Origin: Natronomonas salina
Lineage (GTDB): Archaea > Halobacteriota > Halobacteria > Halobacteriales > Haloarculaceae
Reading direction: 5' to 3'
DNA: 64,000 nucleotides
Assembly: GCF_013391105.1 (NCBI RefSeq)
Contig: NZ_CP058335.1
Span: forward strand, 2,666,001-2,730,000
This document shows positions 1 through 64,000 of this stretch, piece by piece. The first letter of the stretch is position 1, and every line of letters starts with the position of its first letter. Position numbers and translations under genes: made by a program. The notes beneath the pieces are model-generated. The model was given only the letters and a program-made list of their open reading frames with translations, searched no databases and had not been told where the DNA came from.

Positions 1-2
1 GC

Positions 3-959
3 GGCATCCTCCGGACCGTCCGGGCGGTCCGCGAGGCCGGCGACGACGAACTGCTCGACCTCCTTTGTGACCGCCTCGACGCGGTGCTCGCCCACGGGAC
101 GACGACCGTCGAGGTGAAGTCGGGCTACGGCCTCGACGTCGAGACGGAACTCCGGCTGCTCGAGGTGATCGACTGCGCCGACGCCGAGCATCCGGTCGAC
201 GTGGTGCCGACGTTCATGGGCGCCCACGCCGTCCCGGAGGACCGCGGGACCGACGAGTACGTCGACGAGGTGGTCGACGAGCAACTGCCCGCGGTCGAGG
301 CGCAGGGCGTCGCGGCGTTCTGCGACGTCTTCTGCGAGGAGGACGTCTTCTCCGTCGAGCAGTCCCGACGGGTGCTCGAAGCGGGGCGGGAGGGCGGGCT
401 CGCGCCGAAGGTCCACGCCGAGGAGTTCGTCCGCCTCGGGGGCGCGCGACTGGCGGCGGACCTCGAGGCGGTCAGCGCCGACCACCTCCTGCACGCCGCC
501 GACGAGGACGTGGCGGCGCTCCGGGAGGCGAACGTCGTCCCCGTGATGCTCCCGGGGACGGCGTTCGGGCTCGGCGCCGACTACGCCGACGCCCGGGCGT
601 TCCGCGACGCCGGCGCGCCGCTGGCGGTGGCCTCGGACTTCAACCCGAACTGCTACGCGCCGAGTATGGGCTTCGCCGCGTCGCTGGCCTGCGTCGGGAT
701 GGGGCTGTCGCCCGCCGAAGCCGTCTGCGCCTGCACCCGCGGCGGCGCGCTGGCCCTCGGCGCGGACCGGTCGGAGGCGTTCCCGGAGGGGCCGCCGCTG
801 GACCCGAAGGCGGGGACGCTGGAGCCCGGCGCGCCCGGCGACCTGCTCGTGCTCGACGCCCCCTCGTCGGTCCACGTCCCGTACCGCTTCGGCGAGAACG
901 TCGTCCGGTCCGTCCTCAAGGGCGGGGAGCCGGTGGTCGGCCCGGGGGTGGCCCCGTGA
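3..959 (+). CDS. hutI: imidazolonepropionase, 5' end outside the window
   Basis: Imidazolonepropionase hydrolyses 4-imidazolone-5-propanoate to N-formimino-L-glutamate, the third step of histidine degradation, in the cytoplasm. The frame is open from the first bases of the window, so about 90 N-terminal residues, including the first metal-binding HxH strand, lie upstream. Family blocks visible in order are KSGYG, the TFMGAHAVP strand, FCDVFCEEDVFS, KVHAEEF, a SADHLLHA block and ASDFNPN, the last three carrying metal and substrate ligands of the amidohydrolase fold. The stop overlaps the start of hutH as GTGA, indicating translational coupling. Identification is firm; only the start is unseen. 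Confidence 0.95.
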   Translation, partial: GILRTVRAVREAGDDELLDLLCDRLDAVLAHGTTTVEVKSGYGLDVETELRLLEVIDCADAEHPVDVVPTFMGAHAVPEDRGTDEYVDEVVDEQLPAVEAQGVAAFCDVFCEEDVFSVEQSRRVLEAGREGGLAPKVHAEEFVRLGGARLAADLEAVSADHLLHAADEDVAALREANVVPVMLPGTAFGLGADYADARAFRDAGAPLAVASDFNPNCYAPSMGFAASLACVGMGLSPAEAVCACTRGGALALGADRSEAFPEGPPLDPKAGTLEPGAPGDLLVLDAPSSVHVPYRFGENVVRSVLKGGEPVVGPGVAP

Positions 960-2554
960 CGGTCCGCCTGGACGGCGAGTCGCTGACCGTCGCGGACGTG
1001 GTCGCGGTCGCCCGCGAGGGCGAGGCCGTCGCCGTCACCGACGACGCACGCGAGCGGGTCCGGGCGGCCCGCGAGCGCGTCGAGAACGTCACCGCCTCCG
1101 GCGAGGCAGTCTACGGCCTCAACACGGGCTTCGGCGAACTCGTCGACACGCAGATCCCGCCGGACCGCATCGAGGAGCTACAGCTGAACCTGATCCGGAG
1201 TCACACCGCCGGCGCGGGCCGCGAGCTCGACCCCGAACTCGTCCGCGCGATGCTGTTGACCCGGATCAACTCCCTGGTGAAGGGTTACTCGGGCGTCCGC
1301 GAGGTCGTCGTCGACCACCTCGTCGCGCTCCTGAACGAGCGCGTCCACCCGGTCGTTCTGGCCCGCGGCAGCCTCGGGGCCAGCGGCGACCTCGCGCCGC
1401 TGGCGCACATGTCGCTCGTCCTCGTCGGCGAGGGCGAGGCGGACGTCGAGACGACCGACGGCGTCGAGCGGCTGGACGGCGCCGCGGCGCTCTCGGCAGC
1501 CGGCCTCGAGCCGCTGACGCTCCGCGCGAAGGAGGGGCTCGCGCTCATCAACGGGACGCAACTGACCCTGGGCGCGGCGGCGCTGCTGGTCGACGACGCC
1601 GAGCGACTCTGCCGCGCCGCGGACGCCGCGGGCGCCCTCGCCACCGAGGTGACGATGGGGACGACGGCCGCCTGCGACCCCGCCATCCACGAGCTGCGGC
1701 CCCACGCCGGCCAGGCGACGAGCGCGGCGACGGTCCGGGCGCTGGCCGGCGACTCGGAGGTCGTCGACTCCCACCGCAACTGCGACCGCGTCCAGGACGC
1801 CTACTCCATCCGGTGTCTCCCGCAGGTCCACGGCGCGGTCCGCGACGCCGTCGCGCACCTCCGGCAGGCCGTCGCCGTCGAGCTGAACAGCGTCACCGAC
1901 AACCCGCTGGTCTTCCCGCGCGAGGCGGTCGACGACCGCGCCTCGGGGACCGACAGCGCGGCCGTCGTCTCCGGCGGCAACTTCCACGGCGAGCCGCTGG
2001 CGCTCCGGCTGGACTACCTCGTCGGCGCGCTCACCGAGCTGGCGGCCATCTCGGAGCGCCGGACCGACCGCATGCTCAACCCGAACCTCCAGGAGCCGCA
2101 CCTGCCGCCGTTCCTGGCCGACGACAGCGGCGTCGAGTCCGGCCTGATGATCGCCCAGTACACCGCCGCCGGGATGCTCAACGATTGCCGCTCGGTCGGC
2201 CGGGCCGCGAGCGACAACACGCCCGTCAGCGGCGGCCAGGAGGACCACGTCAGCATGAGCGTGACGGCGGCGCTGGACTCCCGCCGCGTCCTCGACCGCG
2301 TCCGGACCGTGCTGGCCGTCGAACTGCTCTGCGGGGCGGAGGCCGCCGAGTACCTCGACGACGACCTCGTGCTCGGGTCCGGGACCGCCGCCGTCCGCGA
2401 GGCGGTCCGGGAGGTCGTCCCGCCGCTGGAGCGGGACCGCCGCCTGGACGGCGACATCGACGCCGTCGAGTCGCTCGTAGCCAGCGGACTCGTCGACGAC
2501 GCTGTCACCTCGGCGATCGGGGCGTGGCCGGAGCGGCAGTCCTCTGACCGGTGA
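956..2554 (+). CDS. hutH: histidine ammonia-lyase
   Basis: Histidine ammonia-lyase removes ammonia from L-histidine to give urocanate, the entry step of the Hut pathway. The 532-residue length is usual for the family. The MIO prosthetic group precursor Ala-Ser-Gly lies at residues 142-144 inside the block GSLGASGDLAPLAHM, the same numbering as in well-studied bacterial enzymes. YGLNTGFG near residue 46 and NGTQ near residue 194 are also family blocks. It starts with GTG overlapping the hutI stop by four bases, so both genes are probably made from one hut transcript whose other genes lie upstream. Nothing looks damaged. Confidence 0.97.
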   Translation: MTVRLDGESLTVADVVAVAREGEAVAVTDDARERVRAARERVENVTASGEAVYGLNTGFGELVDTQIPPDRIEELQLNLIRSHTAGAGRELDPELVRAMLLTRINSLVKGYSGVREVVVDHLVALLNERVHPVVLARGSLGASGDLAPLAHMSLVLVGEGEADVETTDGVERLDGAAALSAAGLEPLTLRAKEGLALINGTQLTLGAAALLVDDAERLCRAADAAGALATEVTMGTTAACDPAIHELRPHAGQATSAATVRALAGDSEVVDSHRNCDRVQDAYSIRCLPQVHGAVRDAVAHLRQAVAVELNSVTDNPLVFPREAVDDRASGTDSAAVVSGGNFHGEPLALRLDYLVGALTELAAISERRTDRMLNPNLQEPHLPPFLADDSGVESGLMIAQYTAAGMLNDCRSVGRAASDNTPVSGGQEDHVSMSVTAALDSRRVLDRVRTVLAVELLCGAEAAEYLDDDLVLGSGTAAVREAVREVVPPLERDRRLDGDIDAVESLVASGLVDDAVTSAIGAWPERQSSDR

Positions 2555-2678
2555 GGGCTGCCGCGGCGGGGCGTGGACAGGGGACTCTGCGGTAAGGACG
2601 TCGTCGACTTTCAATCGCTGTGACAGTAGGTGGCACATAACAAGCTTCTCCCGTTCCGAACCGCCGACCAGCCCTGCG

Positions 2679-2936
2679 ATGACGTCACCCGGTCACGACG
2701 ACGCGACCGAGCGGCGGTCCGGCACCGAGGCGCTGGACGGTGACGTCGGTCCCGCACAGCGGCTGCTATCGGTCCTCCGCGCCGTCGTCTTCTGGACCGC
2801 CGTGTTCCTCCCGTTCGCGATGGGGGCGACCCTCCTGTCCGGTCTGGACTCGCCGGGGGACTGGCAGCTGTTCGCCGTGCTCCTGGCGACGAGCGTCGTC
2901 GCGCTGTACCTCGGTCCCGTCCGGGAGGCGACGTGA
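2679..2936 (+). CDS. small two-helix membrane protein
   Basis: An 85-residue protein of unknown function. After an acidic, soluble first 30 residues there are two hydrophobic stretches at about residues 33-53 (VVFWTAVFLPFAMGATLL) and 60-80, consistent with a hairpin of two transmembrane helices. It starts with ATG about 125 bases after hutH and converges with the formate/nitrite-type channel gene, leaving only nine bases between them. Composition and codon use match the host, so I take it as a genuine haloarchaeal small membrane protein. No family is recognised. Confidence 0.6.
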   Translation: MTSPGHDDATERRSGTEALDGDVGPAQRLLSVLRAVVFWTAVFLPFAMGATLLSGLDSPGDWQLFAVLLATSVVALYLGPVREAT

Positions 2937-2945
2937 GGCCTCCGG

Positions 2946-3923
2946 TCAGTCCTCCTTGCGGCGGGCGCGTCGCTCGCGGTCGTAGTCCTTGTCGGCCGGC
3001 ACGTAGGTCCGGCCGACGCTGCCGCCGCCGAACAGTTCGCGGACGGAGAGCTGCCGTTCGACGCCGTCCTCGCGGGCGTCGGCCAGCCGCCGCTCGGTCG
3101 TCTGGAAGTAGTTGACGACGGTCACCAGCAGGACGCCCCCGATGGTGTTGCCGAGCAGCACCGGGAGGACGAAGCCGGTGAGTCCGGGCAGCAGCGCCGC
3201 CTCGCCGAGGAAGACGAGGTACATCAGCTCGGTGAACGAGACGACGACGTGGAAGAGGTCGCCCAGCGGGATGAGCAGGAAGGCGACGTAGACGAGGACG
3301 AACCTGGTGATGGTGTCGCGGGCGGCGTAGTCGAGCCAGACGACGCCGGCGACGATGAGGCCGGCGAAGCCGCCCTTGAAGAAGAGGTCCCACCAGCCCT
3401 TGTGCAGCCCCTTCTCGGAGAGTTCGACGGCGGTCGCCACCGTCGCCGGCTCGAAGACCCCGGTGTAGGCGAGTACCAGGGCACCGAAGGCGCCGCCGGC
3501 GAAGTTGCCGACGAGGACGACGACCCAGGTGTGGAGTAACGCCGGGACGCTCGCCAGCCGCTCGAGGACGAGCGCGACCGGCGGCAGCGTGTTCTCGGTG
3601 TAGAGCTGGTAGCCGCCCAGGATGATGTAGACGAAGCCCAGCGGGTAGAGGAACACGCCCAGCAGCGGGTCGTCGGACTTGGCGGTCATACTCGCCAGCG
3701 CGAGGAACGTGATCGTGATGGCGAACCCGCCGGCCAGCGCGCTGAAGAACAGTTCGCGGGTCCCCGTGTCGATCTCCTCGTCGGCGGCGGCGATGATCCG
3801 CTGGAAGATCTCGTCGGACTCGAAGCGGTCGCGGACCACCTCGCCGGCGGCGGGCGCGCCGCTGCGCGAGCGTTCGACGGCGTCGCGGACGGTCTCCACC
3901 TCGTCTGGCGAGTCGTCGGCCAT
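2946..3923 (-). CDS. formate/nitrite transporter family channel
   Basis: A 325-residue membrane protein of the FocA/NirC (FNT) family, pentameric channels that pass small monovalent anions such as formate, nitrite or hydrosulfide. An acidic cytoplasmic N terminus of about 60 residues precedes six hydrophobic segments between residues 60 and 275. The half-helix signatures GNFAGGAFGA (about residue 140) and GNTIGG (about residue 255) are typical of FNT pores. The long charged C-terminal tail is usual for haloarchaeal members. It stands alone between convergent and divergent neighbours, so the sequence does not settle the substrate. Confidence 0.88.
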   Translation of the reverse strand: MADDSPDEVETVRDAVERSRSGAPAAGEVVRDRFESDEIFQRIIAAADEEIDTGTRELFFSALAGGFAITITFLALASMTAKSDDPLLGVFLYPLGFVYIILGGYQLYTENTLPPVALVLERLASVPALLHTWVVVLVGNFAGGAFGALVLAYTGVFEPATVATAVELSEKGLHKGWWDLFFKGGFAGLIVAGVVWLDYAARDTITRFVLVYVAFLLIPLGDLFHVVVSFTELMYLVFLGEAALLPGLTGFVLPVLLGNTIGGVLLVTVVNYFQTTERRLADAREDGVERQLSVRELFGGGSVGRTYVPADKDYDRERRARRKED

Positions 3924-4022
3924 CCTCTCGTTCCGGCGTACTCCCTCCGGCGTGAAAACACATGTCCTTCGCCGCTGGCCGGAACCAGCCCTGTTTTACC
4001 GCCGGTCGTCGAAGGCCATGGT

Positions 4023-4490
4023 ATGGCGCTGGAAACGATCACGCTAGCGGTGGGTCCCGAGGAGGAGGGTCGGGTGGGGGAGCTGACGGAGGCGGTCCTC
4101 GACGTCGCGGTGCCGACGGACGCGACCGTCGTGCTGCTGCACGTCTTCTCGCAGAGCGCCTACGACCAGGGCGTCTCGGAGGCGGGGTACGACCCCGACG
4201 ACCCGCCGCCGGCGAACACGCTCGCGACGCGTCTCGAGAGCGTCGACGCCATCTCGGAGACGCTCGAGGACGCGGGCGTCGACTACCGCGTCCGCGGCGA
4301 GATCGGGGACGTCACCGACAGCATCGTCCGCACCATCGACGAGACGGACAGCGACATGCTCTACATCGGCGGCCGCCGCCGCTCGCCGACGGGGAAGGCG
4401 GTCTTCGGCAGCACCGTCCACCGGCTGATGATGAACGCGCCGTGTCCCGTCACGTTCGTGCGGAGCGGGCTCGGACAGGACGCCGAGTAG
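4023..4490 (+). CDS. universal stress protein (UspA family)
   Basis: A 155-residue single-domain Usp protein with a Rossmann-like fold. The C-terminal ATP-binding motif G-2x-G-9x-G-S/T is recognisable as GGRRRSPTGKAVFGST (about residues 116-131), so this copy probably binds a nucleotide. It begins LETITLAVGP, the usual first strand. Divergent from the FNT channel with about 100 bases between them, so the two could share a control region. The exact role of haloarchaeal Usp proteins is not known; they are generally linked to stress adaptation or regulation of nearby transporters. Confidence 0.9.
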   Translation: MALETITLAVGPEEEGRVGELTEAVLDVAVPTDATVVLLHVFSQSAYDQGVSEAGYDPDDPPPANTLATRLESVDAISETLEDAGVDYRVRGEIGDVTDSIVRTIDETDSDMLYIGGRRRSPTGKAVFGSTVHRLMMNAPCPVTFVRSGLGQDAE

Positions 4491-4541
4491 CACGACGGGC
4501 GAAGCGGGTTCGAGGACGTCGCGACCGGGGCGGGGGCGCGG

Positions 4542-6014
4542 TCAGCGGAACCGCTCGCGCAGCGTGACGCGGTCCAGCTTGCCGGTCGTGGTCCGCGGGA
4601 GTTCGTCGACGAACTCGACGCGGTCCGGCACCTCGTGGCTCTCGAGTTCCCGCTCGCAGACCGCCCGGACGTCGTCGGCCGAGACGGACCCGCCGTCCCG
4701 GAGCTTGAGGACGGCCGTCACCGTCGCACCGCGGACCTCGTCGCGGGTGTCGACGATGGCGACGTTCTCGACGGGGTCGATGCCGTAGATGACCTCCTCG
4801 ATCTCGCGCGGGTAGATGTCGCCGCAGCCGGTCGTGAACATGTCCTCCAGGCGGTCGACGACGAAGAGGAAGCCGTCCTCGTCCATCCAGCCGATGTCGC
4901 CGGACTGCAGCCACCGCTCGCCGTCGCGCTCGACGAACTTCTCGTCGGTGATGCGGTCGGCGTTGTACCGCGGGGTGACGGTGTCGCCGCGCCAGAGGAA
5001 CTCCCCGCGCTCGCCGGTCGGCACCGCCTCGCCGGTCGCGGGGTCCTCGATGCGGACCTCGACGACCTCGGTCGCCGGCCGGCCGATGCTCCCGGGGCGG
5101 CTCCCGCCCGGGACCGGCCGGTTGAACGTCGCCAGCGGGGTCGTCTCGGTCATCCCGTACCCCTCGAGCAGGCGGCAGCCGAACGTCTCCTCGACCTCGC
5201 GGATGCGGCGCCGCGGCATCGGCGACCCGCCGACACCGATCATCTCGAGGCTCCCGCAGTCGTAGTCGTCGACGGCGTCGGACTCCAGCAGGTCGACGAC
5301 CATCGTCGGGATGAGGAACGTGTAGGTGACCTCGCGGCGCTCGACGGCCGCGAGGGCCGCCTCGACGTCCCACTCGGCGAGCAGGTGGTTGGTCCCGCCG
5401 AGGGCGAGGAACGGCGTCGTGGTGACGTTGAGCCCGGTGACGTGGAAGCACTGGCAGGCGGTCAGCGCTACGTCGTCGCTCGTCCACTCCTTGTACCGGA
5501 CGAACCCGCGGGCGTTGGCCTCGAGGTTGCCGTGGGTGTGGTAGACGCCCTTCGGGGCGCCGGTCGTCCCGCTGGTGTAGACCAGTTCCGCGAGTTCGTC
5601 CGAGCGCCGCGGTTCGACGTCCTGGATCCGCTCGCCGTCGTCGAGCAGCGCCGGGTAGCGGTACGTGGGTGTCCCGGCCGGCTCGCCGTCAGTCCCGTCG
5701 TCGGTCACGAGGGCGACGGCGCCGCTGTCGCGGAGCACGTAGCCGATCTGCTGGTCCGTGAAGCGCGTGTTGACCGGCAGCGGGACGGCGCCCAGCCGCA
5801 TCGCCCCGAGGTACGTCACGACGAAGGGGACGCCGTTCGGCATGCGGATCGCGACGTGGTCGCCGACGCCGACGCCGCGGGTCTCGAGCGCGCCGGCGAC
5901 GCGGTCGGCCGCGTCCGCCAGCTCCTCGAAGCTCCGCGAGCGGGCGCCGTCGGCGACCGCCGTCCGTCCGGGGGTCTCGCGGGCCGCGTCGTCGACGTAG
6001 TTGGCGAAGTTCAC
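4542..6014 (-). CDS. AMP-forming acyl-CoA synthetase
   Basis: A 490-residue ANL-superfamily enzyme that activates a carboxylic acid with ATP to an acyl-adenylate and transfers it to CoA. Visible motifs are the P-loop-like YTSGTTGAPKG (about residue 150), the GYGMTETTP motif (about 285), the hinge-region SGDIGWMDEDGFLFVVDRLED (about 370) and the C-terminal catalytic-lysine block RTTTGKLDR. The start is GTG. It lies downstream of an IclR gene on the same strand, and a long palindrome matching the one in the iclR promoter lies between them, so IclR control is likely. Chain length or aromatic specificity cannot be read from the sequence. Confidence 0.9.
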   Translation of the reverse strand: MNFANYVDDAARETPGRTAVADGARSRSFEELADAADRVAGALETRGVGVGDHVAIRMPNGVPFVVTYLGAMRLGAVPLPVNTRFTDQQIGYVLRDSGAVALVTDDGTDGEPAGTPTYRYPALLDDGERIQDVEPRRSDELAELVYTSGTTGAPKGVYHTHGNLEANARGFVRYKEWTSDDVALTACQCFHVTGLNVTTTPFLALGGTNHLLAEWDVEAALAAVERREVTYTFLIPTMVVDLLESDAVDDYDCGSLEMIGVGGSPMPRRRIREVEETFGCRLLEGYGMTETTPLATFNRPVPGGSRPGSIGRPATEVVEVRIEDPATGEAVPTGERGEFLWRGDTVTPRYNADRITDEKFVERDGERWLQSGDIGWMDEDGFLFVVDRLEDMFTTGCGDIYPREIEEVIYGIDPVENVAIVDTRDEVRGATVTAVLKLRDGGSVSADDVRAVCERELESHEVPDRVEFVDELPRTTTGKLDRVTLRERFR

Positions 6015-6146
6015 TCGCCTGTCGGTATGGGACCGGGTCGCAAGTCGTTTTCGTCGCGCCGCCGGCTACATCCCGGCGGAGACATGTCAGGAGACGGTCT
6101 TCTCTCGGCGCCGGATCGCCGCCGTCCGGCGGTCGAGATGTGCCGA

Positions 6147-6171
6147 TTCCGTCCGGCATCGCCGGACGGAA
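6147..6171. promoter_or_regulatory. 25-bp palindrome, candidate IclR operator or terminator
   Basis: A perfect inverted repeat with 11-bp arms (TTCCGTCCGGC / GCCGGACGGAA) around ATC. Its 17-bp core GTCCGG-C-ATC-G-CCGGAC matches the palindrome at 6969-6985 except for the symmetric bases flanking ATC. It sits one base beyond the iclR stop and about 135 bases upstream of the acyl-CoA synthetase start. It could be an IclR operator for the synthetase or a hairpin ending iclR. Confidence 0.55.
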
Positions 6172-6172
6172 C

Positions 6173-6937
6173 TCACTTCGGCGTGAAGATGAGGTTCGCC
6201 TCGATGGTCCGGGCAGACTCCCGGACGGCCGCCGCGAGGTCGTCGACGTCGTCGTCGAACGACCCGCTCGGACCGTAGACCGCGATGGCGCCGCGGGGCT
6301 CGCCGTCGGCGACGATGGCCGCGGCCACGCCGGTCATCCCCGCGATGAGTTCGCCCTCGTCGACGGCGTAGCCCCGTTCACGGATCGCCTCCAGCTCCGA
6401 CAGCAGCCGCTCCGCGTCGGTGATCGTCGCGGCCGTCCGGGACGGCAGGCCGTACTCGGCCATCAGCGCCTCGACCTCGGCCGGGTCCTTCTCAGCGAGG
6501 ATGGCCTTCCCTGGCGCGTTCGTGTGCAGGTGGATGTGCGAGGGGTAGGCGCTCGGCCCCTGGGACTCGTGGGTGCCGCGCTGCCAGCCGGTCGCCGACA
6601 GCACCGTACACCGGTCGTTCTCCTCGGTGACGAGCTGGACGTACTTCCCGTCGGTGTTCTCGTAGAGCGCCCGGGCCTCCTCGCTGCCGTTGACGTACAG
6701 CTCGTGGTCGTTCCGCGCCCGCTCGCCGACGTGGAGGAACTTCGTGCTCGGCCGGTAGCTCCCCCCGTCGTTGACCACGTAGCCGACGCGCTCCAGCGTC
6801 CGGAGGTGGTCGTGGGCGGTGCTCTTCGGGAGGTCGAGGGCTTCGGCGACCTCCGTCGCGCCCGCTGAGCCCCGCTCGACCAGCGTCTCGACGACGTCGT
6901 AGGAGACCTTGACCGCCGTGACCGGGTACGTCGACAT
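6173..6937 (-). CDS. IclR-family transcriptional regulator
   Basis: A 254-residue regulator with an N-terminal winged helix (about residues 8-65, including GATEVAEALDLPKSTAHDHL) and a C-terminal IclR effector domain (about 75-250) with the HTNAPGKAILA and GEL-AGM-GVAA-I blocks typical of the family. The start was set at the ATG at 6937 because a GGAGG lies just upstream on the coding strand. A palindrome overlaps its promoter, suggesting autoregulation. The gene lies between an acyl-CoA synthetase (same strand) and an AT-rich region facing a dehydrogenase operon. IclR proteins commonly sense small organic acids, which would fit control of the synthetase; this is inference. Confidence 0.92.
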   Translation of the reverse strand: MSTYPVTAVKVSYDVVETLVERGSAGATEVAEALDLPKSTAHDHLRTLERVGYVVNDGGSYRPSTKFLHVGERARNDHELYVNGSEEARALYENTDGKYVQLVTEENDRCTVLSATGWQRGTHESQGPSAYPSHIHLHTNAPGKAILAEKDPAEVEALMAEYGLPSRTAATITDAERLLSELEAIRERGYAVDEGELIAGMTGVAAAIVADGEPRGAIAVYGPSGSFDDDVDDLAAAVRESARTIEANLIFTPK

Positions 6938-6968
6938 ACTCCCTCCTCGGTTCCGGTCGACCATAACT

Positions 6969-6985
6969 GTCCGGTATCACCGGAC
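6969..6985. promoter_or_regulatory. 17-bp palindrome in the iclR promoter, candidate IclR operator
   Basis: The inverted repeat GTCCGGT-ATC-ACCGGAC has perfect 7-bp arms and lies 32-48 bases upstream of the iclR ATG, where the archaeal basal promoter would be. It shares its core and its ATC spacer with the palindrome at 6147-6171. Confidence 0.6.
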
Positions 6986-7294
6986 GCTCGACCGGCGATC
7001 AAAGGGGAAAGAAAATACAAGTACCATATATTATATGTGTCTGAATACTGGTTTGTCCTGGCGTAAGTGGGTGAGAAACGAGACGATATTTCGGAATCTT
7101 CGGTAGAGAATTCTGTCGAATATGCGGGTTTCAAGAGGTAATAGTGTGGTTGCGATTCTGTCGCTCGTTTTGGGACGAATACCGGCATGATATCATAAGA
7201 GGAATGGTAGGTTGTCATAAACAGCCCCGTATTTCCTGCAGCAGTGTTACCCACTAGCACCGGTATGTGACGGTAGCGGTTGGCAGGATCTACC
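6986..7294. other. gene-free AT-rich spacer with promoter-like sequence
   Basis: About 310 bases without a convincing gene, far richer in A+T than the flanks. It contains the near-perfect TATA palindrome CATATA-T-TATATG (7025-7037) and a TGATATCA (7187-7194). It must hold the promoter of the gluconate-dehydrogenase-type pair that starts at 7295, and may hold iclR signals. The local base composition suggests a long regulatory region or a relic of inserted DNA. Confidence 0.5.
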
Positions 7295-8407
7295 ATGACT
7301 GACGATACCAACGCATCGACGACGCGACGAGGCGTGATGAAGGGCGTCGGAGGGCTCGCGGCCCTCTCGATGTCCGGCGCGACCATCTCCGATGCACAGG
7401 CCGCAATCGACGGGGCGGTGCCGACCGACCCGCACACGCGCGACACCTACCGGGCGATCGTCGACGCGATCGTCCCACGGACGCCCGAGCTCGAGGACGA
7501 ACTCGGTCCGGAACACGTCCCCGGCGGGCTCGACGTCGAACTCGAGAAGTTCCTCATCTGGGACTTCAACCACTTCCAGGAGATCCGCTCCGAGATGGTC
7601 GCCGACGGGGACCTCCTCTCCGGCGACCAGAAGATGCCCCGCGACATGTTCGAGTTCGATCTCGATGCGACGGACACCGACGCGCTCGACGCGCTGATGG
7701 ACCTCGCCGACCTCGACCTCCTCGACGACGACCTGGACGAACAAGCCCTGCAGAACCACCTCACGTTCGGCCCCGTCAACCGGTACAAGGTGAACTTCGA
7801 GAACCTGGACACGTCGACGAAGGGGGCCGCCCGGTTCGAGCGGTTCGTGAAGACGGACGACGAGGAGTACCACCGGGTGCTCCAGAACTACCCGTACGCC
7901 TCGATGTTCACGTTCGTCTTCGATCTGGTCGCCGCCGAGTTCCTGGCGAAGGGGAACAACGAGGACGATCCCGCGGCGAACGAGGAGTTCCCCGGCGGCG
8001 GGACGTTCACGCGACTCTCCCGCGAGGACCGCCTGCGCTGTCTCTGGACCATCGTCGACGGCGGGGCCGTCGACCGCCTCGACGACCTGCTGTCGCCGAT
8101 GGTGACCGACGTGGGCATCCTGAAGTACGTCGTGATGGCCTGCAACGGCCTCCACGGCTTCGGCTACTATACCGAGTGGTCCGGCTACGGCGAGACCAAG
8201 ACGAACACGCCCAACGAACGAGTGATGCAGGTCGACGAGTCCGAGGTCCAGAGCCGCCAGCAGTCCGGCTACCCCGGCCCCGCGGACGGCTACGCGGCCG
8301 ACTGGCGCCACGCCGTCGACGGCGGGTTCGACGACCCGGACGTCGAGGACCTGGACCTCTCGGGCGACCTCACCGGCGACGACGTCGTCGTCGGGGGTGA
8401 CAACTGA
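7295..8407 (+). CDS. gluconate 2-dehydrogenase subunit 3-like protein with Tat signal
   Basis: A 370-residue small-subunit partner of a membrane or periplasmic GMC flavoprotein dehydrogenase. The N terminus has a twin-arginine motif TRRGVMKG followed by a hydrophobic stretch to about residue 35, so export as a folded protein is expected; the flavoprotein probably travels with it. The rest resembles the gluconate 2-dehydrogenase subunit 3 family, whose members help assemble or export the FAD subunit. ATG at 7295 is preferred to an upstream TTG because it places the twin arginine at residues 11-12. The stop overlaps the next start as TGATG. Substrate unknown; no cytochrome c subunit gene is nearby. 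Confidence 0.75.
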   Translation: MTDDTNASTTRRGVMKGVGGLAALSMSGATISDAQAAIDGAVPTDPHTRDTYRAIVDAIVPRTPELEDELGPEHVPGGLDVELEKFLIWDFNHFQEIRSEMVADGDLLSGDQKMPRDMFEFDLDATDTDALDALMDLADLDLLDDDLDEQALQNHLTFGPVNRYKVNFENLDTSTKGAARFERFVKTDDEEYHRVLQNYPYASMFTFVFDLVAAEFLAKGNNEDDPAANEEFPGGGTFTRLSREDRLRCLWTIVDGGAVDRLDDLLSPMVTDVGILKYVVMACNGLHGFGYYTEWSGYGETKTNTPNERVMQVDESEVQSRQQSGYPGPADGYAADWRHAVDGGFDDPDVEDLDLSGDLTGDDVVVGGDN

Positions 8408-10169
8408 TGGACGACCCCGACGTCGTCGTCATCGGCGCGGGCGGTGACGGACCGGCCGCCGCGACCCGCCTCGCCCGCCAGCACGGGCTCGACGTGCTCG
8501 TCCTCGAGGCCGGCGCGTGGCACGGCAACCAGAAGTGGCCACAGCCGCACGCCGATTCAGGTGGCACCGTGAGTACCGACCCCGACGACCTCGACGGGAA
8601 GCTGATGGACGACCAGATCACCCACCGTGAGGCGGACTCCGGCGACCCCACGGCCGGCTACCTTCGGGTCGGCCCGGCCGACCACTCCCGGGCACCGTGG
8701 TTCCGCGACCTCCACCAGAACGCCTTCATCTGGCAGGTGTCGGCCGTCGGCGGGACGACGACCCACTACTTCGGCAACCACCCCCGGGCCTACCCCTACG
8801 CGATCGACGAGCAGGACCACTGGCCCGACGAGGTCTCCTACGAGGACCTCGTCCCGTACTACCAGCTCAACGAGGAGGTCACGAGCACCCAGCAGGCGCC
8901 GATGACCGCCCGCGAGGAGGTGTTCATCGAGGGCGCGAAGAACGCGGGCTACGACATGCTCGACTCGCTGAACGTCACCGAGACCGGGTGGCGGCCGCAG
9001 GCAAACGCCGTCGAGGTACCCGGTCGGGAGACCTCGAACGGCGAGCCGCTGGACTCCGATTACGACGGCTCGTTCAGCTACGACGACGGCTTCCGGGGCG
9101 ACACGCTCGTCGGCGACCACTTCCAGGGAGCGTCGACGCCCGTCGACGCGCCGGTCCGCGAGAAGTCACGCAAGTCCAGCAACGTCGGCTGGGTGCCGCG
9201 CGGGCTCGACACCAACGAGAACGACGACATGGGCAACGTCGCCGTCCGCCCGAACACCTTCGTCACGAACATCAACACCGACGACAGCCTCGGCGGCTCC
9301 GAGGCGACCGGCGTCGACATCCGCGATACCTGGTCCGGCGACACCGACACCATCGAGGCCGACACCGTCGTCCTGGCGGCGGGCTGCATCGAGTCGCCGC
9401 GGCTGTGGCTCAACTCCGGCCTGCCGGACGACGGCTGGGTCGGCAAGGGGCTCACGACCCACTGGTTCGACTGGGTCGTCGGCGTCTACGACGACGAGAC
9501 GGTCGAGTCGATCAACCCGGAGGTCAAGCACATGGACCCGTACGTCGGCCAGAACTCGGCCGTCCGGTTCGACAAGCCCGGCGTCGGCGGCCTCGAGGAC
9601 ATCGGGATGTCCCCGGGACTGGTCTCCTACGCGGACTACCTGTTCACCGAGGCGGGCTACTCGTTCGACACCCCCGTCGACCCCGACGAGCCGTGGGACA
9701 CCCGCGGCTACGTCGTGGGCAAGGAACTGAAGCGGAAGATGTCCAACTACCGGCAGACGAAGGCCATACTGGTCCTCACCGACGACCTGCCCCACCAGGA
9801 CAACGGCGTCTCGCTGTCGGACAACTTCAGCGACGAACACGGCGCCGTCCCGGACGTCCGCTACTCGCCCCACGAGGAGGACGACCGGCGACGCGACGAA
9901 CTCGCCCGCATCGCGGCGAACATCCACAACGAGGCGGGCGCCTCGCACGTCCACCGCTCGGAGTGGCCGCCGCTACTGTTGCACATGCAGTCGTCGATGC
10001 GGATGGGCAAGGTGCTCGACTTCGCCGGCGAGGCGTACAACGTCGACCGGCTGTTCGTCGCCGACCACTCGGCGCTCTCGAACGGCGTCGGCGGTCCCAC
10101 ACCAACACCGGCCAGGCGAACGCGCTCCGCATCGCCGACCACGTGGGCGACCGGTACTTCAGCCGATAG
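8407..10169 (+). pseudogene. GMC-family FAD oxidoreductase, frameshifted near the C terminus
   Basis: A flavoprotein dehydrogenase of the glucose-methanol-choline family. The FAD-binding Rossmann motif (VVIGAGGDGPAAATRLA, residues 6-22), the flavin-domain block VSAVGGTTTHYFGN (about 110) and VVLAAGCIESPRLWLNSG (about 320) are present. The conserved C-terminal active-site block begins as DHSALSNGVGGP, then the frame is lost; the correct continuation HTNTGQANALRIADHVG is found one frame away and stops at 10169. A single missing C in the CCC at about 10098-10100 restores GGPHTNTGQAN. In the given sequence the frame instead runs on to 10236 with a nonsense tail. It may be a recent mutation or an assembly error. 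Confidence 0.8.
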
Positions 10170-10202
10170 CCGGCCGTCGACCCGGGCCGCCTCGCCCCCC
10201 TT

Positions 10203-11003
10203 TCAGTTCCAGGGGGCCTCCTCGAAGTCGACGTAGCGCTTCTCGCGGTCGATGGCGTCGATCTTCGCCTCGTCCTCGTCGTCGAGTTCCAGGTCCCGCG
10301 CCTCGAGGTTCTCGCGGATGTGGGCCTCGGACTCGGACTTCGGGATCGCGACGACGTTCTCCTTGCCGGTCAGCCACGCGAGGCTGACCTGCGCCGGCGT
10401 GGCGTCGTGCTTCTCGGCGACCTCGACCACCTCCGGGATCTCGGACACCTCGCCCTTCGCCAGCGGCGAGTACGCGACCAGCGTGTACCCGTGCTCGCGG
10501 GCGTGGGCTCTGAGCTCGTCCTGCTGGAGCAGCGGGTGGCACTCCACCTGGTGGGCGAACGGCGTCGAGTCCAGGACCTCGAGGGCCTCGTCGAGCTGGT
10601 CGACCCGAAAGTTCGAGAGGCCGATCCGTCGGATCACGCCGTCGTCCCGGAGGTCCTCGAAGGCCGCCAGCGTGTCCTCGGCGGCGTAGGTCCGGATCGG
10701 CCAGTGGACGTACAGCAGGTCGACCACGTCGAGGCGGAGCCGCTCGCGGCTCTCGCGGGCGTGCTCGACGGCCGCGTCGTACGTCAGGTGGTCGGGGCTG
10801 ACCTTCGTCGCCACGAGGACGTCCTCGCGGTCGACGTCGGCGGCCGCGATGCCCTCGCCGACCGCGTCCTCGTTCTCGTAGCCCTCGGCGGTGTCGACGT
10901 GCCGGTAGCCCAGGTTCAGCGCCGTCTCGACGCTCTCCTCGCAGACCACCGGATCGTTGTTCTCGTAGGTCCCGATACCGATCTCGGGGAGGTCGTCCGT
11001 CAT
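10203..11003 (-). CDS. aldo/keto reductase
   Basis: A 266-residue NAD(P)H-dependent reductase with the (beta/alpha)8 AKR fold, reducing aldehydes or ketones to alcohols. The catalytic tetrad is visible: Asp and Tyr in DTAEGYENE (about residues 42-50), Lys in ATKVS (about 70) and His in YVHWP (about 100). The GLSNF block at about residue 128 and the cofactor-binding AIPKSES block near residue 222 are typical. It is convergent with the GMC oxidoreductase, so it is probably a separate unit. The substrate cannot be inferred. Confidence 0.93.
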   Translation of the reverse strand: MTDDLPEIGIGTYENNDPVVCEESVETALNLGYRHVDTAEGYENEDAVGEGIAAADVDREDVLVATKVSPDHLTYDAAVEHARESRERLRLDVVDLLYVHWPIRTYAAEDTLAAFEDLRDDGVIRRIGLSNFRVDQLDEALEVLDSTPFAHQVECHPLLQQDELRAHAREHGYTLVAYSPLAKGEVSEIPEVVEVAEKHDATPAQVSLAWLTGKENVVAIPKSESEAHIRENLEARDLELDDEDEAKIDAIDREKRYVDFEEAPWN

Positions 11004-11035
11004 GGTCCGCCTTGGGCGGCCACGCTACCAGTAGT

Positions 11036-12712
11036 TTACCCCAGCAGCTCGAGGAACCGGTTGGTCCCCTCGTCGGTGCCGGCGACGACGAGTTCGTCGC
11101 TTTCGCGGACCCGGAACTCCGGGGAGAGCTCCGAGAGGACCTCCCCGTCCCGCTCGACGGCGACGACGGTGCAGCCGGTCCGCTCGCGGACGCGGGCGCC
11201 GGCCAGCGTCTCGCCGACCAGCCCCGGCGCCGCCGTGCGGACGACCTCGACGTGGGTGTCCATCGAGACGATGGCCTCGTCCTGCAGCACCTCGCTGGCG
11301 ACCATCCGGCCGCTGACGGTCGCCAGGGAGAGGACGTAGTCGGCGCCCGCGCGGTACGTCTTCCTGACCGCGCCAACCTCCTCGGCGCGGGCGATGATCT
11401 CGGCGTCGTCGGTGAGGTCGCGGACGACAAGCGTCGCGAACTCCGTCTGGGTGTCGTCGGGGAGCGCGAGGATGACCGACTCGGCGTCCTCGACGCCGGC
11501 CTCGGCGAGCACGTCGGGGTCGGTCGCCTCGCCGACCACGTCGACGCCGTCCTTCTCGCGACGGTCGAGGACGGTGTACGAGAGGCCGGCCCGGTCGAGC
11601 CTCGCGGCGACGGTCCGGCCGACCTCGCCGTAGCCGACGACGACCGTCTCGCCCGTCCGGAACCGCCGGAGGTCGCCGACGGTCAGCTCCTTGCAGCGCT
11701 CGAGCTGGGACTCGTCGCCCGTCACCAGGAGGACGGTCCCGCTCTCGAGGGTCCGGTCGGGCGAGGGCGGCGACTCGAACTCCCCGCGGAACCACGCGCC
11801 GACGACGTTGACGCCGAAGCGCTCGCGGATGCCGCTGTCGGCGAGGGTCCGGCCGGCGAGCTCGCTGCCGTGGTGGACGGGCAGCTCCGCGAGGTCGAAG
11901 TCCTCGCCGATCTCGACGGCGTCGCCGAGGTCGGTCGTCACGGCGGTCGTCACCTTCCCGGCCAGCGACCGGCCGAGCAGCTGCCGCGGGGAGACGACGG
12001 TGTCGGCGCCCGCGAGCCGGTGGTACGGCGTGCGGTCGGGCTCCTCGACGACGCTGACGATGCGGACGTCCTCGGCGGCCTCGCGGGCCGCGAGGACGAT
12101 GCTGGCGTCGACGCGGTCGGAGACGTCGGCGACCAGCGCCCGCGCGTCGCCGATGCCGGCGCGGTCCAGACCGCCGACGGATTCCGGGTCGGCGTGGACG
12201 ACCGAGTAGCCGCCCTCGTAGAGCTCCGTCGCCTGCTCGCGGTCCGCCTCGACCAGCACGTAGTCGACGTCGTTGGACTCCAGCTCGGAGATGAGCGTCT
12301 CGGCGCGCGCGGTGTACGAGCAGACGAGGACGTGGTCCTCGAGCGGCTCCTCGAGGGCGTCCGGCGGGGACGTCGACAACGCCTCCTCGAACAGCGGGAA
12401 CAGCAACACCGGCAGCGCGAGGAAGAAGACGCCGACGCCGGTCAGGTCCATCACGATGACCAGCAGGTTCATCTGTGGGCTGGACCACCCCGCCTGGGAA
12501 CCGTAACCCGTCGCGGTGAACGTCTCGACGGTGAACTGCAGCGACTGGAGGTAGGTGTTCGACCTCCCCTCGAACACGTGCATCCCGTAGTGGTAGACGA
12601 CCGAGTACGTCAGGATGAGCGCGGAGATCAACAGGACGTAGTACCCGACCCGCCGCTGGAGGCGACTCACGCCGGCGGGGAAGACGGTGGGCATGCCGTT
12701 CCGAACGGGCAT
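11036..12712 (-). CDS. TrkA-type K+ channel protein with two RCK units
   Basis: A 558-residue membrane protein combining an ion-channel pore with duplicated regulatory domains. Two transmembrane helices (about residues 20-40 and 80-105) flank the pore loop TFTATGYGS, whose TATGYG is a K+ selectivity filter. Two consecutive TrkA-N/TrkA-C (RCK) units follow; the second begins with the nucleotide-binding VVVGYGEVGRTVAARL at about residue 350. The protein should conduct K+ under control of NAD(H) or a nucleotide, central to halophile osmobalance. Start chosen at 12712; an in-frame ATG at 12694 is equally possible. Divergent from the epimerase-like gene. Confidence 0.88.
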   Translation of the reverse strand: MPVRNGMPTVFPAGVSRLQRRVGYYVLLISALILTYSVVYHYGMHVFEGRSNTYLQSLQFTVETFTATGYGSQAGWSSPQMNLLVIVMDLTGVGVFFLALPVLLFPLFEEALSTSPPDALEEPLEDHVLVCSYTARAETLISELESNDVDYVLVEADREQATELYEGGYSVVHADPESVGGLDRAGIGDARALVADVSDRVDASIVLAAREAAEDVRIVSVVEEPDRTPYHRLAGADTVVSPRQLLGRSLAGKVTTAVTTDLGDAVEIGEDFDLAELPVHHGSELAGRTLADSGIRERFGVNVVGAWFRGEFESPPSPDRTLESGTVLLVTGDESQLERCKELTVGDLRRFRTGETVVVGYGEVGRTVAARLDRAGLSYTVLDRREKDGVDVVGEATDPDVLAEAGVEDAESVILALPDDTQTEFATLVVRDLTDDAEIIARAEEVGAVRKTYRAGADYVLSLATVSGRMVASEVLQDEAIVSMDTHVEVVRTAAPGLVGETLAGARVRERTGCTVVAVERDGEVLSELSPEFRVRESDELVVAGTDEGTNRFLELLG

Positions 12713-12795
12713 CGAATCCAAAAGTGGTTCCCCTCGGCGCTCCGCCGACCCGCGCCAGGCCCGCGGTTCTTGTACGTGCAGGGCCAACCGGGAAC

Positions 12796-13455
12796 ATGGA
12801 CCTGCTCGTCACGGGCGGCAACGGATTCATCGGGCGGGAAGTGTGTCGACGGGCCGTCGCCGCCGGCGACGACGTGACGAGCGTCGGCCGGAGCGGTCGT
12901 CCGGACCCCGAGCATCGCGGCCCCTGGGCGGCCGAGGTGACGTGGGTCGCCGCCGACGTCTTCGAACCGCACCGCTGGCGCGAGCACCTCGGGGGCGTCG
13001 ACGCGGTAGTCCACTGCGTCGGCATCGCCCGGGAGCGCCCGAACCAGGGGGCGACCTTCGAGCGGGTGAACGGCGACGCCGCCATCCTGGTCGCCCTGGA
13101 GGCCGAGCGCGCCGGCGCCGACCGGTTCGTCTTCCTCTCCTCGTCGGTGTCGCCGCCGCTGGTCCGCGACGAGTACGTGCGTTCGAAGCGGCGGGCCGAG
13201 GCCGCCGTCGCGGACCTCGACGTCGAGACCGGCGTGGTGCGCCCGGGGCCGGTGTACGGTCCCGACCAGCCGCACTTCCCCCGCCCCGTCGCCGCGGCGC
13301 TGCGCTTCGTGGACGGCCGGGAGACGCTGGCCCGGCAGTTCGAGGACGACCGACCGCTGTCGGTCGAGACCGTCGGGCGGGCGATCTACGACGCCGCCCG
13401 CGGCGACGCGCCGGCGATGCTCGACGCGATCGCGATGCACGAGCGGTACGGATAG
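12796..13455 (+). CDS. NAD-dependent epimerase/dehydratase-like protein
   Basis: A 219-residue extended short-chain dehydrogenase-like protein. It starts MDLLVTGGNGFIGREV, with the cofactor motif GxxGxxG at residues 7-13, and continues with VDAVVHCVGIA and an FVFLSSS strand, as in the NmrA/NDUFA9-type branch. The canonical YxxxK is represented at most by a divergent YVRSK at about residue 135. It is shorter than classical sugar epimerases, so a redox-sensing or quinone-related role is as likely as sugar modification. The ATG at 12796 is preferred because the Rossmann motif begins directly after it. Confidence 0.82.
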   Translation: MDLLVTGGNGFIGREVCRRAVAAGDDVTSVGRSGRPDPEHRGPWAAEVTWVAADVFEPHRWREHLGGVDAVVHCVGIARERPNQGATFERVNGDAAILVALEAERAGADRFVFLSSSVSPPLVRDEYVRSKRRAEAAVADLDVETGVVRPGPVYGPDQPHFPRPVAAALRFVDGRETLARQFEDDRPLSVETVGRAIYDAARGDAPAMLDAIAMHERYG

Positions 13456-13537
13456 CGCGGCCGGACGGCGAGGACCGACGCCGGCCACCGCCCGCCGCGG
13501 CGAGCACTTTTATCGACGTCCGCCCTGGAGACGAGCG

Positions 13538-14332
13538 ATGGACCCCGACCGCTACCTCGACCGCCTCGGCCTGGACCCCGCGGACGGGACGCCGCCGACC
13601 TACGAGACGGTCGCGCGCCTCCAGCGGGCCCACGTCACGACGGTCCCCTTCGAGACGCTGTCGATCACCGGCGACCCGTCCGGCGAGCACTTCGGCGAGG
13701 GCGTCTCGCTGGCCCTCCCCGACCTCCACGAGAAGCTCGTCGAGCGGGAGCGCGGCGGCTTCTGCTTCGAACTGAACGGCCTGTTCGCGTGGCTGCTCGG
13801 CGAACTCGGCTTCGAGGTCGACCGCCTCGCCGCCCAGGTGCTCGACGACGACGGCGACCCGCGGCCGCCGGCCAACCACCACACCGTCCGGGTGACGTTC
13901 GAGCAGCCCTACCTCGTCGACGTCGGCCTCGGGACGCCGAAGATGCGCGAGCCCCTGCCCGTCGGCGGTCGCGTCGGTCCGGACGCGGCGGGCGTCGAGT
14001 GGCGCACCGTCGAGAGCGACCGCCCCGACGCCGACCACGTCCTCCAGACGCGGGGCCCGGCGGCCGACGAGTGGGGCGACCGCTACATCTTCACGGAGAC
14101 GCCGCGGGAGCTGTCCTTCTTCGAGGCGACCTGCGAGCACCTCGCCACGGCGCCGGAGTCGAACTTCACCGGCGACCCGTACGTGAACGTCGGGACCGAG
14201 CGGGGGTACGCGTCGCTGACCGCGGAGACGCTGACGCGCGTCGTCGACGGCGAGGAGGAAGCGGAGGACGTCGCGCCGGACGAGTGGCTAGCGGTGCTCG
14301 AACGGGAGTTCGGGATTCGGGCGGAGAGGTGA
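13538..14332 (+). CDS. arylamine N-acetyltransferase family protein
   Basis: A 264-residue NAT-family enzyme that moves an acyl group from acyl-CoA to an amine through a cysteine thioester. The cysteine-protease-like triad is readable: Cys76 in RGGFCFELNGLF, His114 or His115 in ANHHTVRV and Asp128 in YLVDVGLG. The N-terminal block TVPFETLSI is also diagnostic. NAT genes are scattered among archaea, which suggests spread by transfer, though base composition here matches the host. It follows the epimerase-like gene on the same strand with about 80 bases between them. The natural acyl acceptor is unknown. Confidence 0.9.
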   Translation: MDPDRYLDRLGLDPADGTPPTYETVARLQRAHVTTVPFETLSITGDPSGEHFGEGVSLALPDLHEKLVERERGGFCFELNGLFAWLLGELGFEVDRLAAQVLDDDGDPRPPANHHTVRVTFEQPYLVDVGLGTPKMREPLPVGGRVGPDAAGVEWRTVESDRPDADHVLQTRGPAADEWGDRYIFTETPRELSFFEATCEHLATAPESNFTGDPYVNVGTERGYASLTAETLTRVVDGEEEAEDVAPDEWLAVLEREFGIRAER

Positions 14333-14353
14333 GTCGGCCGCGACCAACCGTCG

Positions 14354-16435
14354 CTACCCGTCGGTGAAGTTCAGCGTCGCCGTCTCCTCCCAGGTCGTCT
14401 CGTCGACGACGGTCAGCGACGACTCGCCGAAGACGTAGAGGTGGTCACCCACGTAGGCGGCCCGCCTGGTCGACCCCTCGGACTCGACCCTGGTCACCTC
14501 CTCGAGACCGCCCTCGTAGCTGAAGACGTAGCCTGAACCCCGGTGCTCCACGTCGACGGCGTCGCCGTCCTCGTCGACGACCGGCCGGACGCTCCGGCCG
14601 CCGTCGGTCGGCAGGAAGAACACGCCGTGGCGGCGGTCCAGCAGGAACGCGTGGTGGCTCTCGGCGACCGCGGAGAACCGCGCGTCGAGGATGCGGTCCT
14701 CCTCGACGGTCGGGTCGGCGGGGTCGGAGACGTCGAAGACGACGAGCTTGACCTTCCCGTCCTCCTCGCCGACGCCGAGGACCCGGTCCTCCGAGAGCGG
14801 GTGGAGGTACGAGGAGAAGCCCGGCAGCTTCAGTTCGCCCTCGACGGTCGGGTTCTCGGGGTCCGAGAGGTCGACGACGTGGAAGGGGTCGATCCGGCGG
14901 AACGTGACGACGTAGGCCTGGTCGTCGACGTACCGCACCGAGTAGATGCGCTCGGTGACGCCCATACCCCGGACGGACCCCGTCACGTCGAGGTCCCCGT
15001 CGAGGACGTAGAGGTCGTTCTCGCTGTCGGTGCCCATCGCGCCCCGGACGGTCGTCGCGATGCGGAACTGCCCCTCGTGTTCGTCCATCGAGAACTGGTT
15101 CAGCGGGGTCCCCGGGACGGAGCCCGTGGCGCCGGCCTCGACGGTCGGCGAGTCGGTCTCGACGCCCTCGACGTCGAAGGCGACGACGCCGGTCCGCTCG
15201 AAGTCGCGCTTGTTTTCTTCGGCCCAGGCCTGCCTCTCCTCCCGAAGGGCCGCGTCGACCTCTCGGCGCTCCTCCTCGGAGAGGCCGGCGCGCCACCGCT
15301 CGATGGTGTGCTCTATCTCGACGCGCTTCGCCCGCGGGCTGAGGTCGTAGTCGCGGATCTCCCGGATGCGCTCGACGGTCTCACCGTCGAGGTGCTCGGA
15401 GCCCTCGGTGACGAGGAACTCCGCCATCAGGTCGGCCTCGTCGACGGGGTCGGGGTAGGTGACGTAGACGGCGTCGGCGGAGACGTGGACGACCGACCGG
15501 CCGGCGGTCCCGACGAAGGACGTCGAGTCGGCCACCGAGCCGTCGGCGGGGTCGAGCAGCGAGACGGTGTAGGTGGTGTCGACCGGCACCGGCCGCGACG
15601 GGTGGTGAACGTCGGTGCAGGGGACCGAGACGCCCTCCATCGGACGGACCGGACAGGGGTTCCGCCGGTCGACGCGGTCCTCGGTGACGAGGTAGACGGT
15701 GCCGGCGTGGAGCCGCGCGGCGACGACGCGGGCCTCGAGGTCCTTCGACCACGTCCGCTCGGGGTTCGACCGGTCGGAGACGTCGTAGCCCGCGAGCGTG
15801 CCGCCGTCGACGACGACCAGCGTGTCGCCCGCCAGCAGTAGGTCGCCGGAGACGTCCAGCCGACCGGCGACCTCGGGGGCCGCCGGGTCGTCGGCGTCGA
15901 TCAGCCGGACGCCCTCGCTGGAACCGGGCCGGTCGTCGGCGCCGCCCCGGGAGCGGTGGTGCGGGCCCTGGCCGTCGGTCGAGTAGTACAGCGTCTCCGC
16001 CGTGGTCTTCAGGACGTCCGGCTCGTCGATGCCCTCGACCTGGACGTTGGTGTCCGAGGCGCGGCGGTCGCCGGCGCTGCCGCCGCCACCGGCGCCGGCG
16101 TCGGTGGGCCTGACTCCACCGGTGTCGGACTCCTCGACGGGCCCGCTGGCCGCCGCGCCGTCGGCCGCGTCGTCCGTGGCGACGCCGACGTCGGCGCCGG
16201 TCCGGGCGCTACTCGCGAAGCCGGCGTGGCGGCCCGTCGCGTCGGCCGCCCGGAGGTACGAGCGGAACTCCTCGGCCGAGTCGAACGTGGACACGCCGGT
16301 GGGATCGTCCGGCTGCGTGCGGTCGTGCGGCTGGGTCTGGACGTCGTCGAGCAGTGCGGCGCCGACGCCGCCGGCCGCGAGGGCGACGGTGAGCAGCGCC
16401 GCGAGCTGCAGCGTCGACAGCGAAACGCGGGACAT
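14354..16435 (-). CDS. secreted beta-propeller domain protein
   Basis: A 693-residue exported protein. An N-terminal hydrophobic segment (LQLAALLTVALAAGGVGAALL, within residues 7-30) acts as a signal or membrane anchor, then comes a long Asp/Gly-rich linker, then a beta-propeller of the archaeal Beta_propel type from about residue 130 to the end, marked by repeated strand-rich blocks such as VVDGGTLAGYDVSD, VVDLSDPENP and VVFDVSDPADP. Such proteins sit outside the cell, but their ligand is unknown. The ATG at 16435 is chosen over a GTG seven codons upstream because it leads directly into the signal. It converges with the NAT gene, 21 bases apart. Confidence 0.87.
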   Translation of the reverse strand: MSRVSLSTLQLAALLTVALAAGGVGAALLDDVQTQPHDRTQPDDPTGVSTFDSAEEFRSYLRAADATGRHAGFASSARTGADVGVATDDAADGAAASGPVEESDTGGVRPTDAGAGGGGSAGDRRASDTNVQVEGIDEPDVLKTTAETLYYSTDGQGPHHRSRGGADDRPGSSEGVRLIDADDPAAPEVAGRLDVSGDLLLAGDTLVVVDGGTLAGYDVSDRSNPERTWSKDLEARVVAARLHAGTVYLVTEDRVDRRNPCPVRPMEGVSVPCTDVHHPSRPVPVDTTYTVSLLDPADGSVADSTSFVGTAGRSVVHVSADAVYVTYPDPVDEADLMAEFLVTEGSEHLDGETVERIREIRDYDLSPRAKRVEIEHTIERWRAGLSEEERREVDAALREERQAWAEENKRDFERTGVVAFDVEGVETDSPTVEAGATGSVPGTPLNQFSMDEHEGQFRIATTVRGAMGTDSENDLYVLDGDLDVTGSVRGMGVTERIYSVRYVDDQAYVVTFRRIDPFHVVDLSDPENPTVEGELKLPGFSSYLHPLSEDRVLGVGEEDGKVKLVVFDVSDPADPTVEEDRILDARFSAVAESHHAFLLDRRHGVFFLPTDGGRSVRPVVDEDGDAVDVEHRGSGYVFSYEGGLEEVTRVESEGSTRRAAYVGDHLYVFGESSLTVVDETTWEETATLNFTDG

Positions 16436-16541
16436 GACCGCCCGTATCCGCCCCACACAAGAAGCAGTACCCTAAGCACAAACGCGCGTTTGACCTATGC
16501 GACGAGGGAGAATATCGGTGGCTGCGGTCGAACGGGACCTC

Positions 16542-17096
16542 TCACCCGAGGAGGTATCGTGTCCACGGATAGCGCTCGACCAGCGGCCGGCCGCCGACAT
16601 CGTACTGCTCGATGTAGGCGTCGAGCCCGAGGATGCGGCCGGCGCCGAAGGCTGCGACCGAGAGGAACACGAGCATGTACGCGAAGTCGCCGTTGATGTA
16701 GCCGTGGGCGACGTCCCAGTTGCCGAGGTAGAACATGAGCATCATGAACGCGCCCCAGAACGCCGCGAGTCGGGTGAGTGCGCCGAACAGGAGCCCCAGG
16801 CCGATGAGGACCTCCCCCCACGGGACGGCGACGTTCACGAAGTCGACGAACCAGCCGGTCTGGCCCATCGAGACGAAGAGGTCGGCGACGGGGCTGCCGT
16901 TCGCCGGCGGCGCGTTCTGGAGGTAGCCGGCGGCGGAGAAGCTGCCGGACAGCACCTTGTCGACGCCGCTCTGGAGGAACGCGAGCCCCATCATCAGCCG
17001 GAGCGCGAGGATGAACCAGACGCTGAGCGTGTGGAGCTTGCCTTCGGCGGTGAACCCGGCGACGGTGCTCCTGAGCCGGACTTCTTTCGAGGACAT
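16542..17096 (-). CDS. DoxX-family membrane protein
   Basis: A 184-residue protein of the DoxX/DoxD type with four hydrophobic segments between about residues 25 and 145. RLMMGLAFLQSGVDKVL near residue 30 and WGEVLIGLGLLFG near residue 95 are typical blocks. Family members include thiosulfate:quinone oxidoreductase subunits, but most haloarchaeal members are uncharacterised. Start set at ATG 17096; a TATA element CTTTATCG lies 28-35 bases upstream, consistent with a leaderless transcript. It stands alone. Confidence 0.85.
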   Translation of the reverse strand: MSSKEVRLRSTVAGFTAEGKLHTLSVWFILALRLMMGLAFLQSGVDKVLSGSFSAAGYLQNAPPANGSPVADLFVSMGQTGWFVDFVNVAVPWGEVLIGLGLLFGALTRLAAFWGAFMMLMFYLGNWDVAHGYINGDFAYMLVFLSVAAFGAGRILGLDAYIEQYDVGGRPLVERYPWTRYLLG

Positions 17097-17123
17097 GACG
17101 TCCGGAGGAACACCGGCCACACC

Positions 17124-17131
17124 GATAAAGG
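17124..17131 (-). promoter_or_regulatory. TATA box of the DoxX gene
   Basis: CTTTATCG on the minus strand, 28-35 bases upstream of the ATG at 17096, the spacing expected for a leaderless haloarchaeal promoter. Confidence 0.55.
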
Positions 17132-17563
17132 TGCGTCCGGGTACACGTCTCAACGTTGCGATAGCCCCGGATTACGGCCCGAACATGTTCGCCGCCAGAC
17201 CCAACGGCCCCGGACGCCAACGGACGAGCGGGCGTCGCCTGGACGAACGGCGCCCCTTGCTCGGCACCGTCGGGACGTCGGGGCGGACCTGGCGTCGGTT
17301 CGCCGCCGCGACCCGATTCGGGGTCCGACACCCCGTTCCTCGTTTTCGGACGTACCGGACGACGGTCCCGGCGCTCAGGGTGGCATCGCTACGCGAGAAC
17401 GAAGAGTAGCCGCCGAAGGGGCGTCGATCACTTGCAGGTGGAAGACGGTATGCTTCGGCGACTATCGATGGTATGGAGGGATACCGTTTAAACACGCCCT
17501 CGCTTTCGAGCGGTGTATCGGTCCGAACCGGAGAACTATGCCGCCGGCCGCCCAGCGGGCGGT
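17132..17563. other. gene-free spacer
   Basis: About 430 bases between the divergent DoxX and thioesterase genes in which I see no convincing gene. GC content is host-like through most of it. Toward the thioesterase there is an AT-rich patch around CCGTTTAAACACG (about 17484-17496) that could be its promoter. Open frames here lack start signals and typical haloarchaeal composition. Confidence 0.5.
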
Positions 17564-17980
17564 ATGGACGACGTCCCCGAGGAGTTCTTCGCACCGCCGT
17601 ACTACGAGACGCTGGGCATCGAGATCACCGACGTCGACGACGGCACCGCCGAGGGACGGCTGCCGGTCGACGAGTCGGTCTCGGCCGCGCCGGGCGAGCC
17701 GGTCGCCCACGGCGGCGCCATCGCCTCGCTGGCCGACTCGGTCGGCTACTGGGCGGCCAGCTCCGCCAACGACTTCGCCGTCACGCCGACGGTCGACCTC
17801 CGCGTCGACTACCTCGCGCCGGCGACAGCGGACCTCCGGGCGGCGGGGACGGCGATCAGGAACGGCCGGAGCGTCGGCACCGTCGACGTCGAGGTGGAGG
17901 CCGACGGCGACGTGGTCGCCACCGCCCGCGGCGTGTTCAAGACGGGCGGCGGCAGCGGCGGCGAGTCGGCGTGGGACTGA
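17564..17980 (+). CDS. PaaI-type hotdog thioesterase
   Basis: A 138-residue hotdog-fold protein likely to hydrolyse an acyl-CoA thioester. The signature HGGAIASLADSVGYWA (about residues 47-62) and the following TPTVDLRVDYL strand are characteristic of PaaI/YdiI-like enzymes, with the His-Gly-Gly near the active site. Start taken at ATG 17564, which gives the usual family length; a GTG at 17513 would add an unlikely tail. It converges with livM of the Liv transporter, and two acyl-CoA synthetases lie within 12 kb, so a role in CoA-ester turnover is plausible. Confidence 0.85.
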   Translation: MDDVPEEFFAPPYYETLGIEITDVDDGTAEGRLPVDESVSAAPGEPVAHGGAIASLADSVGYWAASSANDFAVTPTVDLRVDYLAPATADLRAAGTAIRNGRSVGTVDVEVEADGDVVATARGVFKTGGGSGGESAWD

Positions 17981-18022
17981 CCCCGGACCGTCGCGAACGG
18001 GGTCGGGTGCGGTCCGGCCCCC

Positions 18023-19441
18023 TCACCGCCGGTAGCGGCGGAGCCGCCGGGCGACCGCCTCGGCGACGGTGCCGTCCAGGCGGTCCCGGAGCGTCCCGAG
18101 GAGGCCCCGCGGGACGAACAGGACGAACAGGACGAAGACGACGCCGAGGTACAGTCCCGCGCGGCCGTCGACGAAGACGTTGATGAACTCGAGGACGGTG
18201 AACTCGCCGACGCCGGCCGAGAGGACGCCGTCCGAGAGGGTGCCGCGGAGGAACCGCGCGAGGCCGTGGGACTCCGTCGAGAGGATGCCCTGCAGGACCT
18301 CGTGGAAGAGGAAGCCGTACAGCGCGCCGGCCAGCGTGCCGAAGCCGCCGATGATGGTCGCCAGCAGCGCGTCGGCGGTGACGAAGAGGTCGAAGGTGTT
18401 CTCCGGGGCGACCGACCGGCGGTACCCCGCGAACAGCCCGCCGCCGACGGCGGCGAAGAAGCCGCTGATGCCGAAGGCGCCCATCTTGTACCAGAAGGTG
18501 TTGTACCCGACCGCCTCCGCGCGCTCCTCGTTCTCGCGGATGGCGACCATCACCCGGCCGAACGGCGAGTGGACGATCCGCTGCATCGCGAGGTAGCACA
18601 GCAGGACGACGACGCCGACGGCGTAGAAGGAGACGTCCGCCGTCCCGAGGTCGACGCCCGTTCCGAGGACGTTCTCGAAGCTGTCGCCGGTGAGGCGGCC
18701 GATCTTGACCCCGAGGCCGTCGACGAACGGGACGCCGACCTCGTAGCCCGCGCGGTCGAACTCAACGCTGGTGCCGTCCCGGGGGTTCGAGCCGACGTAG
18801 CTCCAGTTGCGGACGAAGACGTGGGCGACCTCGGCGAACCCGAGGGTCACCATCGCGAAGTAGACGCCCGTCAGCCGGAACGAGACGGCGCCGACGAGGA
18901 CGGCCACGACGAACGCCAGCAGCGCCCCCAGGAGCAACATCAGCATGAACGGCGCCTCCGCGGGCAGGACGGGCACCTTCCCCGAGCCCGCGAGGATGAC
19001 GAAGTACGCGCCGATGCCGTAGAACATCGCGTGGCCGAACGAGAGGTAGCCCGTGTAGCCGCTGACGAAGTCGAAGCTCATCGCGAACAGCCCGAAGTAC
19101 AGCACGAACACCATCGTCGTGATGCGGGGCAGGAAGACGTCGAAGAGGTCGCCGACGTGGACGCCGAGGACCGAGACGTCGACGCCGACGAGGAAGCCGT
19201 AGAGGAACGGATACAGCGCCAGGACGGCGACGACGGCGACGTGGACCGCGTGCGTCTCCAGGTACCGTCCGACGGTGGCCGCGAGTCCGGATTCACCCGC
19301 ACCGGGCGGCGCGCCCTCGCCTCCGCCGACGTCGGGCGTCGTGCCGGCGTCGTCGCCGCCGGCGCCCGGCGCGTCCGCCGGGGAGCTGGCGCTGCTGGAT
19401 TCGCCGTCGGGGCCGCCGGGGCCGGAGTCGGGGGCGCTAAT
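18023..19441 (-). CDS. livM: branched-chain amino acid-type ABC permease LivM, probable ATT start
   Basis: The second permease subunit of the Liv importer, last gene of the operon. From the ATT at 19439-19441 the product is 472 residues: a Gly/Pro/Asp-rich disordered stretch of about 60, a first transmembrane helix (AVVAVLALYPFLYGFLVG), then the standard permease with SGYTGYLSFGHAMFYGIGAY and the IIGGFGTLAGALYGF cytoplasmic loop. No ATG, GTG or TTG occurs in frame before the internal ATG at 19112-19114, which would remove the first helix. ATT overlaps the livH stop as ATTAG, mirroring the coupled overlaps upstream in the operon. The rare start is an inference; function is secure. Confidence 0.85.
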   Translation of the reverse strand: MSAPDSGPGGPDGESSSASSPADAPGAGGDDAGTTPDVGGGEGAPPGAGESGLAATVGRYLETHAVHVAVVAVLALYPFLYGFLVGVDVSVLGVHVGDLFDVFLPRITTMVFVLYFGLFAMSFDFVSGYTGYLSFGHAMFYGIGAYFVILAGSGKVPVLPAEAPFMLMLLLGALLAFVVAVLVGAVSFRLTGVYFAMVTLGFAEVAHVFVRNWSYVGSNPRDGTSVEFDRAGYEVGVPFVDGLGVKIGRLTGDSFENVLGTGVDLGTADVSFYAVGVVVLLCYLAMQRIVHSPFGRVMVAIRENEERAEAVGYNTFWYKMGAFGISGFFAAVGGGLFAGYRRSVAPENTFDLFVTADALLATIIGGFGTLAGALYGFLFHEVLQGILSTESHGLARFLRGTLSDGVLSAGVGEFTVLEFINVFVDGRAGLYLGVVFVLFVLFVPRGLLGTLRDRLDGTVAEAVARRLRRYRR

Positions 19442-20429
19442 GGCCGCCCACCTCCGCGACGCCGAAGAGGCCCTTCGGCCGGACGACCAGCACGACCACG
19501 AGCACGAGGAACATCACCAGTTCGGGGAGACCGGGGAAGTCGACGTAGTTGATGAACAGCCACGTCATCAGCGCGTCGACGAACCCGACGAGGACGCCCG
19601 CGACGACGGTCCCCTTGAACGAGCCGAGCCCGCCGATGATGACGACGATGAAGCCGATGAGCAGCGCCTCGACGCCGAGCGGGACGCTCGCGCCGAAGCG
19701 GGGGTCCCACATCAGGAGGACGCCGGCCAGTCCGGCCAGCCCCGAGCCGACGCCGAAGACGACGGTGAACGCCCGGCGGACGTCGATGCCGAGCGCCTGC
19801 GTCATCTCGGCGTCCTCGCTGCCGGCGCGGATGTACAGCCCGTAGCGCGTCCGCGTCAGGAACAGGAAGATGGCGGCGACGACGAGCAGGCCGACGAGCG
19901 CCTCGAAGAGGTAGAGCCCGCGGGTGGGCGTCCCGAGGATGCCGTAGCGGTTCGAGAGGAAGTCGGGGGCCGTCCCGATGGCGGCCTGCCACTCGGTCTG
20001 GGGGCGGAGCCCGCGCAGCTCGACGACGATGCGGGCCAGTTCGTCGATGACGAGCACGAGCCCGAACGTCAGCAGGATCTGGAACAGCGGCTCGCGGTCG
20101 TAGATGGGTCGGATGAGCGTCCGCTCGATGGCGGCGCCCAGCGCCGTCAGCGCGGCGAAGACGACGGCGACCGCGACGAAGAAGACGAGCAGGCGGGCGG
20201 CGTCGCCGCTGGCGCCGGAGACGAACGCGACCATGACGGCGCCGCCGAGGTAGGCGCCGACCATCGTCAGCGACCCGTGCGCGAAGTTGAGCACGCCCAT
20301 CAGCCCGAAGATGAGGCTGAGCCCGCTGGCGATGACGACGTACAGCGCGGCCTTCGAGAGCGCGTCGAGGGTGATGCCGACCGGCGCGAACAGGGGGACG
20401 GCGGCGTCGACGAGTACGAGTCCCGTCAT
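19437..20429 (-). CDS. livH: branched-chain amino acid-type ABC permease LivH
   Basis: First permease subunit of the importer, 330 residues and about eight hydrophobic segments. The block IFGLMGVLNFAHGSLTMVGAY (about residues 40-60) is diagnostic for LivH, and VIIGGLGSFKGTVVAGVLVG (about 270) is the loop that contacts the ATPase. Its ATG overlaps the livF stop as ATGA. It forms the membrane channel with LivM. Together with the lipoprotein receptor and two ATPases it completes a transporter of the HAAT family, which carries branched-chain amino acids, but also amides, urea or aromatic acids. Confidence 0.93.
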   Translation of the reverse strand: MTGLVLVDAAVPLFAPVGITLDALSKAALYVVIASGLSLIFGLMGVLNFAHGSLTMVGAYLGGAVMVAFVSGASGDAARLLVFFVAVAVVFAALTALGAAIERTLIRPIYDREPLFQILLTFGLVLVIDELARIVVELRGLRPQTEWQAAIGTAPDFLSNRYGILGTPTRGLYLFEALVGLLVVAAIFLFLTRTRYGLYIRAGSEDAEMTQALGIDVRRAFTVVFGVGSGLAGLAGVLLMWDPRFGASVPLGVEALLIGFIVVIIGGLGSFKGTVVAGVLVGFVDALMTWLFINYVDFPGLPELVMFLVLVVVLVVRPKGLFGVAEVGGH

Positions 20430-21124
20430 GCGCTGAGGTGCCTCCGGATGGCCTCGTCGTCCCTCGTGACGCCCTCGGTCGAGCCGGACTCGACGACCGT
20501 CCCGTGGTCGATGAGGTAGAAGCGGTCGGCGAGGTCCATCGCCAGCGGGAAGTTCTGCTCGACGAGCAGCACGGTCGACTCCTCGGCGACGCGGGCCAGC
20601 GCGTCCGCGACCGCCTGGACGATCTTCGGGGCGAGGCCCTCGCTGGGCTCGTCGACGAGCAGGAGGTCGTTGTTCCCGACCAGCCCGCGGGCGATGGCGA
20701 CCATCTGCTGCTGGCCGCCCGAGAGGTCCCCGGCCTCACGGCCGCGGTGGGACTCGAGTTCGGGGAACGAGGCGTAGGCCGTCTCGAAGGCCGCCTCGAC
20801 GGACTCCCCTGGCGGCGTCGCGATGCGGAGGTTCTCGTCGACGGTCAGGTGCGAGAACATCCGCCGCTCCTCGGGCACCCAGCCGACGCCCATCCGCGCG
20901 ACCTCGTGGGTCGGCCGGCCGGTGACGTCCTCGCCGCGGAACCGGACGGTCCCCTCCCGCGGCGGCGTCAGCTGGAGGATGGAGCGCAGCGTCGTCGTCT
21001 TCCCGACGCCGTTGCGGCCGATGAGCGCGACGCACTCGCCGGACTCGACTTCCAGGGAGATGCCCTGGAGGATGTGGCTCTCGCCGTAGTAGCTGTGGAC
21101 GTCGTCGACCGACAGCAGGCTCAC
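20426..21124 (-). CDS. livF: Liv-type ABC transporter ATPase LivF
   Basis: A 232-residue ATP-binding subunit. Walker A is GRNGVGKTT (about residues 37-45), the signature is LSGGQQQM (about 138), and Walker B is LLLVDEPSEGLAP (about 158-170), whose SEGLAP ending is typical of LivF. Starts with GTG overlapping the livG stop as GTGA. It pairs with LivG to power import on the cytoplasmic face. Confidence 0.94.
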   Translation of the reverse strand: MSLLSVDDVHSYYGESHILQGISLEVESGECVALIGRNGVGKTTTLRSILQLTPPREGTVRFRGEDVTGRPTHEVARMGVGWVPEERRMFSHLTVDENLRIATPPGESVEAAFETAYASFPELESHRGREAGDLSGGQQQMVAIARGLVGNNDLLLVDEPSEGLAPKIVQAVADALARVAEESTVLLVEQNFPLAMDLADRFYLIDHGTVVESGSTEGVTRDDEAIRRHLSA

Positions 21125-21942
21125 GCCGCCTCACCTCCGACTGACTCGTCGGGGTCGGCACCGCCCGCCTCGCCGGGTTCGTAACCGCCGAGGTAGGCGT
21201 CCTGGACGCGCTCGCTCTCCCGGATGGCCTCGGGTTCGTCGTCGGCGATGAGCGACCCCTGGTGGAGGACCGCGATGCGGTCGCTGACCTCCATCACCAC
21301 GTCCATGTTGTGCTCGACGAGCAGCACCGCGTGGTCGGCGGCAATGTCGTCGATGAGCGCCGTGAGGTCGTCGATGCCGTCGCTGGAGATGCCGGCGGTC
21401 GGCTCGTCCAGCAGGAGGACGTCGGGGTCGCCGGCCAGCGCGATGGCGACCTCGAGGTTGCGCTTCTCGCCGTGGCTGAGCGTCTCGGCGGTCGTCTCCG
21501 CCTCCTGGGCGAGGCCGACTCGCTCGAGGATGACGCGGGCCTCGCGCTCGTACTCGGGGAAGGCGCCGACGTTCCGCCAGGCCTTCCAGGAGTCGGCGCC
21601 GCCGGCGGCCTGCGCGGCGATGCGGACGTTCTCGAGGACCGTCGACGTGGCGAAGATATTCGTGATCTGGTACGAGCGGTGGATGCCGGCCAGCGCGGTC
21701 TCGTGGGGGTCGCTGTCCGTGACGTCGACCCAGCCGCCGTCCGAGCCGGGGTCGCTCGCGCGGTACTCGACGGTCCCCGCGGTGGGCGCCAGCACGCCGG
21801 TCAGCAGGTTGAAGAACGTCGTCTTGCCGGCGCCGTTGGGGCCGATGAGCGAGCAGGTCTCGTCGCCGAGCTCGAAGTCCACGCCGTCGACGGCGGTGAC
21901 GCCGCCGAAGCGCTTCGTGAGCCCGCTTGTGCGCAGCACCAT
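21121..21942 (-). CDS. livG: Liv-type ABC transporter ATPase LivG
   Basis: A 273-residue ATP-binding subunit starting MVLRTSGLTKRFGG at the ATG at 21942. Walker A is GPNGAGKTT (about residues 34-42), the signature is LSHGEKRNLE with the LivG-typical SHGE, and Walker B is VLLLDEPTAGIS. The start is five bases after the receptor stop, so the two are co-transcribed. The acidic C-terminal tail after about residue 250 is a haloarchaeal extension. The start is assigned by homology because the frame stays open far upstream across the antisense of other genes. Confidence 0.94.
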   Translation of the reverse strand: MVLRTSGLTKRFGGVTAVDGVDFELGDETCSLIGPNGAGKTTFFNLLTGVLAPTAGTVEYRASDPGSDGGWVDVTDSDPHETALAGIHRSYQITNIFATSTVLENVRIAAQAAGGADSWKAWRNVGAFPEYEREARVILERVGLAQEAETTAETLSHGEKRNLEVAIALAGDPDVLLLDEPTAGISSDGIDDLTALIDDIAADHAVLLVEHNMDVVMEVSDRIAVLHQGSLIADDEPEAIRESERVQDAYLGGYEPGEAGGADPDESVGGEAA

Positions 21943-21947
21943 CGCGC

Positions 21948-23300
21948 CTACAGCGAACACCCCATCTCCGAACTGTCCTCGGGGAGGGTCGTCTCGTCGG
22001 CGGAGATGCGCGCCAGCGGCTCGCCCGGCATGATCGGCGCGTCCCAGTTGTCCTCGGTGTTCGGCACGGGGTACGCGACCGTCATCTCCGAGCGCGCCTG
22101 GTTGTTGTACTCCTGGTAGGTGTAGGCGTCCTCGCCCTTCGGCGTCTCGGCGATGGTCATCCCTCGCATCTCCGAGGCGATGTCGGCGCCGTCGGTCGAG
22201 CCGCCGGCCTCGACGGCCTGGGCGATGGAGGAGGCGGCCGCGAACATCCCGGAGGTGAACAGGTCCGGCACCTTGCCGTACGTCGAGGTGTAGGCGTCGA
22301 CGAAGGCGCTGTTGATCTCGTTGTCGTACTGGTTCCAGTGGTACCGGCTGGTGAACGGCCCCAGCAGCGCGTCCTGGATCTTCTCGGCGGTCAGGTCGCC
22401 GAGGACGCGCTCGGCGACGCCGCCGATGGCCGCCGTCGAGATCTCGGTCGCGAAGCCGCCGAACATCCGGAGGCCGTACTCGCCGGACAGCCCCTCGTCG
22501 AGGAAGTTCGGCAGCGTCACGACCGTGAAGCCGCCGATGACGGCGTCGGCGTTGGCCTCGACGGCGTTCTCGAAGAGGCCGCCGAACTGGTCGTGGCCGC
22601 GCGGGACGTACCGCTCGCCGACGATCTCGATGCCCTCGCTCTCGAGGACGTTCTTGTAGTTCCGCGCGACCGCGCGGCCGAACGAGTAGTCCGCGGCCAT
22701 GATGAACACCCGCTCGACGTCCGTCTCCTGGGCGACGTACCGGCCGCCGGAGCGGGCGTCCATCGCGGTGTTCTCGCTGGCGCGGAAGATCTGCTCGCCG
22801 CAGAGTTCCGAGTCGCTGGTCAGGTCGGCCGCGGCGGCCGGACCGGCCAGGTACGGTACGCCCGCCTGTTTGGCCACGTCGATGACCCGCCGGGCGCCGT
22901 CGGAGGAGGCGATGCCGCAGAGCATGTCGACCTCCTGGTCCTGGACGAGGTCCGTCGCGAGGGTCTGGGCCTGGTCGGGACTGAACTGCGAGTCCTCGAC
23001 GTACAGCTCGTAGGTGACGTCGTCGGCCTCGATGGTCTCCTCCCCGGACGTCGAGACGTCGAGGGGGTCCTGGTCGTACTTGTAGGCCATCCCCGACAGG
23101 AAGCCCCACAGCGACTGCTGGCCGTAGTACTGGACGTCGCCGGTCAGCGGCTGCATGAGACCGATCTTGACGGTCCCCTCGGCGCTGCCGCCGCCGTTCC
23201 CGTTCCCGCCGTCGGTACAGCCCGCCAGTCCCAGCGTGCTCGCGGTCCCCGCCGCCGCGGCCGTCTTGAGCCACTGCCTCCGCGTCTGTTCGCGTGCCAT
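21948..23300 (-). CDS. Liv-type ABC transporter substrate-binding lipoprotein
   Basis: A 450-residue extracellular receptor and first gene of the importer operon. The signal REQTRRQWLK followed by a hydrophobic stretch and LAGC (Cys at about residue 28) marks Tat export and lipid anchoring, the usual haloarchaeal arrangement. The mature part starts with GTVKIGLMQPLTG, the Leu/Ile/Val-binding-protein-type periplasmic fold, and carries blocks such as VDMLCGIASSDGAR. Ligand not deducible: the neighbouring acyl-CoA synthetase and thioesterase argue for an organic acid as much as for an amino acid. Start set at the ATG at 23300, just before the signal. Confidence 0.9.
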   Translation of the reverse strand: MAREQTRRQWLKTAAAAGTASTLGLAGCTDGGNGNGGGSAEGTVKIGLMQPLTGDVQYYGQQSLWGFLSGMAYKYDQDPLDVSTSGEETIEADDVTYELYVEDSQFSPDQAQTLATDLVQDQEVDMLCGIASSDGARRVIDVAKQAGVPYLAGPAAAADLTSDSELCGEQIFRASENTAMDARSGGRYVAQETDVERVFIMAADYSFGRAVARNYKNVLESEGIEIVGERYVPRGHDQFGGLFENAVEANADAVIGGFTVVTLPNFLDEGLSGEYGLRMFGGFATEISTAAIGGVAERVLGDLTAEKIQDALLGPFTSRYHWNQYDNEINSAFVDAYTSTYGKVPDLFTSGMFAAASSIAQAVEAGGSTDGADIASEMRGMTIAETPKGEDAYTYQEYNNQARSEMTVAYPVPNTEDNWDAPIMPGEPLARISADETTLPEDSSEMGCSL

Positions 23301-23384
23301 GGTAGTGAGATACACTCACAGACGGGCAAAAGGGGAGAGGTTCACATGTCAACCGTCGGCGGCCTCGACGGCAGAATCTGCCGG

Positions 23385-24095
23385 TCAGTCCGTCTCGTCG
23401 AGCCGCTCGAGCGCGTCGACGAGGCTCCGGAGGAGCTTCTTCTCGCCGCGGCGCATGTTCTTGGAGACGGCGGTCGTCGAGACGTCGAACTCGTCGGCGA
23501 GCGTCGACAGCGTCGCGTCCCGCGGCGTCTCGAAGTAGCCGGCGTCGGCCGCCCGTCGGATGGTCCGCCGTTCGACGTCCGACAGCGACCGGCAGGCGTC
23601 GAGGAGTTCGCCCGCCGCCTCGACGTTCCCCAGGACGTCGAACAGCTGGTCGAGTTCGAGGTCGCGGCGCCGCTCGACGTGGAACTCGTTGTTCTTGTCG
23701 AGGGCGTAGAGGGTCTCGTCGGCGGTGCCGCCGTCGTCGAAGCCGACCTGCCAGAGCTCCTGGCCGTTCCGGATCTGGAACGGCCCCGTGATGTAGCCGC
23801 CGCGGTCGTGGATGACCGTCATCGCGTTCGTCTGCTCGATGACCGTCCGGACGACCGCGGTGTCGTCCTGCCGGGAGAACAGCTGGTACTCGTTCATGTT
23901 GCCGTGCTCCCGCAGCGCCGACAGCCCGTTGTCCAGGGCCCCCCGGTCGGCCCCCTCGACCAGCAGCCGCGTCTCCAGTTCCTCCCGCGCCGCGTCGAGC
24001 CGCCAGTGCATCGTCGAGAACGCCACCTCGTGGTCCGCGGTCGTGTCGATGAAGGGGCAGTCGTACTGCTCCATCTCCATGGTGACGTCCAACAT
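23385..24095 (-). CDS. Bat-like HTH regulator
   Basis: A 236-residue transcription factor of the bacterio-opsin activator type common in haloarchaea. The C-terminal HTH_10 domain (about residues 175-230) carries LSDVERRTIRRAADAGYFETPRDATLSTLADEFDVSTTAVSKNMRRGEKKL in its usual order, with helix-turn-helix at DEFDVSTTAVSKNMRR. The N-terminal half is a sensor-like domain of the kind found in Bat relatives. Start at the ATG 24095, which yields MLDVTMEMEQ. It sits between the Liv operon and an acyl-CoA synthetase, all on one strand, so it is the most likely local regulator of both. Confidence 0.87.
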   Translation of the reverse strand: MLDVTMEMEQYDCPFIDTTADHEVAFSTMHWRLDAAREELETRLLVEGADRGALDNGLSALREHGNMNEYQLFSRQDDTAVVRTVIEQTNAMTVIHDRGGYITGPFQIRNGQELWQVGFDDGGTADETLYALDKNNEFHVERRRDLELDQLFDVLGNVEAAGELLDACRSLSDVERRTIRRAADAGYFETPRDATLSTLADEFDVSTTAVSKNMRRGEKKLLRSLVDALERLDETD

Positions 24096-24143
24096 ACGAC
24101 CCCCAGTAGCGACCGCAGCGGTATAACAGTTCGTCACGTGGTG

Positions 24144-25787
24144 TCAGTCGACGAACCGCTCCGCGACGGCCTCGCGGTCGATCTTGGCGACGCCGCTGCG
24201 CGGGAGTTCGTCGACGACGGTCAGCCCCTTCGGCACCGCGTAGTCGGCGACGCGCCCCTCGAGGAAGGACGCGAGGGCCGCCGGCGTCAGCGAGTCGTCG
24301 CCCTCGACGACCGCGTGCCCGACCGTGCCGAACCGCTCGTCGGGGACCCCGACGACGACCGCGTCCTCGACCTTCGGGTGGTCGGTGATGGCGGCCTCGA
24401 CGCGCGGCGGGTAGACGTTCTCGCCGCCGGAGACGAACATGTTCTTCTTCCGGCCCTCGACGTGGACGTAGCCGTCGTCGTCGACGCGGGCGAGGTCGCC
24501 CGTCGAGACCCACGCGCCGAAGGTCCGGGCCGACGCCGCCGGCGCGTCGAGGTAGCCCGCGGCGGCGTGGGGCCCCGCGAGCTCCAGTTCGCCGATCTCG
24601 CCGTCCTCGACCGGCCGCCCCGCGCCGTCGACGATCCGGACGTCGACGTGCATCGCCGGGACGCCGACGCTGGCGGCCTTCTCGGGCGGGAAATCTTCGG
24701 GCATCGCGAAGTTGTTCGGCCCGCACTCGGTGAGGCCGTACCCCTGGGAGAACTCGACGCCGCGGTCGCGCCACGCCTCGACGACCGGCCGCCGGCAGGG
24801 CCCGCCGCCGCTCTTGACGAACCGCAGCGACGAGAGGTCGGTCCCGTCCCAGGCGTCGTCGCGAGCCATCGCCGCCAGCACCGACGGGACGGCGACGAGC
24901 ACCGTCGCGGATCGCCGCTCGACGTCGCGGAGCACCGGCTCGGGCTCGACCTCCGGCCGCAGCAGCAGCGTCCCGCCGACGTGGAACAGCGGCAGCGTGA
25001 GGACGTTCCAGCCGCCGGTGTGGAACAGCGGGAAGCACAGCGGGGCCACGTCGTCCTCGCGGATGCCCCACGACGTGATGGTGTTGAACGAGTTCCAGTA
25101 GACGCTCCCGTGGGTGATCTCGGTCTCCTTCGGGACGCCCGTCGAGCCGCCGGTGTGGAGCAGGAGGTGCGTGTCGGACAGCGCGGACTCGACGCCGTCG
25201 ACGGGCGCGCCGTCGTACCGCCCCGCCTCGAGGGGCTCGTGACGGTGGTCGGCGTCGACGGGCAGCGACCGGACGGTCGGGTCGACGTCGCTGCGGTCGA
25301 GGGCGTCGACGAGCTCGGCCTCGAACGGCGTCTCGACGACGACCGCGGCGGGGTCGACGTCGCCCAGCACCGCCGCCAGCTCCCGCTCGGGCAGCCGGTG
25401 GGACAGCGGCGCCAGGACGCTGCCAATCTTCGCGGTCGCGAAGAACAGGTCGAACTGCTCGATGCGGTTCCGCGAGACGACGGCCACACGGTCGCCGGCC
25501 CCGACGCCGAGGGCCCGGAGCGCCCGGGCCGCCCGGTTGGCCCGCGCATCGACGTCCGCGTAGGTGTAGGCGTCGTCCGTCGCGGTGTCCCGGACCGCCA
25601 CGCGGGCCGGCGTGAGCCGCGCGCGGCGCCGGCTCCAGTCGCCGACCCACTCGTACGGACGGTCGCCGTGGTCGTGGGGGACGGCGGCCGTCCGCGCCCT
25701 CAGACATCGTCCACCGCGTGCGGTCCGTGGGCTGTGCTCTCCTGGCTCCGCCACGGCGGCCGCCCCCGTCCGGTCGTCCCGTGTCAT
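24144..25787 (-). CDS. AMP-forming acyl-CoA synthetase, start uncertain
   Basis: An ANL-superfamily ligase of about 500-547 residues. The adenylate-forming P-loop is LLHTGGSTGVPKE, a variant of TSGTTGxPKG; GYGLTECGPNN, STGDLARVDDDGYVHVEGRKKNM and the terminal RSGVAKIDR complete the motifs. The given start MTRDDRTG adds an odd Arg/Ala-rich tail before the normal beginning at DRPYEWVGDWS. A better start, ATG at 25706 (MSEGADGRRP), lies one frame away and would join if one C were removed from the C5 run at about 25675-25680. Its place upstream of the Bat-like gene and the Liv operon suggests it activates the imported acid. Confidence 0.82.
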   Translation of the reverse strand: MTRDDRTGAAAVAEPGEHSPRTARGGRCLRARTAAVPHDHGDRPYEWVGDWSRRRARLTPARVAVRDTATDDAYTYADVDARANRAARALRALGVGAGDRVAVVSRNRIEQFDLFFATAKIGSVLAPLSHRLPERELAAVLGDVDPAAVVVETPFEAELVDALDRSDVDPTVRSLPVDADHRHEPLEAGRYDGAPVDGVESALSDTHLLLHTGGSTGVPKETEITHGSVYWNSFNTITSWGIREDDVAPLCFPLFHTGGWNVLTLPLFHVGGTLLLRPEVEPEPVLRDVERRSATVLVAVPSVLAAMARDDAWDGTDLSSLRFVKSGGGPCRRPVVEAWRDRGVEFSQGYGLTECGPNNFAMPEDFPPEKAASVGVPAMHVDVRIVDGAGRPVEDGEIGELELAGPHAAAGYLDAPAASARTFGAWVSTGDLARVDDDGYVHVEGRKKNMFVSGGENVYPPRVEAAITDHPKVEDAVVVGVPDERFGTVGHAVVEGDDSLTPAALASFLEGRVADYAVPKGLTVVDELPRSGVAKIDREAVAERFVD

Positions 25788-25870
25788 GGAGTACCACAGG
25801 ATACCGGGGGCCATCAATCCGGAGATTCACATATCAACCTCCGGTTCTTTGGGTCGGTTTGCCACAATCC

Positions 25871-25878
25871 GTTTATAC
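25871..25878 (+). promoter_or_regulatory. TATA box of the lipase-like gene
   Basis: GTTTATAC, 21-28 bases upstream of the ATG at 25899, fits a leaderless haloarchaeal promoter. Confidence 0.5.
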
Positions 25879-25898
25879 GGACGCCACGGAGTCTACCC

Positions 25899-27219
25899 AT
25901 GACCGACCCCATCCCAGGCCTCGACCGCCGGCAGTTCCTGCACGCGGCGACCGCCTCCAGCGCGCTGTTCGCGTCGGGCACGGCGGCGGCGACCCACGAC
26001 GGCACCGAGGACGACCCGCTGGCCGGGTTCGGCGGCACGGCCTGCGACGTCGACCGCACCGACGACCGCTACCTCCCCTGGTCGACCGATGGCGCCTACG
26101 GCGGCTGGGGCGGCCACGAGTACCACGCCACCCGGCCCGGGCTGGCGGGCGGCGAGAACCCGGTCGTCTTCGTCCACGGCAACACCCACGACGCCTGCGA
26201 CTGGTCGGACCACGCGACGCGCTACCTCCGGCGCGGCTACCGCGGCGACCAGCTGTGGTCCATCACGTTCGCCGCCGAGAGTCCCACGCACGACGAGATG
26301 GCCCGACAGCTCGAGGACTTCGTCGGGAACGTCCTGGCGTACACGGGCGCCGACAGCGTCGACGTGGTGAGCCACAGCCTCGGCGTCACCGGCGTCCGGT
26401 TCTGGATGGCCGACAGCGCCGACTTCGCGGATATCGACGAGCGGTTCGACGTCGGCATCGGGCCCGCGCTACGACGTCGTCGACACGTTCGTCGGCTGCG
26501 CCGGCGCCAACGAGGGCACCGCGACCTGCGGTCCCGGGTGCGAGCAGGGGCCGGGCGCCAACCGCGTCTGCGGGTTCATCTCGCCGGACTGCGCCGAGGC
26601 CGGTGGCCCGCTGTACGAGCTGAACGAGCCGGACGAGACGCCCGGCGACGTCGACTACTACACCATCCGCGGCGACCTCGATTACTTCTACGCGGACAAC
26701 CCCGACAGCCCGAAGCTCGAGGGCGCCGAGACGAACCTTCTCCTCCCGGGGCGGGCGCACAACGCCACCCGCGCCAGCGATGCCGCTATCGAGTGCATCT
26801 ACCAGTGGGTGACCGACGGCGCGGGATCGGGCGGCCCGGAGCGGGAGACCGACGTCGCGGTCGAGGGGAGCCGCGAGATGGGATCGGTCCACGTCGGCGG
26901 CGGCGTCGCCCGGGTCCAGTTGACGGTCGAGGCCGACGCGCCGGTGCTGCTCCGCGACCGCGTCCCCTACGAGGCGCGCGTCCTGACCGACCGCAGCGAC
27001 GACGTGACGGCAGTCGCGCCCCGACCGCACCGCGGCGTCCGGGAGGTCTACCTCGACGGGACGGCCCGCAGCCACGACGTCGAGTACCTCGTGGAACTGC
27101 CGGCGTCGTCGGGGTACTACGAGTTCGGACCGGCAGCGGTGCGGACGCCAGACGCGACCGCCTGGGCGGCGGTTCCCGAAACGGCGACGGAGGTGCTCGT
27201 AGTCGGCAGCGAGACCTGA
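25899..27219 (+). pseudogene. Tat-exported lipase-like alpha/beta hydrolase, frameshifted
   Basis: Two reading frames together make an approximately 439-residue secreted hydrolase. The first (25899 to about 26460) carries a twin-arginine signal LDRRQFLHAATASSALFASG, the oxyanion-hole block PVVFVHGNTHDACDW and the nucleophile elbow VVSHSLGVTG (GxSxG-like SHSLG). The frame then breaks within GGGCCCGCGC at about 26460-26466 and continues in the +1 frame as YDVVDTFVGCAGANEGT, through a cysteine-rich segment, a catalytic-His region LLLPGRAHNATRASD and a C-terminal beta-rich domain to the stop at 27219. One extra base explains the break. Either a recent inactivation or a sequence error. Confidence 0.75.
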
Positions 27220-27306
27220 CGTCGGCGTCGGCAGGTCGGGGTTACGCCGTCCCATCCGGTAGTTACCGACTGGATAACTATGCTTGTGAGGGCTCGGTAT
27301 CGGAAC

Positions 27307-28407
27307 ATGAGCCAGCAGGTGGGGGAGGACGCGGTCCGGTCAGACTACGGTATCCGGCGGTTCCGGCCCGAGGACGTCGACGCGTTCCTGGCGTTGCACC
27401 GCGAGACGTTCGGCACCGACCACGACCGCGAGTGGTTCGCCTGGAAGTACGAGGAGAACCCGTACGTCTACCACGTCCCTATCTTCGTCGCGGAGCGGGC
27501 CGGCGAACTCGTCGGCGCCAGACCGTTCTTCGCGCTGGAGCTGTCGGTGAACGGCGGGCGACACCTGGCCCTGCAGCCCTGCGATACGATGGTCCACCCC
27601 GACCACCGGCAGCGGGGCCTGTCGGCCCGGCTGAACGAGGCGGCCATCGAGAAGTACCGCGACCGGGACGTGAGCTTCCTCTTCGACTTCCCGGACGAGC
27701 GCACCGCCGCCGACCACCTGCAGCGGGGCTGGAAGCGGGTCGCCGACCAGCCCACCTACTACCGCGTCCAGAACCCCGCCGGCCTGCAGAACGTCTCCTC
27801 CACCTGGGCCTCCCTCGGCGTTCGCGCGCTGACGCCGCTGCTCGAGGGCTACAACCGGCTGTCGACTGGGCGGCTGTCGGCCCCCGAGGCGGTGACCGTC
27901 GAGCGCCACGACGCCGTCCCGGCGGCGACGCTGGCTGGCATCGAGTACGACCGTCGCAAGAAGGGGATCCACATCCACCGGGACCTGCGGTTCTACGACT
28001 GGCGGTTCCGGAACCCGGCGCGGGACCACGCCGCCTACGTCGCGAGGCGCGACGGCGAACCGATCGCCGGGGTCGTCGTCGCGACGTCGGCGGACGGCGC
28101 CGTCGCCACGCTGACAGACGTCACGCCGCTGCCGGACGGCGACGACCGCGGGGGACTGGAGGCGCTCCTCGACCGCGTCGTCCGGGAGTACGCCGACGCG
28201 GACGTCGTCGCGGCCCCGCCCGTGCTCCCCGACGACCTGGCCAGCCGGGCCAGCTTCCACCGCGATGACCGGTGGCCGCTGTCCGCCGTGGCCACCCGGA
28301 CCGCCCACCTCGTCCGGGAGCTCTCCGGCGGCTGGCGGGTCGACGGCCTCGACGTCACCGACGCCGACAACTGGCAGCTGACATTCGCCGAGCGGCGCAC
28401 GAACTGA
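27307..28407 (+). CDS. GNAT-family acetyltransferase-like protein
   Basis: A 366-residue protein with an N-terminal GNAT domain (about residues 10-150). The acetyl-CoA-binding motif is MVHPDHRQRGLSARL (R/QxxGxG/A type) near residue 90. The C-terminal half resembles a second, degenerate GNAT-like fold, as in the Eis-like and haloarchaeal GNAT pairs. The ATG at 27307 is chosen because a TATA-like GATAACTA lies 25-32 bases upstream; an ATG at 27280 would remove that promoter. The acceptor substrate is unknown. Confidence 0.8.
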   Translation: MSQQVGEDAVRSDYGIRRFRPEDVDAFLALHRETFGTDHDREWFAWKYEENPYVYHVPIFVAERAGELVGARPFFALELSVNGGRHLALQPCDTMVHPDHRQRGLSARLNEAAIEKYRDRDVSFLFDFPDERTAADHLQRGWKRVADQPTYYRVQNPAGLQNVSSTWASLGVRALTPLLEGYNRLSTGRLSAPEAVTVERHDAVPAATLAGIEYDRRKKGIHIHRDLRFYDWRFRNPARDHAAYVARRDGEPIAGVVVATSADGAVATLTDVTPLPDGDDRGGLEALLDRVVREYADADVVAAPPVLPDDLASRASFHRDDRWPLSAVATRTAHLVRELSGGWRVDGLDVTDADNWQLTFAERRTN

Positions 28408-28478
28408 CTCCGGCGCCCCCGCGAGCGGTTCGCATGTGAACCCCGGGACCCATATCGCTCCGGGCCCGATACCGGGAT

Positions 28479-29357
28479 ATGAGCTCGCAACCGGACTCCA
28501 GCGCCGACGAGTCGCTCGCCCCGCCGGAGCTCTCGGCGGACCAGGTACTCACCCTCGACGACGAGCGCTTCACGACGGACGACGTCGCCATCGTCACGGG
28601 CGCGGCCTCGGGCATCGGCCGCGCGACCGCGTTCGCGCTCGCGGTCAACGGTCTCACCGTGGTCGGCCTCGACGTCGACGAGGCGGGCCTCGACGGGACG
28701 GCCGAGACCGTCGCGGACGCGGGCGCCGACGGCCGGTTCGTCGCCACGCAGGTCGACCTGACCGACGACGACGCGACCGCCGCGGCCGTCGAGGCCGCCG
28801 CCGAGGAGGGGTCGGTCCGCTACCTCGCCAACATCGCGGGGATGCAGCACATCGCCTCCATCCCCGACTTCCCGATGGAGAAGTACGACCTCCTGATGGA
28901 CGTGATGCTCCGGGCGCCGTTCCTGCTGTCGAAGCACGTCATGCCGCACATCCGCGAGACCGACGACGGCGTCGGCGCCATCGGCAACATGGGGTCGGTC
29001 CACGGCCACTACGCCACCCGCGACAAGCCGACCTACATCACCGCCAAGCACGGCCTCACCGGCCTGACGCGGTCGATCGCCGCCGAGGGGGAGGGGTCGC
29101 TCCGCGGCTTCTCGGTGAGCGTCGGCTACGTGCTGACGCCGCTGATGGCCGACCAGATCGCCGACACCGCCGAGGAGCGCGGCATCACCGAGGACGAGGT
29201 CGTCGAGGACGTGATGCTCGGCCAGGCGCGCTCGAAGGAGCTGATGATGCCGGTCGAGGTGGCGAACCTCTTCGTCTTCGGCTTCTCCTCGCACGCCTGC
29301 CACCTCAACGGCGGCGACCTGCTGTTCGACGGCGGCTACACGCACACCTACGAGTGA
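28479..29357 (+). CDS. short-chain dehydrogenase, 3-hydroxybutyrate dehydrogenase-like
   Basis: A 292-residue SDR oxidoreductase. The cofactor motif TGAASGIG lies at about residues 40-47, the NNAG strand is present as NIAG, and the catalytic triad is Ser173 (in MGSVHG), Tyr186 and Lys190 (YITAK). A 35-residue acidic N-terminal extension precedes the core. The middle and C-terminal blocks recall D-3-hydroxybutyrate dehydrogenases (FDGGYTHTYE end), but specificity is a guess. It forms its own unit downstream of the GNAT gene on the same strand, near CoA-ester metabolism genes. Confidence 0.88.
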   Translation: MSSQPDSSADESLAPPELSADQVLTLDDERFTTDDVAIVTGAASGIGRATAFALAVNGLTVVGLDVDEAGLDGTAETVADAGADGRFVATQVDLTDDDATAAAVEAAAEEGSVRYLANIAGMQHIASIPDFPMEKYDLLMDVMLRAPFLLSKHVMPHIRETDDGVGAIGNMGSVHGHYATRDKPTYITAKHGLTGLTRSIAAEGEGSLRGFSVSVGYVLTPLMADQIADTAEERGITEDEVVEDVMLGQARSKELMMPVEVANLFVFGFSSHACHLNGGDLLFDGGYTHTYE

Positions 29358-29529
29358 GCGAACGGGCGCAGGAATTCGCCGACGAGACCGACTAGGTACC
29401 GGCGGTCGGCGCGGGCGCTCCTCGAAGGGGGTGAGCGAGAGGCGACCCAGAACGGGTCGCCGTCCCGTCGAAGAAAATACCGCCAGTCGGGTTCAGCCTC
29501 GGGGGTCGTTTCGCTGAATCGGTCGGTCG

Positions 29530-30666
29530 CTACGGTGACTCGGGGAGCTGGTCGGAGGAACCGTCGTCACCGCTGCTGTTGGCGTTGTTGTCGACAGTCG
29601 CGACGCCGCAGCTGGCCTCGTGAACGATCACGGAGCCGTTCTGGAACTGCGCTTCGTTGTCGTGGAGCTGACTGGAGATGGGACCGCTCTCGTTCTCCGT
29701 GCCGAATATCTCGTTGGCGAGCGTGTTGTCCTGGATGGCGCCGCCCGTCTCGCAGGTACCGAGTTCGCCGTCGTCGCCGGTCCCGTCGTCGGTCTCGTTA
29801 CCGTCGTTGCCGTCGTCGGTCTCGTTGCCGTCGGAGCCGTCGCTACCGTCGTCGGAGCCGTTGTCACCGCCCGGGAGCTGGTCGGAGGGACCGCCGTCAC
29901 CGCCACTGCCGTTGGCGTTGTTGTCGACGGTCGCGATGACGCAGCTACCCTCGTGGACGATCACGGAGGCGTTCTGGAATTGCTCCTCGTTGTCGTGGAG
30001 CTGACCGGAGATGGGACCGCTCTCGTTCTCCGTGCCGAAGGCCTCGTTCGCGATGGTGTTGTTCATGACGAGCCCGTTCTCCTCGCAGGTCCCGATCACG
30101 TCCGTTCCGTTCTCGCCGCCGTTGTCGTCACCGTCGTCGGTCTCGTTGTCGTCGTTGCCGTCGTCGCCGGTGCCACCGTTACCGTCGTCGCCGTTGTCGT
30201 CGTCCTTGTCCTTCGATCCGTCCTTGTCGTCGGCGCCGTCGCCGTTGTTGCCGTCGTCGGCGCCGTCGCCGCTGCTGCCGTCGTCGCCGTTATCGTCGTC
30301 GTCCTTGTTCTTCTCGCCGTCCTGGTCGTCGGCGCCGTCGTCGCTGGACCCACAGTCGCTCTCGCCACTGGAGTCGCTGGAGTCGCCGTCAGACTCGCAG
30401 GGTGGTGAATCAGAACTGCCGTTCTCCCCGCTTCCGTCGTTGTCCTCGGGGTCGTCGTCGTCGCCGTCGTTGTCGGTGTCAGTGCTGTTATCGTCCGTAC
30501 CGTTGTCCGTGCTGTTCACCGGGTCTTCCTGCGCAGACGTCACGCCGCTGTTCTCTGGGTCGTCGTCGCCCGCGATGGAGGGTCCCAGCGGGACCGCCAG
30601 GGCGATCGTCATTCCCAAGATCGTCAGGATCGCGACGCCGACTGCTAGCGTCTTGGCTTCGGGCAT
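29530..30666 (-). CDS. acidic surface protein with two copies of a two-cysteine repeat
   Basis: A 378-residue protein of unknown function, probably anchored outside the cell. From the ATG at 30666 a hydrophobic segment (TLAVGVAILTILGMTIALAVPLG, residues 5-27) is followed by about 160 residues made almost only of Asp, Gly, Ser, Asn and Glu, then two 61-residue repeats (see repeat entries) separated by another Asp/Gly/Asn-rich linker. Each repeat has TC near its start and SC near its end, which could form a disulfide in the oxidising exterior. Many N-x-T/S sequons suggest glycosylation. The long acidic linker resembles a cell-wall-spanning stalk. No known domain is recognised. Confidence 0.8.
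   Translation of the reverse strand: MPEAKTLAVGVAILTILGMTIALAVPLGPSIAGDDDPENSGVTSAQEDPVNSTDNGTDDNSTDTDNDGDDDDPEDNDGSGENGSSDSPPCESDGDSSDSSGESDCGSSDDGADDQDGEKNKDDDDNGDDGSSGDGADDGNNGDGADDKDGSKDKDDDNGDDGNGGTGDDGNDDNETDDGDDNGGENGTDVIGTCEENGLVMNNTIANEAFGTENESGPISGQLHDNEEQFQNASVIVHEGSCVIATVDNNANGSGGDGGPSDQLPGGDNGSDDGSDGSDGNETDDGNDGNETDDGTGDDGELGTCETGGAIQDNTLANEIFGTENESGPISSQLHDNEAQFQNGSVIVHEASCGVATVDNNANSSGDDGSSDQLPESP
29578..29760 (-). repeat. two-cysteine repeat, copy 2
   Basis: Sixty-one codons from GTCETGG to VDNNAN. It shares FGTENESGPIS, LHDNE-QFQN and IVHE-SC--ATVDNNAN with copy 1. Confidence 0.85.
29911..30093 (-). repeat. two-cysteine repeat, copy 1
   Basis: Sixty-one codons from GTCEENG to VDNNAN; identical in length to copy 2, with two cysteines in the same places. 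Confidence 0.85.
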
Positions 30667-30906
30667 ACGTTGTGGCCAACTGAAAGATGTCTGATTAGTC
30701 CTCTGCCGGATACTCGGGGGCATTAACGTAAAATAACTGACTAGAAATGAAGAGACAAGTAAACACTATGTTTATGGATAGAAACTCGTCAGTCGGCGGA
30801 TATCCGGTTCTCGGCCGCCTCGGCGGTCGCACCGGAAGAATCTGTCGAGAGGCCATCGACAGAAAAGAGGAGCACCTCCCGTCAGGCTACCGACCGATTC
30901 GTGGGG

Positions 30907-31113
30907 TTACGGTCCGGATTCTGGCACGTTGTTGACGACAGTCGCGACGCTGCAGCTGACCTCGCGGGCGATGAGCTCACCGTCCTGGAACTGCCCCTCG
31001 TTGTCGTGGATATGGCTGGAGTTGGGGCCGCTCCCGTTCTCTGTGCCGAAGGCCTGGTCGGCGAAGGTGCTGTTCTTGGCGAAGCCGCTCTCCCCGCAGG
31101 TGCATGATATCAT
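30907..31113 (-). CDS. orphan single copy of the two-cysteine repeat
   Basis: A 68-residue frame (MISCTCGESG...) that is almost entirely a third, more diverged copy of the repeat found twice in the next gene downstream. It keeps AFGTEN-SGP, HDNE-QFQ, SC and ATV-NN but has no signal peptide or acidic stalk. The frame remains open to 31284 upstream without a signal. An AT-rich TACAAAATCC about 20-30 bases before the ATG could be a TATA element, so it may be expressed; more likely it is the remnant of a truncated paralogue. Confidence 0.45.
   Translation of the reverse strand: MISCTCGESGFAKNSTFADQAFGTENGSGPNSSHIHDNEGQFQDGELIAREVSCSVATVVNNVPESGP
30928..31104 (-). repeat. two-cysteine repeat, copy 3 (diverged)
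   Basis: Fifty-nine codons from CTCGESG to VVNN, aligning without internal gaps to copies 1 and 2 except for the last two codons. Confidence 0.75.
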
Positions 31114-31341
31114 CGAAGCATAGGTGGATTTTGTACGAAGGAGCTCGCTGTGGAAGGTTGGGTTCCGAGTAGCCGCCCAGCCGATTCGTGCGCTCCCGTC
31201 GCCCGAATGTGAATATCTGTCATCGGAGAAAGCATTTACCGTCCCGAACCGACCGACAGGATACCGGTAGGGGTACTGGTACACCGTTTTTTGGAGCCTC
31301 GAACCGGCAGCGGCGGCGCTGGCGTCCGTTAGAGGACCCGG

Positions 31342-33696
31342 TCAGGCGTCCGGTCCGGCCGGGAGCGTGACGTAGAAGGTCGCGCCCGCACCCGGGTCGG
31401 AGTCGACCCAGATGTCGCCGCCGTGGCGCTCGACGATGCGTTCACAGAGCGCCAGTCCGATCCCCGCCCCCGAGTGGTCCTCGCGGGAGTGGAGTCGCTG
31501 GAAGATCTCGAAGATGCGGTCGGCGTCGTCGGGGTCGATGCCGATGCCGTCGTCGTCGACCGAGACCGTCACCCAGGAGTCGCCGTCCCGGCTGACCTCG
31601 ACGCGGATCCGGGGCGGTTCGTCGCCGCTGTACTCGACCGCGTTCTCGAGGAGGTTCTGGAACAGCTGGCGGAGCTGGCTGGCGTCGCCTTCGACCCGCG
31701 GTAGCGGTCCGACCTCGAGGTCGGCGTCGCTCTCCTCCAGCGTCAGCTGCAGGTCGTCCCGGACGTCGTCCAGCACCGCGTCCAGGTCGACAGCCTCGAA
31801 GGCGTCGCCGCGGCTCTCGACGCGGGAGTACTCCAGGAGGCCGTCGATCATCTCGCGCATCCGCTGGGCGCCGTCGACGGCGAACTCGATGAACTCCTCG
31901 GCCTCCTCGTCCAGCTCGCCGGTGTAGCGGCGTTCGAGCAACTGCAGGTAGCTCGTGATCATCCGGAGGGGTTCCTGGAGGTCGTGGGAGGCTGCGTACG
32001 CGAACTGCTCGAGGCGTTCGTTCGATTCCTCCAGGGCCTGCTCGCGCTCCTTGCGCTCGGTGACGTCCCGGAAGTACACCGAGATGCCGGACTCGGAGGG
32101 GTAGAGGTTCGCCTCGATCCAGAGGTCGAGGGTCTCGTCGTAGCGCTCGTAGCTGGTCGGTTCCTGGTCGTCCATCGCCGTCCGGAAGGCCGTCCGGACG
32201 GTGTCGATCTCGGCGGCCTCCGGGAAGACGTCCCAGAGGGACTCCCCCAGCAGCTCGCTCTCGGCGTACCCGAGCAGCTCCTCGGTCCGCTCGTTGACGT
32301 GGGTGAAGCGGAACTCGTCGTCGACGGCGTAGAAGGCGTCGGTGACGCGGTCGAGGATCTGCCCGAGTTCGGTCTCGAGTTCCGCCTTCCGGGCCTCGAG
32401 CCGCTCCTGGTTGTCGATCCGGTCGAACGTCACCTCGAGGGTCGACGCCACGATCTCCGCGAGCATCAGGTCGCCGTCGTCGAAGGCGCCGGGCTCCGTG
32501 GAGCCGATCTCGACGACGCCGTGGTCGCCGATCGAGAGGACGATCTCGCTGCGGATCGGCGTCTCTGCGTCGTAGACGTCGGGGGCCTCCCGGACGTCGT
32601 CGTAGACCTCCGACTGGCCGCTCTCGAAGACCCGCCAGGCGACCCCCTCGCCCTCCCGGAACGTCGGCACCTCGCCGAACAGGTCCGCCGCGGGCGCGCT
32701 CCAGGCGACCGGTCGGAGCTCCGCCGACGCCGCGTCGTGCAGGAAGACCCCGTTGATGTCCATGTTCAGGATCTCCCGGACGTGGCGACAGGCCCGCTCG
32801 GCGACGGCCGTCCGCGAGTCCTGCTCGAGCCACTCCCGGACCGCCTCGTTCAGCCGCTGGAGCTGGTGTGCGCGGCGGCGCTGGTCGCTGATGTCGTAGT
32901 AGAGTTCGACCCGCCCGCCCGCGTACCGCCCCGCCTCGATCGGTCGGCTCCGGTGTTCGAGCCACCGGTCGGCGTCGCCCGCCCGCACCCGGCACTCGAA
33001 CCGCTCGACGTAGTCGTTGGCGTCGTAGGCGGCCAGCACACGCTCGGCGAACGTCCCGCCGTCGGCGACCCGGTCGGTCAGCGTCTCGTGGACCAACTCG
33101 CGCTTGTCGCGGCCGATGGTCGCCGCCTGGTCGAGCCCGAAGTACGACGCGGCCGTCGAGTCCACCCACGCGACGTGGAACTCCGGGTCGAGGATGAAGA
33201 CGCCGACGTCGGCCTCCTCGAGGACGCTCGTCGTCGTCTCGTCGGCGTCGAGGGGCGTCTCGACCCGCTCCTGGCGGTCGTCCTCCCCCGCGATCTCCCG
33301 AGCGACGCCGAGCGTCCCGCCGTCCCGCCCGCTCTCGCCGAGGCGTCGCTGTCGGAGCTCGACCGGCAGCCGTTCGCCGTCCGCCGTCCGGAACGTCACT
33401 TCGACCGTGTCGACGTCGGTCGCCCCGTCGGCCCCGAAGTCGTCGATGCCGCGTTCCGCGGTCTCACCGTCATCGTCGTCCAGCAGCAGCGAGAATCGCT
33501 CGCCGAGGAGTTCCGTCCGCGCGTAGCCCGTCGACGCGAGGAAGTCGTCGTCGACCGCGACGAACCGGCCCTCCGGGTCGAGCTGGTAGAGCCCCCCGTC
33601 GATCAGGTCGACCGTCGCCCGGAACCGCTGGAGTGACTTGCCCGCGTCGTCACCCCCGACGAAGTCGCCTCCCGGGACGTCCCGTCCGTCGCTCAT
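31342..33696 (-). CDS. PAS/GAF sensor histidine kinase
   Basis: A 784-residue cytoplasmic sensor kinase with no membrane segment. Order: PAS (about 20-145), PAS (150-280), GAF of the Bat-like type (290-440), PAS (460-570), HisKA with the phospho-acceptor His571 in SHDLQEP, and HATPase_c with N box, DDGIGID and GAGIGLALCERIVERHGG. Start at ATG 33696; upstream in-frame codons lack a signal. No response regulator gene is adjacent, as is common in haloarchaea. Its kinase core is very similar to that of the second kinase at 43681-46581, indicating duplication with swapped sensor modules. The ligand is unknown. Confidence 0.92.
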   Translation of the reverse strand: MSDGRDVPGGDFVGGDDAGKSLQRFRATVDLIDGGLYQLDPEGRFVAVDDDFLASTGYARTELLGERFSLLLDDDDGETAERGIDDFGADGATDVDTVEVTFRTADGERLPVELRQRRLGESGRDGGTLGVAREIAGEDDRQERVETPLDADETTTSVLEEADVGVFILDPEFHVAWVDSTAASYFGLDQAATIGRDKRELVHETLTDRVADGGTFAERVLAAYDANDYVERFECRVRAGDADRWLEHRSRPIEAGRYAGGRVELYYDISDQRRRAHQLQRLNEAVREWLEQDSRTAVAERACRHVREILNMDINGVFLHDAASAELRPVAWSAPAADLFGEVPTFREGEGVAWRVFESGQSEVYDDVREAPDVYDAETPIRSEIVLSIGDHGVVEIGSTEPGAFDDGDLMLAEIVASTLEVTFDRIDNQERLEARKAELETELGQILDRVTDAFYAVDDEFRFTHVNERTEELLGYAESELLGESLWDVFPEAAEIDTVRTAFRTAMDDQEPTSYERYDETLDLWIEANLYPSESGISVYFRDVTERKEREQALEESNERLEQFAYAASHDLQEPLRMITSYLQLLERRYTGELDEEAEEFIEFAVDGAQRMREMIDGLLEYSRVESRGDAFEAVDLDAVLDDVRDDLQLTLEESDADLEVGPLPRVEGDASQLRQLFQNLLENAVEYSGDEPPRIRVEVSRDGDSWVTVSVDDDGIGIDPDDADRIFEIFQRLHSREDHSGAGIGLALCERIVERHGGDIWVDSDPGAGATFYVTLPAGPDA

Positions 33697-33825
33697 ATGC
33701 AGAGGTCTCTGCGCCGAGGCGGATAAGTACCGCGCACGCGGGCTACCGGCAGCGAACCGGCGGGGACGGACCGGACCCACCGGGTGACTTCATTAGCGCG
33801 GGCGGCGTAGCTCCGGCGAACCCGA

Positions 33826-34239
33826 ATGACCGACGTCAACCGTCGCTTCCTCGAGAACCACGACCACCTGCGGAGCCTCGGCATCGCCATCGAGGCGCAG
33901 TCGGAGGGCTCCGTCACGCTCTCGCTGCCCTTCGACGAGTCCCTCGCGAACCCCGGGACTGGGGTCATGCAGGGCGGCGTCGTCGCGACGCTGATCGACC
34001 ACGCCGGCGGCGCGGCCATCCGGACGACGCTCGACGAGCCCGACTCGACGCCCCACGCGTCCACCGAACTCAACGTCAGCTACGTCCGGCCGGCGAGCGA
34101 CGACCTCCGGGCGGAGGCGACGGTGATCCGCAGCGGGTCGGCGATGGGCGTCGTCGATGTCGAGGTGACGAGCGAACACGAGGGCGAGCGGAAGACGGTG
34201 GCCGTCGGGCGGGTCTCGCTGCACCTCGACCGGGACTGA
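33826..34239 (+). CDS. PaaI-type hotdog thioesterase
   Basis: A 137-residue hotdog protein with the signature MQGGVVATLIDHAGGAAI (about residues 46-63) and the STELNVSYVRPA strand. It probably cleaves an acyl-CoA; the HGG of other members is QGG here. It is divergent from the histidine kinase and close in sequence to the thioesterase at 17564, so the two may be paralogues. The start ATG follows ACCCGA without a Shine-Dalgarno. Confidence 0.85.
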   Translation: MTDVNRRFLENHDHLRSLGIAIEAQSEGSVTLSLPFDESLANPGTGVMQGGVVATLIDHAGGAAIRTTLDEPDSTPHASTELNVSYVRPASDDLRAEATVIRSGSAMGVVDVEVTSEHEGERKTVAVGRVSLHLDRD

Positions 34240-34319
34240 GCCGGCGGTAGATAAAAGTCCCAAAATAACCGGCAGCAGTTCCAAGTAAGAAGTTACCATT
34301 TTGCAGTGTCCGGGGATGG

Positions 34320-34517
34320 ATGACAATGACTACGTCACGCGGGGGGTCTCGTAGCCCCTCAAGTGGGGGACAGCTCTCGAATCCGGTCGTGCTCGAGCTC
34401 GACGGGGCCGTCGACGGCGACGCCATCGTGCTGGCCGTCCGCCGGGACGGCGACCTCGTCGAACTGGTCGAACGCGCGGCACCAGCGACCGCGACGCTCC
34501 GCGGTGAGGTGGAATGA
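34320..34517 (+). CDS. small protein coupled to a wHTH gene
   Basis: A 65-residue protein of unknown function. The first 20 residues are Ser/Thr/Gly/Arg-rich; residues 22-50 (VVLELDGAVDGDAIVLAVRRDGDLVELVE) look like a compact beta domain. Its stop overlaps the next start as ATGA, so it is co-translated with the winged-helix gene. An alternative is that it and the next frame were once one gene split by a frame change. Confidence 0.5.
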   Translation: MTMTTSRGGSRSPSSGGQLSNPVVLELDGAVDGDAIVLAVRRDGDLVELVERAAPATATLRGEVE

Positions 34518-34852
34518 TCGAGCAGTTGCGGACGATCGTCGGCGTCGAGTTGCCGCCATCGATCGAGACCATCGCGCCCGGCGAGTCCGGAGAACGTGAG
34601 GGGTCGACCGGTCGTACTGGCTGTGCTTCCGGGACGGAAGCCAGACTGCTGCCGCCCGACGAACGCGTCCTCGAGCTGCTGGACGCGCACGGCGGGCGGA
34701 TGTGGCAACAGCAGGTCGTCGCCGAGACGGGGTACTCCGAGGGCCGGGTCAGCAACCTGCTCGGCGAGATGGAGGCCGACGGGCTCGTCACCCGCCGCTG
34801 GAAGGGGGGACAGAAGGTCGTCAGCCTCCCCGAACGCGGACCCGAGTCGTGA
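34514..34852 (+). CDS. small winged-helix protein
   Basis: A 112-residue protein whose C-terminal half (about residues 46-108) is a winged helix: LPPDERVLELLDAHGG, then QQQVVAETGYSEGRVSNLLGEME and a wing GLVTRRWKGGQKVVSLPE. This is the C-terminal DNA-binding domain often attached to membrane-anchored haloarchaeal regulators. Here no membrane segment is present, and the N-terminal 45 residues are low in structure. It is translationally coupled to the preceding small gene. Probably a local transcription regulator; targets unknown. Confidence 0.7.
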   Translation: MIEQLRTIVGVELPPSIETIAPGESGEREGSTGRTGCASGTEARLLPPDERVLELLDAHGGRMWQQQVVAETGYSEGRVSNLLGEMEADGLVTRRWKGGQKVVSLPERGPES

Positions 34853-35136
34853 CGCGGCCGACCTGCTCGACGACTACAGACCGTTCGTGACCGCCTCGAA
34901 GCCGGCCTCTCGGTCCCGGTTCCGATCTCTTCGTCCGTAGCGCCGGGTTTCTCCATCCGCCGATCGGTCCGAATCGATTCTAGATGATTCGACCGGAGAC
35001 CTTTCACCGAGCAGTGAAACGAGTAGACGGCGGCCCGTTCGACCCAACCATTATCCCCAGGCCGCCTTTCGCGAACCGCTACAGCCCGAGTCCGGCCCAG
35101 GAAAGATTCATGTTAATAGATACCATGGTCTGGCGT

Positions 35137-35454
35137 ATGGAGCGGGGGGAAGACTGGGAACGGCGGGCCGTCCGAGAGCGGTGGACCGCTCTCGAGCGGC
35201 AGCGAAGCGTCACGAGGCGGCTCGTCGGTGCGTTCTCCCTGGCGCTGGTCGCGGCGATCCTGTTCCTGGCGGCGCTGGTCCCGGAGGCGTGCATCTCCGG
35301 TCGCGGCACGCAGAACGCCTGCATCTCGACGACCGGTGATCCCACCTTCACCGCGCTCGTCCTGCTCGGTATCGGCGCGCTCGGGGGCGGGGTCTGGCTC
35401 TGCCGGTCGGCGCTATCCATCGAACTCCGTCACCGTCGAAACGGGACCTCGTGA
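35137..35454 (+). CDS. small membrane protein with two helices
   Basis: A 105-residue protein of unknown function. A strongly charged N terminus (RGEDWERRAVRERWTALERQRS) precedes two hydrophobic segments (about residues 30-50 and 70-88) separated by a short extracellular loop with two cysteines (ACISGRG...ACIST). The ATG at 35137 is chosen as the start because an AT-rich TTCATGTTAATAG lies 20-30 bases upstream; ATGs at 35110 and 35125 are possible. The gene stands alone. Confidence 0.55.
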   Translation: MERGEDWERRAVRERWTALERQRSVTRRLVGAFSLALVAAILFLAALVPEACISGRGTQNACISTTGDPTFTALVLLGIGALGGGVWLCRSALSIELRHRRNGTS

Positions 35455-35476
35455 CCGGCCGACCCACTGGTAGCGG

Positions 35477-35743
35477 TCAGTCGTCCAGGGCGGCGGCTAT
35501 CGCTTCGAGGTCCGACTTCGTGAACGCGCTACCGTCCTCCTCGTCCTCCGGACCGATCCCTGCCCGTTGGCGGATCGCCGCGCGCATCGTCCCCTTCGAG
35601 GGGCGCGGGTCGTCGACGTCGGCGCCGACCGCGTCGGCGATGGCGGCCAGTTCCTCCTTCGTGAACTGGGCGTCGACCTCGCGTTCGAACCGGCCGACAC
35701 GCTGGCGGATCTGGTTTCTGAACTCGTGGACGGTCGGACTCAT
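35477..35743 (-). CDS. small acidic protein with a repeated FTK-x-x-L-x-x-IA motif
   Basis: An 88-residue soluble protein of unknown function, of a kind I associate with haloarchaea. Two related segments, FTKEELAAIADAVG (about residues 27-40) and FTKSDLEAIAAALD (about 74-87), suggest an internal duplication, each followed or preceded by an acidic stretch; between them lies PSKGTMRAAIRQRAG. It is convergent with the small membrane protein and lies upstream of an acyl-CoA synthetase on the same strand. Confidence 0.6.
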   Translation of the reverse strand: MSPTVHEFRNQIRQRVGRFEREVDAQFTKEELAAIADAVGADVDDPRPSKGTMRAAIRQRAGIGPEDEEDGSAFTKSDLEAIAAALDD

Positions 35744-35802
35744 ACGCGGCGTGACGACCGACGCGTCCGTATACCTTCGGTCCGCGCCGAGGCGAATAGG
35801 GC

Positions 35803-37458
35803 CTACAGTTCCTCGCTGCTCGTCAGTTCGCCGTCGAGGCGCGCCTCGACGTCCTCCTCGAGCTTGTAGCGCTGGACCTTGCGGGTGCCGCTGCGGGGGA
35901 GCTCGTCGACGAAGAAGATGCGCCGCGGGTGGGCGTAGCTGGCGACGTGGTCGAGGGTGAACTCCCGGAGCGCCCGCTCGGAGGGCGGCTCCTCGACGCC
36001 GGGTTCGGTGACGACGAAGGCGACGGGCGCCTCGCCCTTCACCTCGTGGGGGACGCCGACGACCGCCGCGGCCTGGACGTCCGGGTGCTCGAAGAGCGCG
36101 TCCTCGACCTCCGCGGGGTAGACGTTCTCGCCGCCGACGATGAGCATGTCGTCGGCGCGGTCGACCATCCAGAGGAACCGGTCGGAATCGACGCGGGCGA
36201 TGTCGTCGGTGTAGAACCAGCCTTCTTCATCGAAGACCTGCCGGGTCTTCTCCGGCAGGCCGTGGTAGCCCTCGAAGACCTGCGGGCCGCGGATGGCGAT
36301 CTCGCCGGTGACCTGGTCCTCGTCGTCGGGGTCGATGCCGTGGTCCGCCAGCGTCGTCGCCGAGGTGGGTTCCAGGGCCTCGGCCGGGACGCGGACCTCT
36401 CGGGTCGCGGGGTCGACGAGCTTGATCTCGACGTCGGGCAGCGGCTGGCCGATGCAGCCCGCGCCCTTGTGGACGCCGTACGTCGAGGCGGTGGTGCCGG
36501 CGGGGGAGGTCTCCGTCATGCCCCACCCCTCGGTCAGCGGCGTGTCGAAGGCCGCCTCGATGCGGCGGCGGGTGTCGTCGGCCAGCGGCGCCGCGCCGCT
36601 GCCGAGCGTCTGGAGGCTGGAGACGTCGTACTCGTCGGGGTTGGCCTCCAGCTCCGAGACCATCTCGATGTAGACCGCGGGGATGCCGGCGAACTGCGTC
36701 ACCTCGTACTCGGTGATCGCCGACAGGAGGTCGCTGGCGACCGGCATGGTCCGCAGGACGACGGTGGCGCCGTTGTAGAGGGCGGTCAGCATCACCGTGC
36801 TCAGCCCGTACATGTGGAACAGCGGGAGGAAGCAGAGCGCGACGTCCTCCTCGGGGTCGGCGCCGCCGCGGGAACTGTAGGACTGGGCGGTCGTCAGGAG
36901 GTTCTCGTGGGTCGTCAGCACGCCCTTCGGCGCGCCGGTCGTCCCCGAGGTGTAACACTGGACGGCGACGTCCCGGAAGTCGCGGTCCGGGCGGTCGAAC
37001 TCCGGCGAGGCGTCGTCGACGTGCTCGTCGTAGTCCTCCAGGCCCTCGGCGCCGCCCGGGATGAACGCCAGCGGGACCTCCTCGGCGAGGTCCGTCCCGA
37101 CGCTCGGGAACACCGGCGACGTGACGAGCGCCCGGGCGTCGGCGTCGTCGAGGATGTACCGCAGGCTCTCGGTGTCCATCCGGTGGTTCAGCGGCACCGC
37201 CACGGCGCCGGCCTTGACGATGCCGAAGAAGGTCTCGGGGAACTGCAGGGAGTTCTCGACGTACATCGCCACGCGGTCGCCGGGTTCGATGCCCGCGTCC
37301 GTGAGGGCGTTCGCGACCCGGTTCGACCGCGCCTCGAGGTCGGCGTAGCTGTACTCGTCGCCGCGGTACTCGAAGGCGAGCTTCTCGCCGTAGCGGTCGG
37401 CGCCCATCGCCGGGACGTCGCCGAGGTGCCGGAGCGGCTCCTGCCGGTAGTACTTCAT
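35803..37458 (-). CDS. long-chain fatty acid-type acyl-CoA synthetase
   Basis: A 551-residue ANL ligase activating a fatty or other carboxylic acid to its CoA thioester. Motifs: YTSGTTGAPKG (about residue 170), EGWGMTETSPAG (about 320), YTDDIARVDSDRFLWMVDRADDM (about 430) and the final SGTRKVQRYKL with the catalytic Lys region. Length and the LPLFHMYGL block near 220 fit medium/long-chain fatty acyl-CoA ligases. It is the third such ligase in the window and lies beside a hotdog thioesterase on the same strand, together enabling formation and cleavage of acyl-CoA. Confidence 0.9.
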   Translation of the reverse strand: MKYYRQEPLRHLGDVPAMGADRYGEKLAFEYRGDEYSYADLEARSNRVANALTDAGIEPGDRVAMYVENSLQFPETFFGIVKAGAVAVPLNHRMDTESLRYILDDADARALVTSPVFPSVGTDLAEEVPLAFIPGGAEGLEDYDEHVDDASPEFDRPDRDFRDVAVQCYTSGTTGAPKGVLTTHENLLTTAQSYSSRGGADPEEDVALCFLPLFHMYGLSTVMLTALYNGATVVLRTMPVASDLLSAITEYEVTQFAGIPAVYIEMVSELEANPDEYDVSSLQTLGSGAAPLADDTRRRIEAAFDTPLTEGWGMTETSPAGTTASTYGVHKGAGCIGQPLPDVEIKLVDPATREVRVPAEALEPTSATTLADHGIDPDDEDQVTGEIAIRGPQVFEGYHGLPEKTRQVFDEEGWFYTDDIARVDSDRFLWMVDRADDMLIVGGENVYPAEVEDALFEHPDVQAAAVVGVPHEVKGEAPVAFVVTEPGVEEPPSERALREFTLDHVASYAHPRRIFFVDELPRSGTRKVQRYKLEEDVEARLDGELTSSEEL

Positions 37459-37580
37459 CGGTGTCCACCTTGCGGCGTGTTATCAAAAACCTTCAGCCTC
37501 TCACCTGCGGTCCGCTTTTGCGTCGGGTCCGCCTCGCGCGGCCAGGGTGTCCCTCCCGCCCGGTTCCGTCCTCGAGCCCG

Positions 37581-38009
37581 CTACTCGTAGCCGACTTCGG
37601 GCGTCAGCTCCACGCCGCTCTTCTGGAACGTGCCCGTCCCGCGGGCCAGCTGGTTGCCCTCGTCGTCGCGGAGCGTGCCGTCGGCGATGAGCTGCTTCGG
37701 GTGGTCGTTGACCACCGTCGCGCTGGCGACGATCTCGCCGGTCGACACCGGCCGCGTCAGCTGCAGGTGGAAGTCCGTCGTCAGGATGAAGACGTCCTCG
37801 ACGAGGGAGTTCGCCGCGAAGAACGTCGCGTCGTCGAGCGCCTTGAAGTAGTACGAGCCGTGGACCGCGCCGGCGGCGTGGTGGTCGCCCTCGTCGACGC
37901 CGATCCGGACCTCGGCCTCGCCGGCGTCGGTGATCGTCAGCTCCGGGTCCGCCCCGTCGTTGCACGGCGCCGCGTGGTACATCCGCTCGAGCTTCCGGTG
38001 GTGCTCCAT
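37581..38009 (-). CDS. hotdog-fold thioesterase
   Basis: A 142-residue PaaI-related hotdog protein with the active-site block AAGAVHGSYYFKALDDATFFAA (His-Gly at about residue 48) and FHLQLTRPVSTGEIVASA. Starts at ATG 38009 (MEHHRKLERMY), matching the usual compact form; upstream in-frame codons would add an atypical tail. It lies upstream of the long-chain acyl-CoA synthetase on the same strand, 120 bases apart, so the two may be co-transcribed. Confidence 0.82.
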   Translation of the reverse strand: MEHHRKLERMYHAAPCNDGADPELTITDAGEAEVRIGVDEGDHHAAGAVHGSYYFKALDDATFFAANSLVEDVFILTTDFHLQLTRPVSTGEIVASATVVNDHPKQLIADGTLRDDEGNQLARGTGTFQKSGVELTPEVGYE

Positions 38010-38143
38010 CGTCCGGGTTTCGGCCGGCCGCGTCAACTCGCTGTCGGTCGCCGAACCGGTCACGGCCGGCTCCACCGCGGTTCGGCTCCGCGGACGTCGC
38101 CGGTCTCGGAAGGGTTTTCCGGCATCCGGTGGTATCCACGGGC

Positions 38144-38770
38144 ATGGACCTGCGGGTCATCGGCGTCCTGTTGCTCGTGCCGCTGCTGGACGTCATGTTG
38201 CTCGTCATCCTCGCGACCGGCCTCGGCCCCGTCACCATCGGGCCGGTCGCGACGGTGGCGCTCGTCGTACTGACGGCGTTCATCGGGCTGCTGCTCGTCC
38301 GCGCCGAGGGCCGACACACCCTGGCGCGCATCCAGCGGAAGCTCGCCAGCGGCGAGGCCCCGACGGACGAACTGCTCGACGGGGCGCTGCTGCTCGTCGC
38401 CGGCGCGATGATGCTCACGCCCGGCATCGTCACGGACCTCATCGGCCTGGTGTTCGTGCTCCCGCCGACGCGCTACCCCATCCGCGTGGCCCTGAAGAAG
38501 TACGTCGTCACGCCCTACGTCGACGCCAAGACCGGCGGCTTCGCCACCGGCAACGTCTACATGGGCGGCTTCCCGGACCAGGAGAGCGACGGCGAGGGCT
38601 TCCCGGGCGGCCAGTTCCCGGGCGGCGGCCCCGGCGGCCCCGGCGGGAGCGGCCCGGGCGGCAGCGGCGCCGGGTCGGGCTCCGACCCGGTCGACGTCAG
38701 CGACGACGAGTACGAGTTCACCGACGTCGACGTCGAGGGCGACGACCGCGAGGAGTCGCGCGAACCGTAA
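38144..38770 (+). CDS. fxsA: FxsA-family membrane protein
   Basis: A 208-residue FxsA-like protein. The conserved domain (about residues 3-125) has four hydrophobic segments and the family blocks LLLVPLLDVMLLV, GRHTLARIQRKLASGE and AGAMMLTPGIVTDLIGLVFVLPPTR. Bacterial FxsA (SuzA) affects phage exclusion when overproduced; its basic function is not established. The C-terminal tail is a Gly/Pro-rich then acidic disordered region typical of halophile versions. Divergent from the thioesterase and followed by tRNA-Ile. Confidence 0.87.
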   Translation: MDLRVIGVLLLVPLLDVMLLVILATGLGPVTIGPVATVALVVLTAFIGLLLVRAEGRHTLARIQRKLASGEAPTDELLDGALLLVAGAMMLTPGIVTDLIGLVFVLPPTRYPIRVALKKYVVTPYVDAKTGGFATGNVYMGGFPDQESDGEGFPGGQFPGGGPGGPGGSGPGGSGAGSGSDPVDVSDDEYEFTDVDVEGDDREESREP

Positions 38771-38808
38771 CCGTGCCACGGCGGGCCGGGGACCCGCGAA
38801 AAAGAAAG

Positions 38809-38815
38809 GTTTAAC
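38809..38815 (+). promoter_or_regulatory. TATA box of tRNA-Ile
   Basis: An AT-rich GTTTAAC about 40 bases upstream of the mature tRNA 5' end, leaving room for a short leader. Confidence 0.5.
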
Positions 38816-38850
38816 CAAGCGTCGTCGTTACGATGAACTGCGCCTACCTA

Positions 38851-38925
38851 GGGCCAATAGCTCAGCTAGGTATGAGCGCTCGGCTGATAACCGGGAGGTC
38901 CTCGGTTCAAATCCGAGTTGGCCCA
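38851..38925 (+). tRNA. tRNA-Ile(GAT)
   Basis: A complete cloverleaf with acceptor stem GGGCCAA/TTGGCCC, D arm GCTC...GAGC, anticodon loop CTGATAA with anticodon GAT, T arm CTCGG-TTCAAAT-CCGAG and discriminator A. CCA is not encoded. Flanking bases GCGCCTAC (38840-38847) and GTAGGCGC (38976-38983) are perfect complements and could form a stem in the precursor. Its 3' half is duplicated at 41513-41544, marking it as an integration site. Confidence 0.96.
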
Positions 38926-38928
38926 CTC
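38898..38928 (+). repeat. att-like tRNA 3' segment, left copy
   Basis: The T arm and acceptor 3' strand of tRNA-Ile plus three bases. The last 22 bases are identical to the copy at 41523-41544; the homology extends left to GTCCTCGG with a one-base insertion in the other copy. Confidence 0.85.
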
Positions 38929-38946
38929 CCGGCCTGGACGGTCTTT

Positions 38947-38983
38947 GGCCGTCCGGCATAGTGGGCTGAACTCCCGTAGGCGC
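38947..38983 (+). repeat. trailer motif, left copy
   Basis: GGCCGTCCGGCATAGTGGGC (38947-38966) is identical to 43058-43077, and AACTCCCGTAGGCGC (38969-38983) is identical at all three sites. Confidence 0.8.
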
Positions 38984-39266
38984 TTAATTTCCGTTGCCCT
39001 AATCTCGGAACAGATGCCACTGTAAGGATTGGGTTCAACCGTATATTCCACGCACCTACTTACCCTCTGTGCCTTTTGATTAGTTAGCTCCACTCAACGA
39101 ATAGCTTAGGGTTGGTCCAGGCGACTCATGCCATCAACATATTAACGAAATTGATTGGTCGGTTATCAGAATACGCTCACTCCATGATATTGGATGGGCT
39201 GTAGGCTTCTTAGAGAAAATATCAAGTTCTCAATAGCCCCTCGATGTAGTAGAGTCCTCCTGTGCT
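38984..39266. other. gene-free left end of the island
   Basis: With the trailer motif this makes about 340 bases after the tRNA with no convincing gene. The sequence is AT-rich and stop-rich in most frames. It could hold recombinase arm sites, but none is evident. Confidence 0.45.
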
Positions 39267-39698
39267 TCACCAGTACTCGGAGGCTCGTATTGATTGATAT
39301 TCCACATCTAATTCGGTGAGACGTTCGTCTAACCAACGGATATCCCCTACTGGGATGTGCCAAGCGTTATCATTATCTCCAAGTGAGTACCGGACATCCA
39401 TCTCAACGTCGATCACCTGAGCAACTGCTGGAATCATCTCGTTCATGAACTGCTTGTACAGCAGGAACTCATATTCGTCCATATCACCTGTGCTTAACCA
39501 GCGGATTGTTGGTGCAAGTCCATCTCCATGCTTGGCGCTGTGGCACTTTCTACAAAGCGGCCCACGGTTACCAGGATGATTTGCGCCACCTACGCCCCGT
39601 GGAACCTGATGGTCGCTATCTATCTTTCTGACCTGGCTTCCATGCCTCCCACAGCATGAACACCGTGTTTTCTCATCAGCTGATCTCCCTTTTGACAT
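39267..39698 (-). CDS. HNH endonuclease-like protein
   Basis: A 143-residue protein with a zinc-ribbon HNH nuclease core in its first 60 residues: CSCC, then SDHQVPRGVGG, NHPGNRGPLC, and C-x-x-C-H in CRKCHSAKHG. These give the paired cysteines for zinc and the His-Asn-His of the beta-beta-alpha-metal site. The C-terminal 85 residues are unassigned (YEFLLYKQFMNEM...). It may nick or cut DNA for mobility or defence of the element. Codon use is AT-richer than the host. It is divergent from the next gene, with their promoters in the 70-base gap. Confidence 0.8.
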   Translation of the reverse strand: MSKGRSADEKTRCSCCGRHGSQVRKIDSDHQVPRGVGGANHPGNRGPLCRKCHSAKHGDGLAPTIRWLSTGDMDEYEFLLYKQFMNEMIPAVAQVIDVEMDVRYSLGDNDNAWHIPVGDIRWLDERLTELDVEYQSIRASEYW

Positions 39699-39769
39699 TG
39701 ATAGATACAGGTACTATTTCGACATCCTTAAGCGTTTTCGCTGTGGACTACACCATACTCCGAGGCAAA

Positions 39770-40339
39770 ATGGTGGATGAAAGCCCTGATGAAACTGAAC
39801 CCTGGAATAGAATCGATAGAGACAGAGGGATACTCACAAAGAGTGATCGAGAGTATTTGCTCGGGAGAAAAGACCTGGATGGGCAAGACGAGCGGAATGC
39901 CAGATATCGAATACGGACACGTTTAAAAGAGTCTTTACTTGACTTAGTCTTGATAGGAGATAAATTCCCGTCAAGGGACATGGACCAGGTCGTTAATGAT
40001 GAGCGACTTTCAAACGAATGGGTTCCCATTATGCTGATTGCACAAGCGAATGCGTTCTTGTACTTCAATGACGAGATCGTTAACCCACCAAGTAAGTTGG
40101 AAGATTGGGTTGAGCGAGCTGTGACCGCAAGACCACCAAAGGCGGGTCCAAGAAAGGAAGAAGGTAAAGTCGGATTAGTGGACATAAATGCATCTGTATC
40201 AATTGAACTTGAAGAAGAACCAATCGACGTTAGGGGGATGATGCCAGATGAATTAGAAAATGAAATGTCAGATGAAGAAATTAGCGAGTGGATTGAGGAA
40301 ACAATAAGGTCGAAGTTCGAAGAAGAAGATTCAAATTAA
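39770..40339 (+). CDS. unknown protein of mobile-element type
   Basis: A 189-residue acidic protein. The N-terminal third has WNRIDRDRGILTKSDREYLLG followed by DERNARYRIRTRL, a motif pair I recall from many haloarchaeal proteins in proviral regions, though I cannot name a function. A middle segment (RDMDQVVNDERLSNEWVPIMLIAQ) is alpha-helical in character; the C terminus is a run of acidic residues. The ATG at 39770 follows an AT-rich stretch. It faces the recombinase gene convergently with only 15 bases between them. Confidence 0.65.
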   Translation: MVDESPDETEPWNRIDRDRGILTKSDREYLLGRKDLDGQDERNARYRIRTRLKESLLDLVLIGDKFPSRDMDQVVNDERLSNEWVPIMLIAQANAFLYFNDEIVNPPSKLEDWVERAVTARPPKAGPRKEEGKVGLVDINASVSIELEEEPIDVRGMMPDELENEMSDEEISEWIEETIRSKFEEEDSN

Positions 40340-40354
40340 GATGATTTACTTTGG

Positions 40355-41380
40355 TTATAGGTCCCGTAAATAATCACGGCGCTGTTCCGCCTTTTCTTCT
40401 TCACTCCGCCGGTCATAGTGCTTCTCCAGAATGTCAAGGCTCACATTCATTCGGTCACCAACAACCGTCTCAGGCACGTCTTCGGAGAGGTGGTGAGTAA
40501 TTGAACCACGTCGAATCGCGTGTGGACTCACACTTGAGGGGCATTTACTGGCCTTGTTAGTCTCCATCGCCTCGCATGAATCTTTCTGGCGGCCATGTGG
40601 ACAATCACCAGTATAGATACAGGGACGACTGATACGATAGATACTATCCCGAAGGGAGCTTTTCGCTGGTCGGCCTGCCGAGCTGGTGAGCAACGGCTTC
40701 CGATCATAATCATCCACGGCCTCGATGCGGTGATATTGGAGATAGGCGTCAAGCACGTCACAGACCTCGGCGTTCAACGAGACTACCCGCTCTCCGTCTT
40801 CCTTGTTCTTCAATCGGGTACCCGTCTCTGGACGATGGCGCAATTCCACTGTTTGATTCTCCGGGTCGTAGTCCGCCACGTCGATGCTGTGAACCGCACC
40901 AATTCGCATCCCGGTGAGCCATAGAACTTCCACCAGGGCGTGCGTTCGGGTACCGAACTCAAACTGTCGTAGGTATTCAATCAGCTTCTCAGCGGCCTCT
41001 GAATCGAGCATAGCATCACGCCGGTCTTCAGTCTTCGATAGCGAGGGAAGCAGAATCTTGTCGTGTAAGCCTTCCTGTACGGCGTCGATGTTCTCGCACC
41101 AATCGATGAAGACACGAAGTGTTGAGAGCTGGGTGACGAGTGTGACGTTATTGAGATCGCCATCGTCTCGCCGCCACATCTTGAATCGCTGAAGATCACG
41201 GCCCGAAAGCTCGTTCAGGTTCTCTATCTCCTCTACTTCTTCACACCAGTGGACGAAGTGCTTTAGGCGATAATGGTGCGCCTGAATCGTACTCTTTGAT
41301 ACTTCGCTTTCCCGCTGTGAAAGGTACATTTCCTTGGCCTCATCTGGACGAATCGGTTCGAGGTTGTTTCCGTTTGACAT
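40355..41380 (-). CDS. tyrosine recombinase (integrase)
   Basis: A 341-residue XerC-like recombinase. The N-terminal SAM-like core-binding domain spans about residues 15-110; the catalytic domain has Arg in WLTGMRIGAVHSID, the HAIRRGSITHHL box with His and Arg, and the nucleophile Tyr in LEKHYDRRSEEE near the end. A cysteine/histidine-rich insert (CIYTGDCPHGRQKDSCEAMETNKASKC) precedes the HxxR box and may bind zinc, a feature of haloarchaeal relatives. It probably catalysed integration at tRNA-Ile, since the gene reads away from the middle att copy 130 bases upstream. The start is the ATG at 41380. Confidence 0.92.
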   Translation of the reverse strand: MSNGNNLEPIRPDEAKEMYLSQRESEVSKSTIQAHHYRLKHFVHWCEEVEEIENLNELSGRDLQRFKMWRRDDGDLNNVTLVTQLSTLRVFIDWCENIDAVQEGLHDKILLPSLSKTEDRRDAMLDSEAAEKLIEYLRQFEFGTRTHALVEVLWLTGMRIGAVHSIDVADYDPENQTVELRHRPETGTRLKNKEDGERVVSLNAEVCDVLDAYLQYHRIEAVDDYDRKPLLTSSAGRPAKSSLRDSIYRISRPCIYTGDCPHGRQKDSCEAMETNKASKCPSSVSPHAIRRGSITHHLSEDVPETVVGDRMNVSLDILEKHYDRRSEEEKAEQRRDYLRDL

Positions 41381-41470
41381 AGTTGTCTTTAGTAGGAAAC
41401 GTGGACGGTGCCTATCCTCATCCAATCCGTTCAGGATGAGCCGTTCGAGATAACCGTGAAGGGCTGTAGA

Positions 41471-41510
41471 GGGCGAGGCTTGTAATCGGGCGGTACAAGC
41501 CTTCTCGCCC
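41471..41510. repeat. long inverted repeat beside the middle att copy
   Basis: GGGCGAGGCTTGTA pairs with TACAAGCC...TCGCCC around ATCGGGCGG, two stacked perfect stems (6 and 8 bp). It lies directly left of the att core at 41513. It could be a recombinase arm-type site or a terminator. A smaller IR, CTCATCC/GGATGAG, lies at 41417-41440. Confidence 0.5.
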
Positions 41511-41512
41511 TC

Positions 41513-41544
41513 GTCCTCGGTCTCAAATCCGAGTTGGCCCACTC
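41513..41544 (+). repeat. att-like tRNA 3' segment, middle copy
   Basis: A partial tRNA-Ile 3' end: 22 identical bases (41523-41544) and further homology leftward with one extra C in the T loop, so it is not a functional tRNA. Confidence 0.85.
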
Positions 41545-41868
41545 GGTTTCCGAACGGTCTTCGGCCGTCGGGAACTGGTGGCCAAACTCCCGTAGGCGCC
41601 TAACTTTCGCCGACACCATTTTTTGATGAGTCCCATCTCTGATGTGGGTTCCGACGGAGACTTCCTATCCCCGTACGGTTCCTACGAACCCCGTAGCTGA
41701 AAGGGTGTGCAGTATGAGTTGCTTCAGCTGCCCCAAGGTAGGACCGCGCGCCGTTCCAACCCCCAATCAATTCTTTGTGTTCGCGTTGCTCCTCTCCGAA
41801 GCGGCGTAAGACCTGATTAGCCCAAATGGATTTATGTTCGCTCAATACACGGTACTGGTATCTCCAAT
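41545..41868. other. gene-free stretch with trailer motif and Doc promoter
   Basis: About 320 bases with no convincing gene. It includes the middle trailer copy AACTCCCGTAGGCGC (41585-41599) and, near the end, GGATTTATGTTC about 30-40 bases before the Doc-like gene, a probable TATA element. A minus-strand frame here (to 41600) has no family features and overlaps the Doc start. Confidence 0.5.
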
Positions 41869-42696
41869 ATGACTCATGGATATCCACATGATGTCCTATA
41901 TCCGACCGTGGATGAGATAGTATCTATACATTCAGATATCGTTGAGGATGATGAAGATGCTACTGTAGGTATTCGCAACGAGGGACAAATTGATTATATC
42001 TTGTCAGCCATTTCGGAGGGTCACTTTGGATGTGTCCCAGAAACTATCCACGAGAAGGCAGCGGAATTATTACGACTTTTAGCGGCGAATCATCCCTTTG
42101 TTGACGGAAACAAACGTACTGCTCTAAACACAACTTGGACGTTCTATGCGATGAATGGGTTGTACTTTGACTACGGAGAGGAAATTAAGGCAATTCTGAA
42201 GCTTTTTGCGGTTATGGAGGAAATGGTGGACTTTGAGGCAGTTGTTAGTTACTTCGACGATATCACCTATTCTTCTGCAGATAGTCGGAGCATCGATCCA
42301 GTTATAGATACTATCCATCTTACGAACTGGTACATTAGTATCGATGATAGGTTTGAAGAAATAATTGATATATTTGATGAGTACGATAGCATAGAGGATG
42401 GGGAATTTGTAGATGAAATCCCTGAAGAGGTATATGAATCGATTGATGGGAAGGAGTTTAGGCAGCTTTTGGTTGAATACGGTAAATTTGGAAAGGAGCT
42501 ATCATCCCTAAAGCAAGAATATGAGGAGGATTTCCCAGACGAAGTATTAGAATCTATTACGGCTCTACTTGACGAATGGAAGGAAGTACGCTCAGTGATT
42601 ATTGAGATGCTGAGCAAATACGACCCCGACTTAGAGGGTGAGATAGCTGAAAACCTCGTAGAAGAGGGGGTTATTGATGAGAACGACGTTAACTGA
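41869..42696 (+). CDS. Doc/Fic-family protein with long acidic C-terminal extension
   Basis: A 275-residue protein. Residues 1-135 form a Fic/Doc domain with the active-site motif NHPFVDGNKRTAL (about residues 75-87); the Lys after Asn resembles Doc, which phosphorylates EF-Tu, rather than the Gly of AMP-transferring Fic enzymes. P1 Doc is only about 126 residues; here about 140 acidic, helix-rich residues (for example SIDDRFEEIIDIFDEYDSIEDGEF) follow and could be a fused antitoxin-like or targeting part. Codons are AT-rich, unlike the host. No antitoxin is evident upstream; a 39-codon ORF follows. Confidence 0.82.
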   Translation: MTHGYPHDVLYPTVDEIVSIHSDIVEDDEDATVGIRNEGQIDYILSAISEGHFGCVPETIHEKAAELLRLLAANHPFVDGNKRTALNTTWTFYAMNGLYFDYGEEIKAILKLFAVMEEMVDFEAVVSYFDDITYSSADSRSIDPVIDTIHLTNWYISIDDRFEEIIDIFDEYDSIEDGEFVDEIPEEVYESIDGKEFRQLLVEYGKFGKELSSLKQEYEEDFPDEVLESITALLDEWKEVRSVIIEMLSKYDPDLEGEIAENLVEEGVIDENDVN

Positions 42697-42774
42697 GTAT
42701 AGATTCGGCCAATTAGGCAGTCACAAACTAATTATGCTAGCAACCTCGTATGGTACACTACCAAGGTGCTCTCT

Positions 42775-42894
42775 ATGATGAAGGCTAAACACCAAAACGA
42801 CGAAGAGAGGACGAGCTTGGTCCGTCTGTTGGCTACTATGGACCGGGAAAGCAGTAATCACAAGAAGATCTACGAAGATCTGAGAGACGAGTAA
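42775..42894 (+). CDS. tiny ORF after the Doc-like gene
   Basis: Thirty-nine residues, MMKAKHQNDEERTSLVRLLATMDRESS... to LRDE, highly charged and predicted helical. An AT-rich CTAATTATG lies about 40 bases upstream and a hairpin CTGTCT/AGACAG (42895-42914) follows immediately. It could be a small antitoxin or a non-functional remnant; no family match is known to me. Confidence 0.35.
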   Translation: MMKAKHQNDEERTSLVRLLATMDRESSNHKKIYEDLRDE

Positions 42895-43240
42895 CTGTCT
42901 CTACTTTTAGACAGCCTCCGATTCGGTTGTGGCTGGCGTTCCGCATCTAGCTGCCTCAGAGATATTACTGACCCTCGCGGTGAGTTCGTACATCTTGCTC
43001 CCCTCGGAGATCAAGGTACTCACCCGGCGACCGTCAGTATTCGTAGTCGTCCCATCAGGCCGTCCGGCATAGTGGGCCAAACTCCCGTAGGCGCCTAACT
43101 TTCCGCGAAATCGAACCCCGGTAGCGGCGCACTTCTCGCCGTTCACGTCCGGCCCCCCTGGACCCCCTGTATTCGGCGGTCAGACTTGCGATTCCGATGA
43201 ACGAGGACAGAACGGAGCCTCGACGAGCGGTGCGCCGGTT
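42895..43240. other. right end of the island, no convincing gene
   Basis: About 345 bases. It begins with a hairpin, contains the right trailer copy, and turns GC-rich after about 43107. A minus-strand frame of 79 codons (to 43146) runs through the trailer copy; it has no family features and is not accepted. Confidence 0.5.
43058..43094 (+). repeat. trailer motif, right copy
   Basis: Shares GGCCGTCCGGCATAGTGGGC with the left copy and AACTCCCGTAGGCGC with all copies. As in the middle copy it continues as CTAACTTT, giving the palindrome TAGGCGCCTA. No tRNA fragment precedes it. Confidence 0.8.
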
Positions 43241-43468
43241 TCAGGCAGCCAGGCACTCGCAGGCGCGTTCCTCGCTACCGGCAGTGAGCAGGTTCTCGAC
43301 GGGTCGAGAAGTGATCGTCGTCTCACACGCGGGGCAATCGTAATCGGCGCAGTCGTCGCGTACCTGTACGGTCCAGTCCCCTTCGATGGGACTCGCGTGG
43401 TCGCAGTTCGGGCAGTAGAGCGTCCCCTTTCGGGGCGGAGATCGGTCGGTGGTCTGGTCGGTGATCAA
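43241..43468 (-). CDS. small zinc-ribbon protein
   Basis: A protein of about 75 residues with two Cys pairs, TLYCPNCDHASPIEGDW and YDCPACETTITSRP, forming a zinc ribbon of a type widespread in haloarchaea (DUF8106-like, from memory). Function unknown. The frame stays open to a GTG at 43519, but a strong TATA box TTATATA (43477-43483) lies inside that stretch. I therefore prefer the in-frame TTG at 43466-43468, giving ITDQTTDRSPPRKGTLYCP. The TATA-to-start distance is short, so the start remains uncertain. Confidence 0.6.
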   Translation of the reverse strand: MITDQTTDRSPPRKGTLYCPNCDHASPIEGDWTVQVRDDCADYDCPACETTITSRPVENLLTAGSEERACECLAA

Positions 43469-43680
43469 GTCGACTGTATATAAGGGCGTCAGACGGATAA
43501 CCCTCGCGACTCGTCCCACCGAAACGGGCCGAGGATGGGCGCCAGAGCGCGGTCACTGCGGCCCGCTATCCTTTTCACCCTCGCTCACGTCGGTGCTGAC
43601 AACGAGTTGAGTGTTCGACGCGTCACCCGGGTCGGACATCCGCATCTGCGATCCAGTTCCGGGTGGGCGGAGGGAAACCA

Positions 43681-46581
43681 ATGAGCAAGCACACATCGGA
43701 CGCCATCGACCGCGGTTCCAGACCGGGCACATCTCGGCGGTTCGACGCCCCGGAGTCGGACGCCGAGATCCGCGGTCCGATCGACCCCGGCGAGAACCAC
43801 GAGCACAACGACCACTACGCGCTCATCTACGAGGACCGGCGCCGGCAGTTTGACGCCGTCGTCCCGTTCGTCCGGGAGGGCCTAGAGCGGGGCGAACGCT
43901 GCATTTACGTCGCCGACGACAACACCGTCGACGAGGTCCTCGACGCGTTGCGGGCCGGCGGGATCGACGTCGACGCGGCCCGCGAGTCGGGCGCCCTCTC
44001 CGTGCACACGGAGGCCGACACCTACCGGCGGTCCGGGGAGTTCGACCGCGAGGCGATGCTGGAGTTCTGGGAGGAGGCGCTCTCGGAGGCCACGGCCGGC
44101 GAGTTCGCGGGAGTCCGGGCCGCCGCCGAGATGACGTGGGCGCTCGACGCCGACGACACCGACCTCGACGATCTCTGTGAGTACGAGGAACTGCTCAACC
44201 CCCTCTACGACGGCGAGGACTACGCCGTCCTCTGTCAGTACAACCGCGACCGATTCCCGGCGGAGGTCCTCCACGACGTCCTCAAGACCCACCCGCTGCT
44301 CGTCTACGACGGCACGACGGTCTGCAGGAACTTCTACTACACCCCGCCGGAGGAGTACTTCGGGCCGGACCAGGCGTCCCACGAACTCGACCGGAAGCTG
44401 GCGACGCTGGTCGACCGGACCGACGCGCGGACGACGATCGAGACGCGCGACCGCTACCAGCGCGACCTCTACGAGACGTTCGCCGACCCGACCGCCTCCT
44501 TCGGCGAGAAGGTCGCGGACCTACTCGAACTCGGACGGGAGCGGCTCGGCCTCGAAATCGGGTACTTCACGGAGACGACCTGCGACGACACCTTCGAGAT
44601 CGTCGAGGCCGTCGGCGACCACGACCAGATCCGGCCGGGCGTCACCGACTCCCTCGACGGGACGTACTGCGAGAAGCTCCTCGCCTCGCCGGGGCCGGTG
44701 TCCGTCCCGGACGCCGCCGACGTCGGCTGGACCGACGACGAGGCCTACGAGCGGTTCGGCCTGGACGCCTACTTCGGGACGACCGTCCACGTCGGGGGCG
44801 AGGCCTACGGGACGCTCTGCTTCGCCTCGGAGACGCCGCGGGAGACGGGGTTCTCGGACGCCGAGCGGACGTTCCTCGACCTGATGGGCCAGTGGGTCGA
44901 GTACGAACTCGAGCGACAGCACCGCGAGCGCTTCCTCCGGGAGAGCTACCGCATCACCGCCGACCCCGACCTCGACTTCGACGCGAAGCTCGAACAGCTA
45001 CTGGAGCTGGGCCGGGAGTGGTTCGGCCTCGAGATGGGCGGGCTGAACCACCTGCCGTCGTGGGGCGGCGAGTTCCGCCTGGAGAAGGGGGTCGGTCTTG
45101 GTGTCGACCCGGACGCGGAGCTGTGGTCGGACCCGGGGTACGGTCACTTCTGTCGGCAGACCATCGTGGACGACGAGCCCGTCGCCATGGCGGACGTCCG
45201 CGGCACCGACTGGGAGGCCGACCAGATCCACCGCGAGTTCGGCCTGACGAGCTACCTGGGGACGCGGGTGACGAACGGGTCGACGCCCTACGGGACGTTC
45301 TGGTTCGGGAGCACCGAGCCGCGCGACCGGCCGTTCTCGGAGACGGAGCGGACCTTCATCGAGCTGATGGGCCAGTGGATCAGCTACGAACTGGAGCGCG
45401 AACAGCGCGAGCTCCACCAGCAGACCCTGAGCCGGATCGCCGCGGACCCCGACCGGTCCTTCGAGGAGAAGCTCGAGGCGCTCTTCGAGCTGGGCTGCGA
45501 GCGGTTCAACCTCGAGATCGGCGGGCTCGCGCGGATCGACCCGGCGTCGGACACCTTCGAGGTGGAGGCCGTGATCGGCGACCACGAGCAGCTTGAGCCC
45601 GGGGCGAAGGTGCCCCTCTCCGAGACGTACTGTCGGGCGACGGTCGGCGACGAGAAGACGGCCGAGATCACCGACCCCGAGCGGTCCGGGTTCGGTGGCA
45701 CGCTCGCCTACGAGGAGTTCGGCGTCGAGACGTACCTCGGGACGCGGATCGAACTCGACAACGAGCCCGACCGGACGTTCTTCTTCGTCTCGACTGACCC
45801 CAGAGAGCGGGGCTTCACGGACGCCGAAGAGACGTTCCTCCACCTCATGGCGCAGTGGGTCAGGTTCGAACTCGACCGGAAGAACCGCGAGCGGGCCCTC
45901 GAGGAGTCCAACGAGCGCCTCGAGCAGTTCGCCTACGCCGCCTCCCACGACCTCCAGGAACCCCTCCGGATGGTCACGAGCTACTTGCGGCTCCTGGAGG
46001 GCCGGTACGGCGACGAGCTGGACGAGGAGGCCGAGGAGTTCATCGACTTCGCGGTCGACGGTGCCGACCGGATGCGCGAGATGATCGACGGCCTCCTCGA
46101 GTACTCCCGCGTCGAGACCCGCGGCGACCCGTTCGAACCGGTCGCGGTGGAAGACGTGTTCGACGACGTCCTCGCCGACCTGCAGTTCCAGATCGAGGAG
46201 AGCGGCGCGGAGATCACCGTCGACGACCTCCCCCGGGTCGAGGGCGACGCCAGCCAGCTCCGGCAGGTGATCCAGAACCTCCTCGAGAACGCCATCCGGT
46301 ACAGCGGCGACACCCCGCCCCGCATCCGCGTCGACGCGACCCGGCGCGGCCGGGAGTGGGTCGTCTCGGTCCGCGACGACGGCATCGGCATCGACCCCGA
46401 GGACCAGGACCGCGTGTTCACCGTCTTCGATCGGCTCCACAGTCGCGAGGAGTACGAGGGGACCGGCATCGGCCTCGCCCTCTGTCAGCGCATCGTCGAG
46501 CGTCACGGCGGCGACATCTGGGTCGAGTCCGAACCGGGCGAAGGGTCGACGTTCTCGTTCACCCTCCCCGCGCTCGACTAG
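43681..46581 (+). CDS. MEDS-GAF sensor histidine kinase
   Basis: A 966-residue soluble kinase. Order: MEDS (DcmR-like sensory) domain at about residues 38-205 (HYALIYEDRRRQFDAVVPFVREGLERG), three consecutive GAF domains (about 215-400, 410-570, 580-740), each beginning with a repeated E-KLE-LLELG-E-FGLE block, then HisKA with His756 in SHDLQEP and HATPase_c (DDGIGID, GTGIGLALCQRIVERHGG). ATG 43681 is preceded by GGAGG at suitable spacing, which settles the start. The kinase core is nearly the same as in the kinase ending at 31342. MEDS domains are linked to sensing hydrocarbon derivatives in some archaea and bacteria. Confidence 0.92.
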   Translation: MSKHTSDAIDRGSRPGTSRRFDAPESDAEIRGPIDPGENHEHNDHYALIYEDRRRQFDAVVPFVREGLERGERCIYVADDNTVDEVLDALRAGGIDVDAARESGALSVHTEADTYRRSGEFDREAMLEFWEEALSEATAGEFAGVRAAAEMTWALDADDTDLDDLCEYEELLNPLYDGEDYAVLCQYNRDRFPAEVLHDVLKTHPLLVYDGTTVCRNFYYTPPEEYFGPDQASHELDRKLATLVDRTDARTTIETRDRYQRDLYETFADPTASFGEKVADLLELGRERLGLEIGYFTETTCDDTFEIVEAVGDHDQIRPGVTDSLDGTYCEKLLASPGPVSVPDAADVGWTDDEAYERFGLDAYFGTTVHVGGEAYGTLCFASETPRETGFSDAERTFLDLMGQWVEYELERQHRERFLRESYRITADPDLDFDAKLEQLLELGREWFGLEMGGLNHLPSWGGEFRLEKGVGLGVDPDAELWSDPGYGHFCRQTIVDDEPVAMADVRGTDWEADQIHREFGLTSYLGTRVTNGSTPYGTFWFGSTEPRDRPFSETERTFIELMGQWISYELEREQRELHQQTLSRIAADPDRSFEEKLEALFELGCERFNLEIGGLARIDPASDTFEVEAVIGDHEQLEPGAKVPLSETYCRATVGDEKTAEITDPERSGFGGTLAYEEFGVETYLGTRIELDNEPDRTFFFVSTDPRERGFTDAEETFLHLMAQWVRFELDRKNRERALEESNERLEQFAYAASHDLQEPLRMVTSYLRLLEGRYGDELDEEAEEFIDFAVDGADRMREMIDGLLEYSRVETRGDPFEPVAVEDVFDDVLADLQFQIEESGAEITVDDLPRVEGDASQLRQVIQNLLENAIRYSGDTPPRIRVDATRRGREWVVSVRDDGIGIDPEDQDRVFTVFDRLHSREEYEGTGIGLALCQRIVERHGGDIWVESEPGEGSTFSFTLPALD

Positions 46582-46584
46582 CGG

Positions 46585-47052
46585 CTACTCCCGCGCCCCG
46601 CGGAGCGAAGTGATCCGTTCGCTGTTGTGACGGACCAGGAGGGCTCCGGCCAGCGTCCAGAGCAGGACCGTCAGCGCGGGGCCGTGGACGTGGAGCCCCG
46701 GCGACGGGAGGTCCCCGGGCGAGAGCAGAAGCGGGAGCCCCATCGGCGAGAGCGCGTCGACGGCGAGGTGCGACCCGAGGGCCAGGGCGACGGCGAGGGC
46801 GTCGGTCCGGCGCCGCCGGACCGCGTAGGCGACCCCGGTGCAGGCGAGGAGGAACGTCGGGGCGTGGGTGAACCCGCGGTGGACGAACGCCGGCCCCCAG
46901 GCCGGATCGAAGAGGAGGTCGACGTCGGGGGCGACCGCCAGGAGCGCGCCGAGACGCGGGTCGACCCCGGCGAACGTCGCGACCAGCGCGTAGCCGACCG
47001 CGCCGTGGGTCGCGAAGGCCACCAGGAGGAACAATACCCGATCCACGCCCAT
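46585..47052 (-). CDS. YdjM-type metal-dependent membrane protein
   Basis: A 155-residue membrane protein of the LexA-binding inner-membrane hydrolase (YdjM) family, with conserved acidic and His blocks APDVDLLFD and FVHRGFTHAP and a third GSHLAVDAL. Four hydrophobic segments are visible. The His/Asp sites probably bind metal and may hydrolyse a phosphoester, but no substrate is established. The start is taken at the ATG at 47052. It converges with the kinase gene with three bases between them. Confidence 0.82.
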   Translation of the reverse strand: MGVDRVLFLLVAFATHGAVGYALVATFAGVDPRLGALLAVAPDVDLLFDPAWGPAFVHRGFTHAPTFLLACTGVAYAVRRRRTDALAVALALGSHLAVDALSPMGLPLLLSPGDLPSPGLHVHGPALTVLLWTLAGALLVRHNSERITSLRGARE

Positions 47053-47171
47053 GGCGGGCGTTGGGAACCCAAGCTCTTGGTAGTTGCCCACACGATTCCG
47101 CTCGAGGAGAGGGCCGTCACCTCCGCGGTCGAAGCGTCCGGTGGCGGGTGGTCACCCGCGTCGGCCGGGTG

Positions 47172-47450
47172 TCACTCCGGCTGTGCGTCCCACTCGAAGT
47201 CGACGTTCCCGTCGTCGCGGAACGCCTCGACGTCCACGTCGAAGAGCGGCTCCGCCTCGGTCGACTCGTTGGCCCGCACCTTCAGGTCGGTCGACTTCTC
47301 CCGCCGGTCGTCGCCGTCGCCGACCGACATCGTCAGCGAGACCCGCTGGTTGTCGTCGGCCTCGTTCTCGACGGTCGCGTTGACGCGCACCTGGTCGTTC
47401 TCCGTCGCCTCGTAGTCGTACCCGGAGACGTCGATCTGGTCGGAGCTCAC
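47172..47450 (-). CDS. small conserved beta-rich protein
   Basis: A 92-residue acidic protein of unknown function. Alternating hydrophobic residues (VRVNATVENEADDNQRVSLTMSVGDGDDRR...STDLKVRANES) suggest an all-beta, FxLYD-like fold without a signal peptide. GTG start at 47450; a CTTTACC about 30 bases upstream could be its TATA element. No recognised domain. Confidence 0.6.
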   Translation of the reverse strand: MSSDQIDVSGYDYEATENDQVRVNATVENEADDNQRVSLTMSVGDGDDRREKSTDLKVRANESTEAEPLFDVDVEAFRDDGNVDFEWDAQPE

Positions 47451-47846
47451 ACGCGGCGATTCGCTTTCGAGGTGGTAAAGCGCTGTGCCGCCCGTCAGTT
47501 ACCACCTCGCTGGAGATGGCGACGTGTCATATCCAGTAACTACCCAATCACTTAGCCATACCACCCATATCCCTGGTCGCCCTCGGTGCAGTCACCGTCA
47601 CGCGCTGCCACCATGGGTACGGACGCAGCGTCCGTGGCGGTCGCTCCCCGGTCCCCGCTCCATCCCCCATCGCTGCAGGCGTCGCCCATCGACGTGCTCG
47701 GTGCGTTCGACGCTCCTCCCTCTCTTCCCCTGTCGCTCCCACCCGAGTCGGGGGTCCGGCTGCACTGCCGCCACCGCTGCGGGATTACGAACGACGATAC
47801 AGGCCTCGAAACGGCGCGGGGGTTAAGGCACCGTGCCTCCCGAGGT
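47451..47846. other. gene-free stretch with stem-loops
   Basis: With the next entry this forms about 510 gene-free bases. It holds a nested inverted repeat GCCAC...GGACGC-A-GCGTCC-GTGGC (about 47608-47640) and an AT-rich patch CAGTAACTACCCAATCACTTAG (about 47535-47557) that could be a promoter. No convincing gene. Confidence 0.45.
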
Positions 47847-47926
47847 AGACTCGTCTCCGCCACTTCGTGGGGAGACACATGGGAGAGTCTCCGGTCTGGA
47901 TGCGCGGCGTTCCGCCGCGCTCTTTT
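47847..47926 (+). other. structured element with terminator, possible small RNA
   Basis: Nested stems: outer AGACTC (47847-47852)/GAGTCT (47885-47890) enclose GTCTCC-G-CCAC-TTC-GTGG-GGAGAC, and then a terminator-like hairpin GCGCGGCG-TTC-CGCCGCGC followed by TCTTTT (47902-47926). The T-run places the end on the plus strand although both neighbouring genes are on the minus strand, which argues for an independent transcript. Purely structural evidence. Confidence 0.4.
47902..47926 (+). terminator. hairpin and T-run on the plus strand
   Basis: An 8-bp stem with a three-base loop, followed by TCTTTT. Confidence 0.5.
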
Positions 47927-47961
47927 GGAGTCACTTTTCGCGGGTCGCCCACCCCTCCAGC

Positions 47962-48381
47962 TCAGAGCAACGACCTGCCGTGGACGACGACCGCGAGGTT
48001 GTTCGCGAAGACGAACAGTCCGGCGGCGACCAGGCTGCCGACCCACAGTTCGAAGCTCCGGGCCATCACCCACGCCTCGACGCCGCGGGCGGCCGCCAGG
48101 AGCTCCAGGTAGCCGTAGAACAGCGCCGCCAGCACCGCCAGCGCCAGGAGGTTCAGGCCGACGAGGACGGCGACGTCCTGCGTCAGCGCCCACCGGACGT
48201 AGGGGTTCGCCTCCGCCCCGGGACCGTACAGGGCCGCGGCGTACAGCGTCGACAGCAGGTCGACCGGCAGCAGGAGGTAGAGCGCGCCCGCGATCCACGA
48301 CCAGTACTCCCGGCGGTCGGCCGCGCGGACGCGCCACTCCGCGTCCACGCCGCCTCGTTCCCCGTCGCGTAGTCCGGTCAC
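47962..48381 (-). CDS. small membrane protein with DLLST...EANP motif
   Basis: A 139-residue membrane protein with four hydrophobic segments. The block PVDLLSTLYAAALYGPGAEANPYVRWAL (about residues 39-66) is the hallmark of a widespread haloarchaeal and bacterial membrane family (DUF5658-like) of unknown function. It starts with GTG. It stands alone between a gene-free stretch and the isoaspartyl peptidase gene on the same strand. Confidence 0.7.
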   Translation of the reverse strand: MTGLRDGERGGVDAEWRVRAADRREYWSWIAGALYLLLPVDLLSTLYAAALYGPGAEANPYVRWALTQDVAVLVGLNLLALAVLAALFYGYLELLAAARGVEAWVMARSFELWVGSLVAAGLFVFANNLAVVVHGRSLL

Positions 48382-48460
48382 GACCCCCGGTTCTCCGTCG
48401 ACCTACTACGGTCTTCTGGCCGTCGGAGCCACCGTTCGATGGCCCGGACCCGAGGGCCGG

Positions 48461-49354
48461 TCAGCGGTCACCGGCGACGCTCGTCTGCATCGCCTCGCTG
48501 TCGTAGGCCGCTCCGGCGTCGCCGTCCGGCGTCAGCACGATCACGCCGGCCGTCCCCTCGACGTGGTCGCCGAACTCCTCGATGGCCGCCTCGGCGGCCG
48601 CGCTCGCGTCGCGGCCCGACTCCAGGAACTGCACGGCCCGCCGCGAGAGGGTGACCCGGGCGATGTCCTCGCCGGCGCCGGTCGCCGACGCGCCGCCGCC
48701 GGGGGTACAGTAGAAGCCCGACCCGACCTGCGGGACGTCGCCGACGCGCCCGGCGAGTGCGAGCCAGCGGCCGCCGGTGGAGGTCGCCGCGGCGACGCGG
48801 TCGCCGTCCGTCGCGACGGCGCCGACCGTGTCGTGGTCGCGCCGCCCGGCGTCGTCGCGACCCTCGGGGTCGCCGCCGAACCGGTCGCGGACCCACTCGG
48901 CGTGGTCGCGCGCGTCGCCCGTCGGCGGGTCGTCGACGTCGGCCCACTGCTCGCGTGTGCGGTCCGACAGCAGGTCGACGCCGGTCTCGACGCCGTACGC
49001 CGCCGCGAGATCGACGGCGTGGACGCCGGCGAGGAGGACGTGCGGCGTCTCGGTCTTGACGACCCGGGCGACGTCGACGGCGTGCTCGACGCCCGGCATC
49101 CCGCAGGCGGCGCCGACCTCGCGGTCGTCGGTCATCAGGCCGGCGTCGGTGCGGACGTGCCCGTCGGACTGGACCGCGCCGCCGACCCCGGCGTTGAACC
49201 GCGGGTCCGACTCGAGGTGCCTGACGGCCGCGCAGACGGCTTCGGTCGGGTCGTCGGCCTCGCTGCCGGCGCCGGCGGCCTCGTCGAGGACGGCCTGGCG
49301 GTCGTCGGGCTCGTCGGGCGGGCTCCCGGCGCCGCCGTGGACGATGATTCGCAT
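48461..49354 (-). CDS. isoaspartyl peptidase / plant-type L-asparaginase
   Basis: A 297-residue N-terminal-nucleophile hydrolase that splits beta-aspartyl peptides or L-asparagine. It opens MRIIVHGGAG, the family start; NAGVGGAVQSDG (about 55-65) is the second block. Autocleavage before Thr176 (in HDTVGAVA) should create the catalytic N-terminal threonine; STGG and GSGFYC follow as substrate-binding blocks. An Asp/Gly-rich linker precedes the cleavage site, as usual. ATG start at 49354. Confidence 0.93.
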   Translation of the reverse strand: MRIIVHGGAGSPPDEPDDRQAVLDEAAGAGSEADDPTEAVCAAVRHLESDPRFNAGVGGAVQSDGHVRTDAGLMTDDREVGAACGMPGVEHAVDVARVVKTETPHVLLAGVHAVDLAAAYGVETGVDLLSDRTREQWADVDDPPTGDARDHAEWVRDRFGGDPEGRDDAGRRDHDTVGAVATDGDRVAAATSTGGRWLALAGRVGDVPQVGSGFYCTPGGGASATGAGEDIARVTLSRRAVQFLESGRDASAAAEAAIEEFGDHVEGTAGVIVLTPDGDAGAAYDSEAMQTSVAGDR

Positions 49355-49505
49355 ACCCCCGGTTGGACGGGCGTCGGATTACGGTTTGGGGCTCGACGCG
49401 GACGTCCGGGACGGCGGCCGCCCGTGTGAGACCTTCCCGGTCGTTCATGCAAAATTCGCCGGGAGAGCGGTACGCCTTTCAGGGGTCCGGTAGAACCACG
49501 TGCAC

Positions 49506-50762
<1,257 letters not shown>

Positions 50763-50789
50763 GCCCCCGGCCCCTCCACGCCCCGTCGC

Positions 50790-51131
50790 TCACTCGGCCC
50801 AGTCCGGATCCGGCCGCGGCGGCGCGAAGATGTCGACGCCCCGAACTGCGGTGTCGCCCCTGTTCTCCGCCGCGTGCGGCTCGTCGCCCGGGATCGTGAA
50901 CGAGTCGCCCGGTCCCACCACCAGTTCCGCCCCATCTTCGAGCACGAACGTCAGTTCGCCCTCGTAGACGAAGCCCGTCTGCTCGTGGTGGTGGCTGTGC
51001 TCCGGCACCGTCGCCCCGGGTTTGATCTCGAAGGCCTGGATGCTCGTCCGGTCGCCCGTCGCCAGTTGCGTGAGGTGGACGGCCTCGACGGCCTCCACGG
51101 CGTCCCGTTCGGAGAGTCCGACGCGTTCCAT
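50790..51131 (-). CDS. cupin domain protein
   Basis: A 113-residue single-domain cupin. Motif 1 is PGATVPEHSHHHEQTGFVYEGELTF, carrying three His and a Glu for metal binding, and motif 2 is PGDSFTIPGDEPHAAENRG. Likely a small-molecule isomerase, dioxygenase or sensor; nothing in the sequence decides. Start at ATG 51131; longer in-frame starts would add a basic, non-conserved tail. It converges with icd. Confidence 0.87.
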   Translation of the reverse strand: MERVGLSERDAVEAVEAVHLTQLATGDRTSIQAFEIKPGATVPEHSHHHEQTGFVYEGELTFVLEDGAELVVGPGDSFTIPGDEPHAAENRGDTAVRGVDIFAPPRPDPDWAE

Positions 51132-51258
51132 ACCCCCGAGACGGCGTCGAGGGACTTGACCGCTTTCCCGCTCGAGCGAACCGGCGACTCGCGTTCGCGG
51201 ACCCGCGCCCCCGCGGTCGAGCACCGGTTATTTGCCCTCGCGGGTGGTCGAACGACGT

Positions 51259-51642
51259 ATGCGCTTCGACCACGCCGGCGTCGCGACCGACGACGCCGAG
51301 AGTCTCGCCTTCCGCTACGAGGACCTCTTCGGGTGCCAGATCGCCCACGAGGAGTGGTTCGACGGGATGCGAGTGCTGTTCATGGAACTGGAGAACGGCT
51401 ACTTCGAGCTGCTGGAACCCCGCGAGGAGGGGACGATATCGCGCTACCTGGAGGACCACGGCGCCGGACTCCACCACCTCGCCGTCGAGACCGACGACAT
51501 CGAGGCGGCCCTCGAACGGGCCGAGTCGGCGGGCGTCGACCTCATCGACGAGGAACCGCGCCGCGGCGCCTGGGAGCACCAGGTCGCCTTCCTCCACCCT
51601 GGCTCCACCGGCGGCGTCCTCTTCGAGTTCGTCGAGCACTGA
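51259..51642 (+). CDS. mce: methylmalonyl-CoA epimerase
   Basis: A 127-residue vicinal-oxygen-chelate protein that interconverts (R)- and (S)-methylmalonyl-CoA, needed for propionate and odd-chain/branched acid breakdown. Two beta-alpha-beta-beta-beta modules carry the metal ligands: His in DHAGVA, Glu in YFELLEP, His in LHHLAVE and Glu in LFEFVEH. A TATA-like TTATTTG lies about 25 bases upstream of the ATG at 51259, consistent with a leaderless transcript. Methylmalonyl-CoA mutase genes are not in the window. Confidence 0.9.
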   Translation: MRFDHAGVATDDAESLAFRYEDLFGCQIAHEEWFDGMRVLFMELENGYFELLEPREEGTISRYLEDHGAGLHHLAVETDDIEAALERAESAGVDLIDEEPRRGAWEHQVAFLHPGSTGGVLFEFVEH

Positions 51643-51737
51643 GCGCTGCCCGATACTCCCGGCGGTTTGTTTCAGTTCTCGACACCGCTGGGAGGTACAT
51701 AAGCGTCGGACGAGTGCCAGGACGTAGGTGCAGAAAC

Positions 51738-53243
51738 GTGTCAAAGCCACTAGAGGGGGGTCCCTCGACCACGATCTCGAAGAACGGGGTGACGGTCGAG
51801 CGGCAACTCGAACGGAGGGGGGACGGGATCGTCGTCACGCTGGACCTCACGTCCGACGTCAGGGGGCCGATCGAGGTCGACCTGGTCGACGAGTTCCCCT
51901 CCGACCTCCCGGTCGAACAGGCCGGGTTCAACGTCGACCACGAACCCGACGAGGGGACCGTCTCGCTCGAGCGAGTCGAACTACACCACGCCATCGAGGA
52001 CGACACCGCGCGGATCGTCTACGCGATCCGGCTCTCAGAACCCGCCGACGACGTCGCCTTCGAGCCGCCGACCATCCGCGACGTCACGCTCCCGGGGCTG
52101 CCGGACTCGAGGCTCGCGGCGGACGACGAGTCGCCGGACAGTGCGGACGTCGCTGCCCCCGGAACCGAGGACGCTGGCGACGCAAGCGACGGCGACGGTA
52201 ACGACGAGAACGGATCTCCGGACGGTGCCTCGGCCGCCGGGTCCGGCTTCCCGGACGGCCTCTCGCTGGACGGCGACGGTGGCGACGAGAGCGGCGAGGA
52301 GACGGCCATCGGCGACGGCGGCGCCGACTCCAGCGCCATCGAGAGTGCGATCGAGAGCGCCATCGAGAGCGCCGAGACGAACGGCGCCGACCTCGCGGAG
52401 GACGTCTCGGACGGCCAGTCCCAGCCGGTCGACCCGACCGACGCCTCGCCGTCCCAGCAGGACCCGGACGAGGGGGTCGACGAGCCGGCGGTGAACGACG
52501 TCCCGCGGAGCGTCCGGCTCCGCCTGGACCGACTCAACGCCCGCGTCGAGGAGTTCGCGGCCTACGCCGAGGCCCTCGAGGGGATCATCGAGCGCCACGG
52601 CACCGCCCCGGAGATCCTCGAGGACATCGAGTCGGACCTCTCGGAGGCCGACGAGCGCCTCGCGGACGTCCGCGGGGAACTGGAGTCCCTGGAGGACCGA
52701 CACGCCGCCGACCTCGACGACGTCGGCGACCGCGTCGACTCACTGGAGGCGACCCTCGATGACGCGCGCCGGGACCTCGAATCCGAGGTCGACGACGTCC
52801 GCGACGACCTGGACGCCGTCGACGGGGTCCGGGAGGACGTCGACGCGGTCGCCAGCGAGGTCGAGGCCCTCGACCGCCGGGTCGACGACTACGAGTCGGA
52901 CGTCGACGAACTCGGCGAGACGGTCCAGCGGGTGGCCACCGAGGTCTCGGCGGTCTCGCGGAACGTCGAGGCGATGCGCTCGGAGATGGAGGCCCTCCAG
53001 GGGGACGTCGACCGGCTCCTCCGGTTCCGCGAGATCCTCGCGGACGTCTTCGGCGGCCCCGTCCGCCGCGCGACGGAGGGCGGCGCCGACCCCTTCGACG
53101 TCTCGGCGGAGACGGCCGGGTCCGGCGGCGATCGCTCCGGCGCCGGCCGCTCCGGTACCGACGGCTCCGCTACCGACCGCTCCGGTGACGGCGGACGCGG
53201 CGACGACGGCCCCTCGACGCCCCCGACCGACCCCTCGCGATAA
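51738..53243 (+). CDS. long coiled-coil protein with N-terminal beta domain
   Basis: A 501-residue protein of unknown function. Residues 1-130 are a beta-rich domain (VTVERQLERRGDGIVVTLDLTSDVRGPIEVDLVDEFP), 130-255 a disordered acidic/Gly/Ser linker with a tandem ESAIESAIESA, 255-430 a continuous heptad-like coiled coil (LEDRHAADLDDVGDRVDSLEATLDDARRDLE...), and then a short hydrophobic patch (LLRFREILADVFGG) and a disordered Gly/Ser/Asp tail. It starts with GTG (MSKPLEGG). Possibly a structural or chromosome-associated protein, but no SMC or ATPase motifs exist. Confidence 0.72.
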   Translation: MSKPLEGGPSTTISKNGVTVERQLERRGDGIVVTLDLTSDVRGPIEVDLVDEFPSDLPVEQAGFNVDHEPDEGTVSLERVELHHAIEDDTARIVYAIRLSEPADDVAFEPPTIRDVTLPGLPDSRLAADDESPDSADVAAPGTEDAGDASDGDGNDENGSPDGASAAGSGFPDGLSLDGDGGDESGEETAIGDGGADSSAIESAIESAIESAETNGADLAEDVSDGQSQPVDPTDASPSQQDPDEGVDEPAVNDVPRSVRLRLDRLNARVEEFAAYAEALEGIIERHGTAPEILEDIESDLSEADERLADVRGELESLEDRHAADLDDVGDRVDSLEATLDDARRDLESEVDDVRDDLDAVDGVREDVDAVASEVEALDRRVDDYESDVDELGETVQRVATEVSAVSRNVEAMRSEMEALQGDVDRLLRFREILADVFGGPVRRATEGGADPFDVSAETAGSGGDRSGAGRSGTDGSATDRSGDGGRGDDGPSTPPTDPSR

Positions 53244-53288
53244 CCCGCCGGCAGTCACCCTTATTACTCGCATCGGAGAACTCCCGTC

Positions 53289-54302
53289 GTGACCATCACG
53301 ACGCCGCTCTGCGAGGCCCTGGGCATCGACCACCCGATAGTGCAGGCGCCGATCGGCAGCGCGACCCGCCCCGAACTGGCGGCCGCGGTCTCGAACGCGG
53401 GCGGCCTCGGCACGCTGGCGATCACCTGGCGCCCCCCGGAGAAGGCCGCCGAGTTCGTCGAGCGCACCCGCGAGGCGACCGACGCGCCCTTCGCCGTCAA
53501 CGTCGTCCTCGACCCCGACGCGAAGGAGGTCGCCACCGAGGACCACCTCGAGGCGGTCCTCGCGGCCGGCGTGCCGATCGTCTCCTTCTCCTTCGGCGAC
53601 GCCGGCGAGTACGTCGACCGCGTGCACGAGGCGGACGCCCTGGCCATCGTCACCGTCGGCAGCGCCGACGAGGCCCGCGACGCGGCCGAGGCCGGCGCGG
53701 ACGTCGTCTGCGCGCAGGGCTGGGAGGCCGGCGGCCACGTCCAGAGCGACGTGGCGACGCTGCCGCTGGTCCCCCGGGTCGCGGACGCGGTGGACGTCCC
53801 GGTCGTCGCCGCCGGGGGCATCGCCGACGGCCGCGGCGTGGCGGCGGTCCTCGCGGCCGGTGCCGACGGCGCGTGGCTCGGCACCAGGTTCGTCGCGACC
53901 GAGGAGGCCGCCGTCGAGGGTCTCTACCGCGACCGCGTCGTCGACGCCGACGAGACGGACACCTACCGCGGCGAGCTCTTCGACGCCGGCTGGAAGGGGA
54001 TGCCCCACCGGACGCTCCGGAACAGCACCGTCGAGCGGTGGGAGGACGCCGGGCGACCAGAGTCGGGGGAGCGCCCCGGCGAGGGCGAGACGATCGCGGA
54101 GTACCCCGGCGGCTACCCGATCGAGCGCTACGGCGACGACCTGCCGATGGCGGGCGTCGAGGGCGACCTCGAGGCCCTCGCGCTCTACGCGGGCCAGAGC
54201 GCGGGACTGACCGACGAGGTCCATCCAGCAGGGGAGGTAGTCGGGGAACTAGTCGGGGAGGCAGAGGAACGGATCGGGCACCTGTCGGGGCTGGTCGAGT
54301 AG
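53289..54302 (+). CDS. nitronate monooxygenase-like flavoprotein
   Basis: A 337-residue FMN-dependent TIM-barrel protein of the NMO / 2-nitropropane dioxygenase family. Blocks: PIVQAPIGSATRPELAAAVSNAGGLG (N-terminal), AQGWEAGGH with the likely catalytic His (about 147), AAGGIADGRG and GAWLGTRF for phosphate binding. It may detoxify nitronates such as propionate 3-nitronate, or be a related enoyl reductase. It starts with GTG and ends at a bidirectional terminator facing the ferredoxin reductase-like gene. Confidence 0.88.
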   Translation: MTITTPLCEALGIDHPIVQAPIGSATRPELAAAVSNAGGLGTLAITWRPPEKAAEFVERTREATDAPFAVNVVLDPDAKEVATEDHLEAVLAAGVPIVSFSFGDAGEYVDRVHEADALAIVTVGSADEARDAAEAGADVVCAQGWEAGGHVQSDVATLPLVPRVADAVDVPVVAAGGIADGRGVAAVLAAGADGAWLGTRFVATEEAAVEGLYRDRVVDADETDTYRGELFDAGWKGMPHRTLRNSTVERWEDAGRPESGERPGEGETIAEYPGGYPIERYGDDLPMAGVEGDLEALALYAGQSAGLTDEVHPAGEVVGELVGEAEERIGHLSGLVE

Positions 54303-54470
54303 TAATTACGTTCCGTCTCTGTTCGAGCATCCGCCGAGCGGGGCGTTCGAAGAACGCCCGCGAGGCGGTTCTCGGCGACGAACGAGCGAAGCGAGTGAGT
54401 CGCCGTAGCGCGCGCGGACTGGAGCGAGCGAAGCGAGCGAAAGGAGCACGCGCGCCTATTTACACCCATG
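54303..54470. repeat. palindrome-rich intergenic sequence
   Basis: About 170 bases of overlapping stem-loops: GGGCGTTC-GAA-GAACGCCC, CGAGCGAAGCGAG, and GCGCGCG...GCGAGCGAAGCGAGCG...CGCGCGC. It resembles the hairpin-rich stretch at 60663-60840. Confidence 0.55.
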
Positions 54471-54512
54471 TTTTTGCCGACCGCTCGCCAGCGGCGAGCG
54501 GTCGTGCAAAAA
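54471..54512. terminator. bidirectional terminator
   Basis: TTTTTGC, a 12-bp perfect stem CGACCGCTCGCC/GGCGAGCGGTCG with loop AGC, then GCAAAAA: T-runs for both converging genes. Confidence 0.75.
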
Positions 54513-54520
54513 GTGGAGGT

Positions 54521-55168
54521 TCACCCGAAGTTCTCGGCCTTCGACGCGTCGGGGTCGCCGCCCGCCGCTTCGACGGCGGCCGCGGCGTCGTCGAGGAAGT
54601 CGGCGAAGCCGTAGACGAACACCTGCTCGCCGCGCTCGCCCGTGAGGACGTCGGCGACGGCGTCGGGCAGCGAGTCGTCCTCGGAGAGGACGAAGACGTC
54701 CGCGGTGGTGCCGGCGAGGGTCGCCAGGCGGGTCTCGTGGATGGGGTCGTCGTCGCGGTAGACGACGGCCGCCTCGTGGCCGTCGGCGAGGGCGCGCTCG
54801 GCGATGGCGACGGCGGGGCCGATGCCGGGGCCGCCGGCGAGGACGACGACGCGCTCCTCGCCCTGGTAGTAGTCGTCGCCGAAGGGGCCGGTGATCTCGA
54901 CGGTGTCGCCGGCCTCGATGTTCACGAGGTACTCGCTGAAGGCGCCGCCCTCCTCGGGGTCGTAGCTGACGGTGAACTCGAAGGTCTCCTCGACGCGCGG
55001 CGAGGAGACGGTGTAGAAGCGGCCCTCCGTCTCGCCGTCGATGGTCGTCGAGAGCTTGACGAACTGGCCGGGCTCGGCGGCGAAGTCGTCGGGCGTCTCG
55101 ATGTCGATGGCGACGGCGTCGGGGCCGACGTCGCGGACGGCGGCGACGGTCGTCTCGATGGGTTCCAT
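54521..55168 (-). CDS. ferredoxin-NAD(P) reductase-like flavoprotein
   Basis: A 215-residue FAD/NAD(P) oxidoreductase without a ferredoxin domain. The FAD domain has GRFYTVSSPR (RxYS-like) and the PFGDDYYQ region (about residues 48-110); the NAD(P) domain begins with VVLAGGPGIGPAVAIAE and ends with QVFVYGFADFLDD. ATG at 55168 is the start (MEPIETT). It is divergent from korA with 200 bases between them; korAB makes reduced ferredoxin, so this gene may pass those electrons to NAD(P). It could also be part of another redox chain. Confidence 0.82.
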   Translation of the reverse strand: MEPIETTVAAVRDVGPDAVAIDIETPDDFAAEPGQFVKLSTTIDGETEGRFYTVSSPRVEETFEFTVSYDPEEGGAFSEYLVNIEAGDTVEITGPFGDDYYQGEERVVVLAGGPGIGPAVAIAERALADGHEAAVVYRDDDPIHETRLATLAGTTADVFVLSEDDSLPDAVADVLTGERGEQVFVYGFADFLDDAAAAVEAAGGDPDASKAENFG

Positions 55169-55367
55169 ACGCGCTAGCGGTCGGCCCGCAAGGAAGGCGT
55201 TTACGAAGGCGGCGGCGCGCCGGTTCGAGGCGGCGACGCTGGACGGGCGTGCAGTTCGCGCGCGCCGATCCACGGATTCCTCTCAGAAGGGTCGTAGCGG
55301 CGAAAACCGCTCAACTGCGGCAATATTCAGAAGGCTTAACGTCCGTCGACAAGAAGTCCGACGTAGC

Positions 55368-57131
55368 ATGCCAGAGGACCTCAACTGGGCCGTCGGCGGG
55401 GAAGCCGGCGACGGGATCGACTCGACCGGGAAGATCTTCGCCCAGGCGCTCTCTCGTGCGGGGCGCCACGTCTTTACCTCGAAGGACTTCGCCTCCCGAA
55501 TCCGGGGCGGGTACACCGCGTACAAGGTACGGACGTCGGTCGAATCCGTCGAGAGCGTCGTCGACAGACTCGATATCCTGATCGCACTCACCGAACGGAC
55601 CGTCGACGAGAACCTCGACGAGCTCCACGAGGACTCGGTCATCATCTACGACGGGGAGCGGTCGATGATGAGCGACTTCGAGGCGCCGGGGGAGATGACG
55701 GCCCTGAACGTCCCGCTGAAGCGTCTCGCGGAGGACGCCGGCGGCGCGATCATGCGCAACATCGTCGCCCTGGGGGCGGCCTGCGAGGTCACCAACTTCG
55801 ACATCGAGTTCCTCGACGAGTCCCTCGAGAAGCGGTTCGGCGGGAAGGGGGAGGCCATCGTCGACAACAACAAGGAGGCCGCCCGCCTCGGCGCCGAGTA
55901 CGTCCGGGAGGAGACGGACATCTCGACGCCCTACGACCTCGAGACCACCGACAGCGACTACGTCCTCCTGAACGGGGACGAGGCCATCGGGATGGGCGCG
56001 CTCGTCGCCGGCTGCCGCTTCTACGCCGGCTACCCCATCACGCCCGCGACGGACGTGATGGAGTACCTGAAGGGCCGCATCGAGGGCTACGGCGGCATCG
56101 TCGTCCAGGCCGAGGACGAGCTGTCGGCCATCAACATGGCGCTCGGCGCCGCCCGCGCGGGCGCCCGCTCCATGACGGCGACCTCTGGGCCGGGCATCGA
56201 CCTGATGACCGAGACGTTCGGGCTCGTCGCCACCTCGGAGACGCCGCTGGTCATCTGTAACGTGATGCGCTCCGGTCCGTCGACCGGGATGCCGACCAAG
56301 CAGGAGCAGGGCGACCTCAACCAGATGGTGTACGGCGGCCACGGCGAGGTCCCGCGGTTCGTCCTCGCGCCGACGACCATCGCGGAGTGCTTCCACAAGG
56401 CCATCGAGGCGTTCAACCTCGCCGAGAAGTACCAGCTCCCGGTCTACCTCACCGCCGACCTGTCGCTGGCGGTCACCGAGCAGACCTACGAGCCCGAGGA
56501 GTTCGACATGGACGCCGTCGAGATCGACCGCGGGAAGGTCGTCGACGAGGACTCCATCGAGGAGTGGACCAACGACAAGGGGCAGTTCCAGCCCCACGCC
56601 GTCACCGACGACGGCGTCTCCCCGCGGGCGTTCCCCGGCACCACCGAGGGCGCTCACATGTCCACCGGCCTCGAGCACGACGAACTCGGCCGCCGGACCG
56701 AGGACACGGACATGCGCGTCCAGCAGGTCGACAAGCGCGACCGGAAGGTCGACACCGCCCGGGAGCAGGAGGACTTCGACTACCGGGAGTTCGGCGACCC
56801 CGACGCGGACACGCTGGTCGTCTCCTGGGGCTCCAACGAGGGCCCGATGCTCGAGGCCCTGGAGCTCCTCGAGGACGACGGTATCGACGTCCGCTTCCTC
56901 TCGGTCCCGTACATCTTCCCGCGCCCCGACCTGAGCGAGGAGATGCAGTCGGCGGAGGACGTCATCGTCGTCGAGTGCAACGCCACCGGGCAGTTCGCCG
57001 ACGTCGTCGAGCACGACGCACTTACCCGCGTCGAGCGCATCAACAAGTACAACGGCGTCCGCTTCAAGGCGGACGAACTCGCCGAGGACATCAAGCGGGT
57101 CCTCGGCGAGACCGCGGAGGTGGAAGCCTGA
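55368..57131 (+). CDS. korA: 2-oxoacid:ferredoxin oxidoreductase subunit alpha (gamma-alpha fusion)
   Basis: A 587-residue subunit of the ferredoxin-dependent 2-oxoacid oxidoreductase that converts 2-oxoglutarate plus CoA to succinyl-CoA and CO2, replacing the NAD-linked dehydrogenase in haloarchaea. Residues 1-190 are the gamma domain (VGGEAGDGIDSTGKIFAQAL), and about 195-580 the alpha domain (GYPITPATDVMEYL, TSGPGIDLM). ATG 55368 is chosen by the standard N terminus MPEDLNWAVGG; a GGCTTAAC TATA-like element lies about 28-35 bases upstream. It is followed after four bases by korB. Confidence 0.95.
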   Translation: MPEDLNWAVGGEAGDGIDSTGKIFAQALSRAGRHVFTSKDFASRIRGGYTAYKVRTSVESVESVVDRLDILIALTERTVDENLDELHEDSVIIYDGERSMMSDFEAPGEMTALNVPLKRLAEDAGGAIMRNIVALGAACEVTNFDIEFLDESLEKRFGGKGEAIVDNNKEAARLGAEYVREETDISTPYDLETTDSDYVLLNGDEAIGMGALVAGCRFYAGYPITPATDVMEYLKGRIEGYGGIVVQAEDELSAINMALGAARAGARSMTATSGPGIDLMTETFGLVATSETPLVICNVMRSGPSTGMPTKQEQGDLNQMVYGGHGEVPRFVLAPTTIAECFHKAIEAFNLAEKYQLPVYLTADLSLAVTEQTYEPEEFDMDAVEIDRGKVVDEDSIEEWTNDKGQFQPHAVTDDGVSPRAFPGTTEGAHMSTGLEHDELGRRTEDTDMRVQQVDKRDRKVDTAREQEDFDYREFGDPDADTLVVSWGSNEGPMLEALELLEDDGIDVRFLSVPYIFPRPDLSEEMQSAEDVIVVECNATGQFADVVEHDALTRVERINKYNGVRFKADELAEDIKRVLGETAEVEA

Positions 57132-57135
57132 TACA

Positions 57136-58005
57136 ATGAGCTCAGAAACCCGATTCACCGACTTCAAGTCGGACAAGCAACCCACGTGGTGTCCCGGATG
57201 CGGCGACTTCGGGACGATGAACGGCATGATGAAGGCCCTGGCCGAGACCGGCAACGACCCGGACAACACGTTCGTCGTCGCCGGCATCGGCTGTTCCGGC
57301 AAGATCGGGACGTACATGCACAGCTACGCGCTGCACGGCGTCCACGGTCGCGCCCTCCCGCTCGGCAGCGGGGTGAAGATGGCCAATCCCGACCTCGAGG
57401 TCATGGTCGCCGGCGGCGACGGCGACGGCTACTCGATCGGCGCCGGCCACTTCGTCCACGCCGTCCGCCGGAACGTCGACATGACCTACGTGGTCATGGA
57501 CAACCGCATCTACGGCCTGACGAAGGGACAGTTCTCGCCGACGTCCCGCGAGGACTTCGAGACCTCCACGTCGCCCGACGGGACCAACCAGCAGCCGGTC
57601 AACCCGCTGGCGCTCGCGCTGGCGGCCGGCGGCACCTTCATCGCCCAGTCGTTCTCCTCGGACAGCCAGCGCCACCAGGAGATCGTCCAGGAGGCCATCG
57701 AGCACGACGGCTTCGGCTTCGTCAACGTCTACTCGCCGTGCGTCACGTTCAACGACGTCGACACATACGACTACTTCCGCGACGCCATCGTCGACGTCGG
57801 CGACGAGGAGTTCGACCACGACCGCACGGACTACGACGACGCTCGCGACCTCATCATGGACCGCGAGAAGGAGTACCAGGGCGTCCTCTACCAGAACGAG
57901 GACTCCGTCGGCTACGAGAAGCGCGAGGGCATCGAGGAGCCCATGACCGACATCCCCGAGGGCGCCCCCGAGGGCGCGATGGACCTGGTCCGGGAGTTCT
58001 ACTAG
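57136..58005 (+). CDS. korB: 2-oxoacid:ferredoxin oxidoreductase subunit beta
   Basis: The 289-residue thiamine diphosphate-binding subunit that partners KorA. The first iron-sulfur ligands are Cys19 and Cys22 (WCPGCG), with further Cys in GCSGK and SPCVTF. The ThDP motif is GDGDGYSIG followed by DNRIYGLTKGQFSPT. No extra ferredoxin domain, as typical for the haloarchaeal enzyme, which uses a soluble plant-type ferredoxin. Electrons may be handled by the nearby reductase-like protein. Confidence 0.95.
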   Translation: MSSETRFTDFKSDKQPTWCPGCGDFGTMNGMMKALAETGNDPDNTFVVAGIGCSGKIGTYMHSYALHGVHGRALPLGSGVKMANPDLEVMVAGGDGDGYSIGAGHFVHAVRRNVDMTYVVMDNRIYGLTKGQFSPTSREDFETSTSPDGTNQQPVNPLALALAAGGTFIAQSFSSDSQRHQEIVQEAIEHDGFGFVNVYSPCVTFNDVDTYDYFRDAIVDVGDEEFDHDRTDYDDARDLIMDREKEYQGVLYQNEDSVGYEKREGIEEPMTDIPEGAPEGAMDLVREFY

Positions 58006-58015
58006 ACGCCCCCAC

Positions 58016-58051
58016 TTTTTGCACCTCCTTCGCGAGCGCTCCGCGCTCGCG
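58016..58051 (+). terminator. T-run and hairpin after korB
   Basis: TTTTTGC followed by a 9-bp perfect stem CGCGAGCGC/GCGCTCGCG (58031-58039 and 58043-58051) with loop TCC. Same T5GC-plus-hairpin design as at 54471 and 60627. Confidence 0.55.
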
Positions 58052-58095
58052 GATGCTTGGTGTGGTTTTTCCGCTTGGCCGACGCAGGTAGAGGT

Positions 58096-58245
58096 ATGAC
58101 CGATACCGACGAGGCCGTCGAGGAGTTCCTGCGCAACGCCGAGTCCGTCTACAGCGAGTACGACCAGGGGTACGTCGACGCCGACGCGTCGCTGCGGCAG
58201 TTGCGACGGCACGTCGACGAACTGCGGGAGGCCACCGACGAGTGA
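58096..58245 (+). CDS. 49-residue conserved-type small protein
   Basis: A very small acidic protein, MTDTDEAVEEFLRNAESVYSEY..., predicted to be two amphipathic helices (FLRNAESVYSEYDQGY and SLRQLRRHVDELREATDE). It stands just before the aminotransferase on the same strand, 40 bases apart, and may share its transcript. Composition matches the host, and I believe similar short proteins occur in other haloarchaea. Function unknown. Confidence 0.55.
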   Translation: MTDTDEAVEEFLRNAESVYSEYDQGYVDADASLRQLRRHVDELREATDE

Positions 58246-58285
58246 TTCCGGGGGAATTAACCCGATAGCCGCCCCCGTACCGGCC

Positions 58286-59407
58286 ATGACCGACTTCTCA
58301 TCGCGCGTCGAGCAGGTCTCCATCAGCGGCATCCGCGAGGTGTTCGAGGCGGCCGGCGAGGACGCCATCAACCTCGGGCTCGGCCAGCCGGACTTCCCGA
58401 CCCCCGAGAACGCCCGCCGGGCAGCCGTCGAGGCCATCGAGGCCGGGAAGACCGACGGTTACACCTCGAACAAGGGCACCGCGGAGCTCCGGGCGGCCAT
58501 CGCCGCCAAGCACGACCGCGACAACGAGTTCTCGGTCGACCCGGAGAACGTCATCGCCACCGCGGGGGGCAGCGAGGCGCTTCACATCGCCATCGAGGCC
58601 CACGTCGACCAGGGCCAGGAGGTCGTCTACCCCGACCCCGGCTTCGTCTCCTACGAGGCGCTGACCCACCTCGCCGGCGGCCTGCCGAAGCCGGTCGCCC
58701 TCCGTGAGGACCTGACGCTGGACCCCGCGGCCGTCGAGGACGCCATCACCGACGACACCGCCGCCTTCGTCGTCAACAGCCCCGCCAACCCCACCGGCGC
58801 CGTCCAGAGCGAGGCCGACATGCGCGAGTTCGCCCGCATCGCCGACGAGCACGACGTCCTCTGCATCTCCGACGAGGTCTACGAGCCGTTCGTCTTCGAC
58901 GGCGAGCACCACTCGCCCGCCGACTTCACCGACTGGGACAACGTCGTCGTCGTCAACGCCTGCTCGAAGGCCTACTCGATGACCGGCTGGCGGCTCGGCT
59001 GGGTCGCCGGCTCCCACGAGCGCATCGAGCGGATGCTCCGGGTCCACCAGTACGTCCAGGCCTGCGCCTCCGCCCCGGCCCAGTACGCCGCCGAGGAGGC
59101 GCTGTCGGGCCCGCAGGACCACGTCGAGGAGATGCGCGAGGCCTTCGAGGAGCGCCGCGACGTCCTGCTCGACGGCCTCGAGGACATGGGCCTGGAGGTG
59201 CCGACCCCGCAGGGCGCCTTCTACGCGATGCCGCGGGTCCCCGACGGCTGGGCCGACGAGGTCATCGACCGCGGCGTCGTCGTCGTGCCCGGCGAGGCCT
59301 TCGGCGAGCACGGCGCCGGCCACGCCCGCATCTCCTACGCCGTGAGCGTCGAGACGCTGAAGGAGGCCCTCGAGATCATGCGCGAGGCGACCGACGCCGT
59401 TCGGTGA
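58286..59407 (+). CDS. class I/II pyridoxal-phosphate aminotransferase
   Basis: A 373-residue PLP enzyme that transfers amino groups between amino and 2-oxo acids. LGLGQPDFPTPENA, YTSNKGTAELR, NSPANPTGA (Asn contact to PLP), SDEVYEPF and the Schiff-base Lys228 in ACSKAYSMTGWRLGW are all typical of the AspC-like branch. Terminal Arg-containing HARISYAVS binds the carboxylate. Substrate range (aspartate, aromatic or other) is not decided by the sequence. The start ATG is preceded by a short gene-free gap. Confidence 0.93.
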   Translation: MTDFSSRVEQVSISGIREVFEAAGEDAINLGLGQPDFPTPENARRAAVEAIEAGKTDGYTSNKGTAELRAAIAAKHDRDNEFSVDPENVIATAGGSEALHIAIEAHVDQGQEVVYPDPGFVSYEALTHLAGGLPKPVALREDLTLDPAAVEDAITDDTAAFVVNSPANPTGAVQSEADMREFARIADEHDVLCISDEVYEPFVFDGEHHSPADFTDWDNVVVVNACSKAYSMTGWRLGWVAGSHERIERMLRVHQYVQACASAPAQYAAEEALSGPQDHVEEMREAFEERRDVLLDGLEDMGLEVPTPQGAFYAMPRVPDGWADEVIDRGVVVVPGEAFGEHGAGHARISYAVSVETLKEALEIMREATDAVR

Positions 59408-59494
59408 CCGACGCCGTCCGCTGACCGGCGCCGCCCATCGTCGACCGCCGGTCCCGGTCGCGTCCCTTATCCCCGCTCGGTCGGTACTCGGTCC

Positions 59495-60193
59495 ATGGAG
59501 AGCCTCGAGGCCGAACTCGAACGCGCCCGCGACCTCTCGGTGGCCGACCTCGCCGACGCCATCGAGTCCATCGGCTTCGAGTGCACGCGCTGTGGCGCCT
59601 GCTGCAAGGCGAACGAACCCCCGGAGGAGGGTGGGGAGTCCGACCCCCACACCGCCACGCTATTCCCCGACGAGGCGCGAGAACTGCAGGACGGCGCCGA
59701 GGACGAGTTCGAGGCGGAGTACGACTGGCGCGACGTCGCCCGGCCGATGCCCTACGGCGTCAGCGAGGGCGCGGACGGCCCCGAGGGCGAGACCTTCGAG
59801 TGGGCCATCCAGACCGACGCCTGCGGCGACTGCACCTTCTACGCCGAGGACGAGGACGGCACCGGCGCCTGCACCGTCCACGACAGCCGGCCGCTGGTCT
59901 GCCGGACCTACCCCTTCAGCGTCGCGCTCGGCGGGACGAGCCAGCCGATGGGCGAGGCCGTGGACGAGGCTGGGATGGTCCGCGCCCACGAGTGCGAGGG
60001 ACTGGGCCGCGACATCGACCGCGAGTCGGCCGAGGAGCTGGCGGCCGCGCTGAAGGAGCGCGCCGTCCGGGAACTCGAGGAGGCTATCGACCTCCGGGAC
60101 CGCTACGAGCCGCGACCCGACGCCGACGGGGTGGTGGTCCACGATTCCGAGGGCGCCAAGCGGCCCGACGGCCGACCGCTGAACGGTCGGTAG
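59495..60193 (+). CDS. YkgJ-type cysteine-cluster protein
   Basis: A 232-residue member of the CxxCxxCC family. The signature is CTRCGACC at residues 30-37, with further cysteines in DACGDCTFY, GACTVHDSRPLVCRTYPF and HECEG that complete a zinc or iron-sulfur site. Members of the family are of unknown biochemical role, some linked to flagellin or rRNA methylation. Downstream of the aminotransferase, upstream of the TRAM gene, on the same strand. The C-terminal 40 residues are charged and probably disordered. Confidence 0.85.
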   Translation: MESLEAELERARDLSVADLADAIESIGFECTRCGACCKANEPPEEGGESDPHTATLFPDEARELQDGAEDEFEAEYDWRDVARPMPYGVSEGADGPEGETFEWAIQTDACGDCTFYAEDEDGTGACTVHDSRPLVCRTYPFSVALGGTSQPMGEAVDEAGMVRAHECEGLGRDIDRESAEELAAALKERAVRELEEAIDLRDRYEPRPDADGVVVHDSEGAKRPDGRPLNGR

Positions 60194-60232
60194 CTTCTAT
60201 AGGGCCCCCCGTGATGTCCGGGGCGAAGGTCT

Positions 60233-60622
60233 ATGGAAATCTCCGATAAGCTCCTGTGTCTGTTCAGCGCCGAGGTCGAGGAGACCGAGGATCGCTTCGT
60301 CGTCGAGGTCCCCCGCCGCGAGATCGACACCGGTTCGATCGAGGCCGGCGACACCTACCGCGTGGCGCTCATCTCCGGCGGCCGCGAGGACTCGACGTCG
60401 TCCTCCGCCCCGGAGACGCCGAGCGACGAACCGCAACCCCCCGTCGAGGAGGGCGAGATCCGCTACGTCGAGATCGAGGACCTCGGCAAGCAGGGCGACG
60501 GCATCGCCCGCGTCGAGCGCGGCTACGTCATCATCGTCCCCGGCGGCGAGGTCGGCGAGCGCGTCAAGGTCGAGATAAGCGAGGTCAAGTCGAACTTCGC
60601 GGTCGGCGAGATTCTGGAATAG
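60233..60622 (+). CDS. TRAM-domain protein
   Basis: A 129-residue protein with an N-terminal beta-like segment and a C-terminal TRAM domain (about residues 76-129: YVEIEDLGKQGDGIARVERGYVIIVPGGEVGERVKVEISEV). TRAM is an OB-like RNA-binding fold; stand-alone TRAM proteins in archaea act as RNA chaperones. The linker between is Ser/Glu/Pro-rich. It ends at a strong bidirectional terminator. Confidence 0.88.
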   Translation: MEISDKLLCLFSAEVEETEDRFVVEVPRREIDTGSIEAGDTYRVALISGGREDSTSSSAPETPSDEPQPPVEEGEIRYVEIEDLGKQGDGIARVERGYVIIVPGGEVGERVKVEISEVKSNFAVGEILE

Positions 60623-60626
60623 AACC

Positions 60627-60662
60627 TTTTTGCACGGCGTGCCTGCGGCACGCCGGCAAAAA
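60627..60662. terminator. bidirectional terminator after the TRAM gene
   Basis: TTTTTGC, then a perfect 9-bp stem CGGCGTGCC/GGCACGCCG with loop TGC, then GCAAAAA. Confidence 0.75.
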
Positions 60663-61053
60663 CGTTCACGAAAAAGACACGTCGGCCCTCCCTCAGGAAG
60701 ACTCCCTTCGGTCGTCTTCCAGGGCTCCCGCTCGCTTCGCTCGCGGGACCTCCGGTCGGGCCTCGGTCCCGCGCTCCCTTCGGTCGCGCGGCGTGGTTCG
60801 AAAGCCGGCCGAAGGCCGTCTCTCGCCGTGCCAAGAGAGCGCTTCGCGCCTCGCGGATGCTATCGATGATGTGGAATCTCTCAACAGTGGTACGAGGGCG
60901 AAACCGAGCGTGGTGCTCGCCGTTTCTACCCCGTACCAACACCCCTCTATCTGCCCTCGTACCGCCGTCCTCCACGGGGCGGAATCGCAGGAAGGCGACG
61001 TGTTTACCGACCGTACCAAATCCCCTTTTGGGGTGTACGTCCATCCGGATGAC
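60663..61053. other. gene-free, hairpin-rich stretch
   Basis: About 390 bases. The first 180 are tandem stem-loops: GAAGAC/GTCTTC, CCCGC/GCGGG around CTTCG, CGCG/CGCG around CCCTTCGG. Then comes a perfect 11-bp inverted repeat GGTACGAGGGC (60889-60899)/GCCCTCGTACC (60953-60963), and a CCCC-TTTT-GGGG hairpin (61022-61033) 20-32 bases before the next ATG. No convincing gene; probably a structured transcript end plus a promoter. Confidence 0.5.
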
Positions 61054-61296
61054 ATGAGCGCGACCGCAGCGGCACAGGTGACCGACCTCACCGACAAGCA
61101 GCAGCGCATCCTCTCGTACCTCCGGGAGCACGGGCAGATGAAGACCTACTTCAAGTCCCGGCTCATCGGCGAGGAACTCGGGATGTCCGCCAAGGAGGTC
61201 GGCTCCAACATGACCGCCATCTGCGAGGGCGACTTCGACGTCGACGTCGAGAAGTGGGGCTACTCCTCCGGGACGACCTGGAAGGTCACGATCTGA
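61054..61296 (+). CDS. small HTH-like protein (DUF7123 type)
   Basis: An 80-residue protein with a winged-helix-like core: LTDKQQRILSYLREHGQMKTYFKSRLIGEELGMSAKEVGSNMTAI followed by a wing ending KWGYSSGTTWKVTI. It resembles a conserved haloarchaeal family of probable small DNA-binding proteins. Start at the ATG at 61054; frames upstream run through the hairpin-rich stretch and are not coding. A CCCCTTTTGGGG element lies just before the start and may affect its expression. Confidence 0.72.
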   Translation: MSATAAAQVTDLTDKQQRILSYLREHGQMKTYFKSRLIGEELGMSAKEVGSNMTAICEGDFDVDVEKWGYSSGTTWKVTI

Positions 61297-61360
61297 GGCC
61301 ACGCTGACGACGCGCTTCTGCAGTCGTGTTCCATCCACCCCGTAGCGACCGGTGGGTACG

Positions 61361-61963
61361 CTAGGGGCTGTAGGTGACGAACTCGTCGGCGTCGCCGGCG
61401 AAGCCGACGGCGTCCTCGCCGAAGGAGTCGGCGTACCGGACGACGAGCGTCAGGAGGGTCTCGGGCCGCCGGACCTCGTAGCCGTCCTCGCGGGAGAGCA
61501 GGTCGGCGGCCTCGAGTTCGGTCGCGTACTTCGAGACGGTCGACCGCGAGACGCCGGCGGCCTCGGCGATGTCGGCGCCGGAGGCGTCGGGGTCGCGGAG
61601 CAGCGCGATGAGCATCCGTCGGGGCGTCTCCCGCCGGAGGTAGCCGAGCGCGCGCTGCTCGAAGTCCGAGAAGCGGCCGGCCGGGAAGTAGCGCTTGTAG
61701 TCGCCGTCCTTCCGGTGTTCGACCGCGCCGTCGCGCTCGAGGCGGCGGAGGTGGTGCTGGGTCTCGCCCGTCCCGAGCTGGAGGTCGTCGCGGAGCTTCG
61801 AGAAGTGGGCGCCCGGCGTGGTGGCGAGGTAGCCGACGATGGCGTCGCGGACGTCGCTCTGGTCGTCGTCCTCGGAGAGGCGGACCAGCGGCGTCGTCGC
61901 ACCCAGCGCCGCGAAGCGCTTGAGCGTGGACCGCTTGCCCTCGTCGATGCCGCCGTCGGTCAT
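61361..61963 (-). CDS. double winged-helix transcriptional regulator
   Basis: A 200-residue regulator with two wHTH domains. The first (about residues 35-95) has VRDAIVGYLATTPGAHFSKLRDDLQLGTGETQHHLRRLERDGAVEHRKDG; the second (about 105-170) has RRMLIALLRDPDASGADIAEAAGVSRSTVSKYATELEAADLLSRE. This duplicated arrangement is common in haloarchaeal regulators of the ArsR/MarR-like type. No effector domain is seen. ATG start at 61963. It stands alone, facing the small HTH gene. Confidence 0.87.
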   Translation of the reverse strand: MTDGGIDEGKRSTLKRFAALGATTPLVRLSEDDDQSDVRDAIVGYLATTPGAHFSKLRDDLQLGTGETQHHLRRLERDGAVEHRKDGDYKRYFPAGRFSDFEQRALGYLRRETPRRMLIALLRDPDASGADIAEAAGVSRSTVSKYATELEAADLLSREDGYEVRRPETLLTLVVRYADSFGEDAVGFAGDADEFVTYSP

Positions 61964-62129
61964 TACCCTCCGTTGCGCGGGGGTGTTAAAAACGGCTTCG
62001 GCTCACAAACTAGGCGCACCCAATCCACAAATGGCTGGAAACCACTGCTGTCGTGTGGTTTCTGCCGGAATGGGTGTCTCTACAGTGGAATCGGCGTAGC
62101 GTCGGGACGTCGGAACGTCGTGGGCCGAC

Positions 62130-63326
62130 TCAGTTGGACTCGGTCTCGCGCTCGCGGTCCTCGTCGGCTTCGGGGGTCCCGCCGGGGGTGTCGGCCCCGG
62201 TCCCGGTCCCGCCCCCGCCGGCCATCTCCTCGTCCATCTCGGCGATGACCTCGTCGGGGTCGGGGATGTCGGCGGGGTCGGCGCCCTCCTTGATGGCCTG
62301 GGCCTCCTTCTCCATCTCCTCGACGTCCATCTCGGTCTCGGCCTCGATCTGGCCGAGGATCTCCTCGATGTCGTCGAGCCCGAGCAGTTCGCGGGTCTCG
62401 GCGTCGAACTCGAGGCCCTCGAGGATCTCCGACTGCGGCTGGGCGTCGCTGCCGGTGAGGTGCTTGCCGTACCGCGAGAGCATCGAGGTGAGCTCCTGGG
62501 GCAGCACGAACGTCGTCGACTCGCCCTGGCCGATCTCCTCGAGGGTCTCCATTCCGCGCTCGATGATGGCGCGCTCGCCCATCGACTCCGCCGAGCGGGC
62601 CCGCAGCACCGTCGAGATGGCGTCGCCCTGCGCCTCGAGGATCTGGCTCTGCTTCTCCCCCTGCGCGCGGATGATGTTGGACTGCTTGTCACCCTCGGCC
62701 TTCTCGATGGCGGAGCGCCGTTCGCCCTGCGCCTCGAGGATCATCGCGCGGCGCTTCCGTTCGGCCGAGGTCTGCTGCTCCATCGCCTGCTGGACGTCCT
62801 TCGAGGGATTGACCTCGCGGACCTCGACGCTCTCGACGCGGATGCCCCACTCGTCGGTCGGCTCGTCGAGCTCCTTGCGGATCTTGGCGTTGATCTGCTG
62901 GCGCTTGTTCAGCGTGTCGTCGAGCTCCATGTCCCCGAGGACGGCCCGCAGCGTGGTCTGGGCGAGGTTCGAGACGGCCTTCTTGTAGTCGTCGACCTCG
63001 AGGAACGCCTTCTTGGCGTCCATGACCTTGATGTAGACGACGGCGTCGGCGGTCACCGGCGAGTTGTCGCGGGTGATCGCCTCCTGCCGCGGCACGTCGA
63101 GCGTCTGGGTCCGCATGTCGAAGGTGTACGTCCGGGAGACGAACGGCGGGACGAAGTTGATGCCGGGTTCGAGGAGCTTCCGGTACTCGCCGAAGACCGT
63201 CAGCGCGCGCTTCTCGTAGGCGTTGACGATCTCGACGGACTGGTAGACGGCCACCACCGCCACGGCGAGCAACAGCAGCGCCGCGATTGGGAGGATGGTG
63301 CCGCCTAGCTGGAGGGGACTGAACAT
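62130..63326 (-). CDS. SPFH/band 7 (stomatin-like) membrane protein
   Basis: A 398-residue stomatin/prohibitin-type protein. An N-terminal helix (LPIAALLLLAVAVVAVYQS, about residues 12-30) anchors it; the SPFH domain follows to about residue 200 (YEKRALTVFGEYRKLLEPGINFVPPFVSRTY, RQEAITRDNSPVTADAVVYIKV), then a long coiled coil rich in AQGE/EKAEG repeats (200-260) and an acidic disordered tail. Such proteins oligomerise into membrane scaffolds. ATG at 63326 is chosen for the hydrophobic start; in-frame codons upstream are antisense to nothing known but lack features. No NfeD partner gene is adjacent. Confidence 0.92.
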   Translation of the reverse strand: MFSPLQLGGTILPIAALLLLAVAVVAVYQSVEIVNAYEKRALTVFGEYRKLLEPGINFVPPFVSRTYTFDMRTQTLDVPRQEAITRDNSPVTADAVVYIKVMDAKKAFLEVDDYKKAVSNLAQTTLRAVLGDMELDDTLNKRQQINAKIRKELDEPTDEWGIRVESVEVREVNPSKDVQQAMEQQTSAERKRRAMILEAQGERRSAIEKAEGDKQSNIIRAQGEKQSQILEAQGDAISTVLRARSAESMGERAIIERGMETLEEIGQGESTTFVLPQELTSMLSRYGKHLTGSDAQPQSEILEGLEFDAETRELLGLDDIEEILGQIEAETEMDVEEMEKEAQAIKEGADPADIPDPDEVIAEMDEEMAGGGGTGTGADTPGGTPEADEDRERETESN

Positions 63327-63402
63327 ACGCCGCCTTGGGCCGACCGTCGCATAAGCGTTCGCCCGGAGGCGGCCGCACTCGGCGGGTAGGACCGTTGACA
63401 GG

Positions 63403-64000
63403 TCAGTCGCGGAACGACAGTTCGACCGGGTCGCCGGCCGCGAGGCCGAACGCCTCGTCGCCGCGGCTGCGGTTGACCGCCAGCTCGACGTTCTCGTGGC
63501 TGCCGACCGTGACCACGGCCTCGCCCTCGTCCGCGTGGGCGTACGACGGGACCACCGGGTAGTCGTCGCCATCGACGCGGATCGTCTCGCGGCCGTCGAG
63601 GACCTCGCCGGGGACGTTCGTGATGACGTTGCCGAAGCCGTCGACGACCAGCACCTCCCCGGCGGCGCCGTCGTCGCGGACGTCGGCGTCGGGCAGCGAG
63701 AGGTCGACGACGTCGTCGGCGGGCTCGAGGCCGTCGAGTTCGGGCAGGCGGTCGATGCCGGCCTCGTGGACGGCCGCCGCGCCGGGGGCGAAGACGTCGC
63801 GGCCGTGGAACGTCGAGCTCTCGGGGTCGTCGATCTCCAGTTCGTAGGCGTCGATGTCCGTGTCGTAGTCGTCGCCGTCGCCGCCGCTGGTCAGCGCCCG
63901 CGCGGGCGGCAGGAGGACGCCGTTGTCGGGGCCGACGAGGACGTGGTCGCCGGCGCGGACGACGAGCGCGTCGCGGTCGGTGCCGACGCCGGGGTCGACG
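63403..64000 (-). CDS. SAM hydroxide adenosyltransferase (S-adenosylmethionine hydrolase family), 5' end outside the window
   Basis: The 3' two-thirds of a member of the fluorinase/chlorinase-fold family, which in most archaea hydrolyses SAM to adenosine and methionine. Visible are VDPGVGTDRDALVVRAGDHVLVGPDNGVL, FHGRDVFAPGAAAVH, then the C-terminal beta domain LVVDGFGNVITNVPGEVL and VNRSRGDEAFGLAAGDPVELSFRD. The frame is open to the end of the window, so the N terminus with the SAM-binding Asp is unseen. It reads toward the SPFH gene, 76 bases apart. Confidence 0.9.
   Translation of the reverse strand, partial: VDPGVGTDRDALVVRAGDHVLVGPDNGVLLPPARALTSGGDGDDYDTDIDAYELEIDDPESSTFHGRDVFAPGAAAVHEAGIDRLPELDGLEPADDVVDLSLPDADVRDDGAAGEVLVVDGFGNVITNVPGEVLDGRETIRVDGDDYPVVPSYAHADEGEAVVTVGSHENVELAVNRSRGDEAFGLAAGDPVELSFRD

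Follow-up and report, generated by a model that had tools for sequence, protein, structure and literature searches.

The tRNA-Ile(GAT) gene of Natronomonas salina is followed, within the 64,000-nucleotide stretch of chromosome analysed here (the window), by a short AT-rich island, which raises the question of how many mobile elements built this island and whether each of them came with its own recombinase. A first-pass annotation had described a composite of two modules, the first carrying genes for an HNH protein, an unfamiliar ORF and a tyrosine recombinase, and the second a Doc/Fic-like gene and a tiny ORF. All of these genes were called (Table 1), and the compositional contrast was confirmed: GC content drops from about 0.70 in the flanks to 0.40–0.55 between roughly 38,930 and 43,060. 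Our favored reading, to which we assign a probability of roughly 0.8, is that two insertions are stacked at the tRNA gene, a younger and intact mini-element (module A) and an older, worn-down remnant of another element (module B); the order of events, present activity, excision and the route of transfer are what we infer.

Table 1. Features of the tRNA-Ile(GAT) island, in window coordinates
Feature	Position	Strand	Basis
tRNA-Ile(GAT), integration target; 3' end = attL	38851..38926	+	ARAGORN, Rfam tRNA
attL core, 22 bp, same as attR	38907..38928	+	exact repeat
T1, trailer brought in by the element (hairpin + AACTCCCGTAGGCGC), plus the conserved left end of A	38927..39056	+	G002/G247 similarity
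HNH endonuclease-domain protein, 143 aa, cargo of A	39267..39698	-	PF01844, E 2.9e-7
Protein without known domain, 189 aa, cargo of A	39770..40339	+	best start 39770
SNJ2-family tyrosine integrase, 341 aa	40355..41380	-	PF00589, PF02899
Inverted repeat between integrase start and attR	41469..41512	.	sequence, attR flanks
attR core of module A	41523..41544	+	exact repeat
T2, trailer and probable decayed left end of an older, different tRNA-Ile element	41542..41740	+	G018/G005 matches
Doc/Fic toxin-like protein, 275 aa, motif HPFVDGNKR	41869..42696	+	TIGR01550, PF02661
Conserved Doc partner, 42 aa, C-terminus NHKKIYEDLRDE	42766..42894	+	doc-locus comparison
T3, 3' half of third trailer, chromosome-like onward; island right edge	43058..43105	+	motif, GC recovery

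The 3' end of the tRNA gene recurs downstream, as had been noticed at first reading. The two copies of the core, TCAAATCCGAGTTGGCCCACTC, match without a mismatch, and none is expected in 100 shuffles. A single additional base at 41522 (CTCGGTcTCAAAT vs CTCGGTTCAAAT) carries the similarity on into the T-stem, and because this base is absent from the tRNA, the crossover is placed inside the 22-bp core. The sole RNA family found by Rfam at the locus is the tRNA proper, an antisense hit below threshold being disregarded. Most sampled genomes having the tRNA-Ile site carry the core as a single copy. In many genomes a second core lies some 100–160 bp off, too near for an insertion; these most likely represent tandem tRNA-Ile copies and were excluded. 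An apparent second core in G004 was set aside as a likely contig overlap. The comparison with related genomes proposed at first pass did not recover the island gene set at this locus in the other genus-level genomes examined, among which none is of the same species and the closest comparable locus is 77% identical. The original right flank of the island is unproven, because the downstream genes are not conserved within the genus.

With attL, attR, an HNH protein, a protein without known domain and a tyrosine integrase of the SNJ2 family, module A (38929-41544, 2616 bp) makes up a complete integrative element; the tRNA 3' end is directly repeated at its distal boundary and the integrase lies inside, so the recombinase-bearing insertion postulated earlier stands. 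Both a SAM-like N-terminal domain (PF02899) and the Phage_integrase domain (PF00589) score above cut-off in the integrase, and its residues R159, H287, R290 and Y322 are invariant in the alignment, which we take to be the catalytic Arg, HxxR and Tyr of tyrosine recombinases. The protein is 43.9% identical to the SNJ2 integrase over 99% of the query; the criterion for that family is an identity to the representative of 30% or more across 60% of the protein (PMC8371274). Searched against a virus collection, it returned distant relatives only. The gene is under strong purifying selection, with a dN/dS of 0.033 against its counterpart in G002 and of 0.03–0.10 across comparisons. Its dS (1.8) exceeds that of FxsA (0.56), a difference that, given their unequal base composition, was not taken to prove transfer. 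An inverted repeat close to attR is possibly an integrase arm site, and hairpins occupy the matching place, between integrase start and attR, in several other members of the family described below. As for the cargo, viral, conjugative and recognized replication genes are absent from module A by searches of Pfam, PHROGs and NCBIfam. The HNH gene has a single other match among 146 genomes (G153:C1:298784-299170), and its relatives number none in the phage collection and one among plasmids. The 189-aa protein has no match in Pfam, PADLOC, NCBIfam or PHROGs, is matched in 49 of 99 genomes, and shares its N-terminal region with many haloarchaeal hypothetical proteins.

Module A belongs to a family of like elements. 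The integrases of seven such elements, drawn from five haloarchaeal genera in three families, belong to a single well-supported clade, and all seven reside in tRNA-Ile units of 1.8–3.0 kb that share one layout; in the tree they stand together apart from the labelled rows (support 100/99, 200 of 200 bootstrap trees), within a nine-row clade whose two further rows lack a resolved unit. The element in G002 measures 1852 bp and encodes an integrase 89% identical to that of module A alongside different cargo, and the others are 1774 bp (G247, Halopenitus malekzadehii), 1911 bp (G319, Natronosalvus hydrolyticus), 1937 bp (G210), 2802 bp (G083) and 3017 bp (G238, Halolamina pelagica). What is conserved is the ends: on the left the core and trailer, extending about 70–160 bp past the tRNA, and on the right the integrase gene and attR, about 1.0–1.25 kb, with att repeats of 21–38 bp. 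Module A and the G002 element match over 206 and 1254 bp at their ends and are unlike in the middle; between G238 and G210 the ends match over 235 bp (86%) and 1166 bp (89.8%), and the cargo between them differs. No recognizable replication, virion or transfer protein is encoded by the members of this family. We propose, tentatively and at slightly less than even odds, that these are integrative cassettes of minimal size, specific to the tRNA-Ile(GAT) of haloarchaea, in which core, trailer and integrase are fixed and the middle genes are exchanged. Such a cassette would be a chromosomal vehicle for passenger genes (nuclease, membrane-protein or other), would have no replication or transfer genes of its own, and would replace both the 3' end and the trailer of the tRNA on integration. 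That module A is instead a provirus or plasmid worn down by deletion, with the integrase retained and no adaptation to small size, we regard as distinctly unlikely. Related SNJ2-type integrases do occur in pleolipoviruses and larger elements, the matching HNH gene of G153 sits near the corresponding end of a 9.1-kb tRNA-Ile unit, and one integrase of the clade (G021) is found some 17 kb distant from tRNA-Ile, where no cores are intact; yet none of the seven clade members with defined limits, from five genera, exceeds 3.0 kb, their integrases are intact and under purifying selection, and independent wear would rarely spare an integrase together with both att sites.

The trailers behind the tRNA and its repeat bear on the number of insertions. 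The trailer motif AACTCCCGTAGGCGC, reported earlier at 38969, 41585 and 43080, is present at each as an exact copy; no shuffle gave three matches at two or fewer mismatches, and across the 3.75-Mb genome its first 14 bases recur exactly nowhere but at these three sites. The motif alone was ruled out as an insertion scar, as it is found 3' of single-core tRNA-Ile genes in most genomes of the genus and in some other genera. This conservation, along with compensatory changes in a hand-set trailer hairpin that are commoner than in shuffles (RNAalifold returned no consensus structure, for which the alignment register is probably to blame), could suggest that nothing more than a conserved tRNA trailer lies behind the repeats, one that perhaps acts as an RNA or a terminator and was copied with no mobile element involved. 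We find this hardly credible, and for module A it is already contradicted: an integrase lies between two copies of the 22-bp tRNA end itself, and six other genomes show the same layout with different cargo. The mini-elements bring their own version of the trailer, displacing that of the host upon integration.

The sequences behind the three trailers differ in affinity, which argues for two insertion events and lends moderate support to the tandem accretion suggested earlier. Over 206 bp the tRNA and left end of module A share 83.5% identity with the element of G002, the similarity to G247 being comparable, and the post-trailer part of T1 has its best match in G002L (z 7.6). The T2 region contains a promoter-like block and the start of a small Cys-containing ORF, and its post-trailer part matches the left ends of G018 (z 8.9) and G005 (z 7.6); these matches to element ends with a promoter-like block led us to drop the idea, raised by resemblance to several relatives, that T2 is untouched chromosome. 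The post-trailer part of T3 is nearest to G003 and G006 (z about 4.5). By these affinities the trailers point to three sources: the mini-element family for T1, the left end of larger tRNA-Ile elements (G005, G018, G016) for T2 and, weakly, chromosomal relatives for T3. The 13.3-kb element of G016 resembles the island in its tRNA-Ile target, its trailer and its SNJ2-type integrase (about 50% identical), and its left end bears the promoter-like block that is common to G005 and G018 and that T2 resembles; it differs from module A in being larger, in the reversed orientation of its integrase and in a weakly supported packaging-ATPase-like ORF.

Module B (41545-43057) is best read, from its sequence affinities, as what is left of another, older tRNA-Ile element, now with a Doc toxin and a conserved tiny ORF in it, an assignment drawn from an alignment of about 120 bp and half a trailer, with a right att site that is not recognizable. 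The Doc domain scores 63.2 bits against a cut-off of 38.65 (TIGR01550). A short ORF ending in IYxxLxxE stands at the partner place in 17 of 20 haloarchaeal doc loci, that of the window included, and in none of the reverse-strand controls; here it adjoins doc, with the toxin first in gene order. The 42-aa partner, which showed no Phd homology, is a likely antitoxin, and the two genes would be a toxin-antitoxin pair. On the right, module B ends within the trailer hairpin. The third trailer copy, at 43058-43108, contains the motif, and no recognizable tRNA 3' end precedes it: the best ungapped match where the core would be expected is 11/19, a score reached by only 0.2–0.4% of 19-mers and not compelling given free placement, and a decayed core was rejected after a non-significant local alignment.

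These boundaries also bear on the earlier proposal that module B is a recombinase-less satellite that entered tRNA-Ile using the integrase of module A, which now seems very improbable. Module B does lack an integrase, three trailers imply a second event, and G064 offers a precedent in a 2156-bp tRNA-Ile unit that has an intact core at either end and lacks an integrase ORF. A satellite would be flanked on both sides by such intact, helper-compatible cores, and module B is not; the proposal is left unsupported because no right att is recognizable, the left end resembles another class of elements (G005, G018) and not the family of module A, and the related G016 element has an integrase of its own, and a different one. 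Somewhat better placed, though still unlikely, is the arrival of module B by homologous recombination of a fragment with the tRNA-Ile flank of another strain, with no site-specific insertion and decay. T3 begins in mid-hairpin and has 20 bases in common with T1 and 27 with T2, as such an exchange might leave; that the flanks of T2 and T3 match different sources is what sequential insertion predicts, although this is not decisive.

Under the favored reading of two stacked insertions, deletion would have removed the integrase and right att from the older tRNA-Ile element, leaving the Doc-type toxin and its tiny partner as module B. The integrase of module A would then have recombined the 22-bp core in the tRNA 3' end, the tRNA thereby gaining a new, identical 3' end and an element-carried trailer. 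Similar elements would keep their ends and exchange the genes between. As they encode no replication, virion or transfer proteins, they presumably are transferred as excised circles or chromosomal DNA, which may move from cell to cell by mating, in vesicles or with a helper.

A search of the open-access literature, whose coverage did not extend to the principal study of SNJ2 integrases (Wang et al. 2018, cited in PMC8371274), found no published tRNA-Ile mini-elements of this kind. They constitute a well-delimited group of very small integrative elements of archaea, comparable with one another and with ends that are known, on which the smallest self-sufficient integration unit and the exchange of cargo between fixed ends can be tested. 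For tRNA hotspots, a trailer that can be traced to its source element makes the order of insertions readable.

Among known systems, the pleolipovirus-related proviruses SNJ2, HRPV-9 and HHPV4 share with module A an integrase of PF02899 plus PF00589 architecture and a tRNA 3' end as target (PMC8371274, PMC5867852), and the integrase of module A is 44–46% identical to those of SNJ2 and HRPV-9. These viruses span 15–17 kb as against 1.8–3.0 kb for the mini-elements, and SNJ2 targets tRNA-Met through a 13-bp att (PMC5867852, PMC8371274), in contrast to the tRNA-Ile target, longer att repeats and lack of detected virus genes in the mini-elements. Closer in scale are the cryptic integrated elements (CIE) of Thaumarchaeota, e.g. 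NitUzo-E2 at 2.6 kb, which likewise combine an integrase with a few unknown genes, carry no virus or transfer module, use tRNA targets, and are known to stack at one target (PMC6563490). NitUzo-E2, unlike the mini-elements, encodes a wHTH protein proposed to start replication (PMC6563490). The mini-elements for their part depart from the CIE in reaching down to 1.77 kb with little besides the integrase, and in retaining conserved ends across genera while the middle is swapped.

The earlier outline of an AT-rich island behind tRNA-Ile(GAT), distinct in base composition from its flanks, stands in its coordinates and gene list, apart from slightly shifted gene starts. So do its repeats, namely an exact second copy of the tRNA 3' end with the two bases that follow, and three trailer motifs whose first 14 bases occur exactly nowhere else in the 3.75-Mb genome.

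Coordinates of the island and of related loci (G, other haloarchaeal genomes; L, extracted loci; C, contigs)
Feature	Sequence	Position
tRNA-Ile(GAT)	window	38851-38926
attL core (22 bp)	window	38907-38928
Trailer behind the tRNA	window	38927-38997
Module A (2616 bp)	window	38929-41544
T1, T2 and T3 trailer motifs	window	38969, 41585, 43080
T-stem with extra base before attR core	window	41513-41523
attR core, second copy of tRNA 3' end	window	41523-41544
Module B	window	41545-43057
Partner ORF behind doc	window	42766-42894
Integrase start beside tRNA-Leu(CAA)	G209:C6 (L109)	8802-8892
Integrase start beside tRNA-Leu(CAA)	G186:C58 (L113)	9817-9906
Stacked tRNA-Ile locus	G016 (L036)	1475-14900
Unit with intact cores (2156 bp)	G064 (L177)	3651-5825

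The trailer motif by itself was ruled out as a mark of insertion, since it is also present in genomes carrying a single core copy. A trailer of this kind, in which a hairpin precedes ACTCCC(C/G) and AATTTC blocks, follows tRNA-Ile in most genomes of the genus, the motif starting ~43 bases past the tRNA end, and a trailer of hairpin and two sequence blocks is conserved across several haloarchaeal genera (L002-L030, trailer alignment A2). In the hairpin, 17 cells show changes on both sides that preserve pairing, versus 8.3 in shuffled controls, and an Rfam search returned no family covering the trailer. A terminator or processing signal would be our guess, and a small RNA is possible. Many genomes of family f7 (e.g. 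G177, G285, G355 and G216) carry tRNA-Ile 3' ends two or three times at ~100-160 bp spacing, probably as tandem tRNA-Ile genes.

The integrase of module A shares 44-46% identity with its counterparts in the pleolipoviruses SNJ2 and HRPV-9, exceeding the SNJ2 family criterion given in PMC8371274. Its closest relatives were sought in 392 haloarchaeal genomes and a named genome collection; the survey of these 392 sampled genomes took exact cores only, so that decayed copies are undercounted. Seven integrases of at least 66% identity, the window's included, could be delimited as units (1774, 1852, 1911, 1937, 2616, 2802 and 3017 bp) from five genera and three families. All seven units occupy tRNA-Ile(GAT); their integrases run on the strand opposite the tRNA and start ~120-140 bp inside attR, and in a tree they group against integrases at tRNA-Phe, tRNA-Arg and tRNA-Tyr and against those of two elements of 9 kb at tRNA-Ile. 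The clade holds two further integrases without a resolved unit: one (G021) adjoins only a decayed core, with tRNA-Ile ~17 kb off on the same contig, and the other (G270) has its single tRNA-Ile core match on another contig. Related integrases starting directly beside tRNA-Leu(CAA) in two genomes show a target arrangement unlike that of the tRNA-Ile units.

Within these units the ends are conserved and the contents exchanged. The window and the G002 element have 206 bp in common at the left, tRNA counted, and 1254 bp at the right, enclosing genes for an HNH and a 189-aa protein in the former versus a 143-aa membrane-type protein in the latter. Likewise, G238 and G210 have 235 bp and 1166 bp (89.8%) in common around unrelated middles encoding a 467-aa lipoprotein-like and a 163-aa protein, respectively. 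Related small membrane-type proteins occur in three elements of three genera (G002, G210, G319), and the HNH protein is matched only once more among 146 genomes, within a 9.1-kb unit at tRNA-Ile (G153). Integrase dN/dS is 0.033 between the window and G002, where dS approaches saturation, while wider comparisons give 0.06-0.10. These values and the swapped cargo are the evidence for what would be a mobile family kept functional.

In attR of the window and four other members (G002, G247, G083, G238), the T-stem copy immediately to the left of the core contains a single additional base, at either of two positions depending on the member. As this base is missing from the tRNA, strand exchange has to fall within the identical block; the base might also keep attR from becoming a new target. 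By the standard mechanism, the tRNA would receive the element's core and trailer while the old trailer moves beyond attR, so that trailer order would record insertions, the newest adjoining the tRNA.

Comparison of the 128 bp behind each trailer with relatives gave as top matches the G002 element for T1 (z 7.6), G018 (z 8.9) and G005 (z 7.6) for T2, and G003 and G006 (z ~4.5) for T3. These matches suggest that T1 came from module A, T2 from an older element of another class and T3 probably from the chromosome. At the post-trailer place, G005, G016, G018 and G027 have a promoter-like block, followed in G005 and G016 by a small Cys-rich ORF; next in G005, G016 and G027 comes a SWIM-like protein, as read by us from the sequence rather than from a profile hit. 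The block opens a 13.3-kb element in G016 with its own integrase, an attR remnant and possibly virus-like genes. Behind that element lie a second trailer and promoter-like block, and the locus is read as another stacked insertion.

Module B would thus be what remains of T2's older element after loss of the integrase and the right core, a reading of moderate confidence (about 0.7) from short alignments. The first-pass annotation had instead suggested a satellite that borrowed module A's integrase. Module B does lack a recombinase, and such a satellite is conceivable in principle, given an integrase-less unit with intact cores in G064, but no att core is present at the right of module B and the left end is that of another element class, and the satellite proposal is not supported here. 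The G064 unit, which lies at tRNA-Ile and in which an integrase ORF was looked for and not found, encodes a 162-aa protein that carries a Tat-like signal.

As an older element's remnant, module B could owe its retention to a toxin-antitoxin pair. NCBIfam places its 275-aa protein, which has a C-terminal extension, among the Doc-family toxins, and a short ORF ending in IYxxLxxE follows doc in 17 of 20 sampled haloarchaeal loci, the window's own counted (L082-L100 being the others). No such ORF was found in the reverse-strand control, and with this recurrence the window's tiny ORF is not a spurious one. The two genes likely form a toxin-first pair, the partner being a candidate antitoxin family absent from the libraries searched.

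SNJ2-family integrases are widespread in haloarchaea (PMC8371274, PMC5867852), and cryptic integrated elements of Thaumarchaeota range down to 2.6 kb (PMC6563490). To these the present analysis adds an integrase clade whose elements are very small, share a single target and keep their ends while their contents are exchanged.
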